Assembly: GCF_012910715.1 (NCBI RefSeq)
Contig: NZ_JABBHF010000010.1
Coordinates: 1-64,000 of the forward strand
Direction of reading: 5' to 3'
DNA: 64,000 nt
Origin: Flavivirga algicola
GTDB taxonomy: Bacteria; Bacteroidota; Bacteroidia; Flavobacteriales; Flavobacteriaceae
Shown: piece by piece, positions 1 through 64,000 of the stretch
How the letters are laid out: every line of letters begins with the position of its first letter
How positions within the stretch are numbered: position 1 is the stretch's first letter
The notes under the pieces: generated by a model
What the model was told of the DNA's origin: nothing
What the model saw: only the letters and a program-made list of their open reading frames with translations
The model's database searches: none
Program-made: the position numbers and the translations under genes

Positions 1-3000
1 CTGTATCCCGTGGCACCTGCGGCTGCGTTCCAGCTGATGTCCGTTCCCACGGCCACATCGGTACCGCCGTTTAGCGGAGCTGATAGTGTTGTGCACCCAG
101 GTACAGTTGCAGGGGCATTTCCTGTTCTAAAACTTTCTTCAACACAACCTATGGCATCACCAACACTATTGTAAGGAATAATAGTTACAAAAATTAGCCT
201 ATTAGCTCTTAAATCGTCTGGTAAATTGTAGGTTGTTACATCACCAACGTCAACATTGTTAAGAACCTCTATACCACCTCCAGTAATACCTACCGTTAAC
301 AAGTAGCCTGTAGCATTAGGTACAGAGTTCCAACTAAGATTTGCATTTACAGGAACATCCGTAGCCCCATTTAATGGACTTGTTAAACTTGTACATGTTG
401 GTGGTCTTGGAATAGTTTCTGTAGTGAAACTTTCTTCAGAACATGAAGTGGCATCTCCTATGGCATTATACGGCGTTATGGTTACGAATATCGTTCTGTT
501 TTCTGGTAAGTCTGTAAGAATATTGTATGTGGTTATATTACCGACATCTACATTATCTATTATATCATTATTACCTGAAGTTGTACCTGCTGTAATACGA
601 TAACCATCGGCGTTAGCTATAGGTAGCCATTCTAAATCTGAATCCACGGGTATTCCAGTTGCACTATCGGTTGGCGTGGTTAAGTTAGTACAGTCAGGTA
701 CAGTTGGAATAGTGCCACTTACAATCACAAAACTTTCTTCTATACAACCAGAAGCATCTCCTTCGCTATTAAATGGTATTAATGTTACAAAAACGGTTTC
801 ACCTCCAGAAAAATCGGTAGCAAATTCGTATGAAGTATCATTAACAATTTCATTATTAACAATGGTTACATTTCCAGGATTGGTACGAACCGTAAGTCTA
901 TAGCCCCTTGCATAAAGAGCAGGTTCCCAGCTTAAGTTGGTATTTACAGGAACATCGGTCGCTGTATTTAATGGTGCTACAAGTTGCGTACACCTAGGAA
1001 TAGGGCAATCTAGCATATCACCAATAATAGACCAACCATAAGTATCAATCATAGATTGTCTTTCTTCTAAGGCATCGCAATAGATTAGCCCCTGAGAGCC
1101 CAAAGTGATTCCAGAGGTGAGTGCTTGTTCAGACCAAGCTATTAATGTGGTGTCGTAATTTTCTCTTGTTAGTGCAGTGTTGTCCAGCATATTTCTCATG
1201 TCGGAAACATGGCTCACATCCCATGTGCTAAATTCCTGATCTAAAGCAGTTGCATTATCAAACATAGAACGCATACTCACGGTACCAATATTCCAACGGT
1301 CTAAAGATTGATTAAATGCCGTAGCATTTCTAAACATATAATCCATGTTTGATACACCTGAAATTCTCCAGTTATTAATAGTTTGATTAAACGCTGTGGC
1401 ATCATTGAACATGAGTTCCATGGTCGTAACACCTCTAACATTCCAACCATCTATCAATTGGTTAAAAGTAGAAGCTCCACTGAACATTTGTCGCATGGTA
1501 TTTACAGATGCCACATTCCAAGAATTTAACGGTTGATTAAACGCTTGAGCATTTCTAAACATAGCCTGCATCGTTGTGACAAAAGAAACATTCCAGTTAT
1601 CTATATTTTGATTAAAAACAGAAGCGCCATTAAACATCTCTGCCATGGTTAATACCTCTCCTGTGTCCCAATTTCCTAATGGTTGATTAAATGCTATCGC
1701 ATCTTTAAACATAGCCTCCGTAGTTGTTACAGAAGCGACATCCCAATTATCGATAGGGTTATTAAATACTTCGGCATCCTCAAACATGGAATTCATTAAG
1801 GTAACAGATGATACGTCCCAAGTGTTTAATGGCTGATTGAATAATAAGGCATTTTGAAACATAGAGGACATATTGGCAACTGCACTCACATCCCAAGCAT
1901 CAAGAGGTTGATTAAATGCCTGAGCACTTTCGAACATGGAAGACATGTTCGCAACCGAGTTCACATCCCAGATATTTAAAGGTTGATTGAAAGCTATGGC
2001 ATTTTTAAACATGGAAGACATATTTGTTACATTGGTAACTTCCCATGTATCAATAGGTTGATTGAAAGTTGAGGCGTTTTCAAACATAGAATTCATTAAA
2101 GTGACAGATAATACCTCCCAATCATTTAAAGGTTGATTAAACGCACTAGTATTTTGAAACATTGCAGACATATTAGTTACAGCTCTTGTATCCCAACTGT
2201 TTATAGGGTAATTAAAATTTTCGGCGTTCCTAAACATATTGCTCATATCTGTAACGTTGCTCACATTCCAATTGTTTAAAGGTTGGTTAAAATCTCGAGC
2301 GTAATTAAACATGCCAGACATATCGGTTACTGCACTCGTATTCCAATTATTTAAGGGTTGGTTAAAAACTTGAGCGGAACTGAACATATACCTCATATTT
2401 GTTACATTGCTTACATTCCAGGTATTTATATTTTGATTGAAGTTCCTTGCTCCTACAAACATTTGATTCATAGTTGTGACACTACTTACATCCCAATTAC
2501 TTAAAGGCTGGTTAAAATCATTGGCTCCATTAAACATTTGGGACATATCGGTTACATGGCTTACATCCCAGGAATCAATATTGCCATTAAAATGCTGAGC
2601 TCCGTCAAACATTTGGGACATATTAGTTACTTGAGATAAATCGGGTATATCTGTAGCATTATAATCCACTAAATTTTCACAATCGAAAAATGCTCTCCGC
2701 ATAGACAGCCATTGTTGTGTGCCCCATTGATCTATTGACAATAGTTTTATGCTATCTGTGCCATAATAAAAATAGTGTGCTGGATAAGTTCCAATGATAG
2801 ATATGGTATAAATACCTGGGGTTAAGTAGGTATGAGTTATGGAACCAGTAACATTGTTGTTAAATTGGTCATCACCCCAATCTATAGAATAATTGTATGT
2901 TAAACCAGAACTGGTTCTTATTTCCAGCTGATTTTCGGCTGAAGTAAAAGGGTCATTAATTCTTGTGTCGTAGGTAAGCTTAAAGGCAGTGGGATCGTTT

Positions 3001-5138
3001 ACCCAGCTCGAAACTACCGTAAAACTTTCTTCGGTACAACCTGTTGCAGGTCCAGTGGCATTATAAGGTACTACTGTAACAAAGACCTGATCTCCTGGAG
3101 TTAAATCTGTTGTAAAATCAATACCAATAACATTCCCGACATCCTCGTTGTCACGAATAATTTGGGTAGTTCCCCCATTTACTCTTCTAACACTTACTCG
3201 GTATCCAGTTGCACCAGGTGCGGCCTGCCATATGATATTGGCATTTGCTGGTACGTTGTTATCTCCATTTTGAGGAGAAACCAACGAGGTACATAGTACA
3301 AAAGGGCAGTTTATAATATCATCAGTGATAGTCCAATTAAAATTATCTATAAGTTCTTGACGGGCATTTCGACCATCACAATAGTTTAGACCGAATGCTC
3401 CTAAATTTACATCATGTCTAACAGCTTGTGTAGCCCAGCCTATTAAGGTATTATCATAGTTGGTTTGAGAGAGCCCCGAATTGGCAATCATATTGGTCAT
3501 ATCTGTAACGCTCGTAATATCCCAACTACTTAAGTCCTGATTAAACCCCGTGGTGTTAATAAACATTTGGGACATATTAGTTACAGCGCTTGTATCCCAA
3601 TTATTTAGGGGTTGATTGAAAGCGATAGTAGCTGTGGTGGAGGCAAACATAGCGGCCATGTTAGTTACAGCACTGGTATTCCAATGGTTTAAAGGTTGGT
3701 TAAAAGCTTCTGCCTGTCTGAACATCTGGTACATATTTGTTACATTACTTACATCCCAGTTTAAAGGTTGATTAAACACCTCTGCTCCTAGGAACATCTG
3801 GCTCATATCTGTTACGTTGCTTACGCTCCAATTTCCAATAGGTTGATTAAACGTTCTTGTACGTCTGAACATTTGGCTCATATTGGTTACATTACTTACA
3901 TCCCAAATACTAATATTTTGGTTAAAAACGTCAGCACGGTAAAACATACCATTCATATTTGTAACGTTACTTACATCCCAGATACTTATATCTTGATTAA
4001 AGCTATCTGTGTCTTCAAACATGCTCCTCATATTCGTCACATTGGTTACGTTCCAGTTGTTTAGTGGCTGATCAAAATTTCGAGTGTTCCTAAACATATG
4101 GCTCATACTGGTCACGTTACTGACGTCCCAACTATTTAATGGTTGATTGAAAGTGTTTGTCAAATAATAACCGTCAAACATACTGGTCATATCGGTCACA
4201 TTACTTACATTCCAACTATTTAGAGGTTGATTAAAACTGGAACTTCTTTGAAACATGCGAAGCATAGTAGTGACAGACGAAACATCCCAGTTGTTTATAT
4301 TTTGATCAAAACTTCTTGCAGAATTAAACATGTCAGACATGTTTGTAACATTACTTACAATCCAGCCATTTAATGGCTGATTAAAAGTTCTAGCACTCGA
4401 AAACATTCCAGCCATGTTTGTAACTTGGCTAACATCCCAATTGTTTATATTTTGATTGAAGGAATTTGCACTCCTAAACATGGAGAACATATCGGTAACT
4501 AAAGCTGTGTTCCAATTATCTAAGGGTTCATTATAAGATGAAGCTCCGTTGAAAGTTTCAGACATAGTGGTTACATTACTTGTATTCCAATTGTCTAATG
4601 GTCTGTTAAAGGTATAAGCACCTGAAAATATTCCTGAGATATCTGTTATGTTACTGGTGTCCCAATTATTTATAATACCATTGAAAGCTCTAGCCCCCCT
4701 AAACATATACCTAAGGGATGTTACTTGTGAGAGGTCAGGGTTATCAATAGCATCAAAATTTAAGTTTATACAACCATAAAAAGCATTTTCCATGGTTTGC
4801 CATTGAATATCTCCCCATGCAAGTATTTCTATAATTTTGTTTTTATCACCGCTATTATTAAAATAGATAGCAGGGAAATCACCACTTATCTGTATGGTGT
4901 ATCGTCCTGGGGTGGCGTATGTATGGGATGCATCTCCAGTTAAGTTTGAATCTGTTAAGCCGTCTCCCCAATTTACGGTATAGTTGTATGTATAACCAGG
5001 GTTTGTGGGGATAATAATTTGATTGGAAGCCGAAGTGCCTGTATCTGTTTGTTCTGTATCCCAAATAGAATTAAATGTCTGTCCAAATAGGTTATAGCAG
5101 AAAAAGATGAGTAGAATAGTAAGAGTATTTTTTGTCAT
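1..5138 (-). CDS. Giant BspA-like (DUF285) surface repeat protein, C-terminus beyond window
   Basis: The reading frame opens at the ATG complementary to 5136-5138 and stays open to the left edge, so at least 1712 residues are present and the C-terminus is missing. Residues 1-20 (MTKNTLTILLIFFCYNLFGQ) are a signal peptide. Then come a PKD-like domain with WGDG (about 25-90), a first array of about 17 repeats of 24-26 residues (about 133-553), an Fn3-like domain (about 613-709), a second PKD-like domain (about 715-800), a second array of about 19 repeats (about 833-1320), and about four tandem Fn3-like domains. The repeat unit reads FNQ-x2-NNWDVSxVTNMxxMF, the hallmark of DUF285/BspA leucine-rich surface proteins. 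Such proteins are secreted, in Flavobacteriaceae usually by the type IX system, and serve in adhesion. A T9SS sorting domain would lie outside the window. Function is inferred from the family only. Confidence 0.9.
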   Translation of the reverse strand, partial: MTKNTLTILLIFFCYNLFGQTFNSIWDTEQTDTGTSASNQIIIPTNPGYTYNYTVNWGDGLTDSNLTGDASHTYATPGRYTIQISGDFPAIYFNNSGDKNKIIEILAWGDIQWQTMENAFYGCINLNFDAIDNPDLSQVTSLRYMFRGARAFNGIINNWDTSNITDISGIFSGAYTFNRPLDNWNTSNVTTMSETFNGASSYNEPLDNWNTALVTDMFSMFRSANSFNQNINNWDVSQVTNMAGMFSSARTFNQPLNGWIVSNVTNMSDMFNSARSFDQNINNWDVSSVTTMLRMFQRSSSFNQPLNSWNVSNVTDMTSMFDGYYLTNTFNQPLNSWDVSNVTSMSHMFRNTRNFDQPLNNWNVTNVTNMRSMFEDTDSFNQDISIWDVSNVTNMNGMFYRADVFNQNISIWDVSNVTNMSQMFRRTRTFNQPIGNWSVSNVTDMSQMFLGAEVFNQPLNWDVSNVTNMYQMFRQAEAFNQPLNHWNTSAVTNMAAMFASTTATIAFNQPLNNWDTSAVTNMSQMFINTTGFNQDLSSWDITSVTDMTNMIANSGLSQTNYDNTLIGWATQAVRHDVNLGAFGLNYCDGRNARQELIDNFNWTITDDIINCPFVLCTSLVSPQNGDNNVPANANIIWQAAPGATGYRVSVRRVNGGTTQIIRDNEDVGNVIGIDFTTDLTPGDQVFVTVVPYNATGPATGCTEESFTVVSSWVNDPTAFKLTYDTRINDPFTSAENQLEIRTSSGLTYNYSIDWGDDQFNNNVTGSITHTYLTPGIYTISIIGTYPAHYFYYGTDSIKLLSIDQWGTQQWLSMRRAFFDCENLVDYNATDIPDLSQVTNMSQMFDGAQHFNGNIDSWDVSHVTDMSQMFNGANDFNQPLSNWDVSSVTTMNQMFVGARNFNQNINTWNVSNVTNMRYMFSSAQVFNQPLNNWNTSAVTDMSGMFNYARDFNQPLNNWNVSNVTDMSNMFRNAENFNYPINSWDTRAVTNMSAMFQNTSAFNQPLNDWEVLSVTLMNSMFENASTFNQPIDTWEVTNVTNMSSMFKNAIAFNQPLNIWDVNSVANMSSMFESAQAFNQPLDAWDVSAVANMSSMFQNALLFNQPLNTWDVSSVTLMNSMFEDAEVFNNPIDNWDVASVTTTEAMFKDAIAFNQPLGNWDTGEVLTMAEMFNGASVFNQNIDNWNVSFVTTMQAMFRNAQAFNQPLNSWNVASVNTMRQMFSGASTFNQLIDGWNVRGVTTMELMFNDATAFNQTINNWRISGVSNMDYMFRNATAFNQSLDRWNIGTVSMRSMFDNATALDQEFSTWDVSHVSDMRNMLDNTALTRENYDTTLIAWSEQALTSGITLGSQGLIYCDALEERQSMIDTYGWSIIGDMLDCPIPRCTQLVAPLNTATDVPVNTNLSWEPALYARGYRLTVRTNPGNVTIVNNEIVNDTSYEFATDFSGGETVFVTLIPFNSEGDASGCIEESFVIVSGTIPTVPDCTNLTTPTDSATGIPVDSDLEWLPIANADGYRITAGTTSGNNDIIDNVDVGNITTYNILTDLPENRTIFVTITPYNAIGDATSCSEESFTTETIPRPPTCTSLTSPLNGATDVPVNANLSWNSVPNATGYLLTVGITGGGIEVLNNVDVGDVTTYNLPDDLRANRLIFVTIIPYNSVGDAIGCVEESFRTGNAPATVPGCTTLSAPLNGGTDVAVGTDISWNAAAGATGY

Positions 5139-5800
5139 GGTTTGGTGTCTTTAAGTAATAAGCCAAATATGAGGTTGGGTTTTAACGCTATATTTTTATT
5201 ACGGACTTTTTATCATCCATAAAACTCCAAATACAGCATTAAGTAATGATGCAAAATGAGTCAACACAACTAAATTGCTTAGTCTAAAATGTTACAGCAA
5301 AATAAAAGTTATCACCTCTAATCACTTTTAATATGGATGCTGTAAATGAGCGTTTAAGGAGCTTAATTTTTTTCATAGGTTGGGTTTTGATTCAGGTTAT
5401 TCTTAATGACTGGGTCGGTAATTTGCCGACCCAGCTAAAAATGCTTAAAAAATTATGTGATGTTAATGTACACGCGTATAGTAACTGGTAGTTCATCTAA
5501 TCATAAATTTTAAAAGGATGATATTTGTTTTGGTCACTCTATAAAATTTCATAAGACAAAGATGCATCATCATAAACATTAAGGAAACATCTTTTCCAGT
5601 GAAAAAAATACCCTGAAAACAGGGTATTAGAAAATAAAAAAAAGTTGTATGAGTTTTGTTTTAGGAAAAACCAATCTTAAAATAAGCCTACCATCAAAGT
5701 GTGATGGTAAAAATGAATAAATACTAAATAGAGACATGAAGAATAATTTAAAGATGGATGTTAACCAGAAAAATTAACATAGCGAAAAGGAAAGGAGGCA
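5139..5800. other. Intergenic region: long putative leader with hairpins
   Basis: No credible gene is present in this 660-bp stretch. It holds a 9-bp perfect hairpin (CTGGGTCGG / CCGACCCAG, 5410-5434) without a T tract, the 70-bp repeat copy at 5556-5624, and an 8-bp hairpin (TACCATCA / TGATGGTA, 5689-5709) that may end the response-regulator transcript. If transcription of the BspA-like gene starts near the 5556 element, its untranslated leader would be about 400 nt long and would contain the 5410 hairpin. Confidence 0.5.
5556..5624 (-). promoter_or_regulatory. 70-bp shared upstream element, copy 1, with TACCCTG-AAAA-CAGGGTA palindrome
   Basis: This segment is about 90 percent identical to 9928-9997, with a handful of substitutions and one single-base indel. 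Both copies contain a CCCTG-AAAA-CAGGG inverted repeat; here it extends to 7-bp arms. Read on the minus strand both copies end in GCATCTTTGT, close to the Bacteroidota -7 consensus TAnnTTTG. This copy lies about 420 bp upstream of the BspA-like gene. Function as a promoter/operator is inferred. Confidence 0.55.
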
Positions 5801-6442
5801 TTAATCCAAATACTTCATTTTTATGGCATATTTAGTTAGTCCTGCTAAGTTTCTTACCTCTAATTTTGCAATTAAATTTTTGCGGTAGCTCTCTATAGTA
5901 TGCTTGCTTAAAAACAATTTATCTGCTATTTCTTGAGTGGTATACTCTTTTGCTATTAAAGTAATAACATCAATTTCTCGTTGTGTTAATTTGATGTTTT
6001 CTTTTTTCTTTTTAGAAAATTTATTTTCCATATAGATATCTGTGATCTCTCTTGAAAAATATTTATCTCCTTTTAAAATAGTTTCTATAGCCTTTAGTAA
6101 TTCCTTTTTTTCTGCATTTTTTGGTACATAACCATCTACGTTGCTCTCAATAAGCGTATCAATCATATCTGGATTGGTATGCATGCTTACAGCAAGGATT
6201 TTTAAATGGTTGTTTTTTTCTTTCAAAGTTTTGGTCAATGCAATTCCATCCATTTCTGGCATGGTAATATCTGTAATAACAAGATCTATCTGTTCATTAT
6301 TATTAATATCTATATACTTAGAGACCTGGGCACCATTTTTTGCGGTTAATAAAATATTATAGGCCTCTTCAGATTCGAAAATACTTAGCAAACCATCTAA
6401 AAACATTTTATGATCATCTGCAATAATTAAATTATACTTCAT
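5801..6442 (-). CDS. LuxR/NarL-family response regulator
   Basis: This 213-residue protein has an N-terminal receiver domain and a C-terminal LuxR-type helix-turn-helix. The acidic pocket is DD at residues 9-10, the phospho-acceptor is Asp58 in VITDITMPEMDG, and the switch residues are in LAVSMHT and the VPKNA lysine. The HTH is LTQREIDVITLIAKEYTTQEIADKLFLSKHTIESYRKNL (given here only as a landmark for residues about 152-190). Its start overlaps the 3' end of the sensor kinase gene by 11 bp, so the two are cotranscribed and probably translationally coupled. The likely targets are nearby genes carrying the shared 70-bp element, which is an inference. Family assignment is certain; regulon is not. 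Confidence 0.93.
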   Translation of the reverse strand: MKYNLIIADDHKMFLDGLLSIFESEEAYNILLTAKNGAQVSKYIDINNNEQIDLVITDITMPEMDGIALTKTLKEKNNHLKILAVSMHTNPDMIDTLIESNVDGYVPKNAEKKELLKAIETILKGDKYFSREITDIYMENKFSKKKKENIKLTQREIDVITLIAKEYTTQEIADKLFLSKHTIESYRKNLIAKLEVRNLAGLTKYAIKMKYLD

Positions 6443-8588
6443 AGGTAGTGGGTTTCAAGTTAGAAATTTCGATACTTATTATAGTACCTATTCTGGGGTT
6501 GGAGTCAATATTTAGAACTCCCGATATTTTTTTCAATCGATTTTTCATGTTTTTAAAGCCGATTCCATTGGTTTGTTTTTTAATATCGAAACCAATGCCA
6601 TTATCTTCAAAAATAACACCAAGAACATTGTCTATCAAATTAATTTGAATATCAATAATACTTGCTTTAGCATGCTTAATAGTATTGGTTATTAATTCTT
6701 GAATAATTTTAAAGATTTCAGCCTGTAGTCTCTCATCCAAGAGGTCGATTTCTTCGACAGGATACGCATCCATATTTGAACTTATAGAACTGCCTTCTAA
6801 TGTATTGTTAAGATACTCTCTAAGCACATTACAAAAATTGTTTTCACGAAATTTTTTGGGAATTAAATTATGTGATAAATCTCGAACTTGCCTGTAAGTA
6901 TCATCTATTTGAAGGTTAATAGAATCAAAATTACTACTGTTGTCAAGATTATTTAATCGTAATTTGATGCCAGCTAAATTACCCCCTATACTATCGTGTA
7001 GTTCTTGGGCAATACGGGCACGTTCACTATTTTGGCCTTTTATCGAGGCTTTTACTAATTTTAATTCTTGATCTTTTAAGATAGATGCTATTTTTTGTTC
7101 GTTTACTTCTTCCTGTTTTGTGTTTAGCTCGTTTTGCGCTTTTAACTTTAGGTAGTAGGTATACAATAAACCTATCATAGGTATTAAAAAGATAAGAAAG
7201 GAATATAGAACCATATTTTTAATACTTCTTTGTCTTTGTGTTTCTGCCTGTTGAATTAAAAATTGGGCCTCTTTAATTTCTTGATTTTTTTTAAGCAGAT
7301 TATTTTCATTAATCGTTTTTTCTGTTGCATTTTGAATAAACAGCAAGTCATTTTCACTTTCTTTCTTTTCTATTTTTCTTTGTAGTTCCAAGTTTTGAAA
7401 GGCCTCTCTTTGATTTGCAAACTCTAAATCTCGATTGACTTTTTCAGCCTGTAGGAGACTAATTTCTTTTTCCTTTTGTAGTGTTTGGTATTTAACTTCC
7501 AATTCATTGATCTCTTCGTTTTTTTGAAGTTGACCGATAGAATCTTTTACAGTAAAGTATTTTGAAGAAAAAAAGTATGCTTTTTTATAATCAGATTGAT
7601 TTAGTGCTATGGTTTTTAAGTTTTCATAGATATTTAATTGTTGATCTAGATACCCTAACTCGATTGAGTTTACGAGGGCAGACGTGTAAATCATTTCAGC
7701 GGTATCGTATTTTTTTGCATTGACCAAAATACTCCCTACATTCATTTCAGCCATTAGTTTTTCTTTATAAAATTTATTTATACTTGCTATTTTTATAACT
7801 CTATCATAGAGTGCTAAAGCTTCGTTTTTTTTATTTTGTATTTGGGCATTAGAAGCTAAATTCATTAATGTAGATGTTATTGCAGAAGTATAATGTTCTT
7901 GTTCAGCTATTTTCAGTCCTTTTTTTAAAAAAAAATCGGAAGTTTCAAAATCTTTACTTTCTGAATAAATATGACCTAAATTGATATAACTGCCCATAGT
8001 TATTTCAATATTCTTTTTATACGTTAAGCACTCATTAAAAAGTTGCGTAGCCTGTTTTAAGTCCCCTATATCCATGTAACTCACTGCAAGCCCATGCAGG
8101 TGTTTGAAATAATTTCCCTCTTCATTATATTTTTTTGCTAATATGATGGCTTTTTGATGCCATTTTTTACTTTCTTCAGTCAGACCTTTTTCTTTATAAT
8201 TAATAGCTAATAAATTATAAGCTGCAGTTTTCCTTCTAGAGATTAACGAATCGTTTCCTACGGTATTCAATTTCATATATTCGTCGACATAGAAGTTGGA
8301 AGAATCTGCTAGCTGTCTATTATTAAAATAATGTGCTAATAATAAAACGGCATTGATTCTGGCATAATGCGTTCTCGATTTTTTTCGAAGCTTATGTCCA
8401 ATAGTATAAGCTTCTTTGTCGCCACGATTTAAAATTTCAAAAGCTTCATATATTTCTGCCTTTTCTTTTTTCTCTATTTCTGGAGCTATATCTATTTTAA
8501 AAGAGGAGTTTGAGTCATTAACCTGAGCAGCTATTGTCGTTGAAAATAGTAGTAGGGCTAAAAATAATTGGTATAATGACTTTAACAT
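6432..8588 (-). CDS. TPR-containing sensor histidine kinase (HisKA_3/HATPase type)
   Basis: The 718-residue protein starts with a signal peptide ending near AAQ. Tetratricopeptide-like helical repeats fill about 60-340, followed by a long coiled coil rich in E, K and Q (about 350-465). A single membrane segment lies near 470-490 (MVLYSFLIFLIPMIGLLYTY). The kinase core has the HisKA_3 box ERARIAQELHDSIGG with the phospho-accepting His near residue 531, and an HATPase domain with an N box (ELITNTIKHA) and G box (DNGIGFD). This architecture, a periplasmic TPR sensor with a NarL-type kinase, is common in Flavobacteriaceae. It is cotranscribed with the response regulator that overlaps its end. The signal sensed is unknown. 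Confidence 0.92.
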   Translation of the reverse strand: MLKSLYQLFLALLLFSTTIAAQVNDSNSSFKIDIAPEIEKKEKAEIYEAFEILNRGDKEAYTIGHKLRKKSRTHYARINAVLLLAHYFNNRQLADSSNFYVDEYMKLNTVGNDSLISRRKTAAYNLLAINYKEKGLTEESKKWHQKAIILAKKYNEEGNYFKHLHGLAVSYMDIGDLKQATQLFNECLTYKKNIEITMGSYINLGHIYSESKDFETSDFFLKKGLKIAEQEHYTSAITSTLMNLASNAQIQNKKNEALALYDRVIKIASINKFYKEKLMAEMNVGSILVNAKKYDTAEMIYTSALVNSIELGYLDQQLNIYENLKTIALNQSDYKKAYFFSSKYFTVKDSIGQLQKNEEINELEVKYQTLQKEKEISLLQAEKVNRDLEFANQREAFQNLELQRKIEKKESENDLLFIQNATEKTINENNLLKKNQEIKEAQFLIQQAETQRQRSIKNMVLYSFLIFLIPMIGLLYTYYLKLKAQNELNTKQEEVNEQKIASILKDQELKLVKASIKGQNSERARIAQELHDSIGGNLAGIKLRLNNLDNSSNFDSINLQIDDTYRQVRDLSHNLIPKKFRENNFCNVLREYLNNTLEGSSISSNMDAYPVEEIDLLDERLQAEIFKIIQELITNTIKHAKASIIDIQINLIDNVLGVIFEDNGIGFDIKKQTNGIGFKNMKNRLKKISGVLNIDSNPRIGTIISIEISNLKPTTYEV

Positions 8589-8680
8589 AATTGGTGTTTT
8601 ATAGGCAGTATTTTTTGTTGAAAAGTGTTTTTTGAAATAATACTTTAAATTGAAAACAGCTTTTAATGTTTAATAATACT

Positions 8681-8713
8681 AAAAACTCACCCTTAAAAAA
8701 AGGATGAGTTTTT
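8681..8713 (-). terminator. Rho-independent terminator after the LipL32-like gene
   Basis: AAAAACTCA (8681-8689) pairs with TGAGTTTTT (8705-8713), extended by CCTT/AAGG pairs with a bulge. The hairpin begins 18 bp beyond the stop codon of the minus-strand gene at 8731 and provides a T run in both directions. Confidence 0.7.
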
Positions 8714-8730
8714 ATTTTTTTGAAAAAATT

Positions 8731-9414
8731 TTACAATTCTTTCTTTAAGGCTTCAATAGTTTTAGCCATAACTACCCCTGGAAGCTTTATTGGAGCGGCA
8801 ACCTGTGCCAAAAATGTTCCCTTAACTTCGCCTGTTTTATAAGTCGTAAAACCAATACGATATAAACCTGCAGTTAATGCTTTTTGTGGGTTACTAGCTT
8901 CGCTTTTATATCTCAACAATGAATTATATCGGCTACCGCTTGGTTGCTTTGGCATTTCGCTACTATCGTCATTACGTTCTAGTACTGTCCATTTGGCATT
9001 GCTTACAGCAGTTTCGCTAATTTTATCTTTACTAAAAATATCCGAACGCTCTAAGGTAATATACGTATCGAAATACTCACTTGAACTGGCATTATCTGTG
9101 TAGGCTTTAGATTTTATAGCATTTTTTATTTTAGCCTTTCCAACTGGCGACATCATTCTTATTCCTAATTCTGGAGCTACAGCTGGTATCCATACATAGA
9201 TATAATAAAACTTCTTGTTTTCTCTTGTTTCATCTTCATTTCCAGGAGATGCGTATCCCAAATAAGACACCATATCTGTATAAGGAACTTTTATGGTTTT
9301 GGGACCTATTTTCTTTTCGGTTAAACCTCCGAATTTCGATAATTTTTGAGCATTTGCATTTACGATACTACCAATAGTCAATAAAGCTATTGCAATGACA
9401 TTTTTTATTTTCAT
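8731..9414 (-). CDS. LipL32-like secreted protein
   Basis: This 227-residue protein has a signal peptide (about residues 1-22, ending NANAQ) and resembles the major leptospiral surface protein LipL32. From memory of that family, the shared blocks are the SYLGYASPG segment, KKFYYIYVWIPAVAPELGIRMMSP (residues about 67-90), EYFDTYITLERS, an acidic patch at NDD, RYNSLLR, and GLYRIGFTTYKTGEVKGTFLA near the C-terminus. LipL32 is a jelly-roll lipoprotein that binds calcium and matrix proteins. Unlike it, this protein has no lipobox cysteine, so it should be soluble in the periplasm or exported. It follows a small membrane-protein gene by 39 bp, suggesting one transcript. The fold assignment is strong; the role here is unknown. 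Confidence 0.8.
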   Translation of the reverse strand: MKIKNVIAIALLTIGSIVNANAQKLSKFGGLTEKKIGPKTIKVPYTDMVSYLGYASPGNEDETRENKKFYYIYVWIPAVAPELGIRMMSPVGKAKIKNAIKSKAYTDNASSSEYFDTYITLERSDIFSKDKISETAVSNAKWTVLERNDDSSEMPKQPSGSRYNSLLRYKSEASNPQKALTAGLYRIGFTTYKTGEVKGTFLAQVAAPIKLPGVVMAKTIEALKKEL

Positions 9415-9453
9415 TTTGTTTGTATTTATTTATTATTTTGATGATTAATAATT

Positions 9454-9870
9454 TTAGAATATGAAAGAAGCTACGATCATCCAGCACCCAACAATTAATC
9501 CAACAACGCCTAATTTTCCTTGTTTAGGAGCTAATTTCGCTCTCAAGTTATTTGCTTTTTCCTTAGCTGCTTCGTTTTTAGATAGGATAAACTTATTAAT
9601 CAAGCCAAAGCCTAGCATAAATCCTAAAATAGCTTCAACGATACACCCAGCTAATAAGGTGGTCCACCATATTGGGCGTGTTGTAAGCATGTGAAGGTTT
9701 AATACAGATGTAATAACCCCCCAAACACCCCAGCAGAAAAAGATAAATCCAATCCATCCTTGGTATGGTTCAATTTTTTCTAATAGTTCTTTTGCGTTTG
9801 GTTTTTTTGAAAGAAGTAAAGATGGTACGGCCACAATACTTAGTAAGATTAAGGTAATTCCCCATTGCAT
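9454..9870 (-). CDS. Small polytopic membrane protein, unknown function
   Basis: This 138-residue protein shows four hydrophobic segments (about 4-20, 38-58, 68-92 and 116-138). They are separated by short polar loops, including a lysine- and alanine-rich loop at about 96-113. No catalytic motif is recognised. It is first in a probable two-gene transcript with the LipL32-like gene 39 bp downstream. Its start lies 58 bp from the second copy of the 70-bp element, which probably contains the promoter. Function cannot be assigned from sequence. Confidence 0.75.
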
Positions 9871-9927
9871 AATTTTAAATTTTAAAGGTTAATATTTGTT
9901 ACTTGGTATTTAATAAAAAATTGAGGT

Positions 9928-9997
9928 ACAAAGATGCGTCATCATAAACGTTGTGGAAACATCCTTTTCAGTGAAAAAGAATACCCTGAAAACAGGG
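9928..9997 (-). promoter_or_regulatory. 70-bp shared upstream element, copy 2, with CCCTG-AAAA-CAGGG palindrome
   Basis: This is the partner of 5556-5624. It lies directly upstream of the membrane protein/LipL32-like transcript. On the minus strand the palindrome comes first and a GCATCTTTG block follows about 45 bp later, the order expected for an activator site upstream of a -7 element. The assignment is inferred from conservation between the two copies and from their position beside the two-component genes. Confidence 0.6.
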
Positions 9998-10101
9998 GTG
10001 AAGAATCAAAAAAAGCAGTTGATTTTTATACACCCTTATTCTTATTAGTTATATGGATTCTATGTACTGTATAGCGAAAACAAGTATTTGAAGTATAAAA
10101 A

Positions 10102-10131
10102 AACCGCTTGGCAAATATTTACCAAGCGGTT
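10102..10131 (-). terminator. Terminator of the superoxide dismutase gene
   Basis: AACCGCTTGG (10102-10111) and CCAAGCGGTT (10122-10131) form a perfect 10-bp stem with a 10-nt loop. On the minus strand it is followed by a run of T. It lies 35 bp after the sod stop codon. Confidence 0.85.
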
Positions 10132-10166
10132 TTTATTAGGTATTAAACGTATTCTACTGCAAAAAT

Positions 10167-10775
10167 TTATTTTGCTTCAGCGTAACGTCTTTCAACTTCA
10201 TTCCAGTTAATAACATTAAAAAATGCACTAATATAATCTGGACGTCTGTTTTGGTAGTTTAAATAATAAGCGTGTTCCCAAACATCAAGGCCTAAAATAG
10301 GTGTTCCTCCACAGCTAACTCCTGGCATTAGGGGGTTGTCTTGATTTGGTGTAGAGCATATTTCAACTTTACCGCCTTTGTGTACACATAGCCATGCCCA
10401 ACCAGAACCAAAACGTGTTGCAGCGGCTTTACTAAAAGCAGCAATAAACTCATCTTTAGACCCATATTCGGCTTCAATAGCATCTTTTAAGTCTCCAGAT
10501 AAATAGCCTCTATCTTCTGGATTCATGACATCCCAAAACAATGAGTGGTTGTAAAAACCACCACCATTATTTCTCACGGCACCATTATTCATATCTAAAT
10601 TTCCTAGTATATCTTCAATAGACTTGCCTTCTAAATCTGTTCCGGCAATGGCATTATTTAAATTGTTTGTATATCCTTGATGATGTTTAGAATGATGTAT
10701 CTCCATAGTGCGAGCATCCATATGAGGTTCTAATGCATCATATGCGTATCCTAATTTCGGTAATTCGAAAGCCAT
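10167..10775 (-). CDS. sodA: Superoxide dismutase, Fe/Mn family
   Basis: The 202-residue protein converts superoxide to hydrogen peroxide and oxygen. The metal ligands are His27 or His28 in [12 protein letters not shown], His in YNHSLFW, and Asp and His in [12 protein letters not shown]. The [13 protein letters not shown] segment (glycine-rich, where Fe enzymes usually have a glutamine) and PNQDNPLM in the second half favour the Mn or cambialistic type. There is no signal peptide, so it is cytoplasmic. It is monocistronic, with its own terminator. Metal specificity cannot be settled from sequence alone. Confidence 0.95.
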
Positions 10776-10812
10776 AGTTTTTGTTTTAAAAATATTAATA
10801 TTTAATTCCTTT

Positions 10813-10820
10813 CAAAATTA
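10813..10820 (-). promoter_or_regulatory. Candidate -7 element of the sod promoter
   Basis: On the minus strand the sequence is TAATTTTG, an exact match to the Bacteroidota TAnnTTTG -7 motif. It lies about 38 bp before the sod start codon. A TTG lies upstream on the same strand, with spacing a little shorter than usual. Confidence 0.45.
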
Positions 10821-10901
10821 CATATAAAACAGGTCAATTAAAAATAATTAATTGTTATGAAACCATTGATAGTTTTTATCTTGTATCCAAAATTATAATT
10901 C

Positions 10902-13900
10902 ATGAATAAAAACCATTCTTTTACCATTTATAATGCTTCTGCTGGAAGTGGAAAAACATTTACATTGGTAAAAGAATATTTAAAAATTTTGTACAGATCT
11001 AGCAATTCTGAGCAGTTTAAACGCATTTTGGCTATTACGTTTACAAACAAGGCAGTAGCTGAAATGAAAGATCGAATTATTGAAACACTCAAGCAATTTT
11101 CCAACAAAGCGATATTAAATAAGCCTAATAGTATGTTTAGTGCAATTTGTGAAGAATTACAAATGGACCCCAATGTGCTTTATAATAAATCAAGGCAATT
11201 ATTAAATACCATTATACATAATTATGCTGCATTTGATATTTCGACCATTGATGGCTTTACGCATAAACTTATTAGAACTTTTGCATATGATTTAAGATTG
11301 CCCTTAAATTTTGAAGTAGAACTGGATCAAGATGCTCTGCTAAACGAAGCTGTTAATCGCCTTATTGAAAAAGCTGGAACAGATAGTATCCTTACTAAAA
11401 TACTAGTTGACTTTGCTATTGAAAAAGCCGATGACGACAAAAGCTGGGACGTTTCTTTTGATTTTAATAAAATGGCAAAGCTATTGGTTAATGAAAATGA
11501 TATACCCTTTATTGAAACATTAAAAGACAAGACCCTAGATGATTTTAAAACTCTTAAAGCACAGCTAAGTAAAGATTTTACAGCCTTAGAAAGCCATATT
11601 ATTGAAAAAGCACAAAAGGCAATAACTTTAATTGAAGAGGCTGGTTTGGAATTTAATGATTTTTCTGGAAGTTATTTGCCAAAGCATTTTAAAAACCTGG
11701 CAAATAAAAAGTTTGATTTGAATTTTCAAGCAAAATGGCAAGAAGATCTGGAATCTAAAACATTATACCCTAAACGTGTTGCAGATACGATAGCTTCTAT
11801 AATAGAACAGATTCAACCACAAATAGCTGCTGGTTTCTACGAAACCAAACAAAAGGTTTTTCATCTGAGATTTTTAAAGGCTTTTTACAAAAACATAACA
11901 CCATTATCGGTTTTAAATGCGATTAACAACGAGCTAAAAGTACTTAAAGAAGAACAAAACAAAATGCTTATTTCTGAGTTCAACACCATTATTAGTAAAG
12001 AAATAAGAAATCAACCAACCCCTTTTATTTATGAGCGTATAGGCGAAAAGTTCAATCATTATTTTATTGATGAATTTCAAGATACTTCGGTCATGCAATG
12101 GGAAAATTTAATTCCACTTTTAGAAAATTCATTATCTGCCGAAACAGGAAATGCGATGCTGGTTGGTGATGCAAAACAGGCTATTTACCGTTGGCGAGGA
12201 GGAAAAGCAGAACAGTTTATCGGATTGTTTAATGATGATAACCCATTTCATGTAGAAAAACATGTTGAAAACCTTCCAACAAATTACAGGAGTTTTAAAA
12301 GTGTCGTAAATTTTAATAATGGTTTTTTTAGTTATTTATCTGGACAGGTTTTTAGTAACAAAGATTATAAAGATCTTTATGAGAAAGCATATCAAAATAC
12401 ATTTTTAGAAGATACGGGCCATGTTGAATTGTCCTTTTTGGATCTAGACAAAGAAGCCGATAGAAATGAGCAGTTTTCTGAAAATGTTTTAAAAACAATT
12501 CATGGTTGTCTAAAAAATAATTTTAGATTAGAAGATATTTGCGTGTTGGTACGTAAAAAAAATGAAGGCGTTGCAGTAGCAAATTATTTAGGTAAGCATG
12601 ACATACCTATAATCTCTTCAGAAACATTGCTAGTTAACAATTCAATGGAAGTTGTTTTTGTAAATAACATTTTAGGACTTTTAGTTCAGCCAAAAAACAA
12701 TGAAATAAAAATTGAGATTCTCAATTATTTAAATACGCTTTTTAATATTGAAAACAAACATGAATTTTTCTCAAGGCATATAAATTTATCAGTCTTTAAT
12801 CTATTTAAAAGTCTTGAGGCATTCAATATATTTGTAAATAGTGATTTGTTATTACAGTTGCCACTTTACGATTTAGCAGAAACGATAGTTAGAGACTTTA
12901 ACTTAGTTCAATCTTCCAATGCTTACATCCAATTTTACTTAGATCTTGTTTTAGACTTTTCGCAAAAGAAAGGATCAAATATTTCTGGATTTTTAGAATA
13001 TTTCGACAAGAAAAAAGAAAGCTTAAGTATTGTGTCCCCAAAAGGACAAAATGCGGTTCAAATAATGACGATCCATAAATCTAAAGGCTTGGAGTTTCCT
13101 GTGGTCATTTTTCCTTATGCCGATTTAGATATTTATAGAGAATTAGATCCAAAAGAGTGGTTTGAGATAGATAAAGAAAAGTATGCTGGTTTTACATATA
13201 CTTTATTAAACTATAATAGAGATTTTGAGAATTATGGAGAAGAGGGGCAGCGTATTTACAATAGGCATCAATCTGAACAGGAATTAGATAATATCAATTT
13301 ATTATACGTAACCTTAACAAGGGCCGTAGAGCAATTATATATCATTTCGACAAAAGACATTTCATCAAAAGGAATTCCCAATATGAAAAGATATTCGGGT
13401 TTATTTATAAGCTACTTGCAACAGTTAGGGATGTGGCATGATTCACAATTGAAATATAGTTTTGGTAATCATGAAAAGACATCCGAAGTTTCAACAATTG
13501 TAAAAGAAGCTCATATTCAACAAGAATTTATTTCAACAGCAAAAGAAACGCATAATATAAAGGTTATAACCAGATCTGGGCTTCTTTGGGATACAAGTCA
13601 ACAAGAGGCTATAGAAAAAGGAAACCTTATTCATAATATTATGTCCCAAATAAAAACAAAGGATGATGTTGATTCGGTTTTCAATAGTTTTATAAAAGCT
13701 TCTTTGATCACAAAAGAACAAGCCACCGAACTAACACACATAGTAAATAAGATTATTAAACACCCAAAGCTTGAAAACTATTATGGTTCAGATTATACGA
13801 TATATAATGAAAGAGATATTATTACCAAAGAAGGCATTATTTTGAGACCAGATAGATTGGTTATAAATGCCGACAATGAAGCTGTAATTATCGATTATAA

Positions 13901-14033
13901 AACAGGTGTTGAAGATAAAAAACATTGGCAGCAATTGCAATCTTATCAAGATATTTTAGAAGACATGAAAATAGCTGTGATTAACAAAATTCTTATATAT
14001 GTTAATGATGAGATTAAAGTAAAAGAAGTATAA
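10902..14033 (+). CDS. addA: AddA-like UvrD/RecB-family helicase-nuclease
   Basis: The 1043-residue protein has superfamily 1A helicase motifs in order: Walker A NASAGSGKTF (Lys18), motif Ia LAITFTNKAVAEM, Walker B DEFQDTS (about 385), GDAKQAIYRWRGG (motif III), NYRS (motif IV), TIHKSKGLEFPVV (motif V) and YVTLTRA (motif VI). The C-terminus carries a RecB-type PD-(D/E)XK nuclease, with GNLIHNIM near 905 and LRPDRLVI then VIIDYKTG near 997. It is the motor/nuclease subunit that would process double-strand breaks for recombination. Its expected partner, an AddB-like protein, is encoded at 15847, separated by the ompA gene. Confidence 0.88.
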   Translation: MNKNHSFTIYNASAGSGKTFTLVKEYLKILYRSSNSEQFKRILAITFTNKAVAEMKDRIIETLKQFSNKAILNKPNSMFSAICEELQMDPNVLYNKSRQLLNTIIHNYAAFDISTIDGFTHKLIRTFAYDLRLPLNFEVELDQDALLNEAVNRLIEKAGTDSILTKILVDFAIEKADDDKSWDVSFDFNKMAKLLVNENDIPFIETLKDKTLDDFKTLKAQLSKDFTALESHIIEKAQKAITLIEEAGLEFNDFSGSYLPKHFKNLANKKFDLNFQAKWQEDLESKTLYPKRVADTIASIIEQIQPQIAAGFYETKQKVFHLRFLKAFYKNITPLSVLNAINNELKVLKEEQNKMLISEFNTIISKEIRNQPTPFIYERIGEKFNHYFIDEFQDTSVMQWENLIPLLENSLSAETGNAMLVGDAKQAIYRWRGGKAEQFIGLFNDDNPFHVEKHVENLPTNYRSFKSVVNFNNGFFSYLSGQVFSNKDYKDLYEKAYQNTFLEDTGHVELSFLDLDKEADRNEQFSENVLKTIHGCLKNNFRLEDICVLVRKKNEGVAVANYLGKHDIPIISSETLLVNNSMEVVFVNNILGLLVQPKNNEIKIEILNYLNTLFNIENKHEFFSRHINLSVFNLFKSLEAFNIFVNSDLLLQLPLYDLAETIVRDFNLVQSSNAYIQFYLDLVLDFSQKKGSNISGFLEYFDKKKESLSIVSPKGQNAVQIMTIHKSKGLEFPVVIFPYADLDIYRELDPKEWFEIDKEKYAGFTYTLLNYNRDFENYGEEGQRIYNRHQSEQELDNINLLYVTLTRAVEQLYIISTKDISSKGIPNMKRYSGLFISYLQQLGMWHDSQLKYSFGNHEKTSEVSTIVKEAHIQQEFISTAKETHNIKVITRSGLLWDTSQQEAIEKGNLIHNIMSQIKTKDDVDSVFNSFIKASLITKEQATELTHIVNKIIKHPKLENYYGSDYTIYNERDIITKEGIILRPDRLVINADNEAVIIDYKTGVEDKKHWQQLQSYQDILEDMKIAVINKILIYVNDEIKVKEV

Positions 14034-14126
14034 GAGTCATAAAAGAATGATGAAGAAATAAGGAAATTATGAAAAAATACCATAACCATTAAAAGTAAGA
14101 CGATTATATTATTTCCCATTCTTTTT

Positions 14127-14260
14127 TCCTTTAGTTCTTACAAAAAAAGCAAGAATGGGCGTACAGCTTTAATAGCCCTGTAGAGAAGCATTTAGCTAAG
14201 GCTATTAATACGCTTAATGAAGTTGGTAAGGTTTTGAAAAATTATCTAAAATCATTCTGA
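14127..14260 (+). other. Spacer with a short open stretch lacking a start
   Basis: Between addA and ompA one frame stays open for about 40 codons up to the TGA at 14258-14260. It reads with a helical ending ([19 protein letters not shown]), but it has no start codon and a stop just upstream. It may be a gene remnant; no family is recognised. Confidence 0.25.
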
Positions 14261-14296
14261 ACTATCGATGGATAAACGAAATGTACTATTTTTTTA

Positions 14297-14304
14297 TATA
14301 TTTG
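14297..14304 (+). promoter_or_regulatory. Candidate -7 promoter element of ompA
   Basis: TATATTTG matches TAnnTTTG and lies 70 bp before the chosen ompA start. This is one reason to reject the earlier ATG at 14281, which would lie upstream of the promoter. Confidence 0.45.
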
Positions 14305-14373
14305 TCTTTGTTAATAAAATTTAACAACTTACATTTGTTTACAATTAACACTTTAAAAATTAAACTTTTGAAT

Positions 14374-15750
14374 ATGAAAAATCTTAGCAGATTATTGTTC
14401 GCTATGTTGTTTGTACTTGGTTATAGCAATGTTAATGCGCAAGACAAAAACAATCCATGGCAAATTTCTATTGGGACTAACGTAGTAGATGCTTACCCTT
14501 CTGGTGACGGTGCTCCTTTTAGTGAGACTATTTTTAGTAAATATGTGGATGTTGATAACTGGAACATTTTACCTTCTTTGTCAACTATCTCTGTATCTAA
14601 ATATGTAGGAGACGGTTTCTCTTTTGGAATTGCTGGTTCTCTAAATAAAATAGAAAACTGGGGAGAAGATGCCAATGGAGATGCTATTAAAGTAGACGAC
14701 TTATCTTATTACGGAGCAGATGCTACTATTAAGTATAGTATAGGTGAAACACTAGATTGGAAAACTTTCGAGCCTTATTTAGGCGTTGGTGGAGGTTACA
14801 CTTGGGTAGACGAAGTTGGAGCTGGAACTTTAAACGGAACTTTAGGTTTCAATCTTTGGTTTAGCGAAAATATTGGTTTAACCGTGCAATCTGCGTACAA
14901 ACATGCATTTGAAGATTATTTAAACACACATTTCCAACATACAGTTGGTCTTTCTATCAAATTTGGTGGAGCAGATGCTGATGGTGATGGTATTTATGAT
15001 AAAGATGACGCTTGTCCAGATGTTCCTGGTTTAGAAGCTTTCAATGGTTGTCCTGATACAGACGGTGATGGTATTGAAGACAGTAAAGATTCTTGTCCTA
15101 ACGAAGCTGGTTTAGCAGAGCTTAACGGATGTCCTGATACAGACGGTGATGGTGTTGCTGATAAAGATGATAGATGTCCTACAGTTGCTGGATTAAAAGC
15201 GTTAGCTGGTTGTCCAGATGCTGACGGTGACGGTGTAACTGATAGAGATGATAAATGTCCTAATACTGCAGGTCCTGCTGCTAACAGTGGTTGTCCTTGG
15301 CCAGATACAGATGGTGATGGTGTGTTAGACAAAGATGATAAATGTCCAGATGTTGTTGGTACTGTTGCTAACAATGGTTGTCCTGAAGTCACTGAAGAAG
15401 TTCAAAAAACTTTGAATGAGTACGCAAAAACAATCTTATTTGATACTGGAAGATCTACTATTAAAACACAATCTGAAAGTGTATTAAAAGATATCATCGC
15501 AATTTTAAATGAGTATAGTACTGCAACATTTACTGTTGAAGGACATACAGATAGTGTTGGTAGAGAATCTACTAACCAAAAATTATCTGAGTCTAGAGCA
15601 AACTCTGTAAAAGATTACTTAGTTGCTAACGGTATTAACTCTTCAAGATTATCTGCTGTTGGTCATGGTGAAGCTAAGCCTATCGATACTAACAAAACTA
15701 GAAAAGGTAGAGCTAACAACAGAAGAGTTGAGATCAACTTAATAAAATAA
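14374..15750 (+). CDS. OmpA-family outer-membrane protein with thrombospondin type 3 repeats
   Basis: The start at 14374 is chosen because it yields the signal peptide [20 protein letters not shown] followed by NAQ; the upstream in-frame ATG at 14281 adds 31 residues of non-signal sequence. A beta-barrel-like N-terminal domain (about 25-195) is followed by five TSP3 calcium-binding repeats of the form DxDGDGxxDxxDxCP. The C-terminal OmpA domain (about 345-458) binds peptidoglycan, with [10 protein letters not shown] and the GHTDSVG and NRRVEINL blocks. It is probably an abundant structural protein linking the outer membrane to the cell wall. The gene is an independent unit between the two AddAB-like genes, with its own promoter-like motif and a strong terminator. 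Confidence 0.92.
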
Positions 15751-15790
15751 GAAACTATTAAATAGTTTTTAAATAAATAAGTTTTATAAA

Positions 15791-15814
15791 AACGCTTCGG
15801 ATATCCGAAGCGTT
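15791..15814 (+). terminator. Rho-independent terminator of ompA
   Basis: AACGCTTCGGAT and ATCCGAAGCGTT form a perfect 24-bp palindrome followed by TTTTATTTTT, 40 bp after the ompA stop. Confidence 0.88.
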
Positions 15815-15846
15815 TTTTATTTTTATATATTACCAATTAAACTTCG

Positions 15847-18606
15847 ATGACAACTTTTATTTTTGATGTTCTAAAAGATTTACAGAGCAACAATGAAAAT
15901 CTTTCTGAATTAACCTTTGTTTTACCAAGTAAAAGAGCTGGGTTATTTCTAAAACATCAGCTTACTAAAGTTACTAAACAAACCATTTTTTCTCCTCATA
16001 TAATAAGTATTGAGGAGTTTGTAGAGGACTTATCGGAGTTAAAAAGTATCTCCAATACAGAGCTGCTTTTTGAGTTTTATACAGCCTATATTAAATTAAC
16101 TAAAAAAAGCGAAGCAGATACTTTCGAATCGTTTTCAAAATGGGCTCAAATATTGCTTCAGGACTTTAATGAGATAGATAGGTACCTCATACCTCAAAAA
16201 AACATCTTCGATTATTTAAGTGCTATTCAAGATTTAAATCACTGGTCTTTAGAAAATGACAAAACCGAGTTTGTTAAAAATTATTTGTCTTTTTGGAACA
16301 AACTTCATAATTACTATACTCAATTTACAGAACAGCTTATAAATAAAAAAATAGGCTATCAAGGGTTAATTTATAGGGAAGCCGTTAATAACTTAGAATC
16401 GTATATTCAGTTTAATACAGAGAGGCAACATGTTTTTTTAGGTTTTAATGCTTTAAATACCTCTGAAGAAACCATCATACAGGAACTGCTTAAAAATGAC
16501 TTAGCTAAAATCTATTGGGATATAGACGCTGTTTTTATAAATAACCAAAAGCATGATGCTGCCTTATTTACAAGGCAGCATAAAAATAATTGGACTTTTT
16601 TTAAAGACAATTCTTTTAACTGGATAACTACAAATTATTCAAAAGAGAAAAATATTTCTGTTTTTGGTATCCCAAAAAATATTGGACAGGCAAAATATAT
16701 AGGTACACTTTTAAATAACCTGCAAAAAGATAATCAATCACTGCAGAATACAGCCGTTGTTTTAGGCGATGAAAATCTACTTGTTCCAGTATTAAATTCA
16801 CTCCCTTCAGGTATTGAAGCTTTAAATGTAACCATGGGGTTTCCTTTAAAATCGATTCCTATAGCCTCTTTGTTTGAGTCCTTATTTCATTTACATAAAA
16901 CACCTTCAAATACATTTTATTTTAAAGATGTAATCAACATCATATCACATCAATTAATAAGACCTTTATTTAATATTGAAGGCATCGATTTCGCAACAAA
17001 AATAATCGAGACTATTGATGCTAATAATTTGGTTTATTTAACCGCAGAACGCTTAAAATTGCTTGCAAACAATTCTGAAGACCTTATTGATTTATTGTTT
17101 TCAAATTGGAGTCAATCTGTTCGTGAAGCTTTAGAGAACTGTTCGCAATTAATATTACGTATTAAAAACTACTTGGACGATGAAAAAGATTCTAATTTGT
17201 TGTCATTAGAATATCTGTTTCGTTTTAACGAACTTTTTAATGAGGTATTTCGTTTAAATACAGAATACCACCATATCAAAGACATTTCTACACTGTACAG
17301 TGTCTTTAAAGAGTTACTGAGTTCGGAAACTTTAGATTTTCAAGGAGAGCCTTTACAAGGGCTTCAAATTATGGGAATGTTGGAGTCTCGTGTTTTGGAT
17401 TTTGAAACCGTTATCATTTCATCTGTAAATGAAGGCATTCTTCCTTCTGGGAAAACCAATAATTCATTCATTCCATTCGATGTTAAAATAGAAAACAACC
17501 TACCGACTTATAAAGAAAAAGATGCTGTTTATACGTATCATTTTTACAGGCTTTTACAGCGTGCTAAAAATGTATACATTCTTTACAATACAGAAGCCGA
17601 TATTTTAACAGGAGGCGAGAAAAGTAGGTTTATAGCGCAGTTGGAGTTAGAGGGGGTACATCAAATAAATCATCAAATTATAGCACCTCACGTTCCAGTC
17701 ATCCAAACATCATTAAACGTTGTAAAAAAAACGAATTCTATTTTAGCCGAGTTAAAAGAAGTAGCTCACAAAGGGTTTTCTCCATCATCGTTAACTAATT
17801 ATATAAGGAACCCTATTGATTTTTATTATCAAAAAATATTAAAAATCAAAGAGCATACCAATGTAGAGGAAACGGTGGCTGCCAATACACTAGGAACTGT
17901 AGTTCATAATACGCTAGAAGACTTTTATAAACCATTAGTTGGGACTTTAATATCGGTAGAGATTATTAAAAACCTAAAAACAGATATTGCAAAAACTGTG
18001 ACGCGTCATTTCACAGATGTATATAAAGAAGGTGATGTTACTAGAGGGAAAAATTTAATAATTTTTGAAATAGCTAAACGCTATGTGTCAAACTTTTTAG
18101 ATTTGGAAATAAAGGAATTGAAAGCAGGTAATCAAATAAAAATAATGGCCATAGAGGCTAATAATAATGTCGTTATTGAAATTCCAGAACTGGATTTTCC
18201 TGTTACTATTACAGGAAAAGTAGATCGTGTAGATGAATTTAACGGAGTGATTAGAATTATAGATTATAAAACAGGAAGTGTAGAACAAAGTCATGTAGAA
18301 ATTATAGACTGGGAATCTATGACAACAGATTACTCTAAGTATAGTAAAAGTTTTCAAGTGCTCACATATGTTTACATGATGTTCAAATCGAATCAAATTC
18401 AATTACCCGTTGAAGCAGGGATCATATCATTTAAAAACTTGGGTAAAGGGTTTTTAAAATTTTCTAAAAAAGACAAGGCGGGTGCATATGCTAAAAAAGA
18501 CACGTTGATTACCCAAGAAACTCTTGATAATTTTTACAAAGAATTAAAACAACTTGTTTTAGAGATCTGCAACTCTGATATACCATTCACGGAAAAAGAA
18601 ACATAA
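15847..18606 (+). CDS. addB: AddB-like PD-(D/E)XK nuclease subunit
   Basis: The 919-residue protein resembles AddB of the AddAB recombination complex. The N-terminus has the LTFVLPSKRAGLFLKHQL segment typical of the inactive helicase domain, with no Walker A lysine. The C-terminal nuclease domain has SPSSLTNYIRNPIDFYY (about 650-665), LGTVVHNTLEDFY, VTITGKVDRVD and the catalytic IRIIDYKTG near 803. It contains only two cysteines in total, so it cannot hold the four-cysteine iron-sulfur cluster found in Firmicutes AddB. It is followed by an alpha/beta hydrolase gene whose ATG directly abuts its stop codon. Function with the helicase at 10902 is inferred. Confidence 0.82.
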   Translation: MTTFIFDVLKDLQSNNENLSELTFVLPSKRAGLFLKHQLTKVTKQTIFSPHIISIEEFVEDLSELKSISNTELLFEFYTAYIKLTKKSEADTFESFSKWAQILLQDFNEIDRYLIPQKNIFDYLSAIQDLNHWSLENDKTEFVKNYLSFWNKLHNYYTQFTEQLINKKIGYQGLIYREAVNNLESYIQFNTERQHVFLGFNALNTSEETIIQELLKNDLAKIYWDIDAVFINNQKHDAALFTRQHKNNWTFFKDNSFNWITTNYSKEKNISVFGIPKNIGQAKYIGTLLNNLQKDNQSLQNTAVVLGDENLLVPVLNSLPSGIEALNVTMGFPLKSIPIASLFESLFHLHKTPSNTFYFKDVINIISHQLIRPLFNIEGIDFATKIIETIDANNLVYLTAERLKLLANNSEDLIDLLFSNWSQSVREALENCSQLILRIKNYLDDEKDSNLLSLEYLFRFNELFNEVFRLNTEYHHIKDISTLYSVFKELLSSETLDFQGEPLQGLQIMGMLESRVLDFETVIISSVNEGILPSGKTNNSFIPFDVKIENNLPTYKEKDAVYTYHFYRLLQRAKNVYILYNTEADILTGGEKSRFIAQLELEGVHQINHQIIAPHVPVIQTSLNVVKKTNSILAELKEVAHKGFSPSSLTNYIRNPIDFYYQKILKIKEHTNVEETVAANTLGTVVHNTLEDFYKPLVGTLISVEIIKNLKTDIAKTVTRHFTDVYKEGDVTRGKNLIIFEIAKRYVSNFLDLEIKELKAGNQIKIMAIEANNNVVIEIPELDFPVTITGKVDRVDEFNGVIRIIDYKTGSVEQSHVEIIDWESMTTDYSKYSKSFQVLTYVYMMFKSNQIQLPVEAGIISFKNLGKGFLKFSKKDKAGAYAKKDTLITQETLDNFYKELKQLVLEICNSDIPFTEKET

Positions 18607-19464
18607 ATGATTAACAAAAAGAACATTGTCATAGAAGGAAAACATGAAAAACCCATTTTAATGGATATTGCTTATGTTTCAAATAATATAAAGAAACCTA
18701 TTGCTATATTTTGCCACGGGTACAAAGGTTTTAAAGATTGGGGCGCATGGAATTTAATGGCAAATACCTTTGCTGAAGCTGGGTTTTTCTTCATAAAATT
18801 TAATTTTTCTTATAATGGAGGGACTGTAGAACAGCCCATAGACTTTCCAGATTTAGAAGCTTTTGGAAATAATAATTATACAAAAGAACTGGATGATTTA
18901 GAATCTGTAATCGATTGGATTTGTAGCCATTCTGAATTAAAGAATGACATAGACATAAGTAACATTAATTTAATTGGTCATAGCAGAGCTGGAGGCATCG
19001 TTACAATAAAAGCAGACGAAGACAGCCGAATTAGTAAAGTGATTAGCCTGGCAGGTGTTTGCGATTTTGGAAAGAGGACAGCAACTATAGGTGACTTGAA
19101 ATCCTGGAAAAAAGAAGGTGTTAAATACGTTTTAAATGGAAGAACAAAACAACAAATGCCTCATTATTATCAGTTTTATGAAAACTTTATTGCTAATGAA
19201 AACCGATTAACTATAAAACGCGCTGTTTCTAATTTAAAAATTCCATATTTAATCATTCATGGTAATAATGATGTCAATATTTTGGTTGATGAAGCCAAAC
19301 AACTTCATAAATGGAATCCAAACAGTAAACTGAAAATTATAGAAAACGCCAATCATGTTTTTGGAGCTTCACACCCTTGGGCGGAAAAAAACATGCCCAT
19401 GCATTTAATTGATGCCGTTAATGAAACGATCAGGTTTATTAACAACAGAATTACGAAAAGTTGA
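18607..19464 (+). CDS. Alpha/beta hydrolase, dienelactone hydrolase/acyl-peptidase type
   Basis: This 285-residue cytoplasmic protein has the hydrolase fold. FCHGYKGFKDWG (about 37-48) is the oxyanion-hole region. The nucleophile elbow is GHSRAGG (Ser near 134). The acid is probably Asp in HGNNDVNI (about 224) and the base is His in ENANHVFGASHPW (about 252). The ATG begins at the base after the addB stop, so translation is probably coupled. No substrate can be assigned; esterase or peptidase activity is likely. Confidence 0.85.
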   Translation: MINKKNIVIEGKHEKPILMDIAYVSNNIKKPIAIFCHGYKGFKDWGAWNLMANTFAEAGFFFIKFNFSYNGGTVEQPIDFPDLEAFGNNNYTKELDDLESVIDWICSHSELKNDIDISNINLIGHSRAGGIVTIKADEDSRISKVISLAGVCDFGKRTATIGDLKSWKKEGVKYVLNGRTKQQMPHYYQFYENFIANENRLTIKRAVSNLKIPYLIIHGNNDVNILVDEAKQLHKWNPNSKLKIIENANHVFGASHPWAEKNMPMHLIDAVNETIRFINNRITKS

Positions 19465-19515
19465 TTTAGGTAAGAGAAATATATTGTTTTAATCTATTTT
19501 ATCATTCTTACGAAA

Positions 19516-19550
19516 GCAGGAACCCATAAAGATTGAATTTAGATTCCTGC
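19516..19550. terminator. Hairpin between convergent genes
   Basis: GCAGGAA (19516-19522) pairs with TTCCTGC (19544-19550), followed on the plus strand by CTTTTT. It sits between the plus-strand hydrolase and the minus-strand beta-galactosidase and may serve both. Confidence 0.5.
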
Positions 19551-19583
19551 CTTTTTAGGATGATGAACTCAGATTAACAATAT

Positions 19584-22500
19584 TTATTCTAAAATAGGCT
19601 CGATACTAAAAGTATATTTCATGGGTTCAGGATATATAAGATACGCTTGATAAGGCAAGAGCCCCCAACTTGTATCGCCGCCTACGCCCATTTGTTTGTA
19701 ATCAATATTTAAATTGATATGTTCGCGGGGTACAATATCAGTAGTATGTCTGTTTTTACCTGTAGGCTCAAAATCGTCGTTATTAAAATGATTGATGTTG
19801 AAGTTAAGATATTGCTGACTTGAAAACCGTAGCCCTTGTTTTTCTTTATTCTTCACCTCCAGCCATCTTGTGTCTGTTCTATAGCCATTTTCTTGTGGCC
19901 TAATGTATGGGACATAAAAATCTTTAGCTTCGGCTTCATAAAGTCCTAAAAAAGCCGATTCTTTACGATCTGGGTAGTTTTCATGGGGGCCTCTACCATA
20001 ATAGCTCACATTATCTAAGCTTTTATTTAACTTAAGATTCATGCCCATACGAGGTATCAATCCCTTGCCTCCAGTTCTTTCAAAAACATATTGAACCTTG
20101 ATTTTTCCTCTGTCATCTATTGTATAATTTATAAAGAAGTTAGCAATATCTGGATTTGATTTTTGAATGCTCACCATAATTTTATTATTAGCCAACTTTT
20201 GCCATGTCACCCTTTTAAGTTTCAACTTTGATTCTATAGCCTTCCATTTAAATGATTTTTCAGGCATTTTAGCCCCCAAATCATTATCTACTGGTGCTCT
20301 CCAGGTATTTAAGATAAGTGGAGAAGTCATCCAGTTTTCGCCATTCACTTCATATGTAGATAGATTTCCTTTTGATTTGTCAAACTTAATAACAATATCC
20401 TCATTACTCTCAATTGCTATTTGATTGTCAGATTCTAGAACTTTTATTTTTTCAACAGGGTTTGATTCATCATGAGTAAACACTGCCTTTTGAATAATAA
20501 ATTGATCTTTCGCTATTTCATGTCCTTTGGGCAAAAGATTTTTGGACATTTTTGTTTTCCAATAGAAGTTTATTAAATACTCATGGTTGGGATTTATAGC
20601 AGGTATTTGCTCCTTTAAGCTAATAGTTTGCTTTGATAATGGCGCACCATCTACTAACAAAGTACCATGCTTAGTCTTAGTTCCATTATCGAACAATTCC
20701 CATACTAAATCGAAATCAGATAAATTGGAGAAAAAGTTTTCATTAAAAATTTTGAATGTTAATGCTTTCGAGTCCAACATTTTCATATGAATACTTTGAT
20801 ATTGTTTTTTAACTTCCCAAAGAGCCGGTTGAATTGTTCTATCTGGAAATATTAAACCATTTAAGCAAAAGGCTCCAGAATGTTGTTTCCCCTCAGGTTC
20901 GAAATCACCCCCGTAAGCCCAATATTCTTGACCCTTTTCATTAGCTATTGTAATTCCTTGGTCTACCCAATCCCAAATAAAACCACCTTGAACTCTTGGT
21001 TCTTTCCTTACAAAATCCCACAATTCTTTAAGGTTTCCTGTACTATTGCCCATCGAATGGGCATACTCTACCCATATAAAAGGGCGATTAGGGTTTGCAG
21101 GTAAATGTTCTTTTTCAATATTTACGATAAGGGCATACATATAACCAATAATATCTGTATGACGAATATGAGCAAAATCTGGATCAACCTCGGCTCTGTC
21201 GTAAGAAACTAAACGTGTATGGTCCTGTTCTTTCAACCAATTGTAACTATCAATAAACGGTTTTCCTGTACCCGTCTCATTACCCATAGACCATATTACT
21301 ACCGATGGATTGTTTTTGTCTCTATAAAACAAACGCTGAATACGATCTGTGATCGATGCATAGTAACTGGGATCTCTTGCGACTTCATTTACAATCCATC
21401 CATACCCATGCGCTTCAATATTAGCTTCGTCAATCACGTATATCCCATATTGATTACACAGTTTGTACCAATAAGGGTCATCAGGATAGTGAGATGTTCT
21501 AACCGCATTAATGTTGAATTGTTTCATGAGTTGAACATCCTTTAACATCATGTCTTTAGATATCACATGACCAAATTTAGGGTCATGTTCATGACGGTTA
21601 ACCCCCTTAAATAAAATGGGCTGGCCATTAACTAATAATTGCCCATTTTTAAGTTCTACCGTTCTAAACCCTAATTGATGTGATGTGCATTCTAATATTT
21701 CATCCTTACTATCTTTTAAAGCAATGGTTAGTGTATATAAATTGGGATTTTCTGCAGACCAAGGTTTTACGTTTTTAATAGTCGTTTTGAATTCCAAGGT
21801 GTTTTTCTTTCCTTTTCGTAAAGAAACATCCTGACTTGAATTAAAAATAGCACGATCTCCATCATATAGTTTAACAGCTACTTTTCCTGTATTGCTTGAT
21901 CCTACATTCTTAAGATCAACCGATAGATCTAATAACCCATTAACCAAGGATGTATCTAAAGTGGTTTTTGCAAAAAAATCATGGATCATCAATTTTGGTC
22001 TGGCGTGCAGAAACACATCTCTTTCGATCCCTGCCAAACGCCAAAAATCGATATCTTCTATATAATTAGCATCTGTAAATTTATAAACTTCTACAGCTAC
22101 TTCATTTTTGCCCTGTTTTATAAATGATGTTATATTGAATTCTGCTGGTAATTTACTTCCTTGGCTATAACCTACTTTTTGACCATTTACCCACAAATAA
22201 AATGCAGATTTTACCGCTCCAAAATGAATGTAAATTTCTTTATCAGCCCATGAAGCATCTATATTAAATACTCTTTTGTATTGACCAACAGGATTATAAT
22301 CATGAGGAACAAAAGGTTTATTTTTAGGGAATGGGTAGGTAATATTGGCATAAAAAGGATATCCAAACCCGTACATTTCCCAGTTAGAAGGCACTGGTAT
22401 TCTTTCCTTTAAATCGTTACTATTAAGTTCGTAAAACTTTTTGTCGCGTTTATCCGCATTTTCACTCCAATTAAATTGCCAAATTCCATTTAAGGATTGG

Positions 22501-22685
22501 TAATGTGTTGTGTTCAGTTCATCTTTAATAGCATCATCTTCAGAATTGTATGAAATGAAATAAGCATGAGGATCTTCTTTATTAATTTCTATGATTTCGG
22601 GGTTTTCCCAATCTAAAGTTTGTGAAAAACATACAAGATTGGTAATAAAGAATACTATTGTTAAATGGTATTTCATACGATTCAT
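19584..22685 (-). CDS. GH2 beta-galactosidase, LacZ-like, exported
   Basis: The protein has about 1033 residues from the start at 22685, chosen because MNRMKYHLTIVFFITNLVCF followed by SQ is a signal peptide; in-frame ATGs at 22715 and 22676 are alternatives. Its order is sugar-binding jelly roll (NGIWQFNWSEN, PVPSNWEMYGFGYP), immunoglobulin-like domain, TIM barrel (FKGVNRHEHDP), a second immunoglobulin-like domain and the beta-galactosidase small chain (YYGRGPHENYPDR). The acid/base Glu is in WSMGNETG (about 470) and the nucleophile Glu is in WVEYAHSMGNS (about 540), as in E. coli LacZ. It should release terminal beta-galactose in the periplasm or at the surface. It diverges from the GntR regulator, which ties it to the following sugar locus. 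Confidence 0.93.
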   Translation of the reverse strand: MNRMKYHLTIVFFITNLVCFSQTLDWENPEIIEINKEDPHAYFISYNSEDDAIKDELNTTHYQSLNGIWQFNWSENADKRDKKFYELNSNDLKERIPVPSNWEMYGFGYPFYANITYPFPKNKPFVPHDYNPVGQYKRVFNIDASWADKEIYIHFGAVKSAFYLWVNGQKVGYSQGSKLPAEFNITSFIKQGKNEVAVEVYKFTDANYIEDIDFWRLAGIERDVFLHARPKLMIHDFFAKTTLDTSLVNGLLDLSVDLKNVGSSNTGKVAVKLYDGDRAIFNSSQDVSLRKGKKNTLEFKTTIKNVKPWSAENPNLYTLTIALKDSKDEILECTSHQLGFRTVELKNGQLLVNGQPILFKGVNRHEHDPKFGHVISKDMMLKDVQLMKQFNINAVRTSHYPDDPYWYKLCNQYGIYVIDEANIEAHGYGWIVNEVARDPSYYASITDRIQRLFYRDKNNPSVVIWSMGNETGTGKPFIDSYNWLKEQDHTRLVSYDRAEVDPDFAHIRHTDIIGYMYALIVNIEKEHLPANPNRPFIWVEYAHSMGNSTGNLKELWDFVRKEPRVQGGFIWDWVDQGITIANEKGQEYWAYGGDFEPEGKQHSGAFCLNGLIFPDRTIQPALWEVKKQYQSIHMKMLDSKALTFKIFNENFFSNLSDFDLVWELFDNGTKTKHGTLLVDGAPLSKQTISLKEQIPAINPNHEYLINFYWKTKMSKNLLPKGHEIAKDQFIIQKAVFTHDESNPVEKIKVLESDNQIAIESNEDIVIKFDKSKGNLSTYEVNGENWMTSPLILNTWRAPVDNDLGAKMPEKSFKWKAIESKLKLKRVTWQKLANNKIMVSIQKSNPDIANFFINYTIDDRGKIKVQYVFERTGGKGLIPRMGMNLKLNKSLDNVSYYGRGPHENYPDRKESAFLGLYEAEAKDFYVPYIRPQENGYRTDTRWLEVKNKEKQGLRFSSQQYLNFNINHFNNDDFEPTGKNRHTTDIVPREHINLNIDYKQMGVGGDTSWGLLPYQAYLIYPEPMKYTFSIEPILE

Positions 22686-22893
22686 TTTCTGTTCTATATT
22701 TAATTTACATATCAACCAAAGATAAGTTTTCCTAATTAACCAAAAAAGGAAGCATGTATTTGAGATAATTGATCAAAAAAGCTTCAATATATTTTAGCCT
22801 CTTTTTAATTTTTAATACTTTTCTAAAAATTTAAAATAAATGTATTACATTTTATAGGTTTTTGAAAATTAAGATCTGTAACCAAGCCCATGT

Positions 22894-23910
22894 ATGAGTA
22901 TTTTATTTGAAAATATAAATAAACAAAAAGAAATTGTAACATTCACTAAGCATGAACAAATAGTTAATGCCATATTAAATGCCATAGAATCTAAAGCGTT
23001 AAAAAGAGGAGATCGTTTACCATCTATTAACAAAATGGTAGCAGAAATTGGTTTTGCACGTAAAACGATAGTTAAGGCTTATGAAGATTTAAAAGGGAGA
23101 GGTATTGTAGAATCTAAAAATTTTAAGGGCTATTACATTGCAGATGTAAATACAAATACAAAATTGCGAGTAGCCCTTTTACTCTTTGCCTTTCATTCAT
23201 TTCAAGAAGACTTCTATAACACTTTTAGAAAGGAATTAGGAAAAAAATATATAATTAATGTTTTTTTTCATCATAACAACATAGATGTTTTTAAGGATAT
23301 CCTAACAAGAATTTCAGGAAGGTATGGCATGTATGTTGTTGCTCCTATTCAAACAAAGGAAGCTGGGCTGTTATTAAAAAATATCCCGAGTGAAAAATTA
23401 TTGGTCATAGATAGGCATATCCCTTTGCCTGGTGACTATTCTTATATCGCTCAAGAATTTGAAGACGCAACTTATAACCAATTAAAAAAACTACTTCCAG
23501 AGATAAAAAAATATAAAAAATTTATCCTATTCTTTAAGGAAGATACAGATAATCCATTGGGTGTTTTTAACGCGTTCAATAAATTTATTCAAGAATTCAA
23601 TATTAAAGCCAAGGTAGAAAGAGAATATAAAAAAGGAAGTGTTGCCAAAAACAATCTATATTTTTTTATCAGTGATAATTATTTATGGGAAATTCTTAGA
23701 GACAGTAAGTTAAAAAACTATATCATTGGAGAAGATATAGGTGTTTTGGCCCATAACGATAATGCCGTTAAAGAAATAATTTTTGGTGGGATCACTACAA
23801 TTTCTACCGATTTTAAAAAAATGGCTTTAGAATCTGCAAATTTTATAAAATTTAGAGAGCCAACTCGTAAAATAATGCCTTCTGAACTCATTCATAGAAA
23901 TTCATTGTAA
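22894..23910 (+). CDS. GntR-family transcriptional regulator with sugar-binding-like C-terminal domain
   Basis: The 338-residue protein has an N-terminal GntR winged helix (about 15-85), with ALKRGDRLPSINKMVAEIGF and ARKTIVKAYEDLKGRGIVES. Residues about 92-335 resemble a LacI/periplasmic-binding-protein domain (LRVALLLFAFHSFQEDF, PLGVFNAF, ITTISTDFKKMA). The effector is therefore probably a small sugar derivative. It lies between the divergent beta-galactosidase gene and susC, the usual place for a local regulator. Candidate operators are the three 17-bp repeats at 24144-24228. Confidence 0.88.
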   Translation: MSILFENINKQKEIVTFTKHEQIVNAILNAIESKALKRGDRLPSINKMVAEIGFARKTIVKAYEDLKGRGIVESKNFKGYYIADVNTNTKLRVALLLFAFHSFQEDFYNTFRKELGKKYIINVFFHHNNIDVFKDILTRISGRYGMYVVAPIQTKEAGLLLKNIPSEKLLVIDRHIPLPGDYSYIAQEFEDATYNQLKKLLPEIKKYKKFILFFKEDTDNPLGVFNAFNKFIQEFNIKAKVEREYKKGSVAKNNLYFFISDNYLWEILRDSKLKNYIIGEDIGVLAHNDNAVKEIIFGGITTISTDFKKMALESANFIKFREPTRKIMPSELIHRNSL

Positions 23911-24254
23911 CACCAATTATTTTTTGTCTAAATATAGAAACTTTTGCAACTTTAAAAAAGTGTTTCAATGTATAAATTATTCATTATTTGAAGCTTTTAC
24001 TTACAAAATAATATTGTTTTAATTTATTCTAAAAAACGCATTATAGCAATAATTTAAAGGATTTCACATATAACTGTCTGTTTTTTAGGTGCTTTTTTTC
24101 GATATTCTTAAAATGTATCAATATTTTTTATATATTTGCAAAGTAGCATACTGTATCATACTTTGTAATTTTTAAAGTAGCATACTATATCATAATATAA
24201 AATAAACAAAGTAGCATACTGTAGCACAAATTAAACTAACTTAAATATTGACTT
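23911..24254 (+). promoter_or_regulatory. susC upstream region with -7 element and three phased repeats
   Basis: This gene-free stretch of about 340 bp contains TATATTTG (24131-24138), an exact TAnnTTTG -7 motif. Directly after it are three copies of a 17-bp sequence at 24144-24160, 24178-24194 and 24212-24228, spaced exactly 34 bp. The rest is AT-rich and shows no other feature. Confidence 0.65.
24144..24228 (+). repeat. Three direct repeats TAGCATACTGTATCATA, 34-bp period; candidate GntR operators
   Basis: Copy 1 is TAGCATACTGTATCATA, copy 2 TAGCATACTATATCATA and copy 3 TAGCATACTGTAGCACA. Each is an imperfect palindrome around a central base with an ATAC-N-GTAT core, the size and symmetry of GntR-family operators. 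Placed at and just after the presumed transcription start, bound protein would block initiation or escape. The regulator is not proven; the adjacent GntR protein is the best candidate. Confidence 0.6.
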
Positions 24255-27200
24255 ATGAAAAAAAATGTACTAAGACAGCTATTTGCCTTAGTCTTTCCCC
24301 TTCTGGGAATTATGGCTAATGCGCAAGTATCAACTGTTTCGGGAACAGTTACAGATGGAGAATTTCCGCTTCCTGGAGTTAACATTGTTGTAAAAAATAC
24401 AACGAATGGAACTTCATCAGATTTCGACGGAAATTTCACCATTAATGATGTGAGTCCTGGAGACATTATTGTTTTTAGCTATGTTGGGTATAAAGCCCAA
24501 GAAGTTACAATTGGAAGTGAAACTACAATTAATGTTATCTTAATTGAAGATACTGCAGCATTAGATGAGGTAGTTATTGTAGGTTATGGAACATCAAACA
24601 AGCGTGAATTAACAGGTTCTGTTGGAACTGTTAAAGGAGGTGATTTAGCAAACACAGTTGCAGGTAATCCAACTGCAGCGCTACAAGGAAAACTTACTGG
24701 AATACAAGTTGAAAACCCAGGAGGGCAACCAGGAGGAACTGGTAACGTATTTATTAGAGGGATCAACTCTTTAAGTAATGCATCACCACTTTATATAGTG
24801 GATGGATTATTTGTAGATAACATGAATTATATTAATCCCTTAGATATCGATAATATTTCTGTTTTAAAAGATGCTGCCGCCGCCGCAATCTATGGTTCCA
24901 GAGCAGCCAATGGTGTCGTTTTAATTAAAACAAAACATGGTAGAAAAAATAAAGGCTTAGAAATTACTTTTAATTCTAGAATTGGTTTCGATACACCAAG
25001 TAAAAAATTAGATTTTATTAATGGTCAGCAATATACCGATTATCTAAATCAGCGATTTGCTAACGATGGTAGTTCTACAACTGTTTCTTTTAACGGTGTG
25101 AATACAGATTGGCAAGAAGAAAATCTTCAGAGCGGACTTATTGAAGATTACGGACTTTCATTATCTGGTGGAGGTGAGAAATCATCTTATTATTCTTCAA
25201 TCAACTATTTTTATCAAGATGGTATCTTAGTAGGTTCTGGTTTTAAAAGATTGAATGCCCGATTTAATAGCAGTCATGAATTCGGAAAATTTAAACTAAC
25301 ACAATCATTAGGTCTTACCGAAGCTAAATTGCAACGAAATAACTGGTATGGGTTTGATGGTACTACAGCACCTACCGTTGCACTAAGAAATGCTAATAAC
25401 GAAGGTGGTTTTGAAGCTCCGTCAACAGATATTCACGGTCCTGGAGGCGTAAATCAATTTGCTTTAGCTTCATTAGAAAACAATTTAGTAACAACACGAA
25501 CTCTATTTGCGAGCTTAAAGCTAGATTATCATATTACAGAAGATTTAACGGCTGGAGTTAATTTAGGTATTGATTATACCAATCAGAAACAGTTCCAATT
25601 TACACCAACTTATTTTATGAGTCTTGTGGATCCAGTAAGAAACGTAAATGATCTAAACGATCTTACAGATGCAAGAATTGATGCTATTAATTTATTATTT
25701 GAGCCAACAATATCTTATAAAAAAACATTTAATGATGTCCATAAAGTATCGGCCGTATTAGGTTATACACGTTTTATTGAAACCGAAGACGCCAGTGGTA
25801 TATATGGACAAGGCACACCCGCAAATAGCATACAAGTCGTTTCTGCTTTGCCTTCAAGTGATCAAAATATATTATTAGGTCAAAACAATAAGGCTGGTTT
25901 AGTTTCTTATTTTGGAAGGTTGAATTACAACTACGATGACAAATATATTTTCTCTGGGACCTTGAGAAGAGATGCTTCGTCTAGATTCGCCAAAGAAAAT
26001 CAAGAAGGGTACTTCCCCTCAGTTTCTGCTGCATGGAATATTAGTAATGAAGCGTTTTGGAAATCTGAAACCATTAATTTTTTCAAGCTAAGAATGTCTT
26101 ATGGAGAGTTAGGATCTTATCCAGATGTATTTTACCCTACTCAAGCCGTTTTTCTGGCTAATCAATCCAATACCAGTTTTGGAGGAGGCGTAGCTAATGG
26201 ATTAGCTCAAACAACATTAGCAGACCAAAATTTAGTATGGGAAACAACCAAAACCTTCGATATAGGTGTGGATATGTCATTCTTAAACAGTGCTATTACA
26301 TTTTCTGCCGATTATTATTCTAAAGATGTTGAAGATGCATTGGTGCCTATTAGCGTTCCTTCAACAGCTGGTGTTAGTTTACCAGTGGTTAGAAATGCAG
26401 GAACTCTTATTAATAATGGTTTCGAATTTGATCTTACTTATAAAAAATCTGAAGGAGATTTTACCTATAGTGTAGGTACAAATTTCTCTTTTAACCTTAA
26501 AAACGAAGCTAAAGATATTCCAGCTACTATTTTAGGACCAGGAATAGATGAAGATTTACGTGTTGTAAATAGAACTGAGGCTAACGGGCCAGTTGGTGCA
26601 TTTTATGGTTGGGTAGTAGAAGATAAAGTAGACCCTGCTACCGGTGATTTTATTAGAGTGGATACTGATGGTGTTCCTGGAATTACTTCAGACGATCAAA
26701 CCATTATTGGAGATCCAACGCCTGATTTTACTTATGGTTTAAATTTTTCGGGTGAATACAAAAAATTTGATTTCTCACTGAATTTTAATGGCGTATCTGG
26801 TAACGAAATATATAACCTAAGTAGATATTACAATATCTTATGGCAAGATGGCGGTAAGTTAACCGATGTACTTAACTCATGGACGCCTTCAAATACCGAT
26901 ACCAATATTCCAAGAGCAACAGTAGATGATGAAGCAGGAAATAAAGAACCATCTTCCTTCTTTGTTGAAAATGGATCTTATTTCAGATTAAAAAACTTAG
27001 AAGTTGGTTATAATTTTGGAGAAAACGCATTAGGTGTTGATTGGATTAAAAGTGTGAGGCTGTCTCTCAACATTCAAAACGTTTTTGTAATAACGGATTA
27101 TTCTGGTTATGATCCAGACGTAGCATCAACAAATAGTGGTAGAGCAAATATTAACTCTGGAGTACCAGGTGTAAGAACAGACGTTAATCCTTTATTAGGT

Positions 27201-27269
27201 AGAGGCCTAGACCAAAGAGCATATCCTAATGCAAGAACATTCATGTTAGGCTTACAGGCTAAGTTTTAA
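24255..27269 (+). CDS. SusC/RagA-family TonB-linked outer-membrane transporter
   Basis: The 1004-residue protein begins with a signal peptide (ends MANAQ) and a carboxypeptidase-like regulatory domain (VSGTVTDGEFPLPGVNIVVK, about 27-100). A TonB box-like EVVIVGYGT follows, then the plug domain (ALQGKLTGIQV, GNVFIRGINSLSNASPLYIVDG) and a long beta barrel ending in F (GLQAKF). It imports an oligosaccharide or glycoside across the outer membrane with its SusD partner, whose gene starts 17 bp later. There is no STN domain, so it is not expected to signal to a FecR protein. This agrees with control by the local GntR regulator. Confidence 0.95.
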   Translation: MKKNVLRQLFALVFPLLGIMANAQVSTVSGTVTDGEFPLPGVNIVVKNTTNGTSSDFDGNFTINDVSPGDIIVFSYVGYKAQEVTIGSETTINVILIEDTAALDEVVIVGYGTSNKRELTGSVGTVKGGDLANTVAGNPTAALQGKLTGIQVENPGGQPGGTGNVFIRGINSLSNASPLYIVDGLFVDNMNYINPLDIDNISVLKDAAAAAIYGSRAANGVVLIKTKHGRKNKGLEITFNSRIGFDTPSKKLDFINGQQYTDYLNQRFANDGSSTTVSFNGVNTDWQEENLQSGLIEDYGLSLSGGGEKSSYYSSINYFYQDGILVGSGFKRLNARFNSSHEFGKFKLTQSLGLTEAKLQRNNWYGFDGTTAPTVALRNANNEGGFEAPSTDIHGPGGVNQFALASLENNLVTTRTLFASLKLDYHITEDLTAGVNLGIDYTNQKQFQFTPTYFMSLVDPVRNVNDLNDLTDARIDAINLLFEPTISYKKTFNDVHKVSAVLGYTRFIETEDASGIYGQGTPANSIQVVSALPSSDQNILLGQNNKAGLVSYFGRLNYNYDDKYIFSGTLRRDASSRFAKENQEGYFPSVSAAWNISNEAFWKSETINFFKLRMSYGELGSYPDVFYPTQAVFLANQSNTSFGGGVANGLAQTTLADQNLVWETTKTFDIGVDMSFLNSAITFSADYYSKDVEDALVPISVPSTAGVSLPVVRNAGTLINNGFEFDLTYKKSEGDFTYSVGTNFSFNLKNEAKDIPATILGPGIDEDLRVVNRTEANGPVGAFYGWVVEDKVDPATGDFIRVDTDGVPGITSDDQTIIGDPTPDFTYGLNFSGEYKKFDFSLNFNGVSGNEIYNLSRYYNILWQDGGKLTDVLNSWTPSNTDTNIPRATVDDEAGNKEPSSFFVENGSYFRLKNLEVGYNFGENALGVDWIKSVRLSLNIQNVFVITDYSGYDPDVASTNSGRANINSGVPGVRTDVNPLLGRGLDQRAYPNARTFMLGLQAKF

Positions 27270-27286
27270 TCAATAAAAAATACATT

Positions 27287-28855
27287 ATGAAAAAAATAAT
27301 AAAAATAAAGTCCTTATTAGGCATAATAACATGTTCGTTATTAGTATTGTTTGCTTGTTCTGATGATATCTTGGATCAACAAAATAACAATGCAACATCT
27401 ACAGCAAACTTTGGTACTTCTGTAGATCAGGTGAAGTCTGCCATCAATGGTGCCTTCCACCCAATTACAGGAACCTTTTTCTGGGGCAGAATTATACACA
27501 CAGGAGCGATGCTGCGTTCAGATGAATTCAATGTGTTTCCGTTTGGGTCAAACACAGCCATGTCAACATTTTTAGGAAACCCAGGGGACCGTTGGGCTAC
27601 CGAGCCATGGCAGGAACTTTATAAATCTATAGCCAGATGTAATAACATTATTATTAATACAACTGAAGCAGGTATTCAAGACCAAACAACTAGAGAAAAT
27701 CTAGTTGGACAAGCTTATTTCTTGCGTGCTTTCGATTATTGGCATTTAGTAAACCTTTATGGTAGTGTTCCTTTAATTACAGATTTACCAGATTTAGACA
27801 ATCTTTTAGTTAATAAAGCGCCAACAGCAGATATTTGGGCACAAATAATTTCGGATTTAGAAATGGCAGAAAATATGCTCCCAGATAGTTGGACAGGTGA
27901 AGATTTAGGAAGAGCAACATCTGGTGCCGCAACAGCTTTAAAAGGAAAAAGCTATTTGTACATGAAACAATACGGTGCCGCAACAACAGCTCTTAATAGC
28001 TTAATTGGTAGATACAGTTTATTGCCAGGGGCTCAGTTTGGAGACAATTTCTCAACCACGAATGAAAATAACAGCGAATCTGTATTCGAATTGCAATTTT
28101 TAGGACAAGAGACTTTTGTTTGGGGGTCTGATATCCCAGGAACGGGAAGCATGGGTAATTTTCATATAGATTATGCACCTCCCGCAAAATCACCAGATAG
28201 AAGCCATGTCGTGAACCCTTGGTTAAAAGATTTATATGAAGATCATGGTGATGTTATACGTAGAAATGAAACATTAGCATACGATTACCCAGGAGCAACA
28301 GGTTATGGTGGCGTTGATTTTAATACAGACTTTGTTGACGACATTCCATTTGCCACTGATGCTGGAGTAGAGGCTATTTTTTCTAAAAAATATTCAGGAA
28401 TGGATTTAGGCACAAGAGACCAAGTCGATTTCTTGGGAACAAATGTAGGAAACAATTGGAGAGTCATTCGGTATGCTGATGTCTTATTAATGTTAGCAGA
28501 AGCTTTAAATGAAGATGGTATGACATCTCAAGCCATACCATATGTAGATATGGTTAGAGAGCGTGCAGGATTAACTTTAATAGTAGATACCAACCCAGGC
28601 ATTAATCAAGCTGATATGCGTCAAGCTATTATAGATGAGCGAGCTATGGAATTAGCTGGTGAAGGGCATCGTTTCTTTGACTTGGTAAGATGGGATTTAG
28701 CAGACGATTATCTAGGACCTACATCCCTACATGGAGCACATCCTAAATCTTTAAGTGGTGGTACGTTCCAAACCAATAAACATGAGCTTATATGGATTCC
28801 AAATTCCGAAAGGGATTCTAATCCTAATCTTGGCCAAAACGATGGCTATAATTAA
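27287..28855 (+). CDS. SusD/RagB-family surface lipoprotein
   Basis: The 522-residue lipoprotein has the lipobox LLVLFAC (Cys near residue 24). The SusD-family TPR scaffold and C-terminal landmarks are present: GQAYFLRAFDYWHLVNLYG, RYADVLLMLAEALNE, INQADMRQAIIDERAMELAGEGHRFFDLVRW (landmark only, about 440-470) and a HELIWIPNSE ending. It is the substrate-capturing lid of the SusC transporter encoded just upstream. A hairpin terminator follows, which may lower expression of the downstream enzymes relative to susCD. Confidence 0.94.
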   Translation: MKKIIKIKSLLGIITCSLLVLFACSDDILDQQNNNATSTANFGTSVDQVKSAINGAFHPITGTFFWGRIIHTGAMLRSDEFNVFPFGSNTAMSTFLGNPGDRWATEPWQELYKSIARCNNIIINTTEAGIQDQTTRENLVGQAYFLRAFDYWHLVNLYGSVPLITDLPDLDNLLVNKAPTADIWAQIISDLEMAENMLPDSWTGEDLGRATSGAATALKGKSYLYMKQYGAATTALNSLIGRYSLLPGAQFGDNFSTTNENNSESVFELQFLGQETFVWGSDIPGTGSMGNFHIDYAPPAKSPDRSHVVNPWLKDLYEDHGDVIRRNETLAYDYPGATGYGGVDFNTDFVDDIPFATDAGVEAIFSKKYSGMDLGTRDQVDFLGTNVGNNWRVIRYADVLLMLAEALNEDGMTSQAIPYVDMVRERAGLTLIVDTNPGINQADMRQAIIDERAMELAGEGHRFFDLVRWDLADDYLGPTSLHGAHPKSLSGGTFQTNKHELIWIPNSERDSNPNLGQNDGYN

Positions 28856-28900
28856 TAGTAAAAGATATTTGATTTTTAGTTTGGTTTTTGAGTGAATAAG

Positions 28901-28930
28901 AGTCGAGTCCCTATAAAAATATACTCGACT
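28901..28930 (+). terminator. Hairpin between susD and the alpha-galactosidase gene
   Basis: AGTCGAGT (28901-28908) pairs with ACTCGACT (28923-28930) and is followed by TTTTAA. Flanking TTTGGTT and AACCAAA segments can lengthen the stem. It lies in the 167-bp gap and would act as a full or partial terminator. Confidence 0.6.
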
Positions 28931-29022
28931 TTTAACCAAACCAATTGAAAACATGTTCAAAATTTAGAAAAAGCTAAAGAAAAAAGTCAGATTAATAGTT
29001 CTCCCAATAGATAAAAAGTAGC

Positions 29023-30795
29023 ATGACGAAAAAAAATTACATAATTTCTGAAAAGGATATCCAAATTGAAGGAGACTTAAATAATTTCAAAACAGAATTA
29101 TCGGTCCTTTCTAAATATTCAAATATATCTGTATTTGGATTTAAAATGATGGCGATATCATCTCCAGAGATTCCAAAACCAATAACATTAAAATGGAAAA
29201 TTTCTGCTCATAATGTTAAAGGTGTTTGGAAACCAACCACAGATTTCTCGAAAAGAATTCAAGCAGATTGGGAAAAGGATCATATGGAATCTAGAATTTC
29301 TATTGATGCGCCAGTTATTAGTTTGTTTGGCCATGACGATAACAATCGGCTTACTTTTGCTTGTTCCAATGCTATAAACAAGTTAGAACTTAATGCCGAG
29401 ATAAGAGAAGAAGACGATTGTTTCTATTGCCACATAACACTATTTTTAGAGCAGCAGTCCAAGCTTAAAGATTATCATGTTGAGATAAGGATTGATCAGG
29501 ACGAAAAACATTTTTCCGAAGCTTTAAAAGGAGTGTCTAAATGGTGGGAAGGTTTTGATAACTTAAAACCAACACCTGTTCCGGATATTGCATGGACACC
29601 ACTCTATTCAACTTGGTATCAATTTCATCAAAATTTAGAAGAGACCGTTTTAATTGAAGAATGTAAACAAGCACATAACTTAGGTTATGAGACTGTTATA
29701 GTTGATGATGGATGGCAGACTAACGATGGCAATAGAGGGTACGATTTTACAGGAGACTGGAAACCTGAGCGTCTTTCAAAAACCAAAGAATTTGTAGCAA
29801 ATATTCATGCTACAGGCATGAAAATAGGGTTTTGGTATTCGGTGCCTTTTTGTGGAAAAAAATCAGAAGCATATAAACGTTTTAAGGGTAAGTTTCTAAC
29901 AGAGAATCACCGCTGGGCACCTGTTTTCGATCCGCGGTATCCTGAAGTTCGTGAGTACTTAGTAAGTATCTATAAAAATGCCATATTAGATTGGAATTTA
30001 GACGGGTTTAAGCTCGATTTTATTGATGATTTCAGATTGTATGTCGACACACCAAAAGTTAATCCTAATATGGATTTCATTTCTATCAACGCAGCAGTAG
30101 ATAGATTATTAACTGATGTTATCTCAACACTTAAAAATATAAACCCTGATGTTTTTATAGAATTCAGGCAAAAATATACAGGTCCAGCCATGCGCAAATA
30201 TGGTAATATGTTCCGTGCATTCGATTGCCCTGGCGACGCTACTATGAATCGTATTAGAATTGCAGATATTAGGATGTTGGCAGGGAATACAGCAGTACAT
30301 TCCGATATGATTACATGGCATCATGATGAAGACCTGGAAGTAGCAGCTTTACAAATGGTCAATACCTTATTTGGGGTGCCGCAAATTTCAGTAGTTCTTA
30401 AAGATATTCCTAAAGACCATTTAGAAATGATAAAGTTCTATACCAACTACTGGAACATCAACAAAGAAATTATTACAACGGGTTTTTTTACACCTTATAA
30501 GCCGCTTGCTAATTATCCCATTCAAACAGTCATTAAGAATAATAAGATCATTATTGGCTTACATGACGACCATATAGTTCAGGTTGATGACATTTTTGAA
30601 AACGTAGATATTTTAAATGCAAAATTATCAACAAGTATTATTATTAAAACAAGTAAAGATTTAGGTAACTATAATTGCCGTATCTTTAATTGCAAAGGAA
30701 ATCTTCTTAATGAAGAAGAATTAGCCTTCAAAAAGGGATTATCTGAATTAAATATTCCAGCCTGTGGCCTAATTCAATTAACATTAAACAAGTAG
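29023..30795 (+). CDS. GH36-type alpha-galactosidase, cytoplasmic
   Basis: The 590-residue protein has no signal peptide. An N-terminal beta domain (1-190) is followed by a TIM barrel with the clan GH-D signatures: WTPLYSTWYQFHQN, TVIVDDGWQTNDG (about 227-240), GFWYSVPF and DGFKLDFIDDF with the probable nucleophile Asp near 332. The FRAFDCPGDATMNRIRIADIR segment has the likely acid/base Asp near 400-405. It would cleave a terminal alpha-galactoside after uptake. The symporter gene follows 7 bp downstream and glycerol genes follow that, pointing to an alpha-galactosyl-glycerol as substrate. Raffinose-synthase-like or other alpha-glycosidase activity is possible. Confidence 0.85.
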   Translation: MTKKNYIISEKDIQIEGDLNNFKTELSVLSKYSNISVFGFKMMAISSPEIPKPITLKWKISAHNVKGVWKPTTDFSKRIQADWEKDHMESRISIDAPVISLFGHDDNNRLTFACSNAINKLELNAEIREEDDCFYCHITLFLEQQSKLKDYHVEIRIDQDEKHFSEALKGVSKWWEGFDNLKPTPVPDIAWTPLYSTWYQFHQNLEETVLIEECKQAHNLGYETVIVDDGWQTNDGNRGYDFTGDWKPERLSKTKEFVANIHATGMKIGFWYSVPFCGKKSEAYKRFKGKFLTENHRWAPVFDPRYPEVREYLVSIYKNAILDWNLDGFKLDFIDDFRLYVDTPKVNPNMDFISINAAVDRLLTDVISTLKNINPDVFIEFRQKYTGPAMRKYGNMFRAFDCPGDATMNRIRIADIRMLAGNTAVHSDMITWHHDEDLEVAALQMVNTLFGVPQISVVLKDIPKDHLEMIKFYTNYWNINKEIITTGFFTPYKPLANYPIQTVIKNNKIIIGLHDDHIVQVDDIFENVDILNAKLSTSIIIKTSKDLGNYNCRIFNCKGNLLNEEELAFKKGLSELNIPACGLIQLTLNK

Positions 30796-30802
30796 TAAGA
30801 CT

Positions 30803-32458
30803 ATGGATACGTTGTCGATCATTTCTTTTATTGGCTTTACATTATTGGTTGCTTTCATAGCTTGGTACGCCACTCGTAAAACAGATGAAAAATCTGCCGA
30901 TGGTTATTATCTTGGAGGTAGAAGTTTAGGGTATATAACCATAGCAGGCTCCTTGTTGTTAACAAACCTTTCAGCAGAACAAATAGTAGGTCTTAACGGT
31001 CAGTCTTTTGCACAAGGCGTATTAGTTATGGCATGGGAAACCTTGGCAGCTATTTCAATGATAGTAACGGCCATTTATTTATTGCCTAAATACATGCGAT
31101 CTGGTATAACGACCATTCCGGAGTTTATCCAAGAACGGTTCGATGCCCAAACAAAATCCATATTGTCGCTATTGTTTTTAGTAGCCTTTGGTATTGTGTT
31201 GCTGCCAACTATTTTATATTCAGGCTCTCTGGCGTTTAGTACGATGTTTAATTTACCAGAAGTCTTAGGTGTATCGCAATCTACAGTTATATGGATCTGT
31301 GTTTGGTCCATAGGTATTATTGGTTCCATTTACGCTATTTTCGGAGGTTTAAAAGCTGTGGCGGTTTCCGATTTGGTAAATGCTATTGGTTTATTAATTG
31401 GTGGTCTGTTAATTCCTGTTTTTGGCTTAATGCTAATAGGCGATGGTAGTGTATCTAACGGATTAAGTACGTTGTGGGAAGCTAATCCAGAAAAGTTTAA
31501 TGCCAAAGGTGAGATAGATTCTTTTATTCCATTCGGTACCATTTTTACAGGAATGATGATAGCACAAATGTACTATTGGGGTACCAATCAATCTATTTTA
31601 CAACGCGTTTTTGGAGCTAAAAGTTTAAAAGAAGGTCAAAAAGGTATGATATTGGCAGGTTTTGTCAAGTTCCTCATTCCTGTGATTGTAGTCTTGCCAG
31701 GTGTTATTGCATGGCATGTATTCGGAAATGATTTAGGAAATGCAGATCAAGCATATCCTGCTTTGGTTCGTAAAGTCTTGCCAGGGGCTTTTTTAGGATT
31801 CTTTGCAGCGGTTCTTTTTGGTGCTGTTTTGAGTTCATTTAATAGTTTATTAAATAGTAGCTCTACGCTATTTGGGGTTGACCTATACCGTCAATATTTC
31901 GATAAAAATGCTTCCGAGCTTAAAATGGTAAAAGCGGGGAAGGTATTTGGGTTACTTCTAGCCATTGTATCGATGACTATTTCGCCATTTATTGCCAATG
32001 CACCCGATGGCTTGTTTTCATATATCCAAGAATCACTAGGGAGTTTAAGCGTGCCTATTCTAGCCGTAGTAACTGTTGGAATCATTACCAAAAACGTACC
32101 AGCCATTGGCGCTAAAATAGTGTTGACTGTTGGTGTACTTATGTATTTGATTAGTCAATTTGTATTGAGTCCACATTTTGTTGATGCCGCACTGGCTGAG
32201 GCAACTGCCAATGGGATAACAGATGCTAAAGAGTTGGGTATTATAAAAGCAAAAGCGTACCCCCATTTTTTACATATTATGGGTATTTTATTTGTAATCA
32301 ATGTCGGATTTATGTTGCTAATGGGTAAACTATACCCAAATAAAAAGGTTTACACACCAAAAATTACTGAGCAAATAGATATAACACCTTGGAAATATGC
32401 TAAGGTAGTAGGCATTGTTATTACCATATTGGTTTTAAGTACCTATCTTATTTTTTAA
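30803..32458 (+). CDS. Sodium/solute symporter (SSS family), probably for the locus sugar
   Basis: The 551-residue polytopic protein has about 13-14 membrane segments. It shows SSS-family landmarks: YYLGGRSLGYITIAGSLLLTNLSAEQ near the N-terminus (landmark, about 35-60), GLNGQSFAQG, IFGGLKAVAVSDLVN and YYWGTNQSILQRVFGAKS. Its relatives include SGLT-type sugar transporters. Lying between the cytoplasmic alpha-galactosidase and glycerol kinase, it would carry the intact galactoside across the inner membrane. Spacing is 7 bp to the gene before and 17 bp to the one after. Confidence 0.88.
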   Translation: MDTLSIISFIGFTLLVAFIAWYATRKTDEKSADGYYLGGRSLGYITIAGSLLLTNLSAEQIVGLNGQSFAQGVLVMAWETLAAISMIVTAIYLLPKYMRSGITTIPEFIQERFDAQTKSILSLLFLVAFGIVLLPTILYSGSLAFSTMFNLPEVLGVSQSTVIWICVWSIGIIGSIYAIFGGLKAVAVSDLVNAIGLLIGGLLIPVFGLMLIGDGSVSNGLSTLWEANPEKFNAKGEIDSFIPFGTIFTGMMIAQMYYWGTNQSILQRVFGAKSLKEGQKGMILAGFVKFLIPVIVVLPGVIAWHVFGNDLGNADQAYPALVRKVLPGAFLGFFAAVLFGAVLSSFNSLLNSSSTLFGVDLYRQYFDKNASELKMVKAGKVFGLLLAIVSMTISPFIANAPDGLFSYIQESLGSLSVPILAVVTVGIITKNVPAIGAKIVLTVGVLMYLISQFVLSPHFVDAALAEATANGITDAKELGIIKAKAYPHFLHIMGILFVINVGFMLLMGKLYPNKKVYTPKITEQIDITPWKYAKVVGIVITILVLSTYLIF

Positions 32459-32475
32459 ATTGAATAGTACAAAAC

Positions 32476-33957
32476 ATGAGCAAAAAATATGTCATAGCAT
32501 TCGATCAGGGAACTACAAGTACACGAACCATTGTTTTTGACGAAAAAGGGACTATTGTTTCAATTTCTCAAAAGGAATTAAAACAATACTATCCACAATC
32601 TGGTTGGGTAGAACACGATGCTTTAGAAATATATAATGACCAATTAGAAACATTCAATAAAGCAGTTTCAGATTCTGGAATCAACCCAGAAGATATTGCA
32701 GCCGTAGGGATTACCAACCAAAGAGAAACAACCGTTGTTTGGGATAAAAAAACAGGAAACCCCATTCATAAAGCCATCGTTTGGTTAGACAAAAGAACGA
32801 CTCATATTTGTAAAGACATAGAAGAAAAAGGACTTTCGAGTTATATTAAAAAGAACACAGGTTTGGTTATCGACTCTTATTTCTCGGGAACCAAATTGAA
32901 ATGGATTTTAAATCATGTCGAGGGTGCGCAGGAAAAGGCTGAAGCAGGAGAACTTATGTTCGGCACTATTGATAGTTGGTTGATTTATAAGTTTACCAAT
33001 GGCAAAAAACATGTAACAGACCATACCAATGCATCCCGTACCATGATTTACAACATTAAAAAATTGGAGTGGGATAAAAAACTACTAGAAGCATTAAACA
33101 TCCCGTTGTCTGTATTGCCTGAGGTTCAAACATCATCTTCAGATTTTGGTTTTATAAATTACGAGGGTGTGGCAATACCAATTTACGGTGTTGCTGGCGA
33201 TCAACAAGCATCTTTATTTGGACAAGGAGGATTTGAAGCTGGCATTGCAAAAAGTACCTATGGTACAGGATGTTTTATTCTATTAAACACTGGTAAAAAA
33301 CAAGTAAGATCAAAAAAAGGTTTATTGACTACTCTAACATGTAGTTTGGACTCCGAACCAGTAAATTATGCTTTAGAAGGAAGCATTTTTGCTGGCGGAG
33401 CATCCATTCAATGGCTTAGGGACCGTATGCAGGTTATCGAAAAAGCAAGTGATACCGAAGCGATTTGCAACAACCTTCCGCCACTTAAAAACGTATATGT
33501 AGTACCTGCCTTTGCTGGCTTGGGGGCGCCACATTGGGATAGTAAAGCAAAGGGAAGTGTGTACGGGATGACTTTAGATACAGGAAGAGAAGAACTTATT
33601 AAAGCAACTGTTAACGCCTTGGCCTATCAAACTAAAGACGTTATTGGTGCTATGGAAAAAGATAGCAATAATAAAATTGTCACATTAAAAGTAGATGGAG
33701 GTGCCAGTGCCAATAATTATTTAATGCAGTTTCAATCAGACCTTTTGAATGTTGAGGTAGATCGACCAAAAATGATTGAAGTTACGGCTTTTGGAGCCGC
33801 ATTATTGGCAGGTATAAAAGCAGGTGTTTGGACGAAAAATAATATCACCGAAATAAGAGAAGTTGATAAGGTGTTCGATCCGAAAATGGATGAAAAAACA
33901 CGGAAAAAGAACTATAAAGGCTGGAAAAAAGCAATAAAGCGAACAAAAAGAAAGTAA
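32476..33957 (+). CDS. glpK: Glycerol kinase
   Basis: The 493-residue protein is full length for the family and phosphorylates glycerol to sn-glycerol-3-phosphate. Signatures include AFDQGTTSTRTIVFD (phosphate 1 region), GITNQRETTVVWDK, FSGTKLKWIL, GTIDSWLIYKFT and the second FGGY signature around GGASANNYLMQFQSDLL (about 411-427). The stop is one base from the glpD start. There is no glpF facilitator nearby, which fits glycerol arising inside the cell. Confidence 0.96.
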   Translation: MSKKYVIAFDQGTTSTRTIVFDEKGTIVSISQKELKQYYPQSGWVEHDALEIYNDQLETFNKAVSDSGINPEDIAAVGITNQRETTVVWDKKTGNPIHKAIVWLDKRTTHICKDIEEKGLSSYIKKNTGLVIDSYFSGTKLKWILNHVEGAQEKAEAGELMFGTIDSWLIYKFTNGKKHVTDHTNASRTMIYNIKKLEWDKKLLEALNIPLSVLPEVQTSSSDFGFINYEGVAIPIYGVAGDQQASLFGQGGFEAGIAKSTYGTGCFILLNTGKKQVRSKKGLLTTLTCSLDSEPVNYALEGSIFAGGASIQWLRDRMQVIEKASDTEAICNNLPPLKNVYVVPAFAGLGAPHWDSKAKGSVYGMTLDTGREELIKATVNALAYQTKDVIGAMEKDSNNKIVTLKVDGGASANNYLMQFQSDLLNVEVDRPKMIEVTAFGAALLAGIKAGVWTKNNITEIREVDKVFDPKMDEKTRKKNYKGWKKAIKRTKRK

Positions 33958-33958
33958 G

Positions 33959-35644
33959 ATGTTAGTGATGGAAAAAAATGTAGAATTTTCAGTTTTAAGT
34001 AGAACAGCACAAATCGAAAAATTACAGACTGCAAAATTCGATTTGGCTATAATTGGTGGAGGTGTCACCGGGGCAGGAATCGCTTTAGATGCTGCTTCAC
34101 GGGGTTTAAAGGTATGCCTTGTTGAGAAAAATGATTTTGCATCAGGAACCAGTAATAAATCTACAAAATTAATACATGGCGGTTTGCGTTATCTTAAGCA
34201 ATTTGAAATTGGCTTGGTGAGAGAATCGGGGTCAGAACGCGCCATAGTTCATAAACTTGCACCACATCTGGTGATTCCAGAAAAAATGCTATTGCCTTTA
34301 GTAGAAGGAGGCACCTATGGAAAAATGATGACTTCCATTGGATTAAAAGTTTACGATTTTTTGGCAGATGTTAAGGGTGATGACAGACGTAGGATGTTGG
34401 ATAAAGAAGAGACCTTAGAAAAAGAATCTTTGCTTAATAAAGAGGTGATTTTAGGCAGTGGGCTCTATGCCGAATACAGAACAGACGATGCACGTTTAAC
34501 CATAGAAATATTAAAGAAAGCAGTGTCTTTTGGAGCAACCATCATTAATTATTGTGAAATGGAATCGTTTAATTATAATGACGATTCTAAAATTAAGAGT
34601 CTCAATTGTAAAGACAACAATACAGGAAATACATTCAAAATAAAAGCTCGAAATTATGTTTCGGCTGCAGGTCCTTGGGTAGATACTTTACGTACCAAAG
34701 ACCATTCTATGAATAATAAATATTTACACTTGACCAAAGGTGTCCATATTGTATTTCCTTACGAAAAATTGCCAGTAAAACAGCCACTTTATTTTGATGT
34801 ACCCGATGGCAGAATGATTTTTGCAATTCCCAGAGGTCGCGCCACTTATGTAGGAACGACAGACACCAATTATTCAGGAAATTTAGAGCGGGTTATTGCT
34901 ACCAAGGATGACGCCGAATATCTGTTAAATGCTATCAATAGCACATTTCCAGATGTTAATGTTACCATTGATGACATTGAATCTAACTGGGCGGGTTTAA
35001 GACCTTTAATTCATGAAGAAGATAAAGACCCCTCAGAATTATCTAGAAAAGATGAATTGTTCATTTCAGATAGCGGACTCATTTCCATTGCAGGTGGAAA
35101 ACTAACAGGCTATCGTAAAATGGCACATCGTGTCATTGAAGCAGTTTTAAATACGATGAAGAAGAAGCATAAAGAAAACTTGAAGAAATCTGAAACAGAA
35201 AAGATTCCTTTAGTAAGTCCTGCACTTAAATCGTCTCAAGAAGTCAATCAATATCAATCTGAACTTGAAAAAGAGTTAAATTTATTGGGCATTACAGATA
35301 CTTACCATGCCTGGTATTTATGTACTACCTATGGAAGGCAATCGGAGGTCATTATAGAAAAATCAAAAATATTTGAAAATGAAGATGCCTTAGAACGATT
35401 GATTAGAGCAGAACTGTGGTACTGCATTCATTATGAGATGACCAATAGTTTAACAGATTTCTTTGTACGTCGTACAGGTAGACTCTATTTTAATATTCCT
35501 AGTGTAAGAGCATATATGGAGATTATTTCGAACGATTGCTTAAATTATTTAGGTTGGGATGATAAGCGTATGACCTCAGAAAAAGAAAACTTAAAGTTGC
35601 TTTTACAAGATGCAACAACGTATTACACTGAAGAATTTAAATAA
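33959..35644 (+). CDS. glpD: Glycerol-3-phosphate dehydrogenase (FAD)
   Basis: The 561-residue flavoprotein oxidises glycerol-3-phosphate to dihydroxyacetone phosphate and passes electrons to quinone at the membrane. The FAD-binding motif is DLAIIGGGVTGAGIALDAASRG (about 28-49), followed by SGTSNKSTKLIHGGLRYLKQ, the GlpD active-site signature. A C-terminal domain (about 410-540) has YGRQ and ELWYCIHYEM. An alternative start lies at 33968. One base separates it from glpK, so coupling is likely. Confidence 0.95.
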   Translation: MLVMEKNVEFSVLSRTAQIEKLQTAKFDLAIIGGGVTGAGIALDAASRGLKVCLVEKNDFASGTSNKSTKLIHGGLRYLKQFEIGLVRESGSERAIVHKLAPHLVIPEKMLLPLVEGGTYGKMMTSIGLKVYDFLADVKGDDRRRMLDKEETLEKESLLNKEVILGSGLYAEYRTDDARLTIEILKKAVSFGATIINYCEMESFNYNDDSKIKSLNCKDNNTGNTFKIKARNYVSAAGPWVDTLRTKDHSMNNKYLHLTKGVHIVFPYEKLPVKQPLYFDVPDGRMIFAIPRGRATYVGTTDTNYSGNLERVIATKDDAEYLLNAINSTFPDVNVTIDDIESNWAGLRPLIHEEDKDPSELSRKDELFISDSGLISIAGGKLTGYRKMAHRVIEAVLNTMKKKHKENLKKSETEKIPLVSPALKSSQEVNQYQSELEKELNLLGITDTYHAWYLCTTYGRQSEVIIEKSKIFENEDALERLIRAELWYCIHYEMTNSLTDFFVRRTGRLYFNIPSVRAYMEIISNDCLNYLGWDDKRMTSEKENLKLLLQDATTYYTEEFK

Positions 35645-35660
35645 AATATTGATTAATAGC

Positions 35661-38600
35661 ATGAAAAATAGAGCATTAAAATTAGGAACATATTTGTTTG
35701 TTTTAATGCTCTTTTTCAATTGTAAAAAGGAAGAAAAAATTATTGTATCGAAAAAGATTTTTGAAACGCTTGATGCATCAATTTCTGGAATCAATTTTTC
35801 AAATAATCTTACCGAAAATGACAGCCTAAATTATTTTACTTATTCCTATTTGTACATGGGAGGAGGGGTTGCTGTTGGCGATATTGATAATGATGGTTTA
35901 AAGGACATATTTTTTACAGGCAATCAAGTTTCAAATAAATTATACCTAAATAAAGGGAATCTTCAATTTGAAGATATTGCAAATAAGGCTGGGGTTTCAG
36001 GAGATAAACGGTGGTACACAGGTGTGACCATGGTAGATATAAATGCCGATGGCTATTTGGATATTTATTGTTCTGTAGGGGGTAAATTTCAGCCTAAAGA
36101 AAATCAATTATATATCAATAATCAAGATGGGACCTTTACAGAAAGAGCAAAGGATTATGGTTTGGCTGACGTTGGAAATAGTGTACAAGCTACATTTTTT
36201 GATTATGACAAAGATGGTGATCTTGATGTTTATGTGGCTAACTACCCACCAACAAAATTTAATGCTTCGGTTTATGTCTACGAGCAAAAAATGGCTCGTG
36301 TAAATAGCATTGAAACAGACCATTTGTATAGAAATGATGGTACTGTTTTTACAGATGTAACAAACGAAGCTGGAGTTAAAAGTTTTGGTTTAACATTAAG
36401 TGCTACTGTTGGTGATCTAAATAATGATTCATGGCCAGATTTATATATATCAAATGATTTTGCATCGCCCGATTATTTATATATGAATAACCAGGATGGA
36501 ACATTTAGAGAGGTGGTTAAAGATGTTATGTCACATACGGCTTTCTATGGTATGGGGGTTGATATTTCCGATTTTAATAATGATGGAAATCTGGATATTT
36601 TTCAGGTAGATATGGATGCCAAAACCAATAAACGCAAAAAGGCAAACATGGCAGGAATGAATCCAGATCTGTTTTGGGGCGTGGTAAATGCAGGGTTTCA
36701 TTACCAATACATGCAGAATTGCTTGCAAATGAATACAGGTGTTTTTGAAGATGGAAATCCTTTTTTTTCAAACATTTCTAGATTAACCGGTGTTTCATCG
36801 ACCGATTGGAGCTGGGGACCGCTCTTTGCAGATTTTGATAATGATGGCTTAAAAGATTTGTTTGTTTCTAATGGTACGCGCCGTGAAGTTAATAATAGAG
36901 ACTTTTTCAATCAAATTGATGATGCTTTTTCCATAGATAGTGATAAAACCTTGGAGATGAGTTTAGAAATTCCATCTGAAAAAATTGATAATTTCATTTA
37001 TAAAAATAATGGTGATTTAAATTTTAAACAGGCCAATAAAGATTGGGGAATAGAATTTAAAGGTTTCTCAAATGGTGTGGCTTATGCCGATTTAGATAAT
37101 GACGGTGATTTAGAAATCATTACGAATAACATTGATGATTATGCGTCTGTTTTTGAAAATAAAAGCTCTGAAACGAATAATTATTTAAGTATACAATTTG
37201 AAGGTACAGCAAATAATGGCTTTGGTTTAGGAAACCGCGTTTTTGTGACTTCTAATGGCGAAACACAAATGCAAGAGCTTACGCTAACACGTGGGTTTCA
37301 ATCTTCGGTAGCTCCAGAAATACATTTCGGCTTGTCTAAATCTGAAATTATTAACGAAATAAAGGTTGTTTGGACAGATGGAAAAGTTCAAAAATTAAAT
37401 AATGTTCCTAGTAATCAAACCATTGTTTTAAAATATTCGGATGCCAAAAACGATTCAGAACCTACTTTAACCGATACAAAAACATTGTTTTCTCCTGTAA
37501 AGGGTGCTTTTCCAGAACATAAACATGATGAAAATAATTTTGACGATTTTAAATATCAAGTGCTTTTACCTCATAAAATGTCAACATTTGGTCCAGCCCT
37601 TGCTGTTGGTGATTTAAATAGCGATGGCTTAGATGATTACTTTGTTGGAGGAGCATTTAACAGAGCTGGGTGTTTGTTTTTTCAAAATGATAACGGATTT
37701 GAACTTCAAACCCCAGAGATATTTCAATATGATAAACTGAGTGAAGATGTAGGTGCTTTAATTTTTGATGCGGATAATGATGGAGATAACGATTTATATG
37801 TAGTGAGTGGCGGCTATGAATTTTCGCCAAAATCTAAAATGCTCCAGGATCGATTGTATATAAATGATGGAAGTGGAAAATTCACAAAAAGTATTTTGCC
37901 AGAAATGATAGTGAGTGGATCTAAAGTCTATAATCTTGATTTTAATAAGGATGGGAAACAGGATCTATTGGTTTTAGGAAGACAAATTCCTGGTCATTAC
38001 CCTACTCCAGCGCATAGCTTTTTATTAGAAAACAAAACAGAAAATAGTCTTGTGGCATTTGAAGACGTTACCAAAAGTTTAGTCGGCCCATTTGAAAATC
38101 TGGGGATGGCAACAAGTGCTTTGATTACCGATTTTAATAATGATGGGTGGCAAGATATTATAATAGTTGGCGAATGGATGTCTATTCGGGTATTTCAAAA
38201 TACGAAGCATGGTTTTAAAGAAGTATCGGAAGCTGTTGGCCTTACAAAGGATACGACGGGTTGGTGGTGGAGCATCAATGAGGGCGATTTTGATGGTGAT
38301 GGTGATATGGATTATATGGTTGGTAACAATGGGCTTAACTATAAATACAAAGCGACCGAAGATGAAACCTTTGATATTTATGTGAACGACTTTGATAATG
38401 ATAATAAAGAAGATATCGTGTTGAGTTATTATAACGAGGGCAAGCAATACCCCGTGAGAGGGCGCGAATGTTCATCGCAGCAAATTCCACAGATTAAAGA
38501 AAAGTTTAAGAACTATGAAAGCTTTTCAGAGGCTACTTTGGTTGATGTATACGAAGAAAAGTCTTTGGAAGCTGCCTTGCATTATCAGGTAAAATCTTTT

Positions 38601-38966
38601 GCTAGTATCTATCTGGAAAACAAAGAAGGAAAATTTATAATACATGAATTACCTGTTGAAGCTCAAATGTCCAGTATCAATAAAATTTTAGTTGATGACT
38701 ACGACCAGGATGGGGCTCTCGATGCTTTAATAGCTGGAAACTTATTTTCTTCGGAAGTTGAAACCCCAAGGAATGATGGTGGTTACGGCCTCTTTTTAAA
38801 AGGTAACAAAAATGGGACTTTTAAAGCGATTGCATCATCTAAAAGTGGTTTCTTTACACAGGGTGATGTTAAAGATATGAAACATATTAAGACTAAAAAC
38901 GGCCAGTTTATTATAGTGGCAAAGAATGATGATTTTCTACAATTTGTAAATATTGGGAAAAATTAA
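35661..38966 (+). CDS. FG-GAP/VCBS and ASPIC/UnbV repeat lipoprotein
   Basis: The start at 35661 is chosen because MKNRALKLGTYLFVLMLFFN followed by CKK is a lipoprotein signal; a longer frame from 35610 overlaps glpD without adding anything. The 1101-residue protein consists of beta-propeller repeats with calcium-binding loops such as DIDNDGLKDIFF, DINADGYLDIY, DYDKDGDLDVY and DLNNDSWPDLY. A UnbV/ASPIC domain lies in the middle (WTDGKVQKLNNVPSNQTIVL, about 570-590) and a second propeller follows. Such lipoproteins are common at the end of Bacteroidota polysaccharide loci, where they are thought to bind glycans or act at the surface. It lies 16 bp after glpD. Confidence 0.87.
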   Translation: MKNRALKLGTYLFVLMLFFNCKKEEKIIVSKKIFETLDASISGINFSNNLTENDSLNYFTYSYLYMGGGVAVGDIDNDGLKDIFFTGNQVSNKLYLNKGNLQFEDIANKAGVSGDKRWYTGVTMVDINADGYLDIYCSVGGKFQPKENQLYINNQDGTFTERAKDYGLADVGNSVQATFFDYDKDGDLDVYVANYPPTKFNASVYVYEQKMARVNSIETDHLYRNDGTVFTDVTNEAGVKSFGLTLSATVGDLNNDSWPDLYISNDFASPDYLYMNNQDGTFREVVKDVMSHTAFYGMGVDISDFNNDGNLDIFQVDMDAKTNKRKKANMAGMNPDLFWGVVNAGFHYQYMQNCLQMNTGVFEDGNPFFSNISRLTGVSSTDWSWGPLFADFDNDGLKDLFVSNGTRREVNNRDFFNQIDDAFSIDSDKTLEMSLEIPSEKIDNFIYKNNGDLNFKQANKDWGIEFKGFSNGVAYADLDNDGDLEIITNNIDDYASVFENKSSETNNYLSIQFEGTANNGFGLGNRVFVTSNGETQMQELTLTRGFQSSVAPEIHFGLSKSEIINEIKVVWTDGKVQKLNNVPSNQTIVLKYSDAKNDSEPTLTDTKTLFSPVKGAFPEHKHDENNFDDFKYQVLLPHKMSTFGPALAVGDLNSDGLDDYFVGGAFNRAGCLFFQNDNGFELQTPEIFQYDKLSEDVGALIFDADNDGDNDLYVVSGGYEFSPKSKMLQDRLYINDGSGKFTKSILPEMIVSGSKVYNLDFNKDGKQDLLVLGRQIPGHYPTPAHSFLLENKTENSLVAFEDVTKSLVGPFENLGMATSALITDFNNDGWQDIIIVGEWMSIRVFQNTKHGFKEVSEAVGLTKDTTGWWWSINEGDFDGDGDMDYMVGNNGLNYKYKATEDETFDIYVNDFDNDNKEDIVLSYYNEGKQYPVRGRECSSQQIPQIKEKFKNYESFSEATLVDVYEEKSLEAALHYQVKSFASIYLENKEGKFIIHELPVEAQMSSINKILVDDYDQDGALDALIAGNLFSSEVETPRNDGGYGLFLKGNKNGTFKAIASSKSGFFTQGDVKDMKHIKTKNGQFIIVAKNDDFLQFVNIGKN

Positions 38967-39311
38967 TGTCATCCATTTGTTCATTGATGACTTTATTCAT
39001 ATTGTCGTCAGTGATTACTAATGTTGCAAGCAGTAGTTTTTTAATCCGCAATCCATAATTCAAATAAAGCACAGGTTTAACCATTGCTATTAAAATGAAT
39101 AAGAGCAGATGAAACAGAATTAATTACTTTCAATACCACAAGCAGGTTCAAAACAACTAAAGAACGTATTGTTCAGGAAATTTTATAAAATAAGAGACTT
39201 GTGCAACGATTTTAGGGAGTATCTCACCAAGTGTGTAAAGATTAAAAAAATAAAATATTAACTTTGAAGAACTGGGCTGGTGCCTTTCATAGGATACATT
39301 GTTGGCAACAG
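38967..39311. other. Intergenic region without recognised gene
   Basis: About 345 bp separate the sugar locus from the accessory region. No intact reading frame is credible. Short open stretches near 39150-39260 are broken by stops and may be gene debris. The right edge carries GTTGGCAA (39301-39308 on the plus strand), the outer end of the first cassette-like unit. Confidence 0.4.
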
Positions 39312-40346
39312 TTATTTTAATCCGTTTATATATTGTTCATATTTGCTTTTGTGAAGTACTTCTGCAACATCTAATTCATAAATGTTCTTCCAGTGATCTT
39401 TTCCATATTCTTCGACATACTTTTCGATTATTCGAAAACCAAGCCAATAATTAAGGCTTTTAGGTGCTTTTTCGAATAATTTTATTTTGTCATTCCTTAA
39501 GAGTGGGTTATCACCACTCTCATCATCAAAATATTGTTTTAGTTCTTTAAATAATTGTTTTTCGTGTTCCAAATACCAATTCCAATCGCTCTCGGTCATA
39601 TTCTCAACAGCTTCGTGTTTTGAGATTTTTCCATCGAAAAATATCCAAGTGAAATAACAAGCAAATCCCTCATCGATAGTCTGCCTTAATGCAGTATTCT
39701 TTTTGGGATCATTATTCCTAAAAGGCTCGTAGGCGAGATGATTTAATTCGTGAGGTATTCCCTTTTCTATTGTGTATTGGATATCCTGTTCCTTGTAATT
39801 TAATTCTATAGCAAATTGGTCATTATCGCAGCCACCAAATAAAATTCCTGTTAGAGGTGTAAATAAAATGCTAATTGTCGATTCAACTTTATGAGGAACT
39901 AATTGGTTAAATCTCAAAAGATTGTTTTCAAGTATGGAGTCAAGCTTCATATCTATAAGCGTTTGTGCTCTCTTGTCGAAAAATGATTTATTTTCTGGAT
40001 AGAGTTTTCTATTCCATTTAATCATTCCTCTTGTTGTTGTAAACTTGTCGCTGTTTTCTTGTCCGAAAATCATTCCATAACAATTTTCCCAAAGAGACTG
40101 GTGTGGCCGATATACTCTTTCTGTAATCATTATTGTATCAAATTCATTTTCTTGATGTGCTAAAATTTGACTTTTAAACAGATTTTTAATTGTTATCCCT
40201 TTAACGCTTATACTGTCCGATACGTTTTTGATTTTTTCAAGAAATTCGAGTTCAGGATTAATTGCTTTTTTTTCCTGCTGTCTTTTTTTACAAGACATAA
40301 ATCCAATCAAAACTATGATTATCAGTATTTTATGGGGTTTATTCAT
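39312..40346 (-). CDS. Predicted zinc metalloprotease lipoprotein (DUF2268-like)
   Basis: The start at 40346 is chosen because MNKPHKILIIIVLIGFMSCKK is a lipoprotein signal with the lipobox GFMSC (landmark only); the frame extends 16 codons further. The 344-residue protein has an HExxH zinc motif, IPHELNHLAYEPF (about 206-218). A downstream TIDEGFACYFTW supplies the likely third ligand Glu. This matches the pattern of DUF2268-type predicted Zn-dependent peptidases. It is anchored in an envelope membrane. Sequences TTGCCAAC and GTTGGCAA flank the gene, as in a mobile cassette. Confidence 0.72.
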   Translation of the reverse strand: MNKPHKILIIIVLIGFMSCKKRQQEKKAINPELEFLEKIKNVSDSISVKGITIKNLFKSQILAHQENEFDTIMITERVYRPHQSLWENCYGMIFGQENSDKFTTTRGMIKWNRKLYPENKSFFDKRAQTLIDMKLDSILENNLLRFNQLVPHKVESTISILFTPLTGILFGGCDNDQFAIELNYKEQDIQYTIEKGIPHELNHLAYEPFRNNDPKKNTALRQTIDEGFACYFTWIFFDGKISKHEAVENMTESDWNWYLEHEKQLFKELKQYFDDESGDNPLLRNDKIKLFEKAPKSLNYWLGFRIIEKYVEEYGKDHWKNIYELDVAEVLHKSKYEQYINGLK

Positions 40347-40353
40347 AATTATT

Positions 40354-40484
40354 GCCAACGGTTTGTGTATAAGTAGTAGCGGATTTCTACTCACAAACCT
40401 TTCGGTTTTGCACTGACCTTTGTTTTATGTTTGTACTTTCGTTTTATCACTTAAACCGCTATTACTTATACACCGTGTTGTGGC
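40354..40484 (-). repeat. Imperfect palindrome (131 bp) between two cassette-like genes, attC-like
   Basis: The outer arms at 40354-40382 and 40456-40484 are 29 nt each. They share a 17-bp stem (TGTATAAGTARTAGCGG) with one mismatch and outer GCCA..AAC / GTTG.GGC segments. The arms enclose about 73 nt. On the minus strand it follows the serine hydrolase gene, overlapping its TAG stop, and precedes the metalloprotease gene. Size and AAC/GTT ends resemble integron attC sites, but the canonical GTTRRRY core is not matched. Confidence 0.55.
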
Positions 40485-41512
40485 TAGTTTTTCTTTCTAA
40501 TTATTTTCACAATTCGGTTAATTATAATTTCTGACAAGTTCCATTCATACCCTTCAAAATCTGTTGTGTTTATAAACTGAACTACCACAGCATCTATATC
40601 TTTATGGTATTCTGCGAGACTTTGATAGCCAATGACTAAACCACCGTGATTATATTCGTAAGGATATAATTCCTGTTCTCCTTCTTCAAATAGAGAACCA
40701 TCATTCAAAGCTCTTAGAAATATTCCAACATCCTCCGCGGTTGCTAACATTCCAAAGTCACGGGCTTTAAAATCTTCTTCAATTCCTACATAATATCCGC
40801 TCATTACATCGTCTAAATCAACATCGTTAATCGAAAAATATGTATTTTTCAATTCAAGAGGTTTCAAAATTTTTTCTTTGATATACTCGTTATGATTGTA
40901 TCCTAAAACCTTATCCAAAATCTCACGAAGCAATAAATAATTTGTGTTTGAATATTCATATCCTTTGTCTGGTTTAAAGCTAGCTGGTAGGTCTAAAGCA
41001 AAATCTAAGGCATTTTTGCCATTTTCTTCTTCGTTTTCCCAAAACGCTGGATTATCAGTGAAATTTGGAATACCAGAACGGTGTTGAATCATCATTTTCA
41101 ATGTAATTTGATCATCATTTTCTATTCTTCCTTTCAGTTCTGGAAGATAGTCGGTTAAAGGTTTTTCAAAAGACAAACGCTTTTCTTTGACCAATTTCGT
41201 AGCTGCTACAGCAGTATATAACTTACTAATACTAGCAATTTTGAACAATGATTTTAGGTCGGCTGGAATTTTCTTTTTTCTGTCGTTCCAACCGCCTGAA
41301 TAATATTGTGGTGGTTTTCCTGCTTGGTCAACATATACAATCATACCATCAAAACCATAACCTATTGCTTCATCTACTTGTTCTTGAATGGTATTTGGTA
41401 GCGGTAAAATCCAAGCCTTTACTAAAATCCAAGGAACAAAAAATAATGAAACTGCGGTTCCAGCAAGCAATAGTGTTCTTACAATCCATTTGGCTTTTTT
41501 ATTTTTTATCAT
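40484..41512 (-). CDS. Serine hydrolase, beta-lactamase/class C-like
   Basis: The 342-residue protein has an N-terminal membrane anchor (about 12-33). It carries the penicillin-binding fold motifs: SISK (the SxxK nucleophile, about 94), YSN (YEYSNTNYLLL, about 185) and a KTG-equivalent HGG (YNHGGLVIGY, near 297). It is a periplasmic or surface hydrolase of the AmpC/esterase/D-peptidase group. Substrate cannot be inferred, and a true antibiotic-resistance role is not supported. The TAG stop shares its last base with the flanking palindrome. GTTGTGGC precedes the gene and GCCACAAC follows it. Confidence 0.87.
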   Translation of the reverse strand: MIKNKKAKWIVRTLLLAGTAVSLFFVPWILVKAWILPLPNTIQEQVDEAIGYGFDGMIVYVDQAGKPPQYYSGGWNDRKKKIPADLKSLFKIASISKLYTAVAATKLVKEKRLSFEKPLTDYLPELKGRIENDDQITLKMMIQHRSGIPNFTDNPAFWENEEENGKNALDFALDLPASFKPDKGYEYSNTNYLLLREILDKVLGYNHNEYIKEKILKPLELKNTYFSINDVDLDDVMSGYYVGIEEDFKARDFGMLATAEDVGIFLRALNDGSLFEEGEQELYPYEYNHGGLVIGYQSLAEYHKDIDAVVVQFINTTDFEGYEWNLSEIIINRIVKIIRKKN

Positions 41513-41575
41513 TTTTCTGTTTCAGTATTCGCTTTTGTGTTTGGTTTTATAATTCAGAGGTACGTTTTCAAATTA

Positions 41576-41667
41576 GCCACAACAATGTTATAATAGTTAA
41601 TTGCTATTATATTCCATATATTATTTCAAATTTAAGGGATTTTTAATGGATTTGAAATTATTTACGG
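41576..41667 (-). repeat. Repeated intergenic element, copy 1 (about 92 bp)
   Basis: On the plus strand it begins GCCACAACAATGTTATAA. It contains a TATAATAG/CTATTATA hairpin and an ATTTCAAAT/ATTTGAAAT inverted repeat around a short T/A loop. Copy 2 at 50797-50899 is very similar over about 85 nt. Both copies lie just upstream of a minus-strand accessory gene. Confidence 0.65.
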
Positions 41668-41738
41668 ATGCTTAATGTATTATCTAGAGCTAACTCTTGG
41701 AGTACATGCATTATGGTATCTATGAAAAAGTAAGTAGT

Positions 41739-42266
41739 TTACTTCCAGTCTAAAACCTTTTCAATGGGTATATGATCTCCAAAATCTTTTCCATAATATG
41801 TTTGCAATATCATAAAGTTTTCATCAATAAGAAAGTCAGCAGGAACTATTGGCTTGTCTTTTATTGATTTCATATTGAAGAAACCGCTAAACATCACCTT
41901 TACCATTTTCAAAGGGCTAATCATTGTTTTCAACATTCCGAATAAAGATTCTTTGATACCATACTTTTTGTATAATTTCAGTGTTGGGTCAGCTAGTATA
42001 TGAAAAGGGGCGTTTTGTTGACCAGCATATGACAAGATTTCCTTTTTGGTTGCAGCAAATACTGTAATTATTTGAATGCCCGTGTTTTCAAAATCTGGAT
42101 ACCTTTTAATCAACTGGTGAATTCTTAAGTTGCAAAATGGGCAACTAGCTCCTCTGAAAAAACTTAATAAGATTTTTTGACCTTTATATTTAGTCAAACT
42201 TATAGCATTTCCCAAATAGTCTTCTAATGTAAAGTCAATAGCTTTATCGTTTTCCTTCATACTCAT
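41739..42266 (-). CDS. Peroxiredoxin-like (AhpC/TSA) protein
   Basis: The 175-residue thioredoxin-fold protein carries KILLSFFRGASCPFCNLRIH, giving a CxxC motif (about 37-53) rather than the single peroxidatic Cys with TxxC context of typical Prx. It also has a HILADPTLKLYKKYG segment typical of the AhpC/TSA family. No signal peptide is present. It probably reduces peroxides or acts as a thiol oxidoreductase in the cytoplasm. An alternative start is two codons in. Confidence 0.85.
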   Translation of the reverse strand: MSMKENDKAIDFTLEDYLGNAISLTKYKGQKILLSFFRGASCPFCNLRIHQLIKRYPDFENTGIQIITVFAATKKEILSYAGQQNAPFHILADPTLKLYKKYGIKESLFGMLKTMISPLKMVKVMFSGFFNMKSIKDKPIVPADFLIDENFMILQTYYGKDFGDHIPIEKVLDWK

Positions 42267-42396
42267 TTTATAATTACTTATAATATAAAACTATTTACAG
42301 GTTTATCTATTATTGACTAGTGGTCGGTACCAATTGAAAACGGGCACTAGCAGTGCTCAGGAAAGTTGGCGCCATTGGCACAGAGCAGGTAATTAT

Positions 42397-43818
42397 TTAT
42401 ATTTGATTTCCTTGTAAATCTATTTTAATACGCTTTCCATTTTTTATGACTATGGCTGTTTTAGAGCCACTAAAAGGATTCAATACATCATCATATTCAA
42501 AAGGGATTACAGTGCTGCCTTTTTTATCAACAAAGCCCCAATTTCCGTCTAATTTAAAAGCTAGAGGGGATTCTTTTATATAAGCCTCTGCTATGACTGC
42601 ATCATAAATAATCGGAATAATTACTTCTCCATTACCATTAAGAGCTCCCCACTTATTATTTAATTGTACGATGGCTACACCGTCGTTATATTCTTTTGCA
42701 TAATCATGTTTTATGGCAATGACCTCCTTTCCTACTGTATCTATAAAACCATATTTATTGTTTATACTAACTCTTGCCAAGCCATCTTTAAATTTATCTG
42801 CGTAATCGTAAACAGTAGAAATTGTATTTTCTCCTTTTTGGTTAAAAAAACGCCACTTGTCATTTAATACAGTTCTATAAAAACCTTTATCAGAGTCATA
42901 TATATGGTCATATGAAATGGGAATAATGATGCCGCCAGATTTATCTATAAGTCCATATTTCCCGTTTAATGAAACTTTAAAACGCTTATTTTCAAAATGA
43001 TCTACAGATGTATATTTTAAGGGTATTGTAATTTCGCCTTTTAAGTTGATGAAACCCCATTTCTTTTCTGTTTTTACAGGTATAAGGGAATCATACTTAT
43101 GTTCGTAGTAAGGTGAAAAATGGCTATTTTCGTATTGGATAGGTGTTATAATATGTCCTTTGTCATCAATAAGACCCCACTTCAAATCTTTTTCAATAAT
43201 AGCAGTATTCTTATTTTGTTTTATTATTTTATCATAAATTAATGGGACGGTTATTTTGTTTTCGAAACCCATGATTCCGTACTTTTTATCTTTAGCAAGA
43301 ATAAAACTGTTACTTCCAAAAATTTCTAAGTGATTATATTCAACAGGAAGAATCGTTTTTCCTTCATTATTTATTAGCCCGTATATAGCTTCTTTTCCAA
43401 AAATGCTCTCTTTTTTGTATAACCCAAGGCGTATTATATTTTCTTTAAGACCAGAAATTTCGTTGTAGATGATAGGGATTACAACAGTACCTTTCTTATT
43501 TATAAATCCAATTTTACCATTAAGACTAACTGCAGCCAAGCCTTTTTTAAATAGATAAGCTCTATCATAAATAATAGGGATTACGGCAGTACCTTTTTTA
43601 TCTATAAATCCGTATTTACCATTAAGGCATACTACCGCCAGGCTTTCTTTAAATGGACTTAAACAGTCATAGATAATAGGAACCACAACAGTACCATTTT
43701 TATTTACAAGTCCATATTTACCATTTTTTTCTAAGATTTTTAAGTTTTCATTTTTTTGAGCATTACTGAGTGCTGAAATAAAAAACAAACATGATAAAAA
43801 ACAAATAATTCTTTTCAT
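42397..43818 (-). CDS. WG-repeat protein, exported
   Basis: The 473-residue protein has a signal peptide (ends SNAQ). It contains about a dozen WG (KWG) repeats of roughly 35 residues, each of the form GKYGLVNKNGTVVVPIIYDxxxxF. These repeats fold as beta-structured units in secreted bacterial proteins of largely unknown role. It lies 38 bp after the SDR gene and may be the last gene of the TetR operon. Confidence 0.85.
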   Translation of the reverse strand: MKRIICFLSCLFFISALSNAQKNENLKILEKNGKYGLVNKNGTVVVPIIYDCLSPFKESLAVVCLNGKYGFIDKKGTAVIPIIYDRAYLFKKGLAAVSLNGKIGFINKKGTVVIPIIYNEISGLKENIIRLGLYKKESIFGKEAIYGLINNEGKTILPVEYNHLEIFGSNSFILAKDKKYGIMGFENKITVPLIYDKIIKQNKNTAIIEKDLKWGLIDDKGHIITPIQYENSHFSPYYEHKYDSLIPVKTEKKWGFINLKGEITIPLKYTSVDHFENKRFKVSLNGKYGLIDKSGGIIIPISYDHIYDSDKGFYRTVLNDKWRFFNQKGENTISTVYDYADKFKDGLARVSINNKYGFIDTVGKEVIAIKHDYAKEYNDGVAIVQLNNKWGALNGNGEVIIPIIYDAVIAEAYIKESPLAFKLDGNWGFVDKKGSTVIPFEYDDVLNPFSGSKTAIVIKNGKRIKIDLQGNQI

Positions 43819-43856
43819 ATACGATTTAAATGATGTGTTTATGTAAAACGAATGCT

Positions 43857-44810
43857 TTAAGCTTTATTGCTTGATGTATTTTCTATCACATTCCAAACGG
43901 CATTTTGAAAGTTAACATTTTCTAAATAGGGAGATGAGAAAATGACTAAAGGGCCAATCATTTTTCCTTTTTTTGAAACCCAGAACTTTCCATTTGTTGT
44001 CTCGTCAAAATCTAATATTTTAAGATAACGTTTTGCAGCGTCTTTTAAGGTTCCAGACATGCCCATCATGGGACCAAAGGTCTTCATTATGGGGAGCATT
44101 ATTTTTTGCATGACCCAAGATTGATGCCTAGCAAAATTAGTGTTAGGCGTGGCTCCTGGAGAAATACTATTTGCAATAATATGATTGGGAAGTTTTCTAG
44201 CGAGTGAACGTGTCCATAAGCTCACATATAATTTTGTTAAAGAATAATTTTTCATCGGGTGATACTTTTTATTTGAACTTGGAAACATAAAAGATCTTAG
44301 TGTGTCTTCACTATCACCATTAAATTCTTCATTAATAATTTTATCAATATTAGGAAGCCCCATCATAGGCATGTCACCCCTCGCGGCTTCAGATCCAGCA
44401 GTGACAATCCTAGCATCAGTAGTAAGTAAATCAGCATCGAGTAATCCCACGGTAAGAATATGGTGGCCTAATAATGCCGAGGCAAAGGATAATTCCATGC
44501 CATCATCATTTCTCTCTAAAGTCTTCGGAACAATACATGCATTAAGTATGAGTAAGTTTATCCTATAATTTTTATCTATTAATTCTTTCAGTGCATTATG
44601 AGAAGATTTTTTGTCTGCCAAATTTGCCGCTAGCACACTATAAACATTATTAAAGCCTTCATCCAGTAGTTTTTTAATCGTTACTTCACCTTTCTCTATT
44701 GTTCTGCATACAAGTATGATTTTTGTGTAACCTAATTGGCTTAATTGTTTTACAGTTTCTAATCCTACCCCTGAATTGGCACCTGTAACTAATGCTGTTT
44801 TTTGATTCAT
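43857..44810 (-). CDS. Short-chain dehydrogenase/reductase
   Basis: The 317-residue protein has the nucleotide-binding TGANSGVG (about 9-16), the LNAC variant of the NNAG motif and the catalytic YSLTK (Tyr near 192, Lys near 196). A C-terminal extension relates it to the protochlorophyllide-reductase/WWOX-like group of SDRs. It uses NAD(P)H to reduce or oxidise an unknown substrate. It lies 9 bp downstream of the lipoprotein gene in a TetR-led operon. Confidence 0.87.
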   Translation of the reverse strand: MNQKTALVTGANSGVGLETVKQLSQLGYTKIILVCRTIEKGEVTIKKLLDEGFNNVYSVLAANLADKKSSHNALKELIDKNYRINLLILNACIVPKTLERNDDGMELSFASALLGHHILTVGLLDADLLTTDARIVTAGSEAARGDMPMMGLPNIDKIINEEFNGDSEDTLRSFMFPSSNKKYHPMKNYSLTKLYVSLWTRSLARKLPNHIIANSISPGATPNTNFARHQSWVMQKIMLPIMKTFGPMMGMSGTLKDAAKRYLKILDFDETTNGKFWVSKKGKMIGPLVIFSSPYLENVNFQNAVWNVIENTSSNKA

Positions 44811-44819
44811 GTTCGTATA

Positions 44820-45701
44820 TTATTTTTTTATCTTTTTGTCTCCAATTTTTTCTATTTCTGGGTTTGGGTATAATTCGCTTATATCGAAATCATCAAACTT
44901 AAAATCTTCTACAATTAATTGATGAATGTGCCTTTTATCTTTCTTACTAGGTTGGTTTAAAAAAATAGTTTGTTTATATGGAATTAAAATACCGTTAATG
45001 CTTTTGTAGTCATCAAATTTTATAGAACCATAAAATGCTTTATAGCCTGGCATTTTAAGATAATTATCTCTTAAGGAGTATACGGCATATTTTAATAGTT
45101 GTGTTTCTTTATCTATCCATAAAAGATATTGATCATGCTCCATGTGGGGTTTTGGATGCTCCCAAGTAATAAAAACTAAATCATATTTTATATTATTAAA
45201 TTTTTTTTCACCAGCATAAGAAATTATAGGAGCTCTTTTTAAACGGTCTATCATTTCAAAGAAATATTGATATGCAGAAAGTCCAAATGCTATGCGTTTA
45301 TCATATTTGGTAAATTCTAAATCTTTTTGTTGCTCCTGTTCATAATACTGCCAACTTTGTAAACCAGCAATGGTGTTTTCTCTCTTACCATTTAAAAACG
45401 CTACTTGACTATCGAAGGTGTTTATGGCATATTTAAATTTTAGTTTGGATTTTGCCTCAGGCCATGGTTTCCCCATCTTTCCCATGAGTCCTCTCCAAGT
45501 ATCTTTTGCAGTAAGTGAGTATACTTTGTGATTAGATAGTTTTGAAAAGCCATGTTTTCTCCAGGTTCTTTCAACTAAAGCCTTTCCTTTATCTACATTT
45601 AAACTTGAAATACCATCTTTTTTAATCATTTTTGTTCTCATGTCTGCCATACAGCTTTGCAGTAACACAGAAGCAATAGTTATTAATATTATTTTTTTCA
45701 T
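44820..45701 (-). CDS. Lipoprotein with LolA/LolB-like sequence pattern, unknown function
   Basis: The 293-residue protein begins with a lipoprotein signal (VLLQSC, Cys at about 17). The body has alternating beta strands with segments such as YDLVFITWEHPKPHMEHDQYLLWIDKETQLLKYAVYS (landmark, about 175-210). These resemble outer-membrane-lipoprotein-sorting and related lipid-binding half-barrels. It lies 49 bp after the tetR gene and 9 bp before the SDR gene, suggesting handling of a hydrophobic compound that the SDR modifies. That role is inferred. Confidence 0.6.
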   Translation of the reverse strand: MKKIILITIASVLLQSCMADMRTKMIKKDGISSLNVDKGKALVERTWRKHGFSKLSNHKVYSLTAKDTWRGLMGKMGKPWPEAKSKLKFKYAINTFDSQVAFLNGKRENTIAGLQSWQYYEQEQQKDLEFTKYDKRIAFGLSAYQYFFEMIDRLKRAPIISYAGEKKFNNIKYDLVFITWEHPKPHMEHDQYLLWIDKETQLLKYAVYSLRDNYLKMPGYKAFYGSIKFDDYKSINGILIPYKQTIFLNQPSKKDKRHIHQLIVEDFKFDDFDISELYPNPEIEKIGDKKIKK

Positions 45702-45750
45702 AAGTTTTTATTTTGAATGTATCAATCTATACAGTTGTTGTTAAAATTTT

Positions 45751-46332
45751 TTATACCCTCATAAAATCTAAAGCATATGCCATATTATTTTTTAAAATTG
45801 AAATATTATTTTGTAGCCGAGATAATAAAAAGCCACCATAAAGCTGAGCATGTAAAAATTTAGCCATTTCAATCGATTCTAAATCTGTTCTAACTTCTCC
45901 CGCATTTTTACCTGCATCTATACATGTTTTAAATACAAGGAGTAATTTATTTAGTTGCTTTTGAGTCATATCTCGTAGGTTTTCGTTATTTCCAGCACAT
46001 TCAACAGAAAATTTTTGAATTAGGCATTCAGATTTGAACTCATTTTTACTCGCCATATCTGCCATCAATATTGAAAATAATTCAAATCGTTTCATGGGGC
46101 TTTTAACCTTTTGATCTTCAAGGATACTTCGATAGAATTTAACAGAATTGTTTCCGTAATACTCTAAAACATGCTCGGCGAATTTTTCTTTACTCTTAAA
46201 ATTATAGTAGAATGAACTTCTTGGATAATCTGATTGTTTCAATATTTCTTCCGTGCCTGTATTGTAATAACCTATGGTTTTAAATAAGTTTTGGCCAACT
46301 TTAATTACGGATTCTTTATCATGTTTTTTCAT
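45751..46332 (-). CDS. TetR-family transcriptional regulator
   Basis: The 193-residue protein has an N-terminal HTH (LFKTIGYYNTGTEEILKQSD, then YPRSSFYYNFKSKEKFAEHV, about 15-55) and a helical ligand domain. A palindrome TGTACT-AATC-AGTACA lies 5 bp before its start codon, so it very likely represses its own operon. The operon includes the lipoprotein and SDR genes. The ligand is unknown. Confidence 0.9.
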   Translation of the reverse strand: MKKHDKESVIKVGQNLFKTIGYYNTGTEEILKQSDYPRSSFYYNFKSKEKFAEHVLEYYGNNSVKFYRSILEDQKVKSPMKRFELFSILMADMASKNEFKSECLIQKFSVECAGNNENLRDMTQKQLNKLLLVFKTCIDAGKNAGEVRTDLESIEMAKFLHAQLYGGFLLSRLQNNISILKNNMAYALDFMRV

Positions 46333-46337
46333 CTTAC

Positions 46338-46353
46338 TGTACTAATCAGTACA
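46338..46353 (-). promoter_or_regulatory. TetR operator, TGTACT-N4-AGTACA
   Basis: A perfect 6-bp inverted repeat around AATC lies directly upstream of the tetR ATG, the position and size expected of an autoregulatory TetR operator. Confidence 0.6.
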
Positions 46354-46359
46354 AATGTA

Positions 46360-46421
46360 TAAAAAGTTTTATGATTTTTTACATAATAATTTAAAATTAT
46401 GTAGTCTTTTTTCAGGACGGG
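46360..46421 (-). mobile_element. Relic of an IS3-family element left end
   Basis: The minus strand reads CCCGTCCTGAAAAAAGACTA followed by CATAATTTTAAA and an ATG with a few codon-like bases. It matches the left end and beginning of orfA of the IS copy at 49252-50094 over roughly 50 nt. The rest of the element is gone. Confidence 0.5.
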
Positions 46422-46688
46422 TTAGTTTTTAATCAGTTTTACTATGGAATCTACTTCGGTTTGCTTAATTCCATTTCCATTATGGAAGTCAGCTTCTTTT
46501 TTTCATAAGTAACTTTTTCTACTTCCAGTCAAGCTGTTAGGTCTCGAACATTTTGAGCTAATTCTTTTTCTTTGGTTTTTATTACTATTTCGATTTATTA
46601 AACCCTTAAAAAGCGAATCAGTTTTTATTTTTAGTTCTTTTTCTATATCCAAAAAAACGAGAGTTGCATCAAAAAACCTAGAGTCCAT
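46422..46688 (-). pseudogene. Degraded coiled-coil gene fragment
   Basis: Piecewise translation on the minus strand gives a coherent protein only if frame changes are allowed: MDSRFFDATLVFLDIEKELK..., then KEKELAQNVRDLTA, an internal TGA, LEVEKVTYEKKKLTSIMEME, and after another shift QTEVDSIVKLIKN and TAA at 46422-46424. At least two frameshifts and one stop make it a pseudogene of a lysine/glutamate-rich helical protein. The family is not recognised. It directly abuts an IS end relic, which may have caused the truncation. Confidence 0.5.
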
Positions 46689-47121
46689 ATGTTCTTTTTT
46701 TAAATCATTAATTAAGACTCACCAATCTTTGTACTTTTGCTTAATTCAATTAAAAATACTTTTAATTGAATTAATAACGTAAACGTCAAACTCAACATTA
46801 TCCTGGAAATTCTTTTCCATTTTGAAGAAATATGGGTTTCTGTTGTTTGTTAGTACTCCGATTTCATGTTTAATACTTAGACAAATGATGTGGCTGTTTT
46901 AAAGCATCATATTTAGAATAACTTATGTTACAACTAAAAATATGTAGAAGGATTAAACATATGATTATTTGCCTAAATTTTCTCATTTTGAAATGTTTGT
47001 TAAGAGATATAGTTTACACAAGTTAAAGATTAGACTTTACACTAAATTAATTTATAATCTTAAGTTTGTTTTTTTAGTGTCTTGTAAAACGATTACCATT
47101 GTTAACAATCTTTTTTGTTTT
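46689..47121. other. Intergenic region with a strong AT-rich hairpin
   Basis: About 430 bp hold no credible gene. The notable feature is a perfect 15-bp inverted repeat, TTAATTCAATTAAAA (46741-46755) and TTTTAATTGAATTAA (46760-46774), separated by ATAC. Confidence 0.5.
46741..46774. repeat. Perfect 15-bp inverted repeat, 4-nt loop
   Basis: The arms TTAATTCAATTAAAA and TTTTAATTGAATTAA are exact complements. It may be an operator, an element end or a cruciform-forming site; nothing adjacent decides between these. Confidence 0.6.
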
Positions 47122-47760
47122 CTAATTATTATAATAACAATCCTCTCTTGTCCATTTCAAAGTCTTCGCAAATTCGAATTTATTTTCAATTTCTAATAAA
47201 TTAAAAATAGGATCTTGGTCTTTTGAATTTTTACGTTCTACCAAAAGGTATGATTCTGAATTAGCACTTGTAAAATGATTCAAATGAGGTGCTTGTTTTA
47301 AGCGATCAATCACATTTAGAATCTTGTCATAGTTTTCAACGACATCACTTGCAGAATTAAACGGAATTCCTATTTGTCTGCCTATTTCACTTTCTTGACC
47401 AATGTTAATATTTAAATTAATACCACCATTACAAGAAAACCGAGTAAATGAATATCCTCCTATTTCAGAAACAGATACACTTTTAGGATAGTTGAATACG
47501 TCTTTGCTTAGTCCATATAAAACAATTTCTCCCTTTTTATCAATTTTCAGTCTTGCAGTTATTTCCTCAAGCGTAATATCTTTATGTCCCCAAATATTTA
47601 CAACTTCGACATTTTCTATCCTATCCAAATTATCTTTAATCTGATTCATCTCACGCTCGTAGAAAAAGTTATTGTAGACAAAAATTCCTGATAAAATAAG
47701 TCCTAACAATCCAGCTATTGAAATCAGAAAAATCTTTAATGTTTTAAGTAATCGTTTCAT
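47122..47760 (-). CDS. Single-pass membrane protein, unknown function
   Basis: The 212-residue protein has one N-terminal membrane helix (about 9-29, IFLISIAGLLGLILSGIFVY) and a C-terminal domain that would lie outside the cytoplasm. The body has no recognised motif; it mixes charged helices and short strands (EVVNIWGHKDITLEEITARL). It stands alone, with about 120 bp to the upstream acyltransferase gene. An IS-end-like sequence lies just upstream at 47821-47847. Function unknown. Confidence 0.65.
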   Translation of the reverse strand: MKRLLKTLKIFLISIAGLLGLILSGIFVYNNFFYEREMNQIKDNLDRIENVEVVNIWGHKDITLEEITARLKIDKKGEIVLYGLSKDVFNYPKSVSVSEIGGYSFTRFSCNGGINLNINIGQESEIGRQIGIPFNSASDVVENYDKILNVIDRLKQAPHLNHFTSANSESYLLVERKNSKDQDPIFNLLEIENKFEFAKTLKWTREDCYYNN

Positions 47761-47820
47761 GTTATTAATAACTCTATCTCTGGATATTTATTTTGGCCTA
47801 TCACCAATTTCCTCTATTTA

Positions 47821-47847
47821 TTGATGCAGTCTTTATTCAGGACAGGT
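47821..47847 (-). mobile_element. IS-end-like solo sequence
   Basis: The minus strand contains CCTGTCCTGAATAAAGACTG followed by CATCAAT, a diverged copy of the IS left end seen at 50065-50094, in the same orientation and without transposase. Confidence 0.4.
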
Positions 47848-47880
47848 CATAAAGTTACACTACGTTTTCTATATGTTTCA

Positions 47881-49032
47881 TTATAATTTCTGCCATTGTC
47901 TTAGTCTTTTTTGAGCTGGAATTTCAATATATTTATAGGTCAAATATGACGAGGCAATTATTAATACTAACAGTATCGATAGCCAAAGAATTTTATCTAA
48001 TAAACCAGGTGTAACATTAGGATTTATAGGTTTAAAATATAAATCCAACCACATCAACCAAAGGTATATCCAAAATAGATGGATTAAATATATTGAGTAA
48101 GAAATATTACCTATAAAAAGTAATGGTCTTGAATTCAGTAATTTAGAAGGCAAACCTTTGTTGAGCGAAGTACAAAGAATAAAAGCTCCAAAAAATGGAA
48201 TTACTATTATGTCGTATAGGTTAAAATGTAGAACAGACAAAGAGCATAAAAGCATTATGTAGAATAACCAATCTTTACTCCATATTGTTTCTTTATTAAC
48301 TAGTGTTGAATATACTTGATATACACCAATACCAATTGTAAAACCAAAAACACAACGAAGTGTGCCTAATCCATAAAATTCGTCAAGTTTAAATTTTGAA
48401 TTTTGACTTGCAATAAAAACGAAACCTAATAAGGCCAGTATTGTAGAAATGATACTTATTAGATTTTTACTTTTATTTAACAAGGGAATGAGTCCAATTG
48501 CAAGAATGTATGTCCACCATTCTGCAGCAATTGACCACGACCCAACGTTCCAAACAGGACGATCAATAATTCCGCTAGTTTGTAAAAAAAATAAATGAAT
48601 AAAGAAATCAGGTAAGGATCTAGTCCATTTCCATTTCTCGGCTGCATACTCAGGGAACAACTGAAATAACACGATTGTTTGCAATACAAAAAGTAGCATT
48701 ATAAAGACATGTAAGGGGTAAAGCCGTGTGAATCTTGCCCATAAATATTTTTTTACAACTGTTCTATTTCTGTTTTCTAATTTCTTACCGTATACATGAC
48801 AAATTACAAATCCGCTAAGTATAAAAAAAAGGTCTACCCATAAATACCCATTAGTTATAAAAGATGAATGTTTTGTATTAATCAACCGAGGGAATCCATG
48901 TAACATTAACCAAATATCGAAATGGAAAAGTACAACTAACAAAGCAGCGATCCCTCTTAATGGAGTAAGAGAAGAAATGTAATTAACGGATTTCTTGTTT
49001 TTTATGGTTGAGTTTGCTAATCCATGTGTCAT
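47881..49032 (-). CDS. Acyltransferase 3 (OafA/YrhL) family membrane protein
   Basis: The 383-residue protein has about ten membrane segments and family landmarks: LTPLRGIAALLVVLFHFDIW (about 22-41, with the conserved His), RFTRLYPLHVF, NVGSWSIAAEWWTYIL and GNISYSIYLIHLFW. These enzymes transfer acyl groups to sugars of surface polysaccharides or other exported molecules. No polysaccharide genes are adjacent, so its target is unknown. It stands alone in the accessory region. Confidence 0.9.
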   Translation of the reverse strand: MTHGLANSTIKNKKSVNYISSLTPLRGIAALLVVLFHFDIWLMLHGFPRLINTKHSSFITNGYLWVDLFFILSGFVICHVYGKKLENRNRTVVKKYLWARFTRLYPLHVFIMLLFVLQTIVLFQLFPEYAAEKWKWTRSLPDFFIHLFFLQTSGIIDRPVWNVGSWSIAAEWWTYILAIGLIPLLNKSKNLISIISTILALLGFVFIASQNSKFKLDEFYGLGTLRCVFGFTIGIGVYQVYSTLVNKETIWSKDWLFYIMLLCSLSVLHFNLYDIIVIPFFGAFILCTSLNKGLPSKLLNSRPLLFIGNISYSIYLIHLFWIYLWLMWLDLYFKPINPNVTPGLLDKILWLSILLVLIIASSYLTYKYIEIPAQKRLRQWQKL

Positions 49033-49220
49033 TTTTATTTACAATTTTATATAATGTAAATTACTTGAATGAAAATGACAAAAAAGTTGAACTTGTTCAA
49101 CTGGAAAAAAATCATTTCTCAATTTCGATGTTCCGATAGTGATTTTATACACAAGGATATTATATTTTCAAAATGGCTAAAAGTTTGTCATAAAGACTTA
49201 GTATTTTCATCCAGTTTAGT

Positions 49221-49246
49221 AATTATGTAGCCTTATTTCAGGACGG
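49221..49246 (-). mobile_element. Second copy of the IS left-end sequence, fused to truncated orfB
   Basis: The minus strand reads CCGTCCTGAAATAAGGCTAC followed by ATAATT, directly after the broken transposase frame and in the same orientation as the element's own left end. A true right end would be inverted. This suggests a deletion or nested insertion rather than an intact terminus. Confidence 0.5.
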
Positions 49247-49251
49247 AGCAG

Positions 49252-49715
49252 AGCTAAGTAACAAAACCCTTTTACAGTTTTGATGTAGGTGATGTCACTT
49301 ACCCAGACTTGGTTGGGTCTATTGACTAGAACCTCTTTAATAATGTTTTATACTTGTAGAATCTATGCATTGAGTTAGTGGTTCTTGAACTATATTTTTT
49401 CCTAAGAATAAGCATATTGTGTTTTCTAAGGATTTTAAATAGGGTGTCTCTATCTACTTTAAGATTCGCTTTATCAAAATCGTCTTTCAAAGATATTTTG
49501 GGTTTACGCACACCTTCTCTAGGCAAGGGTTTACGTCTTCGTTTAACTATGTTTAGAATTTTGTTTTCAATTAATAAACGCTTGTTCTCTCTACGTTTGT
49601 ATTTGTAGTAAGCATTACGTTTGAGTCCAAAACAAGCCGTAATAGTTTTTAAAGACACAAATCCTTTGGACTTTTCTCTAGCTATGATTAAGGCTTTATA
49701 TTTAGCTTTTTTTTT
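49252..49715 (-). pseudogene. IS3-family transposase orfB, frameshifted and truncated
   Basis: The longest open part (49658-49326) encodes SLKTITACFGLKRNAYYKYK to HRFYKYKTLLKRF, the N-terminal HTH_21 region of an IS3 OrfB. Near 49345 one base appears to be missing: in the next frame the protein continues NIIKEVLVNRPNQVWVSDIT (the start of the rve integrase core) to about 49252. There it breaks off into an IS-end sequence. The second and third catalytic acidic residues are absent, so it is inactive. Confidence 0.8.
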
Positions 49716-49719
49716 AGTT

Positions 49720-50058
49720 CTAGGACTGATTTATAGCCAAGTTCATGGCAGCTACTTCGAGATAAGATTCATCAACAAGAGCATCCATATCCTTTTTTAA
49801 AAGGAGTTTTTTAAGTTGCTCAATTTCCTTTTGAAGTTCTTTAATACGTGTTATTTCGTCTTTAGTCTTCACGGTTACTCTGGTGTTCATAAGGTCTTTA
49901 CGGTAGTACTTTTTAATCCATTCATTAATAGTAGTTGGAGCAATACCGTAAACCTTACCTAATTGATACTTGTTTAATTTTCCTTTTGTAAGTTCGTCTA
50001 AAATTTTGAGTTTGAAAGGTTCTGAATACCGTCTGATTACTTTGTCATTTTTGTACAT
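49720..50058 (-). pseudogene. IS3-family transposase orfA, C-terminal frameshift
   Basis: The 112-residue frame has the OrfA helix-turn-helix (YSEPFKLKILDELTKGKLNK, GIAPTTINEWIKKYY) and the leucine-zipper segment (ITRIKELQKEIEQLKKLLLK). It ends NLAINQS; inserting one base near 49740 would restore NLGYKSVLELKKKLNIKP, the usual ending, and bring the A9 slippery run (49707-49715 on the plus strand as T9) into the frame-shifting position. So this copy has lost a base. Confidence 0.75.
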
Positions 50059-50102
50059 AATGTTTAAAATTATGTAGCCTTTATTCAGGACGGGGCAATA
50101 TT

Positions 50103-50173
50103 GCTACCAACGTACAGCTGTATGGTTAGTGCAGCCCGTAGGGCTGTATTAATTATACAGCGTGTTGTGTAGC
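50103..50173 (-). repeat. Imperfect palindrome (71 bp), attC-like
   Basis: Plus-strand arms are GCTACCAACG..CAGCTGTAT (from 50103) and ATACAGCGTGTTGTGTAGC (to 50173), with an inner CAGCCC-GTA-GGGCTG hairpin (50132-50146). It follows the minus-strand gene at 50153-50785, overlapping its last codons, and precedes the IS. Its end layout matches the 40354-40484 element. Confidence 0.55.
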
Positions 50174-50785
50174 GTTTATATTTTCTATTGACATTGCCTT
50201 CTTATAGAATTCTTGAAATTCTTTGTCTGAATATTTAACTCTCATAGCCTGTAAAACATCAGAAAGCCCAAGACTAACCCATTCCCAAAGCATTGTGTCA
50301 AAATTATATTTATACATTTGCTTAGAAACTTCTTCTCGAAGCTTTATCACAACATCTTTGCTTATTCCGTTTTTGACTAGTGAATTTATAGTGTTTTCAG
50401 CTTCTTCTTTTGTAAACTCAGTATCAAGAAATGGCTCTAAAATATTATCCCAAGTCCAGTTTTTCTCAGAAATCATAATATTATTTCGATCTGCAAATTC
50501 AGTCAATTCATCTATTTTATTAGCTGATATAAAAATCCAATCATTTTTATATAACAGTTGGGGTGGCGATGATTTTAAAGTAATGGAATTTATTTCTCTA
50601 GCTTTTAAAGTAATATTAGGACTAGCCAAAGAAGGTTTAAAAGGGTATTTTTTTATTGATATTTCATTTTCATTAATTCTACAAGTTCCAAATCCGCAGA
50701 AAAAGTTTTGTAACTCATAGTTTGTCGCATTGAAAAATGAGCCTCTTCGCTTTCCGAATATATTTTTAAGTGTTTTCAAAATCAT
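50153..50785 (-). CDS. Hypothetical cytoplasmic protein in a cassette-like unit
   Basis: The 210-residue protein has no signal peptide or membrane segment and no family I recognise. The N-terminal half has beta-like segments (CRINENEISIKKYPFKPSLA, NSITLKSSPPQLLYKNDWIF) reminiscent of a PH-like domain. The C-terminal half is helical (EFTKEEAENTINSLVKNGIS). The gene is bounded by GTTGTATAGC before it and GCTACACAAC after it, and its last codons lie within the 50103-50173 palindrome. Function unknown. Confidence 0.65.
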   Translation of the reverse strand: MILKTLKNIFGKRRGSFFNATNYELQNFFCGFGTCRINENEISIKKYPFKPSLASPNITLKAREINSITLKSSPPQLLYKNDWIFISANKIDELTEFADRNNIMISEKNWTWDNILEPFLDTEFTKEEAENTINSLVKNGISKDVVIKLREEVSKQMYKYNFDTMLWEWVSLGLSDVLQAMRVKYSDKEFQEFYKKAMSIENINATQHAV

Positions 50786-50796
50786 TTTTTGGCAAT

Positions 50797-50899
50797 GCTA
50801 TACAACAATGTTATAACAGCAATTGCTATTATATTCCATATATTTATTTCAAATCTAATAGATTTTTAATGAATTTGAAATTATTTATTGCCACTAACG
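50797..50899 (-). repeat. Repeated intergenic element, copy 2
   Basis: This copy is closely similar to 41576-41667: shared ACAACAATGTTATAA, AATTGCTATTATATTCCATA and TTTTTAATGRATTTGAAATT blocks. It ends GCCACTAAC on the plus strand. It contains an inner ATTTCAAAT/ATTTGAAAT inverted repeat and lies just upstream of the 50153-50785 gene. Confidence 0.65.
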
Positions 50900-51021
50900 T
50901 ATAAAACGCCTGTTTGTTTTTGCATTACGATGTCTTAAAAAATTTGATATACATCTTTTCATTCTATACTATAGCAAAGTATGCTGTACTAAAACCATGT
51001 CATTGTGTCTTAACATAAACG

Positions 51022-51049
51022 AAAAAGAGCCCTGTAGGAGGCTCTTTTT
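51022..51049 (-). terminator. Terminator of the second SusCD locus
   Basis: AAAAAGAGCC (51022-51031) and GGCTCTTTTT (51040-51049) form a 10-bp stem with an 8-nt loop. It lies about 130 bp beyond the last gene of the locus and works in both directions. Confidence 0.8.
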
Positions 51050-51181
51050 ACAAAATTAAACTAACTAACTAAAATACCAAAATTACTGATTTGGGTATGC
51101 TTTCCATAATGCCAATAAAAGGCATTATTAGTTTTTTAAGACTTGTATTTTTAATCAATTTTTGACCTAAAAGCGATGTGA

Positions 51182-52048
51182 TTATTGCCATTCTTCTAAA
51201 ATAAGTTCTGTATTTCTATAAATAAGTGTTTCTTTTACTGAGTGAGCATCACCATCACCATCTGTGTAATTATATTCTATGGTGAAATTTCTTGTGTTGG
51301 GATTATAAGTTCCCGTACCACTAAGATTTGTAATACCAGCCCCTCCAGAAATGGAAACAGTCTCTGCATTAATGCTGAAAGTCATTCCGCGACCAGAAAC
51401 ATCAGGGTTTCCAACATAAGGAACTGATAATTCATTTTTAGAAGTTGTTTCAAGTAGCATATCTTCATTGTTTACTAAATCATTTTCAGAATATATCACA
51501 CTGGTATTATCTGTGGTGTTTGTGTCTTCACCTTTAACATAATACCAACCATGGTATTGATTGTAATAGCGAACAACAATAATAGAGTAGTGCTTATCCT
51601 CTAAAATAAAATCAGTAGTAGCGTCTACAATTTGAAGTGGTAGCGCATAATTATTACCAACCGCCAAGGGGTCGTTCATAAATAATTCTTTGTTAAGTGT
51701 CACTGAAGCTTTACCCAAAAATTCACCACTAGGAATGGTCATACTACTGCTGCTAATGCTATAATAACTGTCCGGTAGTTTTGTTAATGAAGGATAAGCA
51801 CTCAACAATGCATCGTCAACAATAAAATCTACCTGCTCGTTATTGTTGTTTGAATACTTCCCGCCCAATACGGCTCCAATTTCAAATGTCATATCTTGGC
51901 CATCTGAATCCACTAAAGTACGCAGAGGAAACTGTCGCGCAAAATAGGTCGTGGTATGTGTGTAATCTTCCTTATAATCATCGTAGCACCCCTGTAATGA
52001 AACAAAGGTTCCTATAAGTACAATAAGTGCCGTTATTTTTTTAATCAT
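51182..52048 (-). CDS. Surface lipoprotein of a SusCD locus, DUF1735-like
   Basis: The 288-residue lipoprotein (lipobox SLQGC, Cys near 21) has a DUF1735-like immunoglobulin domain (TTTYFARQFPLRTLVDSDGQ through IPSGEFLGKASVTLNKELFM and YALPLQIVDAT) and a second beta domain (about 165-288). Proteins of this type are surface glycan-binding subunits that follow susCD genes. It is the last gene of the locus, 33 bp after the second susD. The ligand is unknown. Confidence 0.78.
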   Translation of the reverse strand: MIKKITALIVLIGTFVSLQGCYDDYKEDYTHTTTYFARQFPLRTLVDSDGQDMTFEIGAVLGGKYSNNNNEQVDFIVDDALLSAYPSLTKLPDSYYSISSSSMTIPSGEFLGKASVTLNKELFMNDPLAVGNNYALPLQIVDATTDFILEDKHYSIIVVRYYNQYHGWYYVKGEDTNTTDNTSVIYSENDLVNNEDMLLETTSKNELSVPYVGNPDVSGRGMTFSINAETVSISGGAGITNLSGTGTYNPNTRNFTIEYNYTDGDGDAHSVKETLIYRNTELILEEWQ

Positions 52049-52081
52049 AATCTTTATATTTTCAAATTAATTTTAACTTAA

Positions 52082-53821
52082 TTACCACCCTTGGTTTTGA
52101 GTTATGTTTTGTGTTTTTAGCAACTCATCGAAAGGGAGTGGGCCATAATTCATATAACTTCTATAATTAGGAGTTGTTATGTTATTCCTTGTAAAACTAA
52201 AAGTACCGTTGCCGTTATCGGTAATAGTAACTCCTGAGATGGCCTCATTCAGGTTGTCATTCCATCTTCTCAAATCAAAAAACCGATGCCCTTCAAAACA
52301 TAATTCTATACGTCGTTCGTTTTTAATTAACTCGCGCATGGCTTCTCTCGATGTGATTGAAGCCAAGTAATCGTCAGACCCTCCTGATGCTATACCTGCT
52401 CTTCTTCTAACTTCTGCTATGGCCTCTCTGGCAGACATACCATAAGTTGCATCATCTGGACCGTTAACTTCATTGGCGGCTTCTGCAAAATTCAAAAAGA
52501 TTTCTACCTTACGAAACAAGGCATTGTAATGTGTGTCATTAACATTGTTTCCTGCTACCAGATTTGCTTTAGAGCTTATCCATTTACGTAGATAATATCC
52601 TGTTCGGGTTGAGTTTTCAACAGTAACATTTGGAGCTCCTGTCATATGAGCGCCTCCTTGAAAGGTTTCAATGGTTATGCCCTTAAACGATTGATTATTA
52701 TGAATAACCGTCATATAAAATCGAGGGTCTCTGTTTAGATACATGTCGTTTTCTACGTAGCCACTTGTTGCATTGGCTATGGGGTAACCATTGGCCATTG
52801 GAAATGCATCAACTAAATTTTGAGTGGGGTTGCACCTTCCATTTCCTTCAAGATTTGCACCAGGAGGAAAGTGTCTTTGCTCTAAACCATTATCTCCATT
52901 CTGATTACCGCTAACACGGCGCATAATTAACTCGTCATTAAGATCATTGTTATAAAATGTATCAGAAATGTTATTGATGTTATATACCTCGGGTAATGAA
53001 TTGCCAATAACATCTAAAACATCGCTTGCCGCTTGTGCAGCTTCTGTGTAAGATGCAGTTCCAAATGCAGGGCTCGCCGCATATAAAAACACTCGAGATT
53101 TAAGTGCTCTACAAGCAACAGTTGTGGGTCTACCCAGATTTGTTAAATCAAAATCGGGGTCTGTAGTACTATTATCGTAAGCCTCTGGTAACCCCGCTGA
53201 AATGGCTACATTTAGGTCATCAATAATTTGTTGTATACATTCAGCATATGTATTTCGCGATAAATTAAGGTCGTCTCCATCTGTAATATCTAGTGTTGAA
53301 GTTATTAACGGAATCCCCATTAACTGACCATTCTCGTCAACACCACCATAACGTTTTAATAAATCGAAATGAATGAATGCTCTTAAAAAATAAGCTTCGC
53401 CTTTTAAACGCTCCCTATAGGCTTCATCTCTGGTAGGGTTAGATTTGAAATATAGTACGGTGCCATCTAAGCCTACTTCAATAAACTGGTTTACATTTTT
53501 TAAATCGTCATATCTGGCTTGCCAGTTATTTATTGGATTTGTAACAGGTGTCCAAAAACCATCAATTTCTACCATTTTGTTCATATTACCTGTTAGGTTA
53601 TTTGATAGCGAATTGTCTGTAGCGTTATCCAGAAAATCACCGTCGTAAGTATCATAAGCGGCAGGAATGGCTCTATAAGCATATGTTAGTAAACCCCTAA
53701 CATAATCTGGGTTTTCCAGCAATTGCTCATAAGTTCTTTCATTAGTTAGCTTAGGGTCAAAGTAGTCTTCACAAGAAGAAAGTATACATAAAACCACTAA
53801 AGCGAATAATATATTTTTCAT
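52082..53821 (-). CDS. SusD/RagB-family lipoprotein (second pair)
   Basis: The start at 53821 is chosen because MKNILFALVVLCILSSC is a lipoprotein signal; 22 further codons are open upstream. The 579-residue protein has the SusD scaffold: GEAYFLRAFIHFDLLKRYGG, LNLSRNTYAECIQQIIDDL, GRPTTVACRALKSRVFLYAA and LIKNERRIELCFEGHRFFDL near the C-terminus. It pairs with the SusC encoded at 53899-56691. Confidence 0.93.
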   Translation of the reverse strand: MKNILFALVVLCILSSCEDYFDPKLTNERTYEQLLENPDYVRGLLTYAYRAIPAAYDTYDGDFLDNATDNSLSNNLTGNMNKMVEIDGFWTPVTNPINNWQARYDDLKNVNQFIEVGLDGTVLYFKSNPTRDEAYRERLKGEAYFLRAFIHFDLLKRYGGVDENGQLMGIPLITSTLDITDGDDLNLSRNTYAECIQQIIDDLNVAISAGLPEAYDNSTTDPDFDLTNLGRPTTVACRALKSRVFLYAASPAFGTASYTEAAQAASDVLDVIGNSLPEVYNINNISDTFYNNDLNDELIMRRVSGNQNGDNGLEQRHFPPGANLEGNGRCNPTQNLVDAFPMANGYPIANATSGYVENDMYLNRDPRFYMTVIHNNQSFKGITIETFQGGAHMTGAPNVTVENSTRTGYYLRKWISSKANLVAGNNVNDTHYNALFRKVEIFLNFAEAANEVNGPDDATYGMSAREAIAEVRRRAGIASGGSDDYLASITSREAMRELIKNERRIELCFEGHRFFDLRRWNDNLNEAISGVTITDNGNGTFSFTRNNITTPNYRSYMNYGPLPFDELLKTQNITQNQGW

Positions 53822-53898
53822 GGTATGTCTTTTTTTGAAATTTCCTATGGTTTCATAGTTTTTACTTTTATTTAACTTTTGCATCATTTGTACGTTCG

Positions 53899-56691
53899 TT
53901 AATAAGTTAATTTTAAACCTAATGAAATTGTTGTAAACGTTGGATAATTCTTTATACCAGCGTTTAGACTTTCAGGATCTAAGTTTTTAATTTTAGATAT
54001 TGTAAAAAGGTCGTTACCTCTTACAAACAGTTTTAAACCATCTGCCGCAAACTTTTCACAAATATTTTGAGAGAACGAATAGCTTAGCTCTGCTGTTCTG
54101 AGCTTAAAAAAATCGCCACTGGTTAACCAATATGTTGAATTTCTATAACTGTGCGATTGCGATAGAGAAGTTAAACGCGGTGAAGAAGCGTTAGCTACCG
54201 AACCTGGAACTGCCGAGCCTAAAGCTTGAACAGAATATTTGTTTTCACCAACATTCCAATAATATCTATTGTTTAACAACTTGTCTGAACCTGAGGTTCC
54301 TTGGCCTAAAACATAGAGTTCTATACCTTTATACTCTAAATTAAGATTTAGAGCATAGTTAAGCCTCGGAAAGCTGTTACCTATTATTTTTTTATCAAAT
54401 TGATCAATAATATTGTCGCCTCTATCATTTGTAATGTCAACTAATTTGACATCACCAGGAATGATATCTCCGTAAGAAGACGTTACACCATGGCTAGCAA
54501 TGTCTGCATCGTTTTGATACAATCCATTGGCTTCCCATCCCCAGATAGCATCGGTTACTTGTCCCGTTTTATTTAAATGTTGATACTGATTAATTTCATC
54601 AAATACATCGTTTACAGCTTTAGAATAGATTAGATTGGTTCCTAAGGAATAATTGAATTCTCCAATGTTATCTGTGAATACAAGAGAAAGATCGACGCCT
54701 GTGTTTGAAATTTCATTGAAGTTTCCAATTGGTTTTAGATCTCCTGTATAATTGGGTAAGGCATTATTTAATACGACAGGAATATCATATCGAAGTTCAT
54801 TAAAATAGTTGACTTCTAAATCTACTTTGTTGTTAAATAAACTGGCTTCAATACCAATATTAAACTCTCTTGATTTTTCAAAAGTTAAATCTGGATTGCC
54901 TATCTGACCAGCTCTCCAACCAAATTCTTGAGTAGAATTTTGAGGGCCTGTTCTTAAATTACCGTTTGCTATATAAAAGTCCCTGTACAAAAGATAGTCA
55001 AAAGACCTGTCGTATCCCATAACACCAAAAGATCCTTTTAGTTTCAGATAATTAAAGGTTTTACTGTTTTTTAGGAAGTCCTCATTGGATATGATCCATG
55101 CAAACCCTCCAGCACCAAACAATTCCCAACGGTTTTCTTTGGTGAACTTATCAGACCCCATATAAGAGGCAGTCCCTTCTATGGTATACTTATTTTTAAA
55201 AGTATAGTTTATTCTAGCCCCAAAATTTACATTTTTATCATCTTGTTGCGTAGTTGGTCCGTCTAATGTTGATTTTCTGGTTAAAGTTTGATTTACACTT
55301 ACTAAATTAACTTGTAAATCATGATTATTCCATGATCTTTCATAATCTATATTAGCTACTAGCCCCAGGTTTTGGGTAACGTTGTCACCTCTTCTACTTT
55401 CGTTATCATCAAGAACATCGGTTCCAATTCTGGTTGTTTGGGTCAAGTCATCTGGATTATCAAATCGTATTCTTGAATAATCTAAAGATTTACCTATGGC
55501 AATGTTATTAAATACATCAAATGTAATGTAACCGCCAAAAGACAGGCCTTTGGTAAGTTTTTCTAGATTGAAATTAATTCCAAGATTGGTTTGTGCATAA
55601 TAATTTTTTGTATTTACATAACCAGATCTTGCCAATTCACCAACCAGGTTGGTGCCAACTCTTGGGCTAAATCCCAAATTATCGGTATCACCAATGGCAC
55701 CTGCCCATAATGGGTAATCATTAGGGCGATGGGAAGATAATGCGTCAAAGAAATCTTCATTAGTTATATCTGCTCGATCCCAGATATCCATTCTACCAGC
55801 GATGTCTAAAAACATAGACACGGTATTATTAACATCATAATCTAAGTTACCTCTAACGTTTAAGCGATTAAATTTTTGGTTTTTCCCAAGGTTTTCTAAC
55901 CCGTTTTCCCCAATATAACCTAAGTTTAGAAAAAACTTAGTTTCTTCATCTCCACCAATGAGTTGCGCGTTGAATCTTCTAAACGACGTGCTTTTTTTAA
56001 GCAATTCATCATAAAAATCTACATTAGGGTATAATACAGATGGGTTGTTTTCGTAATTGCTAATGTCATCGGGCGTATAAATTGGGTCTAAACCATCATT
56101 TATTCTGGCCTGATTATATAAACGAGCATATTGTGCAGAGTTAACATACTCAGGCAGGCGTGTTGGGGTCTTGATCCCATATTCGGTAAAAAATGACACT
56201 TTCCGTTTACCGTTATACCCGCGTTTGGTTGTTAACATAATAACACCATTAGCAGCTTTACTGCCGTATAGCATTTTTGCTGTGACATCTTTTAATATTT
56301 GAATACTTTCAACTTCGTCAATGGCTATACTAGATAGTGACCTGTTGGCTATACCATCAATCACGATTAAAGGTTCGTCACTGTCTCCACCTCTAGATAA
56401 ACCTCTAATTTTCATCCAGGTATTATCTAAACCAGGAGACCCACTTCCTTCAAAAATGGTAAGCCCTGGTGCTTGACCCGCCAAGATAGACTCGACATTA
56501 TAGTCTGAGGAATGCAAAAGTGCTTCGCCTTTTATAATATCAACAGCACCTACTAACTTATCCTTGCTCATTTTTGCGAATGGAAGAATAACTTTATTGT
56601 TGTCGATTTGTACTTTTATTGTATCATTTTCCTGCTGAGCAGAAACAGCGCTAACAATGGCTGTTAAAAATAATAATATGTAGTATTTCAT
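53899..56691 (-). CDS. SusC/RagA-family transporter without N-terminal extension domain
   Basis: The start at 56691 gives the signal peptide MKYYILLFLTAIVSAVSAQ (codons upstream to 56712 overlap susD). The 930-residue protein enters the plug almost directly: VGAVDIIKGEALLHSSDYNV, ILAGQAPGLTIFEG, MKIRGLSRGG, ESIQILKDVTAKMLYGSKAA. The barrel ends in LGLKLTY. It lacks both the STN domain and the carboxypeptidase-like domain of usual SusC proteins. It should form an outer-membrane importer with the next susD product. Confidence 0.92.
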   Translation of the reverse strand: MKYYILLFLTAIVSAVSAQQENDTIKVQIDNNKVILPFAKMSKDKLVGAVDIIKGEALLHSSDYNVESILAGQAPGLTIFEGSGSPGLDNTWMKIRGLSRGGDSDEPLIVIDGIANRSLSSIAIDEVESIQILKDVTAKMLYGSKAANGVIMLTTKRGYNGKRKVSFFTEYGIKTPTRLPEYVNSAQYARLYNQARINDGLDPIYTPDDISNYENNPSVLYPNVDFYDELLKKSTSFRRFNAQLIGGDEETKFFLNLGYIGENGLENLGKNQKFNRLNVRGNLDYDVNNTVSMFLDIAGRMDIWDRADITNEDFFDALSSHRPNDYPLWAGAIGDTDNLGFSPRVGTNLVGELARSGYVNTKNYYAQTNLGINFNLEKLTKGLSFGGYITFDVFNNIAIGKSLDYSRIRFDNPDDLTQTTRIGTDVLDDNESRRGDNVTQNLGLVANIDYERSWNNHDLQVNLVSVNQTLTRKSTLDGPTTQQDDKNVNFGARINYTFKNKYTIEGTASYMGSDKFTKENRWELFGAGGFAWIISNEDFLKNSKTFNYLKLKGSFGVMGYDRSFDYLLYRDFYIANGNLRTGPQNSTQEFGWRAGQIGNPDLTFEKSREFNIGIEASLFNNKVDLEVNYFNELRYDIPVVLNNALPNYTGDLKPIGNFNEISNTGVDLSLVFTDNIGEFNYSLGTNLIYSKAVNDVFDEINQYQHLNKTGQVTDAIWGWEANGLYQNDADIASHGVTSSYGDIIPGDVKLVDITNDRGDNIIDQFDKKIIGNSFPRLNYALNLNLEYKGIELYVLGQGTSGSDKLLNNRYYWNVGENKYSVQALGSAVPGSVANASSPRLTSLSQSHSYRNSTYWLTSGDFFKLRTAELSYSFSQNICEKFAADGLKLFVRGNDLFTISKIKNLDPESLNAGIKNYPTFTTISLGLKLTY

Positions 56692-56705
56692 GTTTTTAAT
56701 TTTTT

Positions 56706-58559
56706 TTACCAACCAGGATTTTGTTCAAATTGACTCATTATGTCCATAACTGATGTTGGGATGGGGTACCAATAGTGCTTATCTTCAAAAACACGAACAG
56801 CACCTTGTAAGGCCTTTTTTTCATAAACTGTTTGTCCTCCAATATCTTTGATGTCTGCCCCGTAAATGGTGCCTTCACCTAGGATTTCTTTAGATAATTT
56901 CCATCTTCTCAAATCGTGCCAGCGATGAAATTCTTGGAAAAGCTCTACAGCTCTTTCATTATAAATCCGTTTTCTAAATTCGTCCTTGTCAGTGGCATAT
57001 TTTGCCAAGACATTAGGCATATTTGCTCTGTTTCGTACAATATTTAAAGCTTGTACGGCAGTTAATGAACTTCCTGGAACAACGCCGTTTGGCCCATAGG
57101 CCTCATTAGCAGCTTCAGCAAAATCTAAGTATAATTGTGCGACTCTTATGTGAGGAAAATATCTGTACCAACCTCTGGATCTGTTCCACTTATCGTTTCC
57201 AGGCCATTTATGTTTCCCTTTATGATAGTAACCTGTAAAAAATTTATTCTTATTAACTTCAAAATTGTAGTGCCATCCGCCAGGTCTGGCATCGAAGATT
57301 CTAATGTTATTATTACCTGGATTTGGTAAACCTTCAAACATATCGTCTCCATGTACAGATATAAGTGTTCTTAAACGTGGATCACGGTTATCGTATGGAG
57401 CGTTGGGGTCAAAACTTCCACTTGAAATTGCTTCTGGGTCATTAATATCATAACCATCAGCTGTTTCAAACCAGTCCACAGCGTTCTGTGTTGGTTGCCC
57501 TTCAATGAGCCATCCGCCAGCAAATTGGGGTAAAAACCATCCTTGTCCAGCTCTTCCACTTGTATTAGGATCGGTATGTCTGGATAAAGGTGCTTGAATA
57601 ATAGCTTCCTTTGGGAAACCCGAAGTTCTGCTATACCAATTTTCTGTATATTCACTCATATTAAACATTTCGTACCCGCCTGCTGGATATCCATTTATAG
57701 CTTCGGCTGCTGCTTGTGCTGCTTTTTCTGCATAAGTGGTATTATAGGTTCTAGAACTGGATCCGTAAGGGTTTATATCTGGGTTCATTAATGGACTGGC
57801 TGCATATAACAATACCATGGCTTTTAGGGCTCTGGCGGAAGTTTTGGTCGCCCTGCCTAAGTTTTGGTCATTCCATTTTTCAGGAAGCATTTGAATGGCT
57901 CTATCTAAATCTTTTACCAAAGAGTCTGAAGATTGTATGTAAGTAGGCCTAATCTCATCAAAATCGTGCGTAGTAGAATATGTTTTATTCATTATGGGAA
58001 AACCACCATATCGTCTAATTATTTGAAAATAATGAAACCCTCTTAAAAAATAACTTTGGCCCACTAATTGGTCTTTTAGTTCTTTTTGTGAGTATCCTAA
58101 TTCTGTTGGGTATTCGATTAATTGGTCGATATTTTCTAGTACAGAATTCACAGATCTTATAGCTAAAAATGCCTTTGAAACTGGCTCTGCTTGATGGTCG
58201 TTACCATGATATTCGGCTCCCGCGCTTTCATTGGTCATGCCTCCTAGTTCTCGAGCATTGGAATTCATCCAAACCCCGGTATTATAAATCCAGTGAGGTG
58301 GGAATTTTGTGTGAGTTACTTGGCATTCGTCGGACATAACGCCTATCTCACTTGACCAATCGGTATCGGAGTAAACATAATTGTGGATTAAAAAGTTTGC
58401 TCTATCCACCACACCACGTGTTGAAAAATAATCTGTAAAAACTTCTTCAGAACTAATGCCTAACTCAGGGTTAACATCTAAATAATCTTCACATGAAATA
58501 AAGGCCGTTGCTGCTAAAAAAGTTAGTAGCATTGTTTTATAATATCTTTTCATAATCAT
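56706..58559 (-). CDS. SusD/RagB-family lipoprotein (first pair)
   Basis: The 617-residue lipoprotein has the lipobox FLAATAFISC (Cys near 23). Typical SusD segments follow: GQSYFLRGFHYFQIIRRYGG, NQNLGRATKTSARALKAMVL, QLYLDFAEAANEAYGPNG and RIYNERAVELFQEFHRWHDL near the C-terminus, with the ending YWYPIPTSVMD. It partners the STN-bearing SusC whose gene ends 19 bp upstream. Confidence 0.93.
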   Translation of the reverse strand: MIMKRYYKTMLLTFLAATAFISCEDYLDVNPELGISSEEVFTDYFSTRGVVDRANFLIHNYVYSDTDWSSEIGVMSDECQVTHTKFPPHWIYNTGVWMNSNARELGGMTNESAGAEYHGNDHQAEPVSKAFLAIRSVNSVLENIDQLIEYPTELGYSQKELKDQLVGQSYFLRGFHYFQIIRRYGGFPIMNKTYSTTHDFDEIRPTYIQSSDSLVKDLDRAIQMLPEKWNDQNLGRATKTSARALKAMVLLYAASPLMNPDINPYGSSSRTYNTTYAEKAAQAAAEAINGYPAGGYEMFNMSEYTENWYSRTSGFPKEAIIQAPLSRHTDPNTSGRAGQGWFLPQFAGGWLIEGQPTQNAVDWFETADGYDINDPEAISSGSFDPNAPYDNRDPRLRTLISVHGDDMFEGLPNPGNNNIRIFDARPGGWHYNFEVNKNKFFTGYYHKGKHKWPGNDKWNRSRGWYRYFPHIRVAQLYLDFAEAANEAYGPNGVVPGSSLTAVQALNIVRNRANMPNVLAKYATDKDEFRKRIYNERAVELFQEFHRWHDLRRWKLSKEILGEGTIYGADIKDIGGQTVYEKKALQGAVRVFEDKHYWYPIPTSVMDIMSQFEQNPGW

Positions 58560-58578
58560 TTATATTTTAGTTATTAAT

Positions 58579-61500
58579 CTAGAATGAGGCTCTCACTCCA
58601 AAGTTGTAACGCTTGGTAATAGGGTATACATTTAGTTGACGCTGTTCAGGATCAAACTCGTCTGGAAGGTCAGACCAAGTAGCCAGATTGTTCCCGTTTA
58701 CATAAACCTCAAATGAATCAAATATCTTGATGGCTTCTTTAAGTTTTTTACCAAATCTGTATTTAACTTCCATCGTTCTAAATCTTAAGAAATTACTGGA
58801 TCTGTTGGTGTACGTGCTTCTTTGCCTATCATGATTGTTTGATGCCGCTCGCAATGCAGGATGAACACCATTCGGATTGTCTGGCGACCAAAAATTTAAT
58901 TGCTCATTATTTAAAAGCTGCCAGCTAGAAGTTGCGGCAGATGCATATTCAAATAAATAAAGCTCAGATAAGTTTTTAGAAATATCGAACATACCATTAA
59001 ACATGGCATGTACCGAGAAGTTTTTATAAGTCATGCCTAAACTAAAGGCATAAGTTTTAGATGCAAAGCTAGGGTTGTTGATTGGTACTCTATCAAATTC
59101 ATTAACAATACCATCGCCATTATAATCTACAAAGTATAACATGCCTGGTATTAAGCTGGAATCCCATGCAGAAACTGTTGTATTATAAACATCATCCCAT
59201 GATTGCAGCAAACCATTGTGTAGTAATCCATTTTGCCATCCTATGGGTTTTCCGGCATCACGACGGTAAGGCTCTGTAGATGGGGGATCGTCTCGCTCTA
59301 AAACGCGACTCTCACTTAATGACATATTAACCCTTACAAAGTAATCAAAGTCATTCCCTATTTTAGAATTCCATTTAAGCTCAATGTCAATACCATGGTT
59401 TTTTGTTTTACCAATATTTGCTCTAGGAGATTCATTACCATACCAAGGAGCTACCGTACGACGTTGCATGATAATTCCTGTTCTTTTTTCATCAAACAAT
59501 TCAACGGTTCCTCTTAATTGGTTATTAAACGTAGCAAACTCCATTGCTAAGTCTTGTTTTATGGCTGTTTCCCAAGTATTATCTGGTACAGCTGGAGTGC
59601 CTTCTCTATATATGGCATTATCACCTCCTCCATAATTAATTAATGGATCTCCATAGTAAAAGGCATTATTGCCTCCCGTTCTTGATTCATACTGGGATAA
59701 ATAAAGGAAACGGTTGTTGCCTATTCCACCATCAGAACCAATTTCTCCATAAGAATATCTAAACTTCAGGAAATCTAAAAAACCTACGTTGTCTTTAAAG
59801 AAGTTTTCTTTTGATACAACCCAGCCAACAGCGGCAGAAGGGAAAAAACCAAAACGAAGTCCTGGAGCCCAGTTTTCGTTGCCGTTGTAGGCACCGTTAA
59901 ATTCTGCCAAATATTTTGACTTGTATGCATACGTAGCTCTTCCTATCCAACTTTCTTCATATCTAGGGAATGATGTTCCGCTTTGTGCCTTTCTACGATT
60001 AAAAAGCCCCATCAGCCCTACGTCATGATTTTCTGCAAAGGTCTTATTGTAGTTTAAGCGTAATTCATAATATAAACTACTGCTTGAACCAGAAATTTTT
60101 TCGCCGTTCACTCTTAAAGGTTCTTGTACGGCATCGGGATTTCCTTCTTGTTCAAAACCAGTTAGTTCTTGGTTAGGAAAATAATAAAGCAAATTTCTTC
60201 TTATATCACTGCTATATCCTTGGCTGAAATTATAGGAAAGCTTAACACTAGCTTTAAAGTTTTTTGTAATGTCCTGGACTAGTGTGAAATCTGTATACAT
60301 GGTGTTTGTGCGCCTTTTCCATTGTCCTTCCTTTTCCATCCTATAAAAATTAGGATTTACTACAGCACCATCTTCTGTTGTTAACCTGCCATCTTCAAGA
60401 ACTGGTATAGGACCAATAAGGGGTGTCTGCCATATTCTAGTAAAACTATCTCCATTTCCTTTGGCAATACCACCATTGGTATTTTGCGTTATAGAATTCC
60501 CATTCCAGTTTTTAAAGTTTCCGGCCAGACCAACTTTAAATTTTGTTGTTTGACTAAAGTTAAAATCAAGATTGGTTCGCCAAATGTATTTTTTTTGGTA
60601 GGTCCGGGGGTCGAAATCTTTTTGTTTATCTATATCAAATATATCTCCATCATGCTGATAGCCTAAGGACGTGAAATATGTAACAAAATTATTGCCTCCT
60701 GAAATATTTAGGTTGTATTGTGAGGCTGTTCCAGTAGTTAAAAGCTCATTGATCCATGTGGTATAAGAATAGAACCGTCTGTCTCGGTTTGGATCTCTCC
60801 ATATATCTATTTCACTTTGAGGAATAAGGTCATTATATAATCGATCGTTCATTAAAGCAATATTATAATGCTCTAAAGTTGTAGCATAATCGGCATAATA
60901 ATTGGTGTTCATAGTTGGTTCTTTTATGCCCCAACTAGTTGTGAAATTTATTTTAGTTTCTCCTTGTTTGCCTCGTTTTGTAGTAACAACAACAACGCCG
61001 TTTGCCGCTTTAACACCAAATACTGCTGTAGCAGATGCATCTTTTAATACAGAGATAGATTCAATTTCGTTGGGATCTAAATCATTAAAATCACGCTCTA
61101 CACCATCCACGACATATAGGGGATTATTACTTGTCCAAGTTGATTGTCCACGTATCAAAATATTAGAAGCAGTAGAACCAGGTTGACCCGCTGCTTGCAT
61201 GGTAGACACACCAGGCATAATTCCTGTAAGTGCTTCTGAAACGGTTGCTACACTACCTGTTCTAAGAAGCTCTTCTCCTTTTGCCTGGGTAATAGAACCT
61301 ACTACGGTTTCTTTCTTTTGGCTACCATAACCGACGACGACGACTTCATCTAACTCAGATAGATTTTCTTTTAATACGATTGTAATCTGTGATTGCCCGT
61401 TAACTGGTATTTCCTTGGATGCAAACCCCAGAAAAGATACTTCGAGTATAGCGTTTTCATCATTTACCTTTAGAGAAAATTTACCGTCAAAATCTACAGT

Positions 61501-62004
61501 GGCACCATTTGTAGTACCTTTTTCAATAACATTGGCTCCAGGTAGAGGTTGACCCGCTTCATCGACTACGTTGCCGCTTATCTGAAATTTTGTTTGTCCC
61601 GTTGGATCTGGTACAGATAATTTTATAGGTTTTGTTGTTAGCCTGGGTTTTAGTACGATTTGATTATCTGATACACGATAGTTTATATCTGTATCTAAAA
61701 ATAGGTGATCTAATATTTTTTTAAGGGGTTTTTTATTTGCTTTAACAGTGACCCGCTTTTGGAAGTCTACATCATCATCTCTATAGACAAAATTAAATTC
61801 GGTTAGTGATTCTATCCGATTCAATACCTTTTCCAAACTTACATTTTCAAGGTTTATAGTAACCTTAATGTTTTTGCTATTGGATGATGGATTAGCATGA
61901 GTTTGAAACAAGGCAACAATTAAAAAGATTGTGGTAAGTTTCATTTTTAAATTGCATTGCAAAAGAAAGAGAATAGATTCCCTTTGAATAACAAGGTTTT
62001 TCAT
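58579..62004 (-). CDS. SusC/RagA-family transporter with STN signalling domain
   Basis: The protein has up to 1141 residues; the signal MKLTTIFLIVALFQTHA starts at residue 21, so 61944 is an alternative start. Domains in order are STN (about 45-120: KVTINLENVSLEKVLNRIES to NYRVSDNQIVLK), carboxypeptidase-like domain (ISGNVVDEAGQPLPGANVIE, about 142-220), a VVVGYG TonB box region, plug and beta barrel. The STN domain contacts the periplasmic part of FecR-type anti-sigma factors, and the fecR/sigma genes lie directly upstream. This transporter is therefore the likely ligand sensor of the locus. Confidence 0.95.
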   Translation of the reverse strand: MKNLVIQRESILFLLQCNLKMKLTTIFLIVALFQTHANPSSNSKNIKVTINLENVSLEKVLNRIESLTEFNFVYRDDDVDFQKRVTVKANKKPLKKILDHLFLDTDINYRVSDNQIVLKPRLTTKPIKLSVPDPTGQTKFQISGNVVDEAGQPLPGANVIEKGTTNGATVDFDGKFSLKVNDENAILEVSFLGFASKEIPVNGQSQITIVLKENLSELDEVVVVGYGSQKKETVVGSITQAKGEELLRTGSVATVSEALTGIMPGVSTMQAAGQPGSTASNILIRGQSTWTSNNPLYVVDGVERDFNDLDPNEIESISVLKDASATAVFGVKAANGVVVVTTKRGKQGETKINFTTSWGIKEPTMNTNYYADYATTLEHYNIALMNDRLYNDLIPQSEIDIWRDPNRDRRFYSYTTWINELLTTGTASQYNLNISGGNNFVTYFTSLGYQHDGDIFDIDKQKDFDPRTYQKKYIWRTNLDFNFSQTTKFKVGLAGNFKNWNGNSITQNTNGGIAKGNGDSFTRIWQTPLIGPIPVLEDGRLTTEDGAVVNPNFYRMEKEGQWKRRTNTMYTDFTLVQDITKNFKASVKLSYNFSQGYSSDIRRNLLYYFPNQELTGFEQEGNPDAVQEPLRVNGEKISGSSSSLYYELRLNYNKTFAENHDVGLMGLFNRRKAQSGTSFPRYEESWIGRATYAYKSKYLAEFNGAYNGNENWAPGLRFGFFPSAAVGWVVSKENFFKDNVGFLDFLKFRYSYGEIGSDGGIGNNRFLYLSQYESRTGGNNAFYYGDPLINYGGGDNAIYREGTPAVPDNTWETAIKQDLAMEFATFNNQLRGTVELFDEKRTGIIMQRRTVAPWYGNESPRANIGKTKNHGIDIELKWNSKIGNDFDYFVRVNMSLSESRVLERDDPPSTEPYRRDAGKPIGWQNGLLHNGLLQSWDDVYNTTVSAWDSSLIPGMLYFVDYNGDGIVNEFDRVPINNPSFASKTYAFSLGMTYKNFSVHAMFNGMFDISKNLSELYLFEYASAATSSWQLLNNEQLNFWSPDNPNGVHPALRAASNNHDRQRSTYTNRSSNFLRFRTMEVKYRFGKKLKEAIKIFDSFEVYVNGNNLATWSDLPDEFDPEQRQLNVYPITKRYNFGVRASF

Positions 62005-62050
62005 TACTTTTATAGTTCTTTACGTTGGTTATTAATTTAATCACGCTTTA

Positions 62051-62081
62051 AACCGGTAAAATGTTCCAGCATTTTCCGGTT
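62051..62081. terminator. Hairpin between fecR and susC
   Basis: AACCGG-T-AAAATG and CATTTTCCGGTT pair around TTCCAG with one bulged base. The T tract is strong on the plus strand (TTTTTTTT) but weak on the minus strand, where the genes lie. It may attenuate read-through from the sigma/fecR genes into susC, or stop antisense transcription. Confidence 0.45.
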
Positions 62082-62176
62082 TTTTTTATTTACAATTGCA
62101 AACAAAAACGTAATCAAGTAGAATAATAGATGTGTTGTGTACTGAGAGAGGTTCTTATGTCATATTTAGTTTGATT

Positions 62177-63325
62177 TTAAGGTTTGATAGTTATAGTTTT
62201 ATTTGGTTTATTTTCAATGGTATATTTTATGTCGTAATTATTCCTGAAAGTTTTAAGAATATATTCCAATGAAGCGTTATCGAACCTAGCGGTAAAAGAT
62301 GTTTCATTTAGGTCTTTACTTTCACATTTTATAACTACGTTGTATTGTCTTTCCAATTTCTTCAAAATATTCTTGAAAGGCTCATGCTTAAAGCTAATAG
62401 AACCGTTTATCCAAGAAGTATGCAAAGAGACATCGACCTTCTCTAAGCTTATTGCATTATTCGATTTATTTAAATATGCCAGATGTCCAGGGGTTAATAG
62501 TGTTGCTTTTTTAGGCTTATATGTCTCTTCTTGATAGAGGCTTACAGAACCTTCAACTAACACCGTTTTCGTGTTGAGGTCTTCTGGATAAGAGGATACA
62601 TTAAATTTTGTTCCCAATACCCTGATATTTAAGTCTGAAGATTTTACGACAAATGGATGTGCTTTATCCTTTGTAACATCAAAGAAAGCCTCACCGTTAA
62701 TAAATACTTCTCGGTTGTGGCCTTTTATAAATTTTACAGGATATTTCATAGATGTTCCTGCATTTAGAGTTACTTGAGTGTTGTCTGATAATACAATATT
62801 AAACCGTTTTCCATAAGGAACGGTTAATGTATTATAGACGAGCTTCTCTTCGTTGGAAATATTACTATTGTTATAATTAAGCTTATTTCCTTTTTGTGTT
62901 GTTATTGTGTTACCTTTAGAATCTACAAATTGAGCATTTCCATCGTCCTGTATTATTTTAATATCACCATTTTCTAATTCTAAAGTAATCGTGTCTTCTG
63001 GTATCTCAAGCTTGTTTTCTGTGAAGAATAAATAGGAGGTTCCTATAGCGATTATAAATATAGCTGCATATTTTAATATAGATTGTTTTAAGTTTTTTGA
63101 TTTGTTTTTTGAGCTTTTTTCAATATTGGTTTTATATCTAAAAAGCCCTTGGTTTGTATCTGCCGAATTTATAGTGTCATCGAAAGTAGATGCTATATGC
63201 TTAGCTTTTAAAAGATTGAATTTTTTAGCATGGTCTTGTGAAGCGTTTATCCATGCTTCTACTTCCCTTGCTTCTTCCTTAGAAGCAGTCTCATTAATGT
63301 ATTTTAAGATTTTTTTGACCTCCAT
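62177..63325 (-). CDS. FecR-family anti-sigma factor
   Basis: The 382-residue protein has an N-terminal cytoplasmic anti-sigma domain (about 1-75, EVEAWINASQDHAKKFNLLK), one membrane segment (ILKYAAIFIIAIGTSYLFF, about 85-103) and a periplasmic FecR domain (VPYGKRFNIVLSDNTQVTLN, REVFINGEAFFDVTKDKAHP, VLGTKFNVSSYPEDL). The C-terminal DUF4974-like domain is at about 310-382. It holds the ECF sigma factor inactive until the STN-bearing SusC signals. Confidence 0.94.
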   Translation of the reverse strand: MEVKKILKYINETASKEEAREVEAWINASQDHAKKFNLLKAKHIASTFDDTINSADTNQGLFRYKTNIEKSSKNKSKNLKQSILKYAAIFIIAIGTSYLFFTENKLEIPEDTITLELENGDIKIIQDDGNAQFVDSKGNTITTQKGNKLNYNNSNISNEEKLVYNTLTVPYGKRFNIVLSDNTQVTLNAGTSMKYPVKFIKGHNREVFINGEAFFDVTKDKAHPFVVKSSDLNIRVLGTKFNVSSYPEDLNTKTVLVEGSVSLYQEETYKPKKATLLTPGHLAYLNKSNNAISLEKVDVSLHTSWINGSISFKHEPFKNILKKLERQYNVVIKCESKDLNETSFTARFDNASLEYILKTFRNNYDIKYTIENKPNKTITIKP

Positions 63326-63371
63326 ATTTAGCTAGCTAACTATATATAGACGATTCAAATCTAAATGATAC

Positions 63372-63911
63372 CTAAAAATTTTTTAAAAAAATTATAAAAA
63401 GGGTCAGATATTCTTTTAAATGAAGCTTCATATGCTGCAGAGCATTAGAAATATGATTGTCAACGGTTCTTTTGGAAATATGCATGATATCTGCTATTTC
63501 TGAGTGCTTAAGCCCTTCAAATCTACTTTTTAAAAATACGCGTTTGCATTTTTCTGGCAGGGTATCAATAGCCCTTGTGATTCTTTCTTCTAATTCGGTT
63601 TCTATGACTAAAGAAGCAGCTTCATCTTTTATAAACTGGTTTCTAATAGCGATTCTTTCTTCATAGTAATTGTTAGAGAAATTAGTTTTAACCCTTTGGT
63701 GTTTTAATAAATCCAGACAGGCATTTTTTGTCATGGTGTGAAGGTAGCTGCCTAGGTTATTTACTTTTTCTAAGTTTTTTTTCTTTTCCCAAATTTTTAG
63801 AAAAACATTTTGAACAACACCTTCAGCATCTTCAATGATTCCTAAATACCCTTTTGCTATGTGTAAAAGTTTGTCATAATAGAGGCGAAATAATGCTTCG
63901 TGAGCAGTCAT
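63372..63911 (-). CDS. ECF RNA polymerase sigma factor, Bacteroidetes FecI-like type
   Basis: The 179-residue protein has region 2 (EALFRLYYDKLLHIAKGYLG, VVQNVFLKIWEKKKNLEKVN) and region 4 (LPEKCKRVFLKSRFEGLKHS, EIADIMHISKRTVDNHISNA). It lies 46 bp upstream of fecR. It should direct transcription of the susC-susD genes downstream once released. Its own promoter is probably in or beyond the last 90 bp of the window, where nothing clear is visible. Confidence 0.93.
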   Translation of the reverse strand: MTAHEALFRLYYDKLLHIAKGYLGIIEDAEGVVQNVFLKIWEKKKNLEKVNNLGSYLHTMTKNACLDLLKHQRVKTNFSNNYYEERIAIRNQFIKDEAASLVIETELEERITRAIDTLPEKCKRVFLKSRFEGLKHSEIADIMHISKRTVDNHISNALQHMKLHLKEYLTLFIIFLKNF

Positions 63912-64000
63912 GTCGCCTTTTTGTAAAAGAGAAATAAAAGAATTGGATTCAATATTTTTGCTATATTTTTTCAGAGAACGTATGTCTAAGTGTGATGATT

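Follow-up and report, generated by a model that had tools for sequence, protein, structure and literature searches.

A candidate alpha-galactosyl-glycerol utilization operon in Flavivirga algicola and its counterparts in related flavobacteria

RESULTS

Gene content and layout of the locus

We analyzed a 64,000-nucleotide stretch of Flavivirga algicola DNA (contig NZ_JABBHF010000010.1, positions 1 to 64,000), referred to here as the window. The original prediction described SusC, SusD, a GH36-type alpha-galactosidase, a sodium symporter, glpK, and glpD lying in one direction, and every gene it named was found on the + strand within 24255-38966. The same-strand order is GntR, SusC, SusD, a leaderless GH36-type enzyme, a vSGLT-like sodium symporter, GlpK, GlpD, and an FG-GAP/ASPIC lipoprotein. 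Gaps downstream of the GH36 gene were expected to be only 1-17 bp and measure 7, 17, and 1 bp. The features are as follows.

22894..23910, + strand: GntR-family regulator with LacI-type sugar-sensing domain (AraR-like architecture), from PF00392 over cut-off and a structural model; predicted operon repressor
24131..24138, + strand: Bacteroidota-type -7 box TATATTTG (TAnnTTTG), 12 bp ahead of operator copy 1
24143..24160, + strand: operator copy 1, GTAGCATACTGTATCATA, genome-wide motif match, conserved in relatives
24177..24194, + strand: operator copy 2, genome-wide motif match
24211..24228, + strand: operator copy 3, genome-wide motif match
24255..27269, + strand: SusC-type TonB-dependent outer-membrane transporter (TIGR04056, 785 bits, cut-off 368)
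27287..28855, + strand: SusD-type surface lipoprotein (PF07980, PF14322)
28897..28934, + strand: 12-bp hairpin in the susD-GH36 intergenic region, from RNA folding
29023..30795, + strand: predicted cytoplasmic GH36-type alpha-galactosidase (PF02065, fold, motif conservation)
30803..32458, + strand: vSGLT/YidK-type sodium:solute symporter (NF007790, 725.8 bits, cut-off 401); predicted inner-membrane galactoside importer
32476..33957, + strand: GlpK, glycerol kinase (TIGR01311, 692.8 bits, equivalog cut-off 590.35)
33959..35644, + strand: GlpD, glycerol-3-phosphate dehydrogenase (PF01266, PF16901; best NCBIfam matches under their cut-offs)
35661..38966, + strand: FG-GAP/ASPIC-UnbV (VCBS-type) lipoprotein (PF13517, PF07593; lipobox FFNC by eye); predicted surface partner of SusCD

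The FG-GAP/ASPIC gene (35661-38966), the GntR gene (22894-23910), the operators (24143-24228), and the hairpin ahead of the GH36 gene had not been part of the original prediction. Read from its first ATG, the FG-GAP lipoprotein frame overlaps glpD by 35 bp; read from the in-frame ATG at 35661, which the lipobox then follows by eye, it leaves a 16-bp gap, and the gap is 15-17 bp in most close relatives. The RNA fold of 28880-28960 has an energy of -20 kcal/mol (z -4.4), with 0 of 200 shuffles equally stable. The hairpin is possibly an attenuator or an mRNA processing or stability element; Rfam at gathering thresholds gave no match anywhere in the window.

With adjacent susC and susD accompanied by a glycan-active enzyme and a regulator, the locus meets the criterion for a SusCD-linked utilization locus. 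A domain search of the seven operon proteins found no sulfatase, lyase, lipase, or second glycosidase, and no mannanase, agarase, or sucrose enzyme.

The GH36-type enzyme

The Pfam match of the glycosidase to PF02065 is marginal (27.9 bits against a cut-off of 27), and the closest solved enzyme in a sequence comparison reaches only E 4.9e-7. The fold gives a firmer call. The model (pLDDT 90.6) has alpha-galactosidases as its best PDB folds in Foldseek; the best 22 PDB matches are alpha-galactosidases or FpGalNase, and the first GH31 enzyme appears at rank 23. Several of the 22 are titled GH36, and the remainder are assigned to that family. In GH36, KxD is the nucleophile motif and DDGW the substrate-binding motif. 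Both align to solved GH36 enzymes, and DDGW 228-231, K330-x-D332, and D401 are unchanged in 48 of 48 sequences. On this invariance alone, without a residue-level superposition, D401 is only a possible acid/base aspartate. Judged by modeled fold and motifs, the window enzyme is a GH36 (clan GH-D) member, with alpha-galactoside hydrolysis itself inferred. The enzyme resembles the GH36 alpha-galactosidases AgaA, SpAga, and those of Lactobacillus in fold (TMq 0.64-0.68 for the cited Foldseek matches) and in the DDGW and KxD motifs. However, it is only 12-15% identical to the best solved matches, is shorter (590 aa vs 654-745), has no leader, and is tied to glycerol genes.

The absence of a leader, as originally predicted, was borne out by the hydropathy of the first 45 residues in non-redundant GH36 relatives. 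All 58 relatives at ≥52% identity score ≤1.7, whereas all 17 at ≤46% identity score ≥2.15.

The symporter

The best PDB sequence match of the symporter is vSGLT, the Vibrio sodium/galactose cotransporter (8.6e-62). Using vSGLT residue roles and numbering, we compared the pockets of 45 symporters from GH36 loci, each with ≥55% identity, leaving out four more distant ones, and found the pocket residues identical in all 45. The window-type symporter keeps N64, Q69, E88, Y263, K294, F424, and Q428 of vSGLT, but M73L, Y87W, S91A, and N260Q distinguish all 45 from it. Five of the seven galactose contacts are kept, S91 and N260 being the two altered. From these residues, the GH36-locus symporters are tentatively read as having the same sugar grip as vSGLT and a changed pocket wall; transport is inferred.

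Regulator, operators, and promoter

The AlphaFold model of the GntR regulator (pLDDT 88.5, pTM 0.77) matches mostly LacI-family sensor domains at the top of its Foldseek results, and an arabinose repressor DNA-binding domain is among its sequence matches. AraR of Bacillus joins a GntR DNA-binding domain to a LacI-type sensor, and the window regulator shares this architecture by model. A point of difference from AraR is that the window operators begin ~12 bp downstream of a Bacteroidota-type -7 box.

Three operator copies lie between gntR and susC, and at ≤2 mismatches these are the only matches in the whole genome (control, 0). The genome's own galK has no operator nearby at that threshold. 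The GH2 beta-galactosidase gene on the other side of the regulator gene was considered as a regulon member and ruled out, having no copy beside it at ≤2 mismatches.

We take TAnnTTTG to be the Bacteroidota -7 promoter box. It occurs upstream of or at 57 of 68 operator sites, vs 2.8% of random stretches, and 11-14 bp ahead of the site in 53 of the 65 outside the window. Sites from a sigma-70-type promoter scan were no commoner than in shuffles, as expected for Bacteroidota. Since the operators start just past the -7 box, we predict that the GntR protein represses the operon and that the glycoside or galactose triggers its release. Its binding to these sites and the direction of regulation are inferred.

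Related loci with leaderless and exported enzymes

The original prediction had proposed a gene-neighborhood survey as a check. We compared 58 further leaderless-GH36 loci with 17 exported sister-group loci, and the arrangement recurs in many genomes, so it is not chance. GlpK lies near GH36 in 20/58 leaderless loci and galactokinase (GalK) in 13/58, with both in 3/58 and either in 30/58; each of these counts is 0/17 for the exported loci. Synteny extends to homologues of SusC (46/58), the FG-GAP/ASPIC lipoprotein (43/58), and GntR (37/58). Two Dokdonia loci (L097/L100) hold GalK, GH36, a GlpK~GlpD fusion, the symporter (SSS), and a GalE-like ORF (by eye) in a single locus, and L076 contains GalT, GalK, and GlpK~GlpD. 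Of the 58 leaderless relatives, 46 have the operator ahead of either susC or the GH36 gene. Two exported-GH36 loci that lack glp and gal genes (L061, L066) also have it ahead of susC.

Glycerol genes inside and outside GH36 loci

The genome's only GlpK and only GlpD are both in the locus; the other GlpD match is only a 50-residue piece (E 3.4e-4). GlpD scores 326 of 360 bits with NF008899 and 488 of 840 with NF033461, making its family clear but not its electron acceptor. The predicted lack of a glycerol facilitator is correct for the locus; elsewhere the genome encodes an aquaporin Z, together with a second MIP channel that scores below its cut-offs.

In the GlpK tree, the label "in a GH36 locus" needs eight changes, six of them forced by well-supported branches. 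GlpK of L047 and L108 falls outside the 35-row clade holding the window GlpK (branch 100/100), with L047 on a long branch. By this tree, GlpK has arrived in the GH36 locus repeatedly, from distinct lineages. A natural GlpK-GlpD fusion occurs in nine GH36 loci. Some loci (L154, L156, L157, L163, L164) have an SSS-GlpK(-GlpD) module and no GH36, so the glp genes are not linked to the glycosidase alone. Furthermore, in GH36-less genomes the loci L156, L162, L164, L167, and L168 have a fused GlpK~GlpD linked to an aldose epimerase, a GalE-like epimerase, galK/galT, or SSS.

Where leaderless-GH36 genomes lack cis glpK, 7 of 15 have a matching operator ahead of a glpK or glpD located elsewhere; the tally covers 12 genera, 5 of them with a trans operator, and Zobellia carries this trans-wired version. 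The control comprised 28 ORF starts in 20 loci, of which L169 is truncated, and no operator exceeded threshold in the 19 testable loci. Among the seven trans operators, those of L213 and L232 have no TAnnTTTG box. Two genomes (G341, G211) have galK in cis and glpD with the operator in trans. In eight of 25 leaderless-GH36 genomes, glpK is absent in cis and the tested glp promoters have no operator. Cis galK is present in four of the eight, and the other four (G102, G026, G396, G050) lack that as well. The G050 contig stops just past the symporter gene, limiting any statement of absence there.

As the GH36 locus and remote glpK/glpD share an operator, one regulon joins alpha-galactosidase and glycerol catabolism, which melibiose or galactan as substrate would not explain. 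Chance placement or passenger status of the glp genes was also considered and judged unlikely from the GlpK tree and the trans operators.

DISCUSSION

We consider it probable that the operon is dedicated to the catabolism of an alpha-galactosyl-glycerol, in the simplest case floridoside (2-O-alpha-D-galactosyl-glycerol) and/or isofloridoside, although no biochemical or growth data are available and the substrate is inferred. Floridoside is the simplest candidate; this evidence does not decide between it, isofloridoside, and another galactosyl-glycerol. Import of an intact galactosyl-glycerol and its cleavage in the cytoplasm, as first proposed, remains the best fit to glp and gal genes at the GH36 locus across lineages and to the trans operators. 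The glycoside would be captured at the surface by SusC/SusD and the FG-GAP lipoprotein, passed through the outer membrane, and carried in with sodium by the vSGLT-like symporter. The leaderless GH36 enzyme is predicted to split it into galactose and glycerol, and GlpK and GlpD would convert the glycerol to dihydroxyacetone phosphate. Galactose may enter the Leloir pathway; galK is elsewhere in this genome, whereas some relatives have it in cis. Repression from the operators would be exerted by the GntR protein, which has a LacI-type sensor, until the glycoside or galactose brings about its release.

Several observations count against this reading. For a solute of ~254 Da, a SusCD pair is unexpected. 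Eight leaderless-GH36 genomes gave no glp link at the promoters examined, two trans operators have no -7 box, SSS-GlpK(-GlpD) also exists apart from GH36, the genome's own galK has no operator nearby, operators precede susC in the exported-GH36 loci L061 and L066, and an alpha/beta-hydrolase gene without an assigned role lies beyond GH2.

A red-algal study names floridoside as the principal soluble product of photosynthesis in these algae and ascribes its breakdown to an alpha-galactosidase (PMC8703398), and a GH36 alpha-galactosidase of another bacterium forms isofloridoside from galactose and glycerol (PMC8509150). Literature searches on floridoside, galactosylglycerol, Zobellia with GH36, and glycerol kinase fusion gave no bacterial floridoside locus among the matches listed, supplements excluded, and the accessible portions of PMC5613140, PMC5698469, and PMC9296495 contain none. 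The agarase marker PF17992 was found in 3/397 genomes and in none of the GH36 genomes; with only three carriers, it cannot decide red-algal habitat either way.

The headgroup of digalactosyl-diacylglycerol is abundant in algae, and the substrate could be this digalactosyl-glycerol or a lyso-lipid, with GH36 taking the alpha-galactose and a beta-galactosidase then freeing glycerol. Breakdown would likewise yield galactose and glycerol, the window, L073, L074, and L039 all have a GH2 beta-galactosidase gene transcribed divergently from that of the regulator, an alpha/beta-hydrolase gene lies beyond GH2 in the window (18607-19464), and the fused GlpK~GlpD linkages in GH36-less genomes could serve beta-galactosyl-glycerols. 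However, GH2 adjoins only those 3 of 58 leaderless loci besides the window, no lipase family occurs in the operon, and the genome's only operator copies lie between gntR and susC. Because no beta-galactosidase shares the operator, we regard this substrate as rather unlikely. The doubt originally cast on it, that GH2 is exported and GH36 is not, agrees with a GH2 signal peptide seen by eye.

A general alpha-galactoside operon for melibiose, raffinose, or a galactan side-chain would make glpK and glpD mere passengers. The glp genes of the window lineage are indeed simply the genome's only copies, and other GH36 alpha-galactosidases favor raffinose-family sugars, with BoGal36A in a mannan locus (PMC5094572). 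Yet passengers would not have joined the locus from distinct glp lineages, nor would remote glpK/glpD carry the operator in seven genomes; with no mannanase, agarase, sulfatase, or sucrose enzyme in the operon either, we find this improbable. It is more doubtful still, to the point of being very improbable, that the core is an SSS-GlpK-GlpD uptake module whose symporter carries glycerol or free galactose. That vSGLT, a sodium/galactose transporter, is the nearest solved relative and that SSS-GlpK(-GlpD) lacks a nearby GH36 in G034, G218, G337, G148, and G206 would suit such a module, but Zobellia, Flagellimonas, and others keep an identical-pocket symporter with GH36 and no cis glp genes, and a leaderless glycosidase requires the intact glycoside inside the cell.

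If the alpha-galactosyl-glycerol reading is right, the locus offers a predictable regulon whose operator is defined, a GH36 clade that is probably specific for small aglycones, and a naturally occurring GlpK-GlpD fusion that would take glycerol to dihydroxyacetone phosphate on one polypeptide. It would also be a testable marker for floridoside eaters on algal surfaces. The trans-wired version in Zobellia, a seaweed-degrading genus under active study, makes the prediction testable in culture. The regulon reading spans at least 11 named flavobacterial genera and appears to use three wiring routes: glpK/glpD moved into the operon, GlpK~GlpD fusion, and an operator before remote glp genes. Whether marine Bacteroidota thus hold a dedicated regulon that is an alpha-counterpart of lac, with glycerol catabolism wired in repeatedly, and one of the main routes by which bacteria use the chief soluble photosynthate that red algae make, is evenly balanced.

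Like the SusCD polysaccharide utilization loci of Bacteroidota, the window operon has SusC, SusD, a glycosidase, and a dedicated regulator in one gene run. Unlike them, it has one intracellular glycosidase and no depolymerase, which suggests that it is built for a small glycoside, and a glycerol pathway is either part of the GH36 operon or linked to it through the operator. One proposed natural inducer and substrate of the E. coli lac operon is galactosyl-glycerol. The two systems share a cytoplasmic galactosidase, a symporter, and a LacI-type sensing domain, and 20/58 related loci include a maltose/galactoside-acetyltransferase-type protein. In contrast to lac, the window has an alpha- rather than a beta-galactosidase, a sodium symporter, a GntR DNA-binding domain, and SusCD, and glycerol catabolism is part of the regulon.

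Gene order of the locus and its genome background

A galactosyl-glycerol utilisation operon had been predicted, with SusC, SusD, a leaderless GH36 enzyme, a symporter, glpK, and glpD on one strand. All of these genes are present on the plus strand, between a regulator gene and a large lipoprotein gene that ends the run:

22894-23910, plus strand, GntR-type regulator gene
Then, all plus strand: SusC, SusD, GH36-type glycosidase, sodium:solute symporter, GlpK, GlpD, FG-GAP/ASPIC-UnbV lipoprotein

The gaps starting at the GH36 gene measure 7, 17, and 1 bp, as short as expected, and the gap between GlpD and the lipoprotein is 16 bp if the ATG at 35661, which by eye is followed by a lipobox, is the start. 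A strong hairpin at 28897-28934 (z -4.4) separates susD from the GH36 gene; it may set how much surface protein is made relative to enzyme. Downstream lies a minus-strand block (39312-63911) that includes a GldB-like/DUF2268 protein and a beta-lactamase-fold protein, and then, at 51182-63911 (minus strand, by eye), another SusC/SusD region together with FecI/FecR-like genes.

The 5.02 Mb genome has no second GlpK (the next FGGY kinase is only 25% identical) and no second GlpD (the sole other match covers 50 residues, E 3.4e-4). Family membership of the window GlpD is clear, but its scores reach neither the dehydrogenase nor the oxidase cut-off of NCBIfam. A single galactokinase is encoded away from the locus, and the genome also encodes an aquaporin Z and, at scores below the family cut-offs, a second MIP channel.

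The GH36 enzyme and its neighbourhoods

Sequence alone places the enzyme in GH36 only marginally (PF02065, 27.9 bits; cut-off 27). An AlphaFold2 model built from 48 aligned sequences reached a mean pLDDT of 90.6. Its best PDB matches are FpGalNase (9awt), which we take to be a GH36 member, SpAga (6phw), AgaA (4fnr), and other alpha-galactosidases; the three named enzymes match with a TMq of 0.64-0.68 at 12-15% identity, and the first GH31 enzyme appears at rank 23. All 48 aligned homologues keep D228, D229, G230, W231, K330, D332, and D401, the first six of which align by profile with solved GH36 enzymes. Among named relatives, the closest to the window GH36 protein are those of two uncultured Flavobacteriaceae isolates (92 and 87% identical) and of Flavivirga aquatica (82%), from which we take the genome to belong to Flavobacteriaceae.

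We labelled genes within ~10 kb of GH36 in 36 genome regions and 52 further loci, using BLAST against the window proteins plus one GalK, one GalT, and one acetyltransferase from these loci. Some regions were cut by contig ends. Duplicate removal left 75 loci, excluding the window. The 58 non-redundant loci with at least 52% identity to the window enzyme all lack a hydrophobic N-terminus, which is present in 17/17 loci at 46% identity or less. One branch (SH-aLRT 99) separates the leaderless from the exported group in a quick tree, which carries a long-branch warning for three neighbourhoods (L123, L111, and L112).

Represented among the leaderless loci are 11 named genera: Flavivirga, Zobellia, Maribacter, Ulvibacterium, Pelagihabitans, Dokdonia, Allomuricauda, Flagellimonas, Croceitalea, Aquimarina, and Tenacibaculum. 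Around the enzyme they carry GntR (37/58), SusC (46), the symporter (49), and the FG-GAP protein (43), together with GlpK (20), GlpD (20, of which 9 as a single fused GlpK~GlpD gene), GalK (13), GalT (8), and an acetyltransferase (20). GlpK and GalK occur together in 3 loci and at least one of them in 30. Among the 17 exported-GH36 loci, SusC was found in 7, GntR in 2, and FG-GAP in 2, and the symporter, GlpK, GlpD, GalK, GalT, and the acetyltransferase in none. Two Dokdonia loci (L097, L100) combine GalK, GntR, SusCD, the FG-GAP protein, GH36, GlpK~GlpD, the symporter, and a GalE-like ORF (by eye), and another (L076) has GalT, GalK, and GlpK~GlpD. Depending on the locus, the GH36 core thus carries genes for either or both halves of galactosyl-glycerol.

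The acetyltransferase is of the maltose/galactoside type; in Zobellia, among others, its gene separates GH36 from the symporter (e.g., L079-L083; L044:10523-11083). Zobellia-type loci also have a PAP2-superfamily ORF of ~440-450 aa after the FG-GAP proteins and before GH36 (e.g., L212:17893-19215), which reads by eye as a lipoprotein and may be haloperoxidase-like.

A shared operator at GH36 and glycerol genes

Three copies of GTAGCATACTRTAKCAYA, spaced 34 bp, lie between gntR and susC of the window. These are the only copies in the genome (5 Mb, up to 2 mismatches), and a reversed control pattern gave zero matches at the same threshold. A near-identical site, typically GTAGCATAGTRTATCATAG, occurs in 46/58 leaderless and 2/17 exported loci; of the 12 leaderless loci that lack it, several are truncated ahead of susC or show no GntR gene in the stretch. 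The 65 sites outside the window lie closest to the start of susC in 47 cases and of GH36 in 18. The two exported-GH36 loci have the operator before susC (L061:265, L066:356), and in L061 a sulfatase gene follows GH36.

A TAnnTTTG box, the Bacteroidota-type -7 box, is found upstream of or at 57/68 operator sites (including the window's three) versus 2.8% of random stretches, and 11-14 bp before the operator in 53/65 sites outside the window. From this spacing we infer that the operator begins about at the transcription start, and hence that a repressor would suit it. The regulator is modelled with a GntR DNA-binding domain and a LacI-type sensor; that it binds this operator is an inference from position.

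We then scanned 32 genomes with the operator consensus (up to 2 mismatches), obtaining 39 matches versus 7 for the reversed control. In leaderless-GH36 genomes nine matches lie away from the GH36 locus or its susC, and five of these directly precede glp genes: glpK-glpD in three Zobellia-type genomes (G001, G388, G236) and glpD in two genomes with galK in cis (G341, G211). Two further matches are in G236, one preceding a TetR-like ORF (by eye) and the other between genes elsewhere, and two are in G215, one of them inside a gene. A site ~14 kb from the GH36 gene of G388 (G388:678948) was counted as a locus site without inspection. A weight matrix adds two glpK promoters, in G377 (25.6) and G018 (21.1); for comparison, random 165-bp pieces of the fetched loci, true operator sites included, reach 8.7 at the 99th percentile and 30.9 at most. 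A glpD gene not adjoining glpK was covered by the 2-mismatch scan only.

Altogether, the operator precedes glpK or glpD in 7/15 leaderless-GH36 genomes without cis glpK (5/12 by genus), with the TAnnTTTG box at 5 of the 7 (absent in L213 and L232). No operator was found at 19 testable GlpK loci (of 20) without the leaderless enzyme (Fisher p 0.0012, ignoring relatedness). These controls are partly of other GlpK lineages; for the gpsA-linked type alone the figure is 0/4. A GH36 homologue with at least 55% identity occurs in 25/397 genomes searched, of which 10 have cis glpK, 7 a trans operator, and 8 neither; of the 8, 4 have cis galK and one locus (G050) is cut by a contig end.

History of GlpK and GlpD

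When 41 GlpK sequences (21 taken from GH36 loci and 20 not) are placed in a tree, location in a GH36 locus requires 8 changes of state, of which well-supported branches force 6; judged from these sequences, GlpK came to GH36 loci more than once. Two GlpK proteins (L047, L108) fall outside the 35-row clade holding the window GlpK (branch 100/100) and group with a type that in other genomes adjoins, by eye, a gpsA-like gene, although the exact place of L047 is unsure because of its long branch. Mapped onto the GH36 tree, the presence of glp requires 5 changes and that of galK 7.

Natural GlpK~GlpD fusion genes, 1,053-1,068 aa among the full-length cases listed, are found in 9/58 leaderless-GH36 loci as well as in loci without GH36; examples are:

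L042, 4082-7249, fusion gene
L057, 5812-8997, fusion gene
L097, L100, L105, L109, and L114, one fusion gene each

Such a fusion could allow a single protein to convert glycerol to dihydroxyacetone phosphate. The window GlpK and GlpD are unfused and nest within a mostly fused clade; the splitting of a fusion may therefore have produced them. In one locus without GH36, SSS-GlpK-GlpD (L154:6777-11618) shares 85-88% identity with the window's and lies near what by eye is an integrase-like ORF (L154:12391-13308); this module may be independently mobile.

Substrate

Because the GH36 operator also precedes glpK and glpD, in cis or in trans, we predict a substrate that gives galactose and glycerol in the cytoplasm, in line with the original prediction. 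Floridoside and isofloridoside fit without extra steps, although no experiment supports either. Against a galactosyl-glycerol stand the presence of a SusCD pair for a solute of ~254 Da, the lack of a visible glp link in 8/25 genomes, and glp-linked symporters without GH36. Melibiose or galactans would leave the glycerol link unaccounted for. Digalactosyl-glycerol would supply that glycerol, but would need a cytoplasmic beta-galactosidase. The neighbouring GH2 enzyme looks exported, its gene has no operator copy, and it lies beside the locus only in the window and 3/58 relatives, which bears out the earlier view that this order of cleavage is awkward.

In the literature, floridoside is described as the principal soluble product of red-algal photosynthesis and its breakdown is attributed to an alpha-galactosidase (PMC8703398), isofloridoside is made from galactose and glycerol by a GH36 enzyme (PMC8509150), and macroalgal epiphyte genomes have been published (PMC10233909). 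The word "floridoside" is absent from the main text of Zobellia transcriptome and carrageenan papers (PMC5613140, PMC5698469, PMC9296495).

Transport and comparison with known systems

The nearest solved relatives of the window symporter are vSGLT, SGLT1, and SGLT2. Of seven vSGLT galactose contacts, which we take to be N64, Q69, E88, S91, N260, K294, and Q428, the window protein keeps N64, Q69, E88, K294, and Q428 but, unlike vSGLT, has A for S91 and Q for N260. The same pattern is seen in 45/45 GH36-locus symporters with at least 55% identity and in 6/6 from other loci; four GH36-locus symporters at 31-32% identity were left out. Such a pocket suits, without proving, a galactoside other than plain galactose.

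Five flavobacterial loci without GH36 (L156, L162, L164, L167, L168) pair the symporter and/or GlpK~GlpD with aldose epimerase, GalE-like epimerase, GalK, and/or GalT, so the coupling of galactose to glycerol reaches beyond GH36. This suggests that these loci serve other galactosyl-glycerol systems, perhaps for beta-galactosyl-glycerols. Among known systems, lac may likewise serve galactosyl-glycerol.
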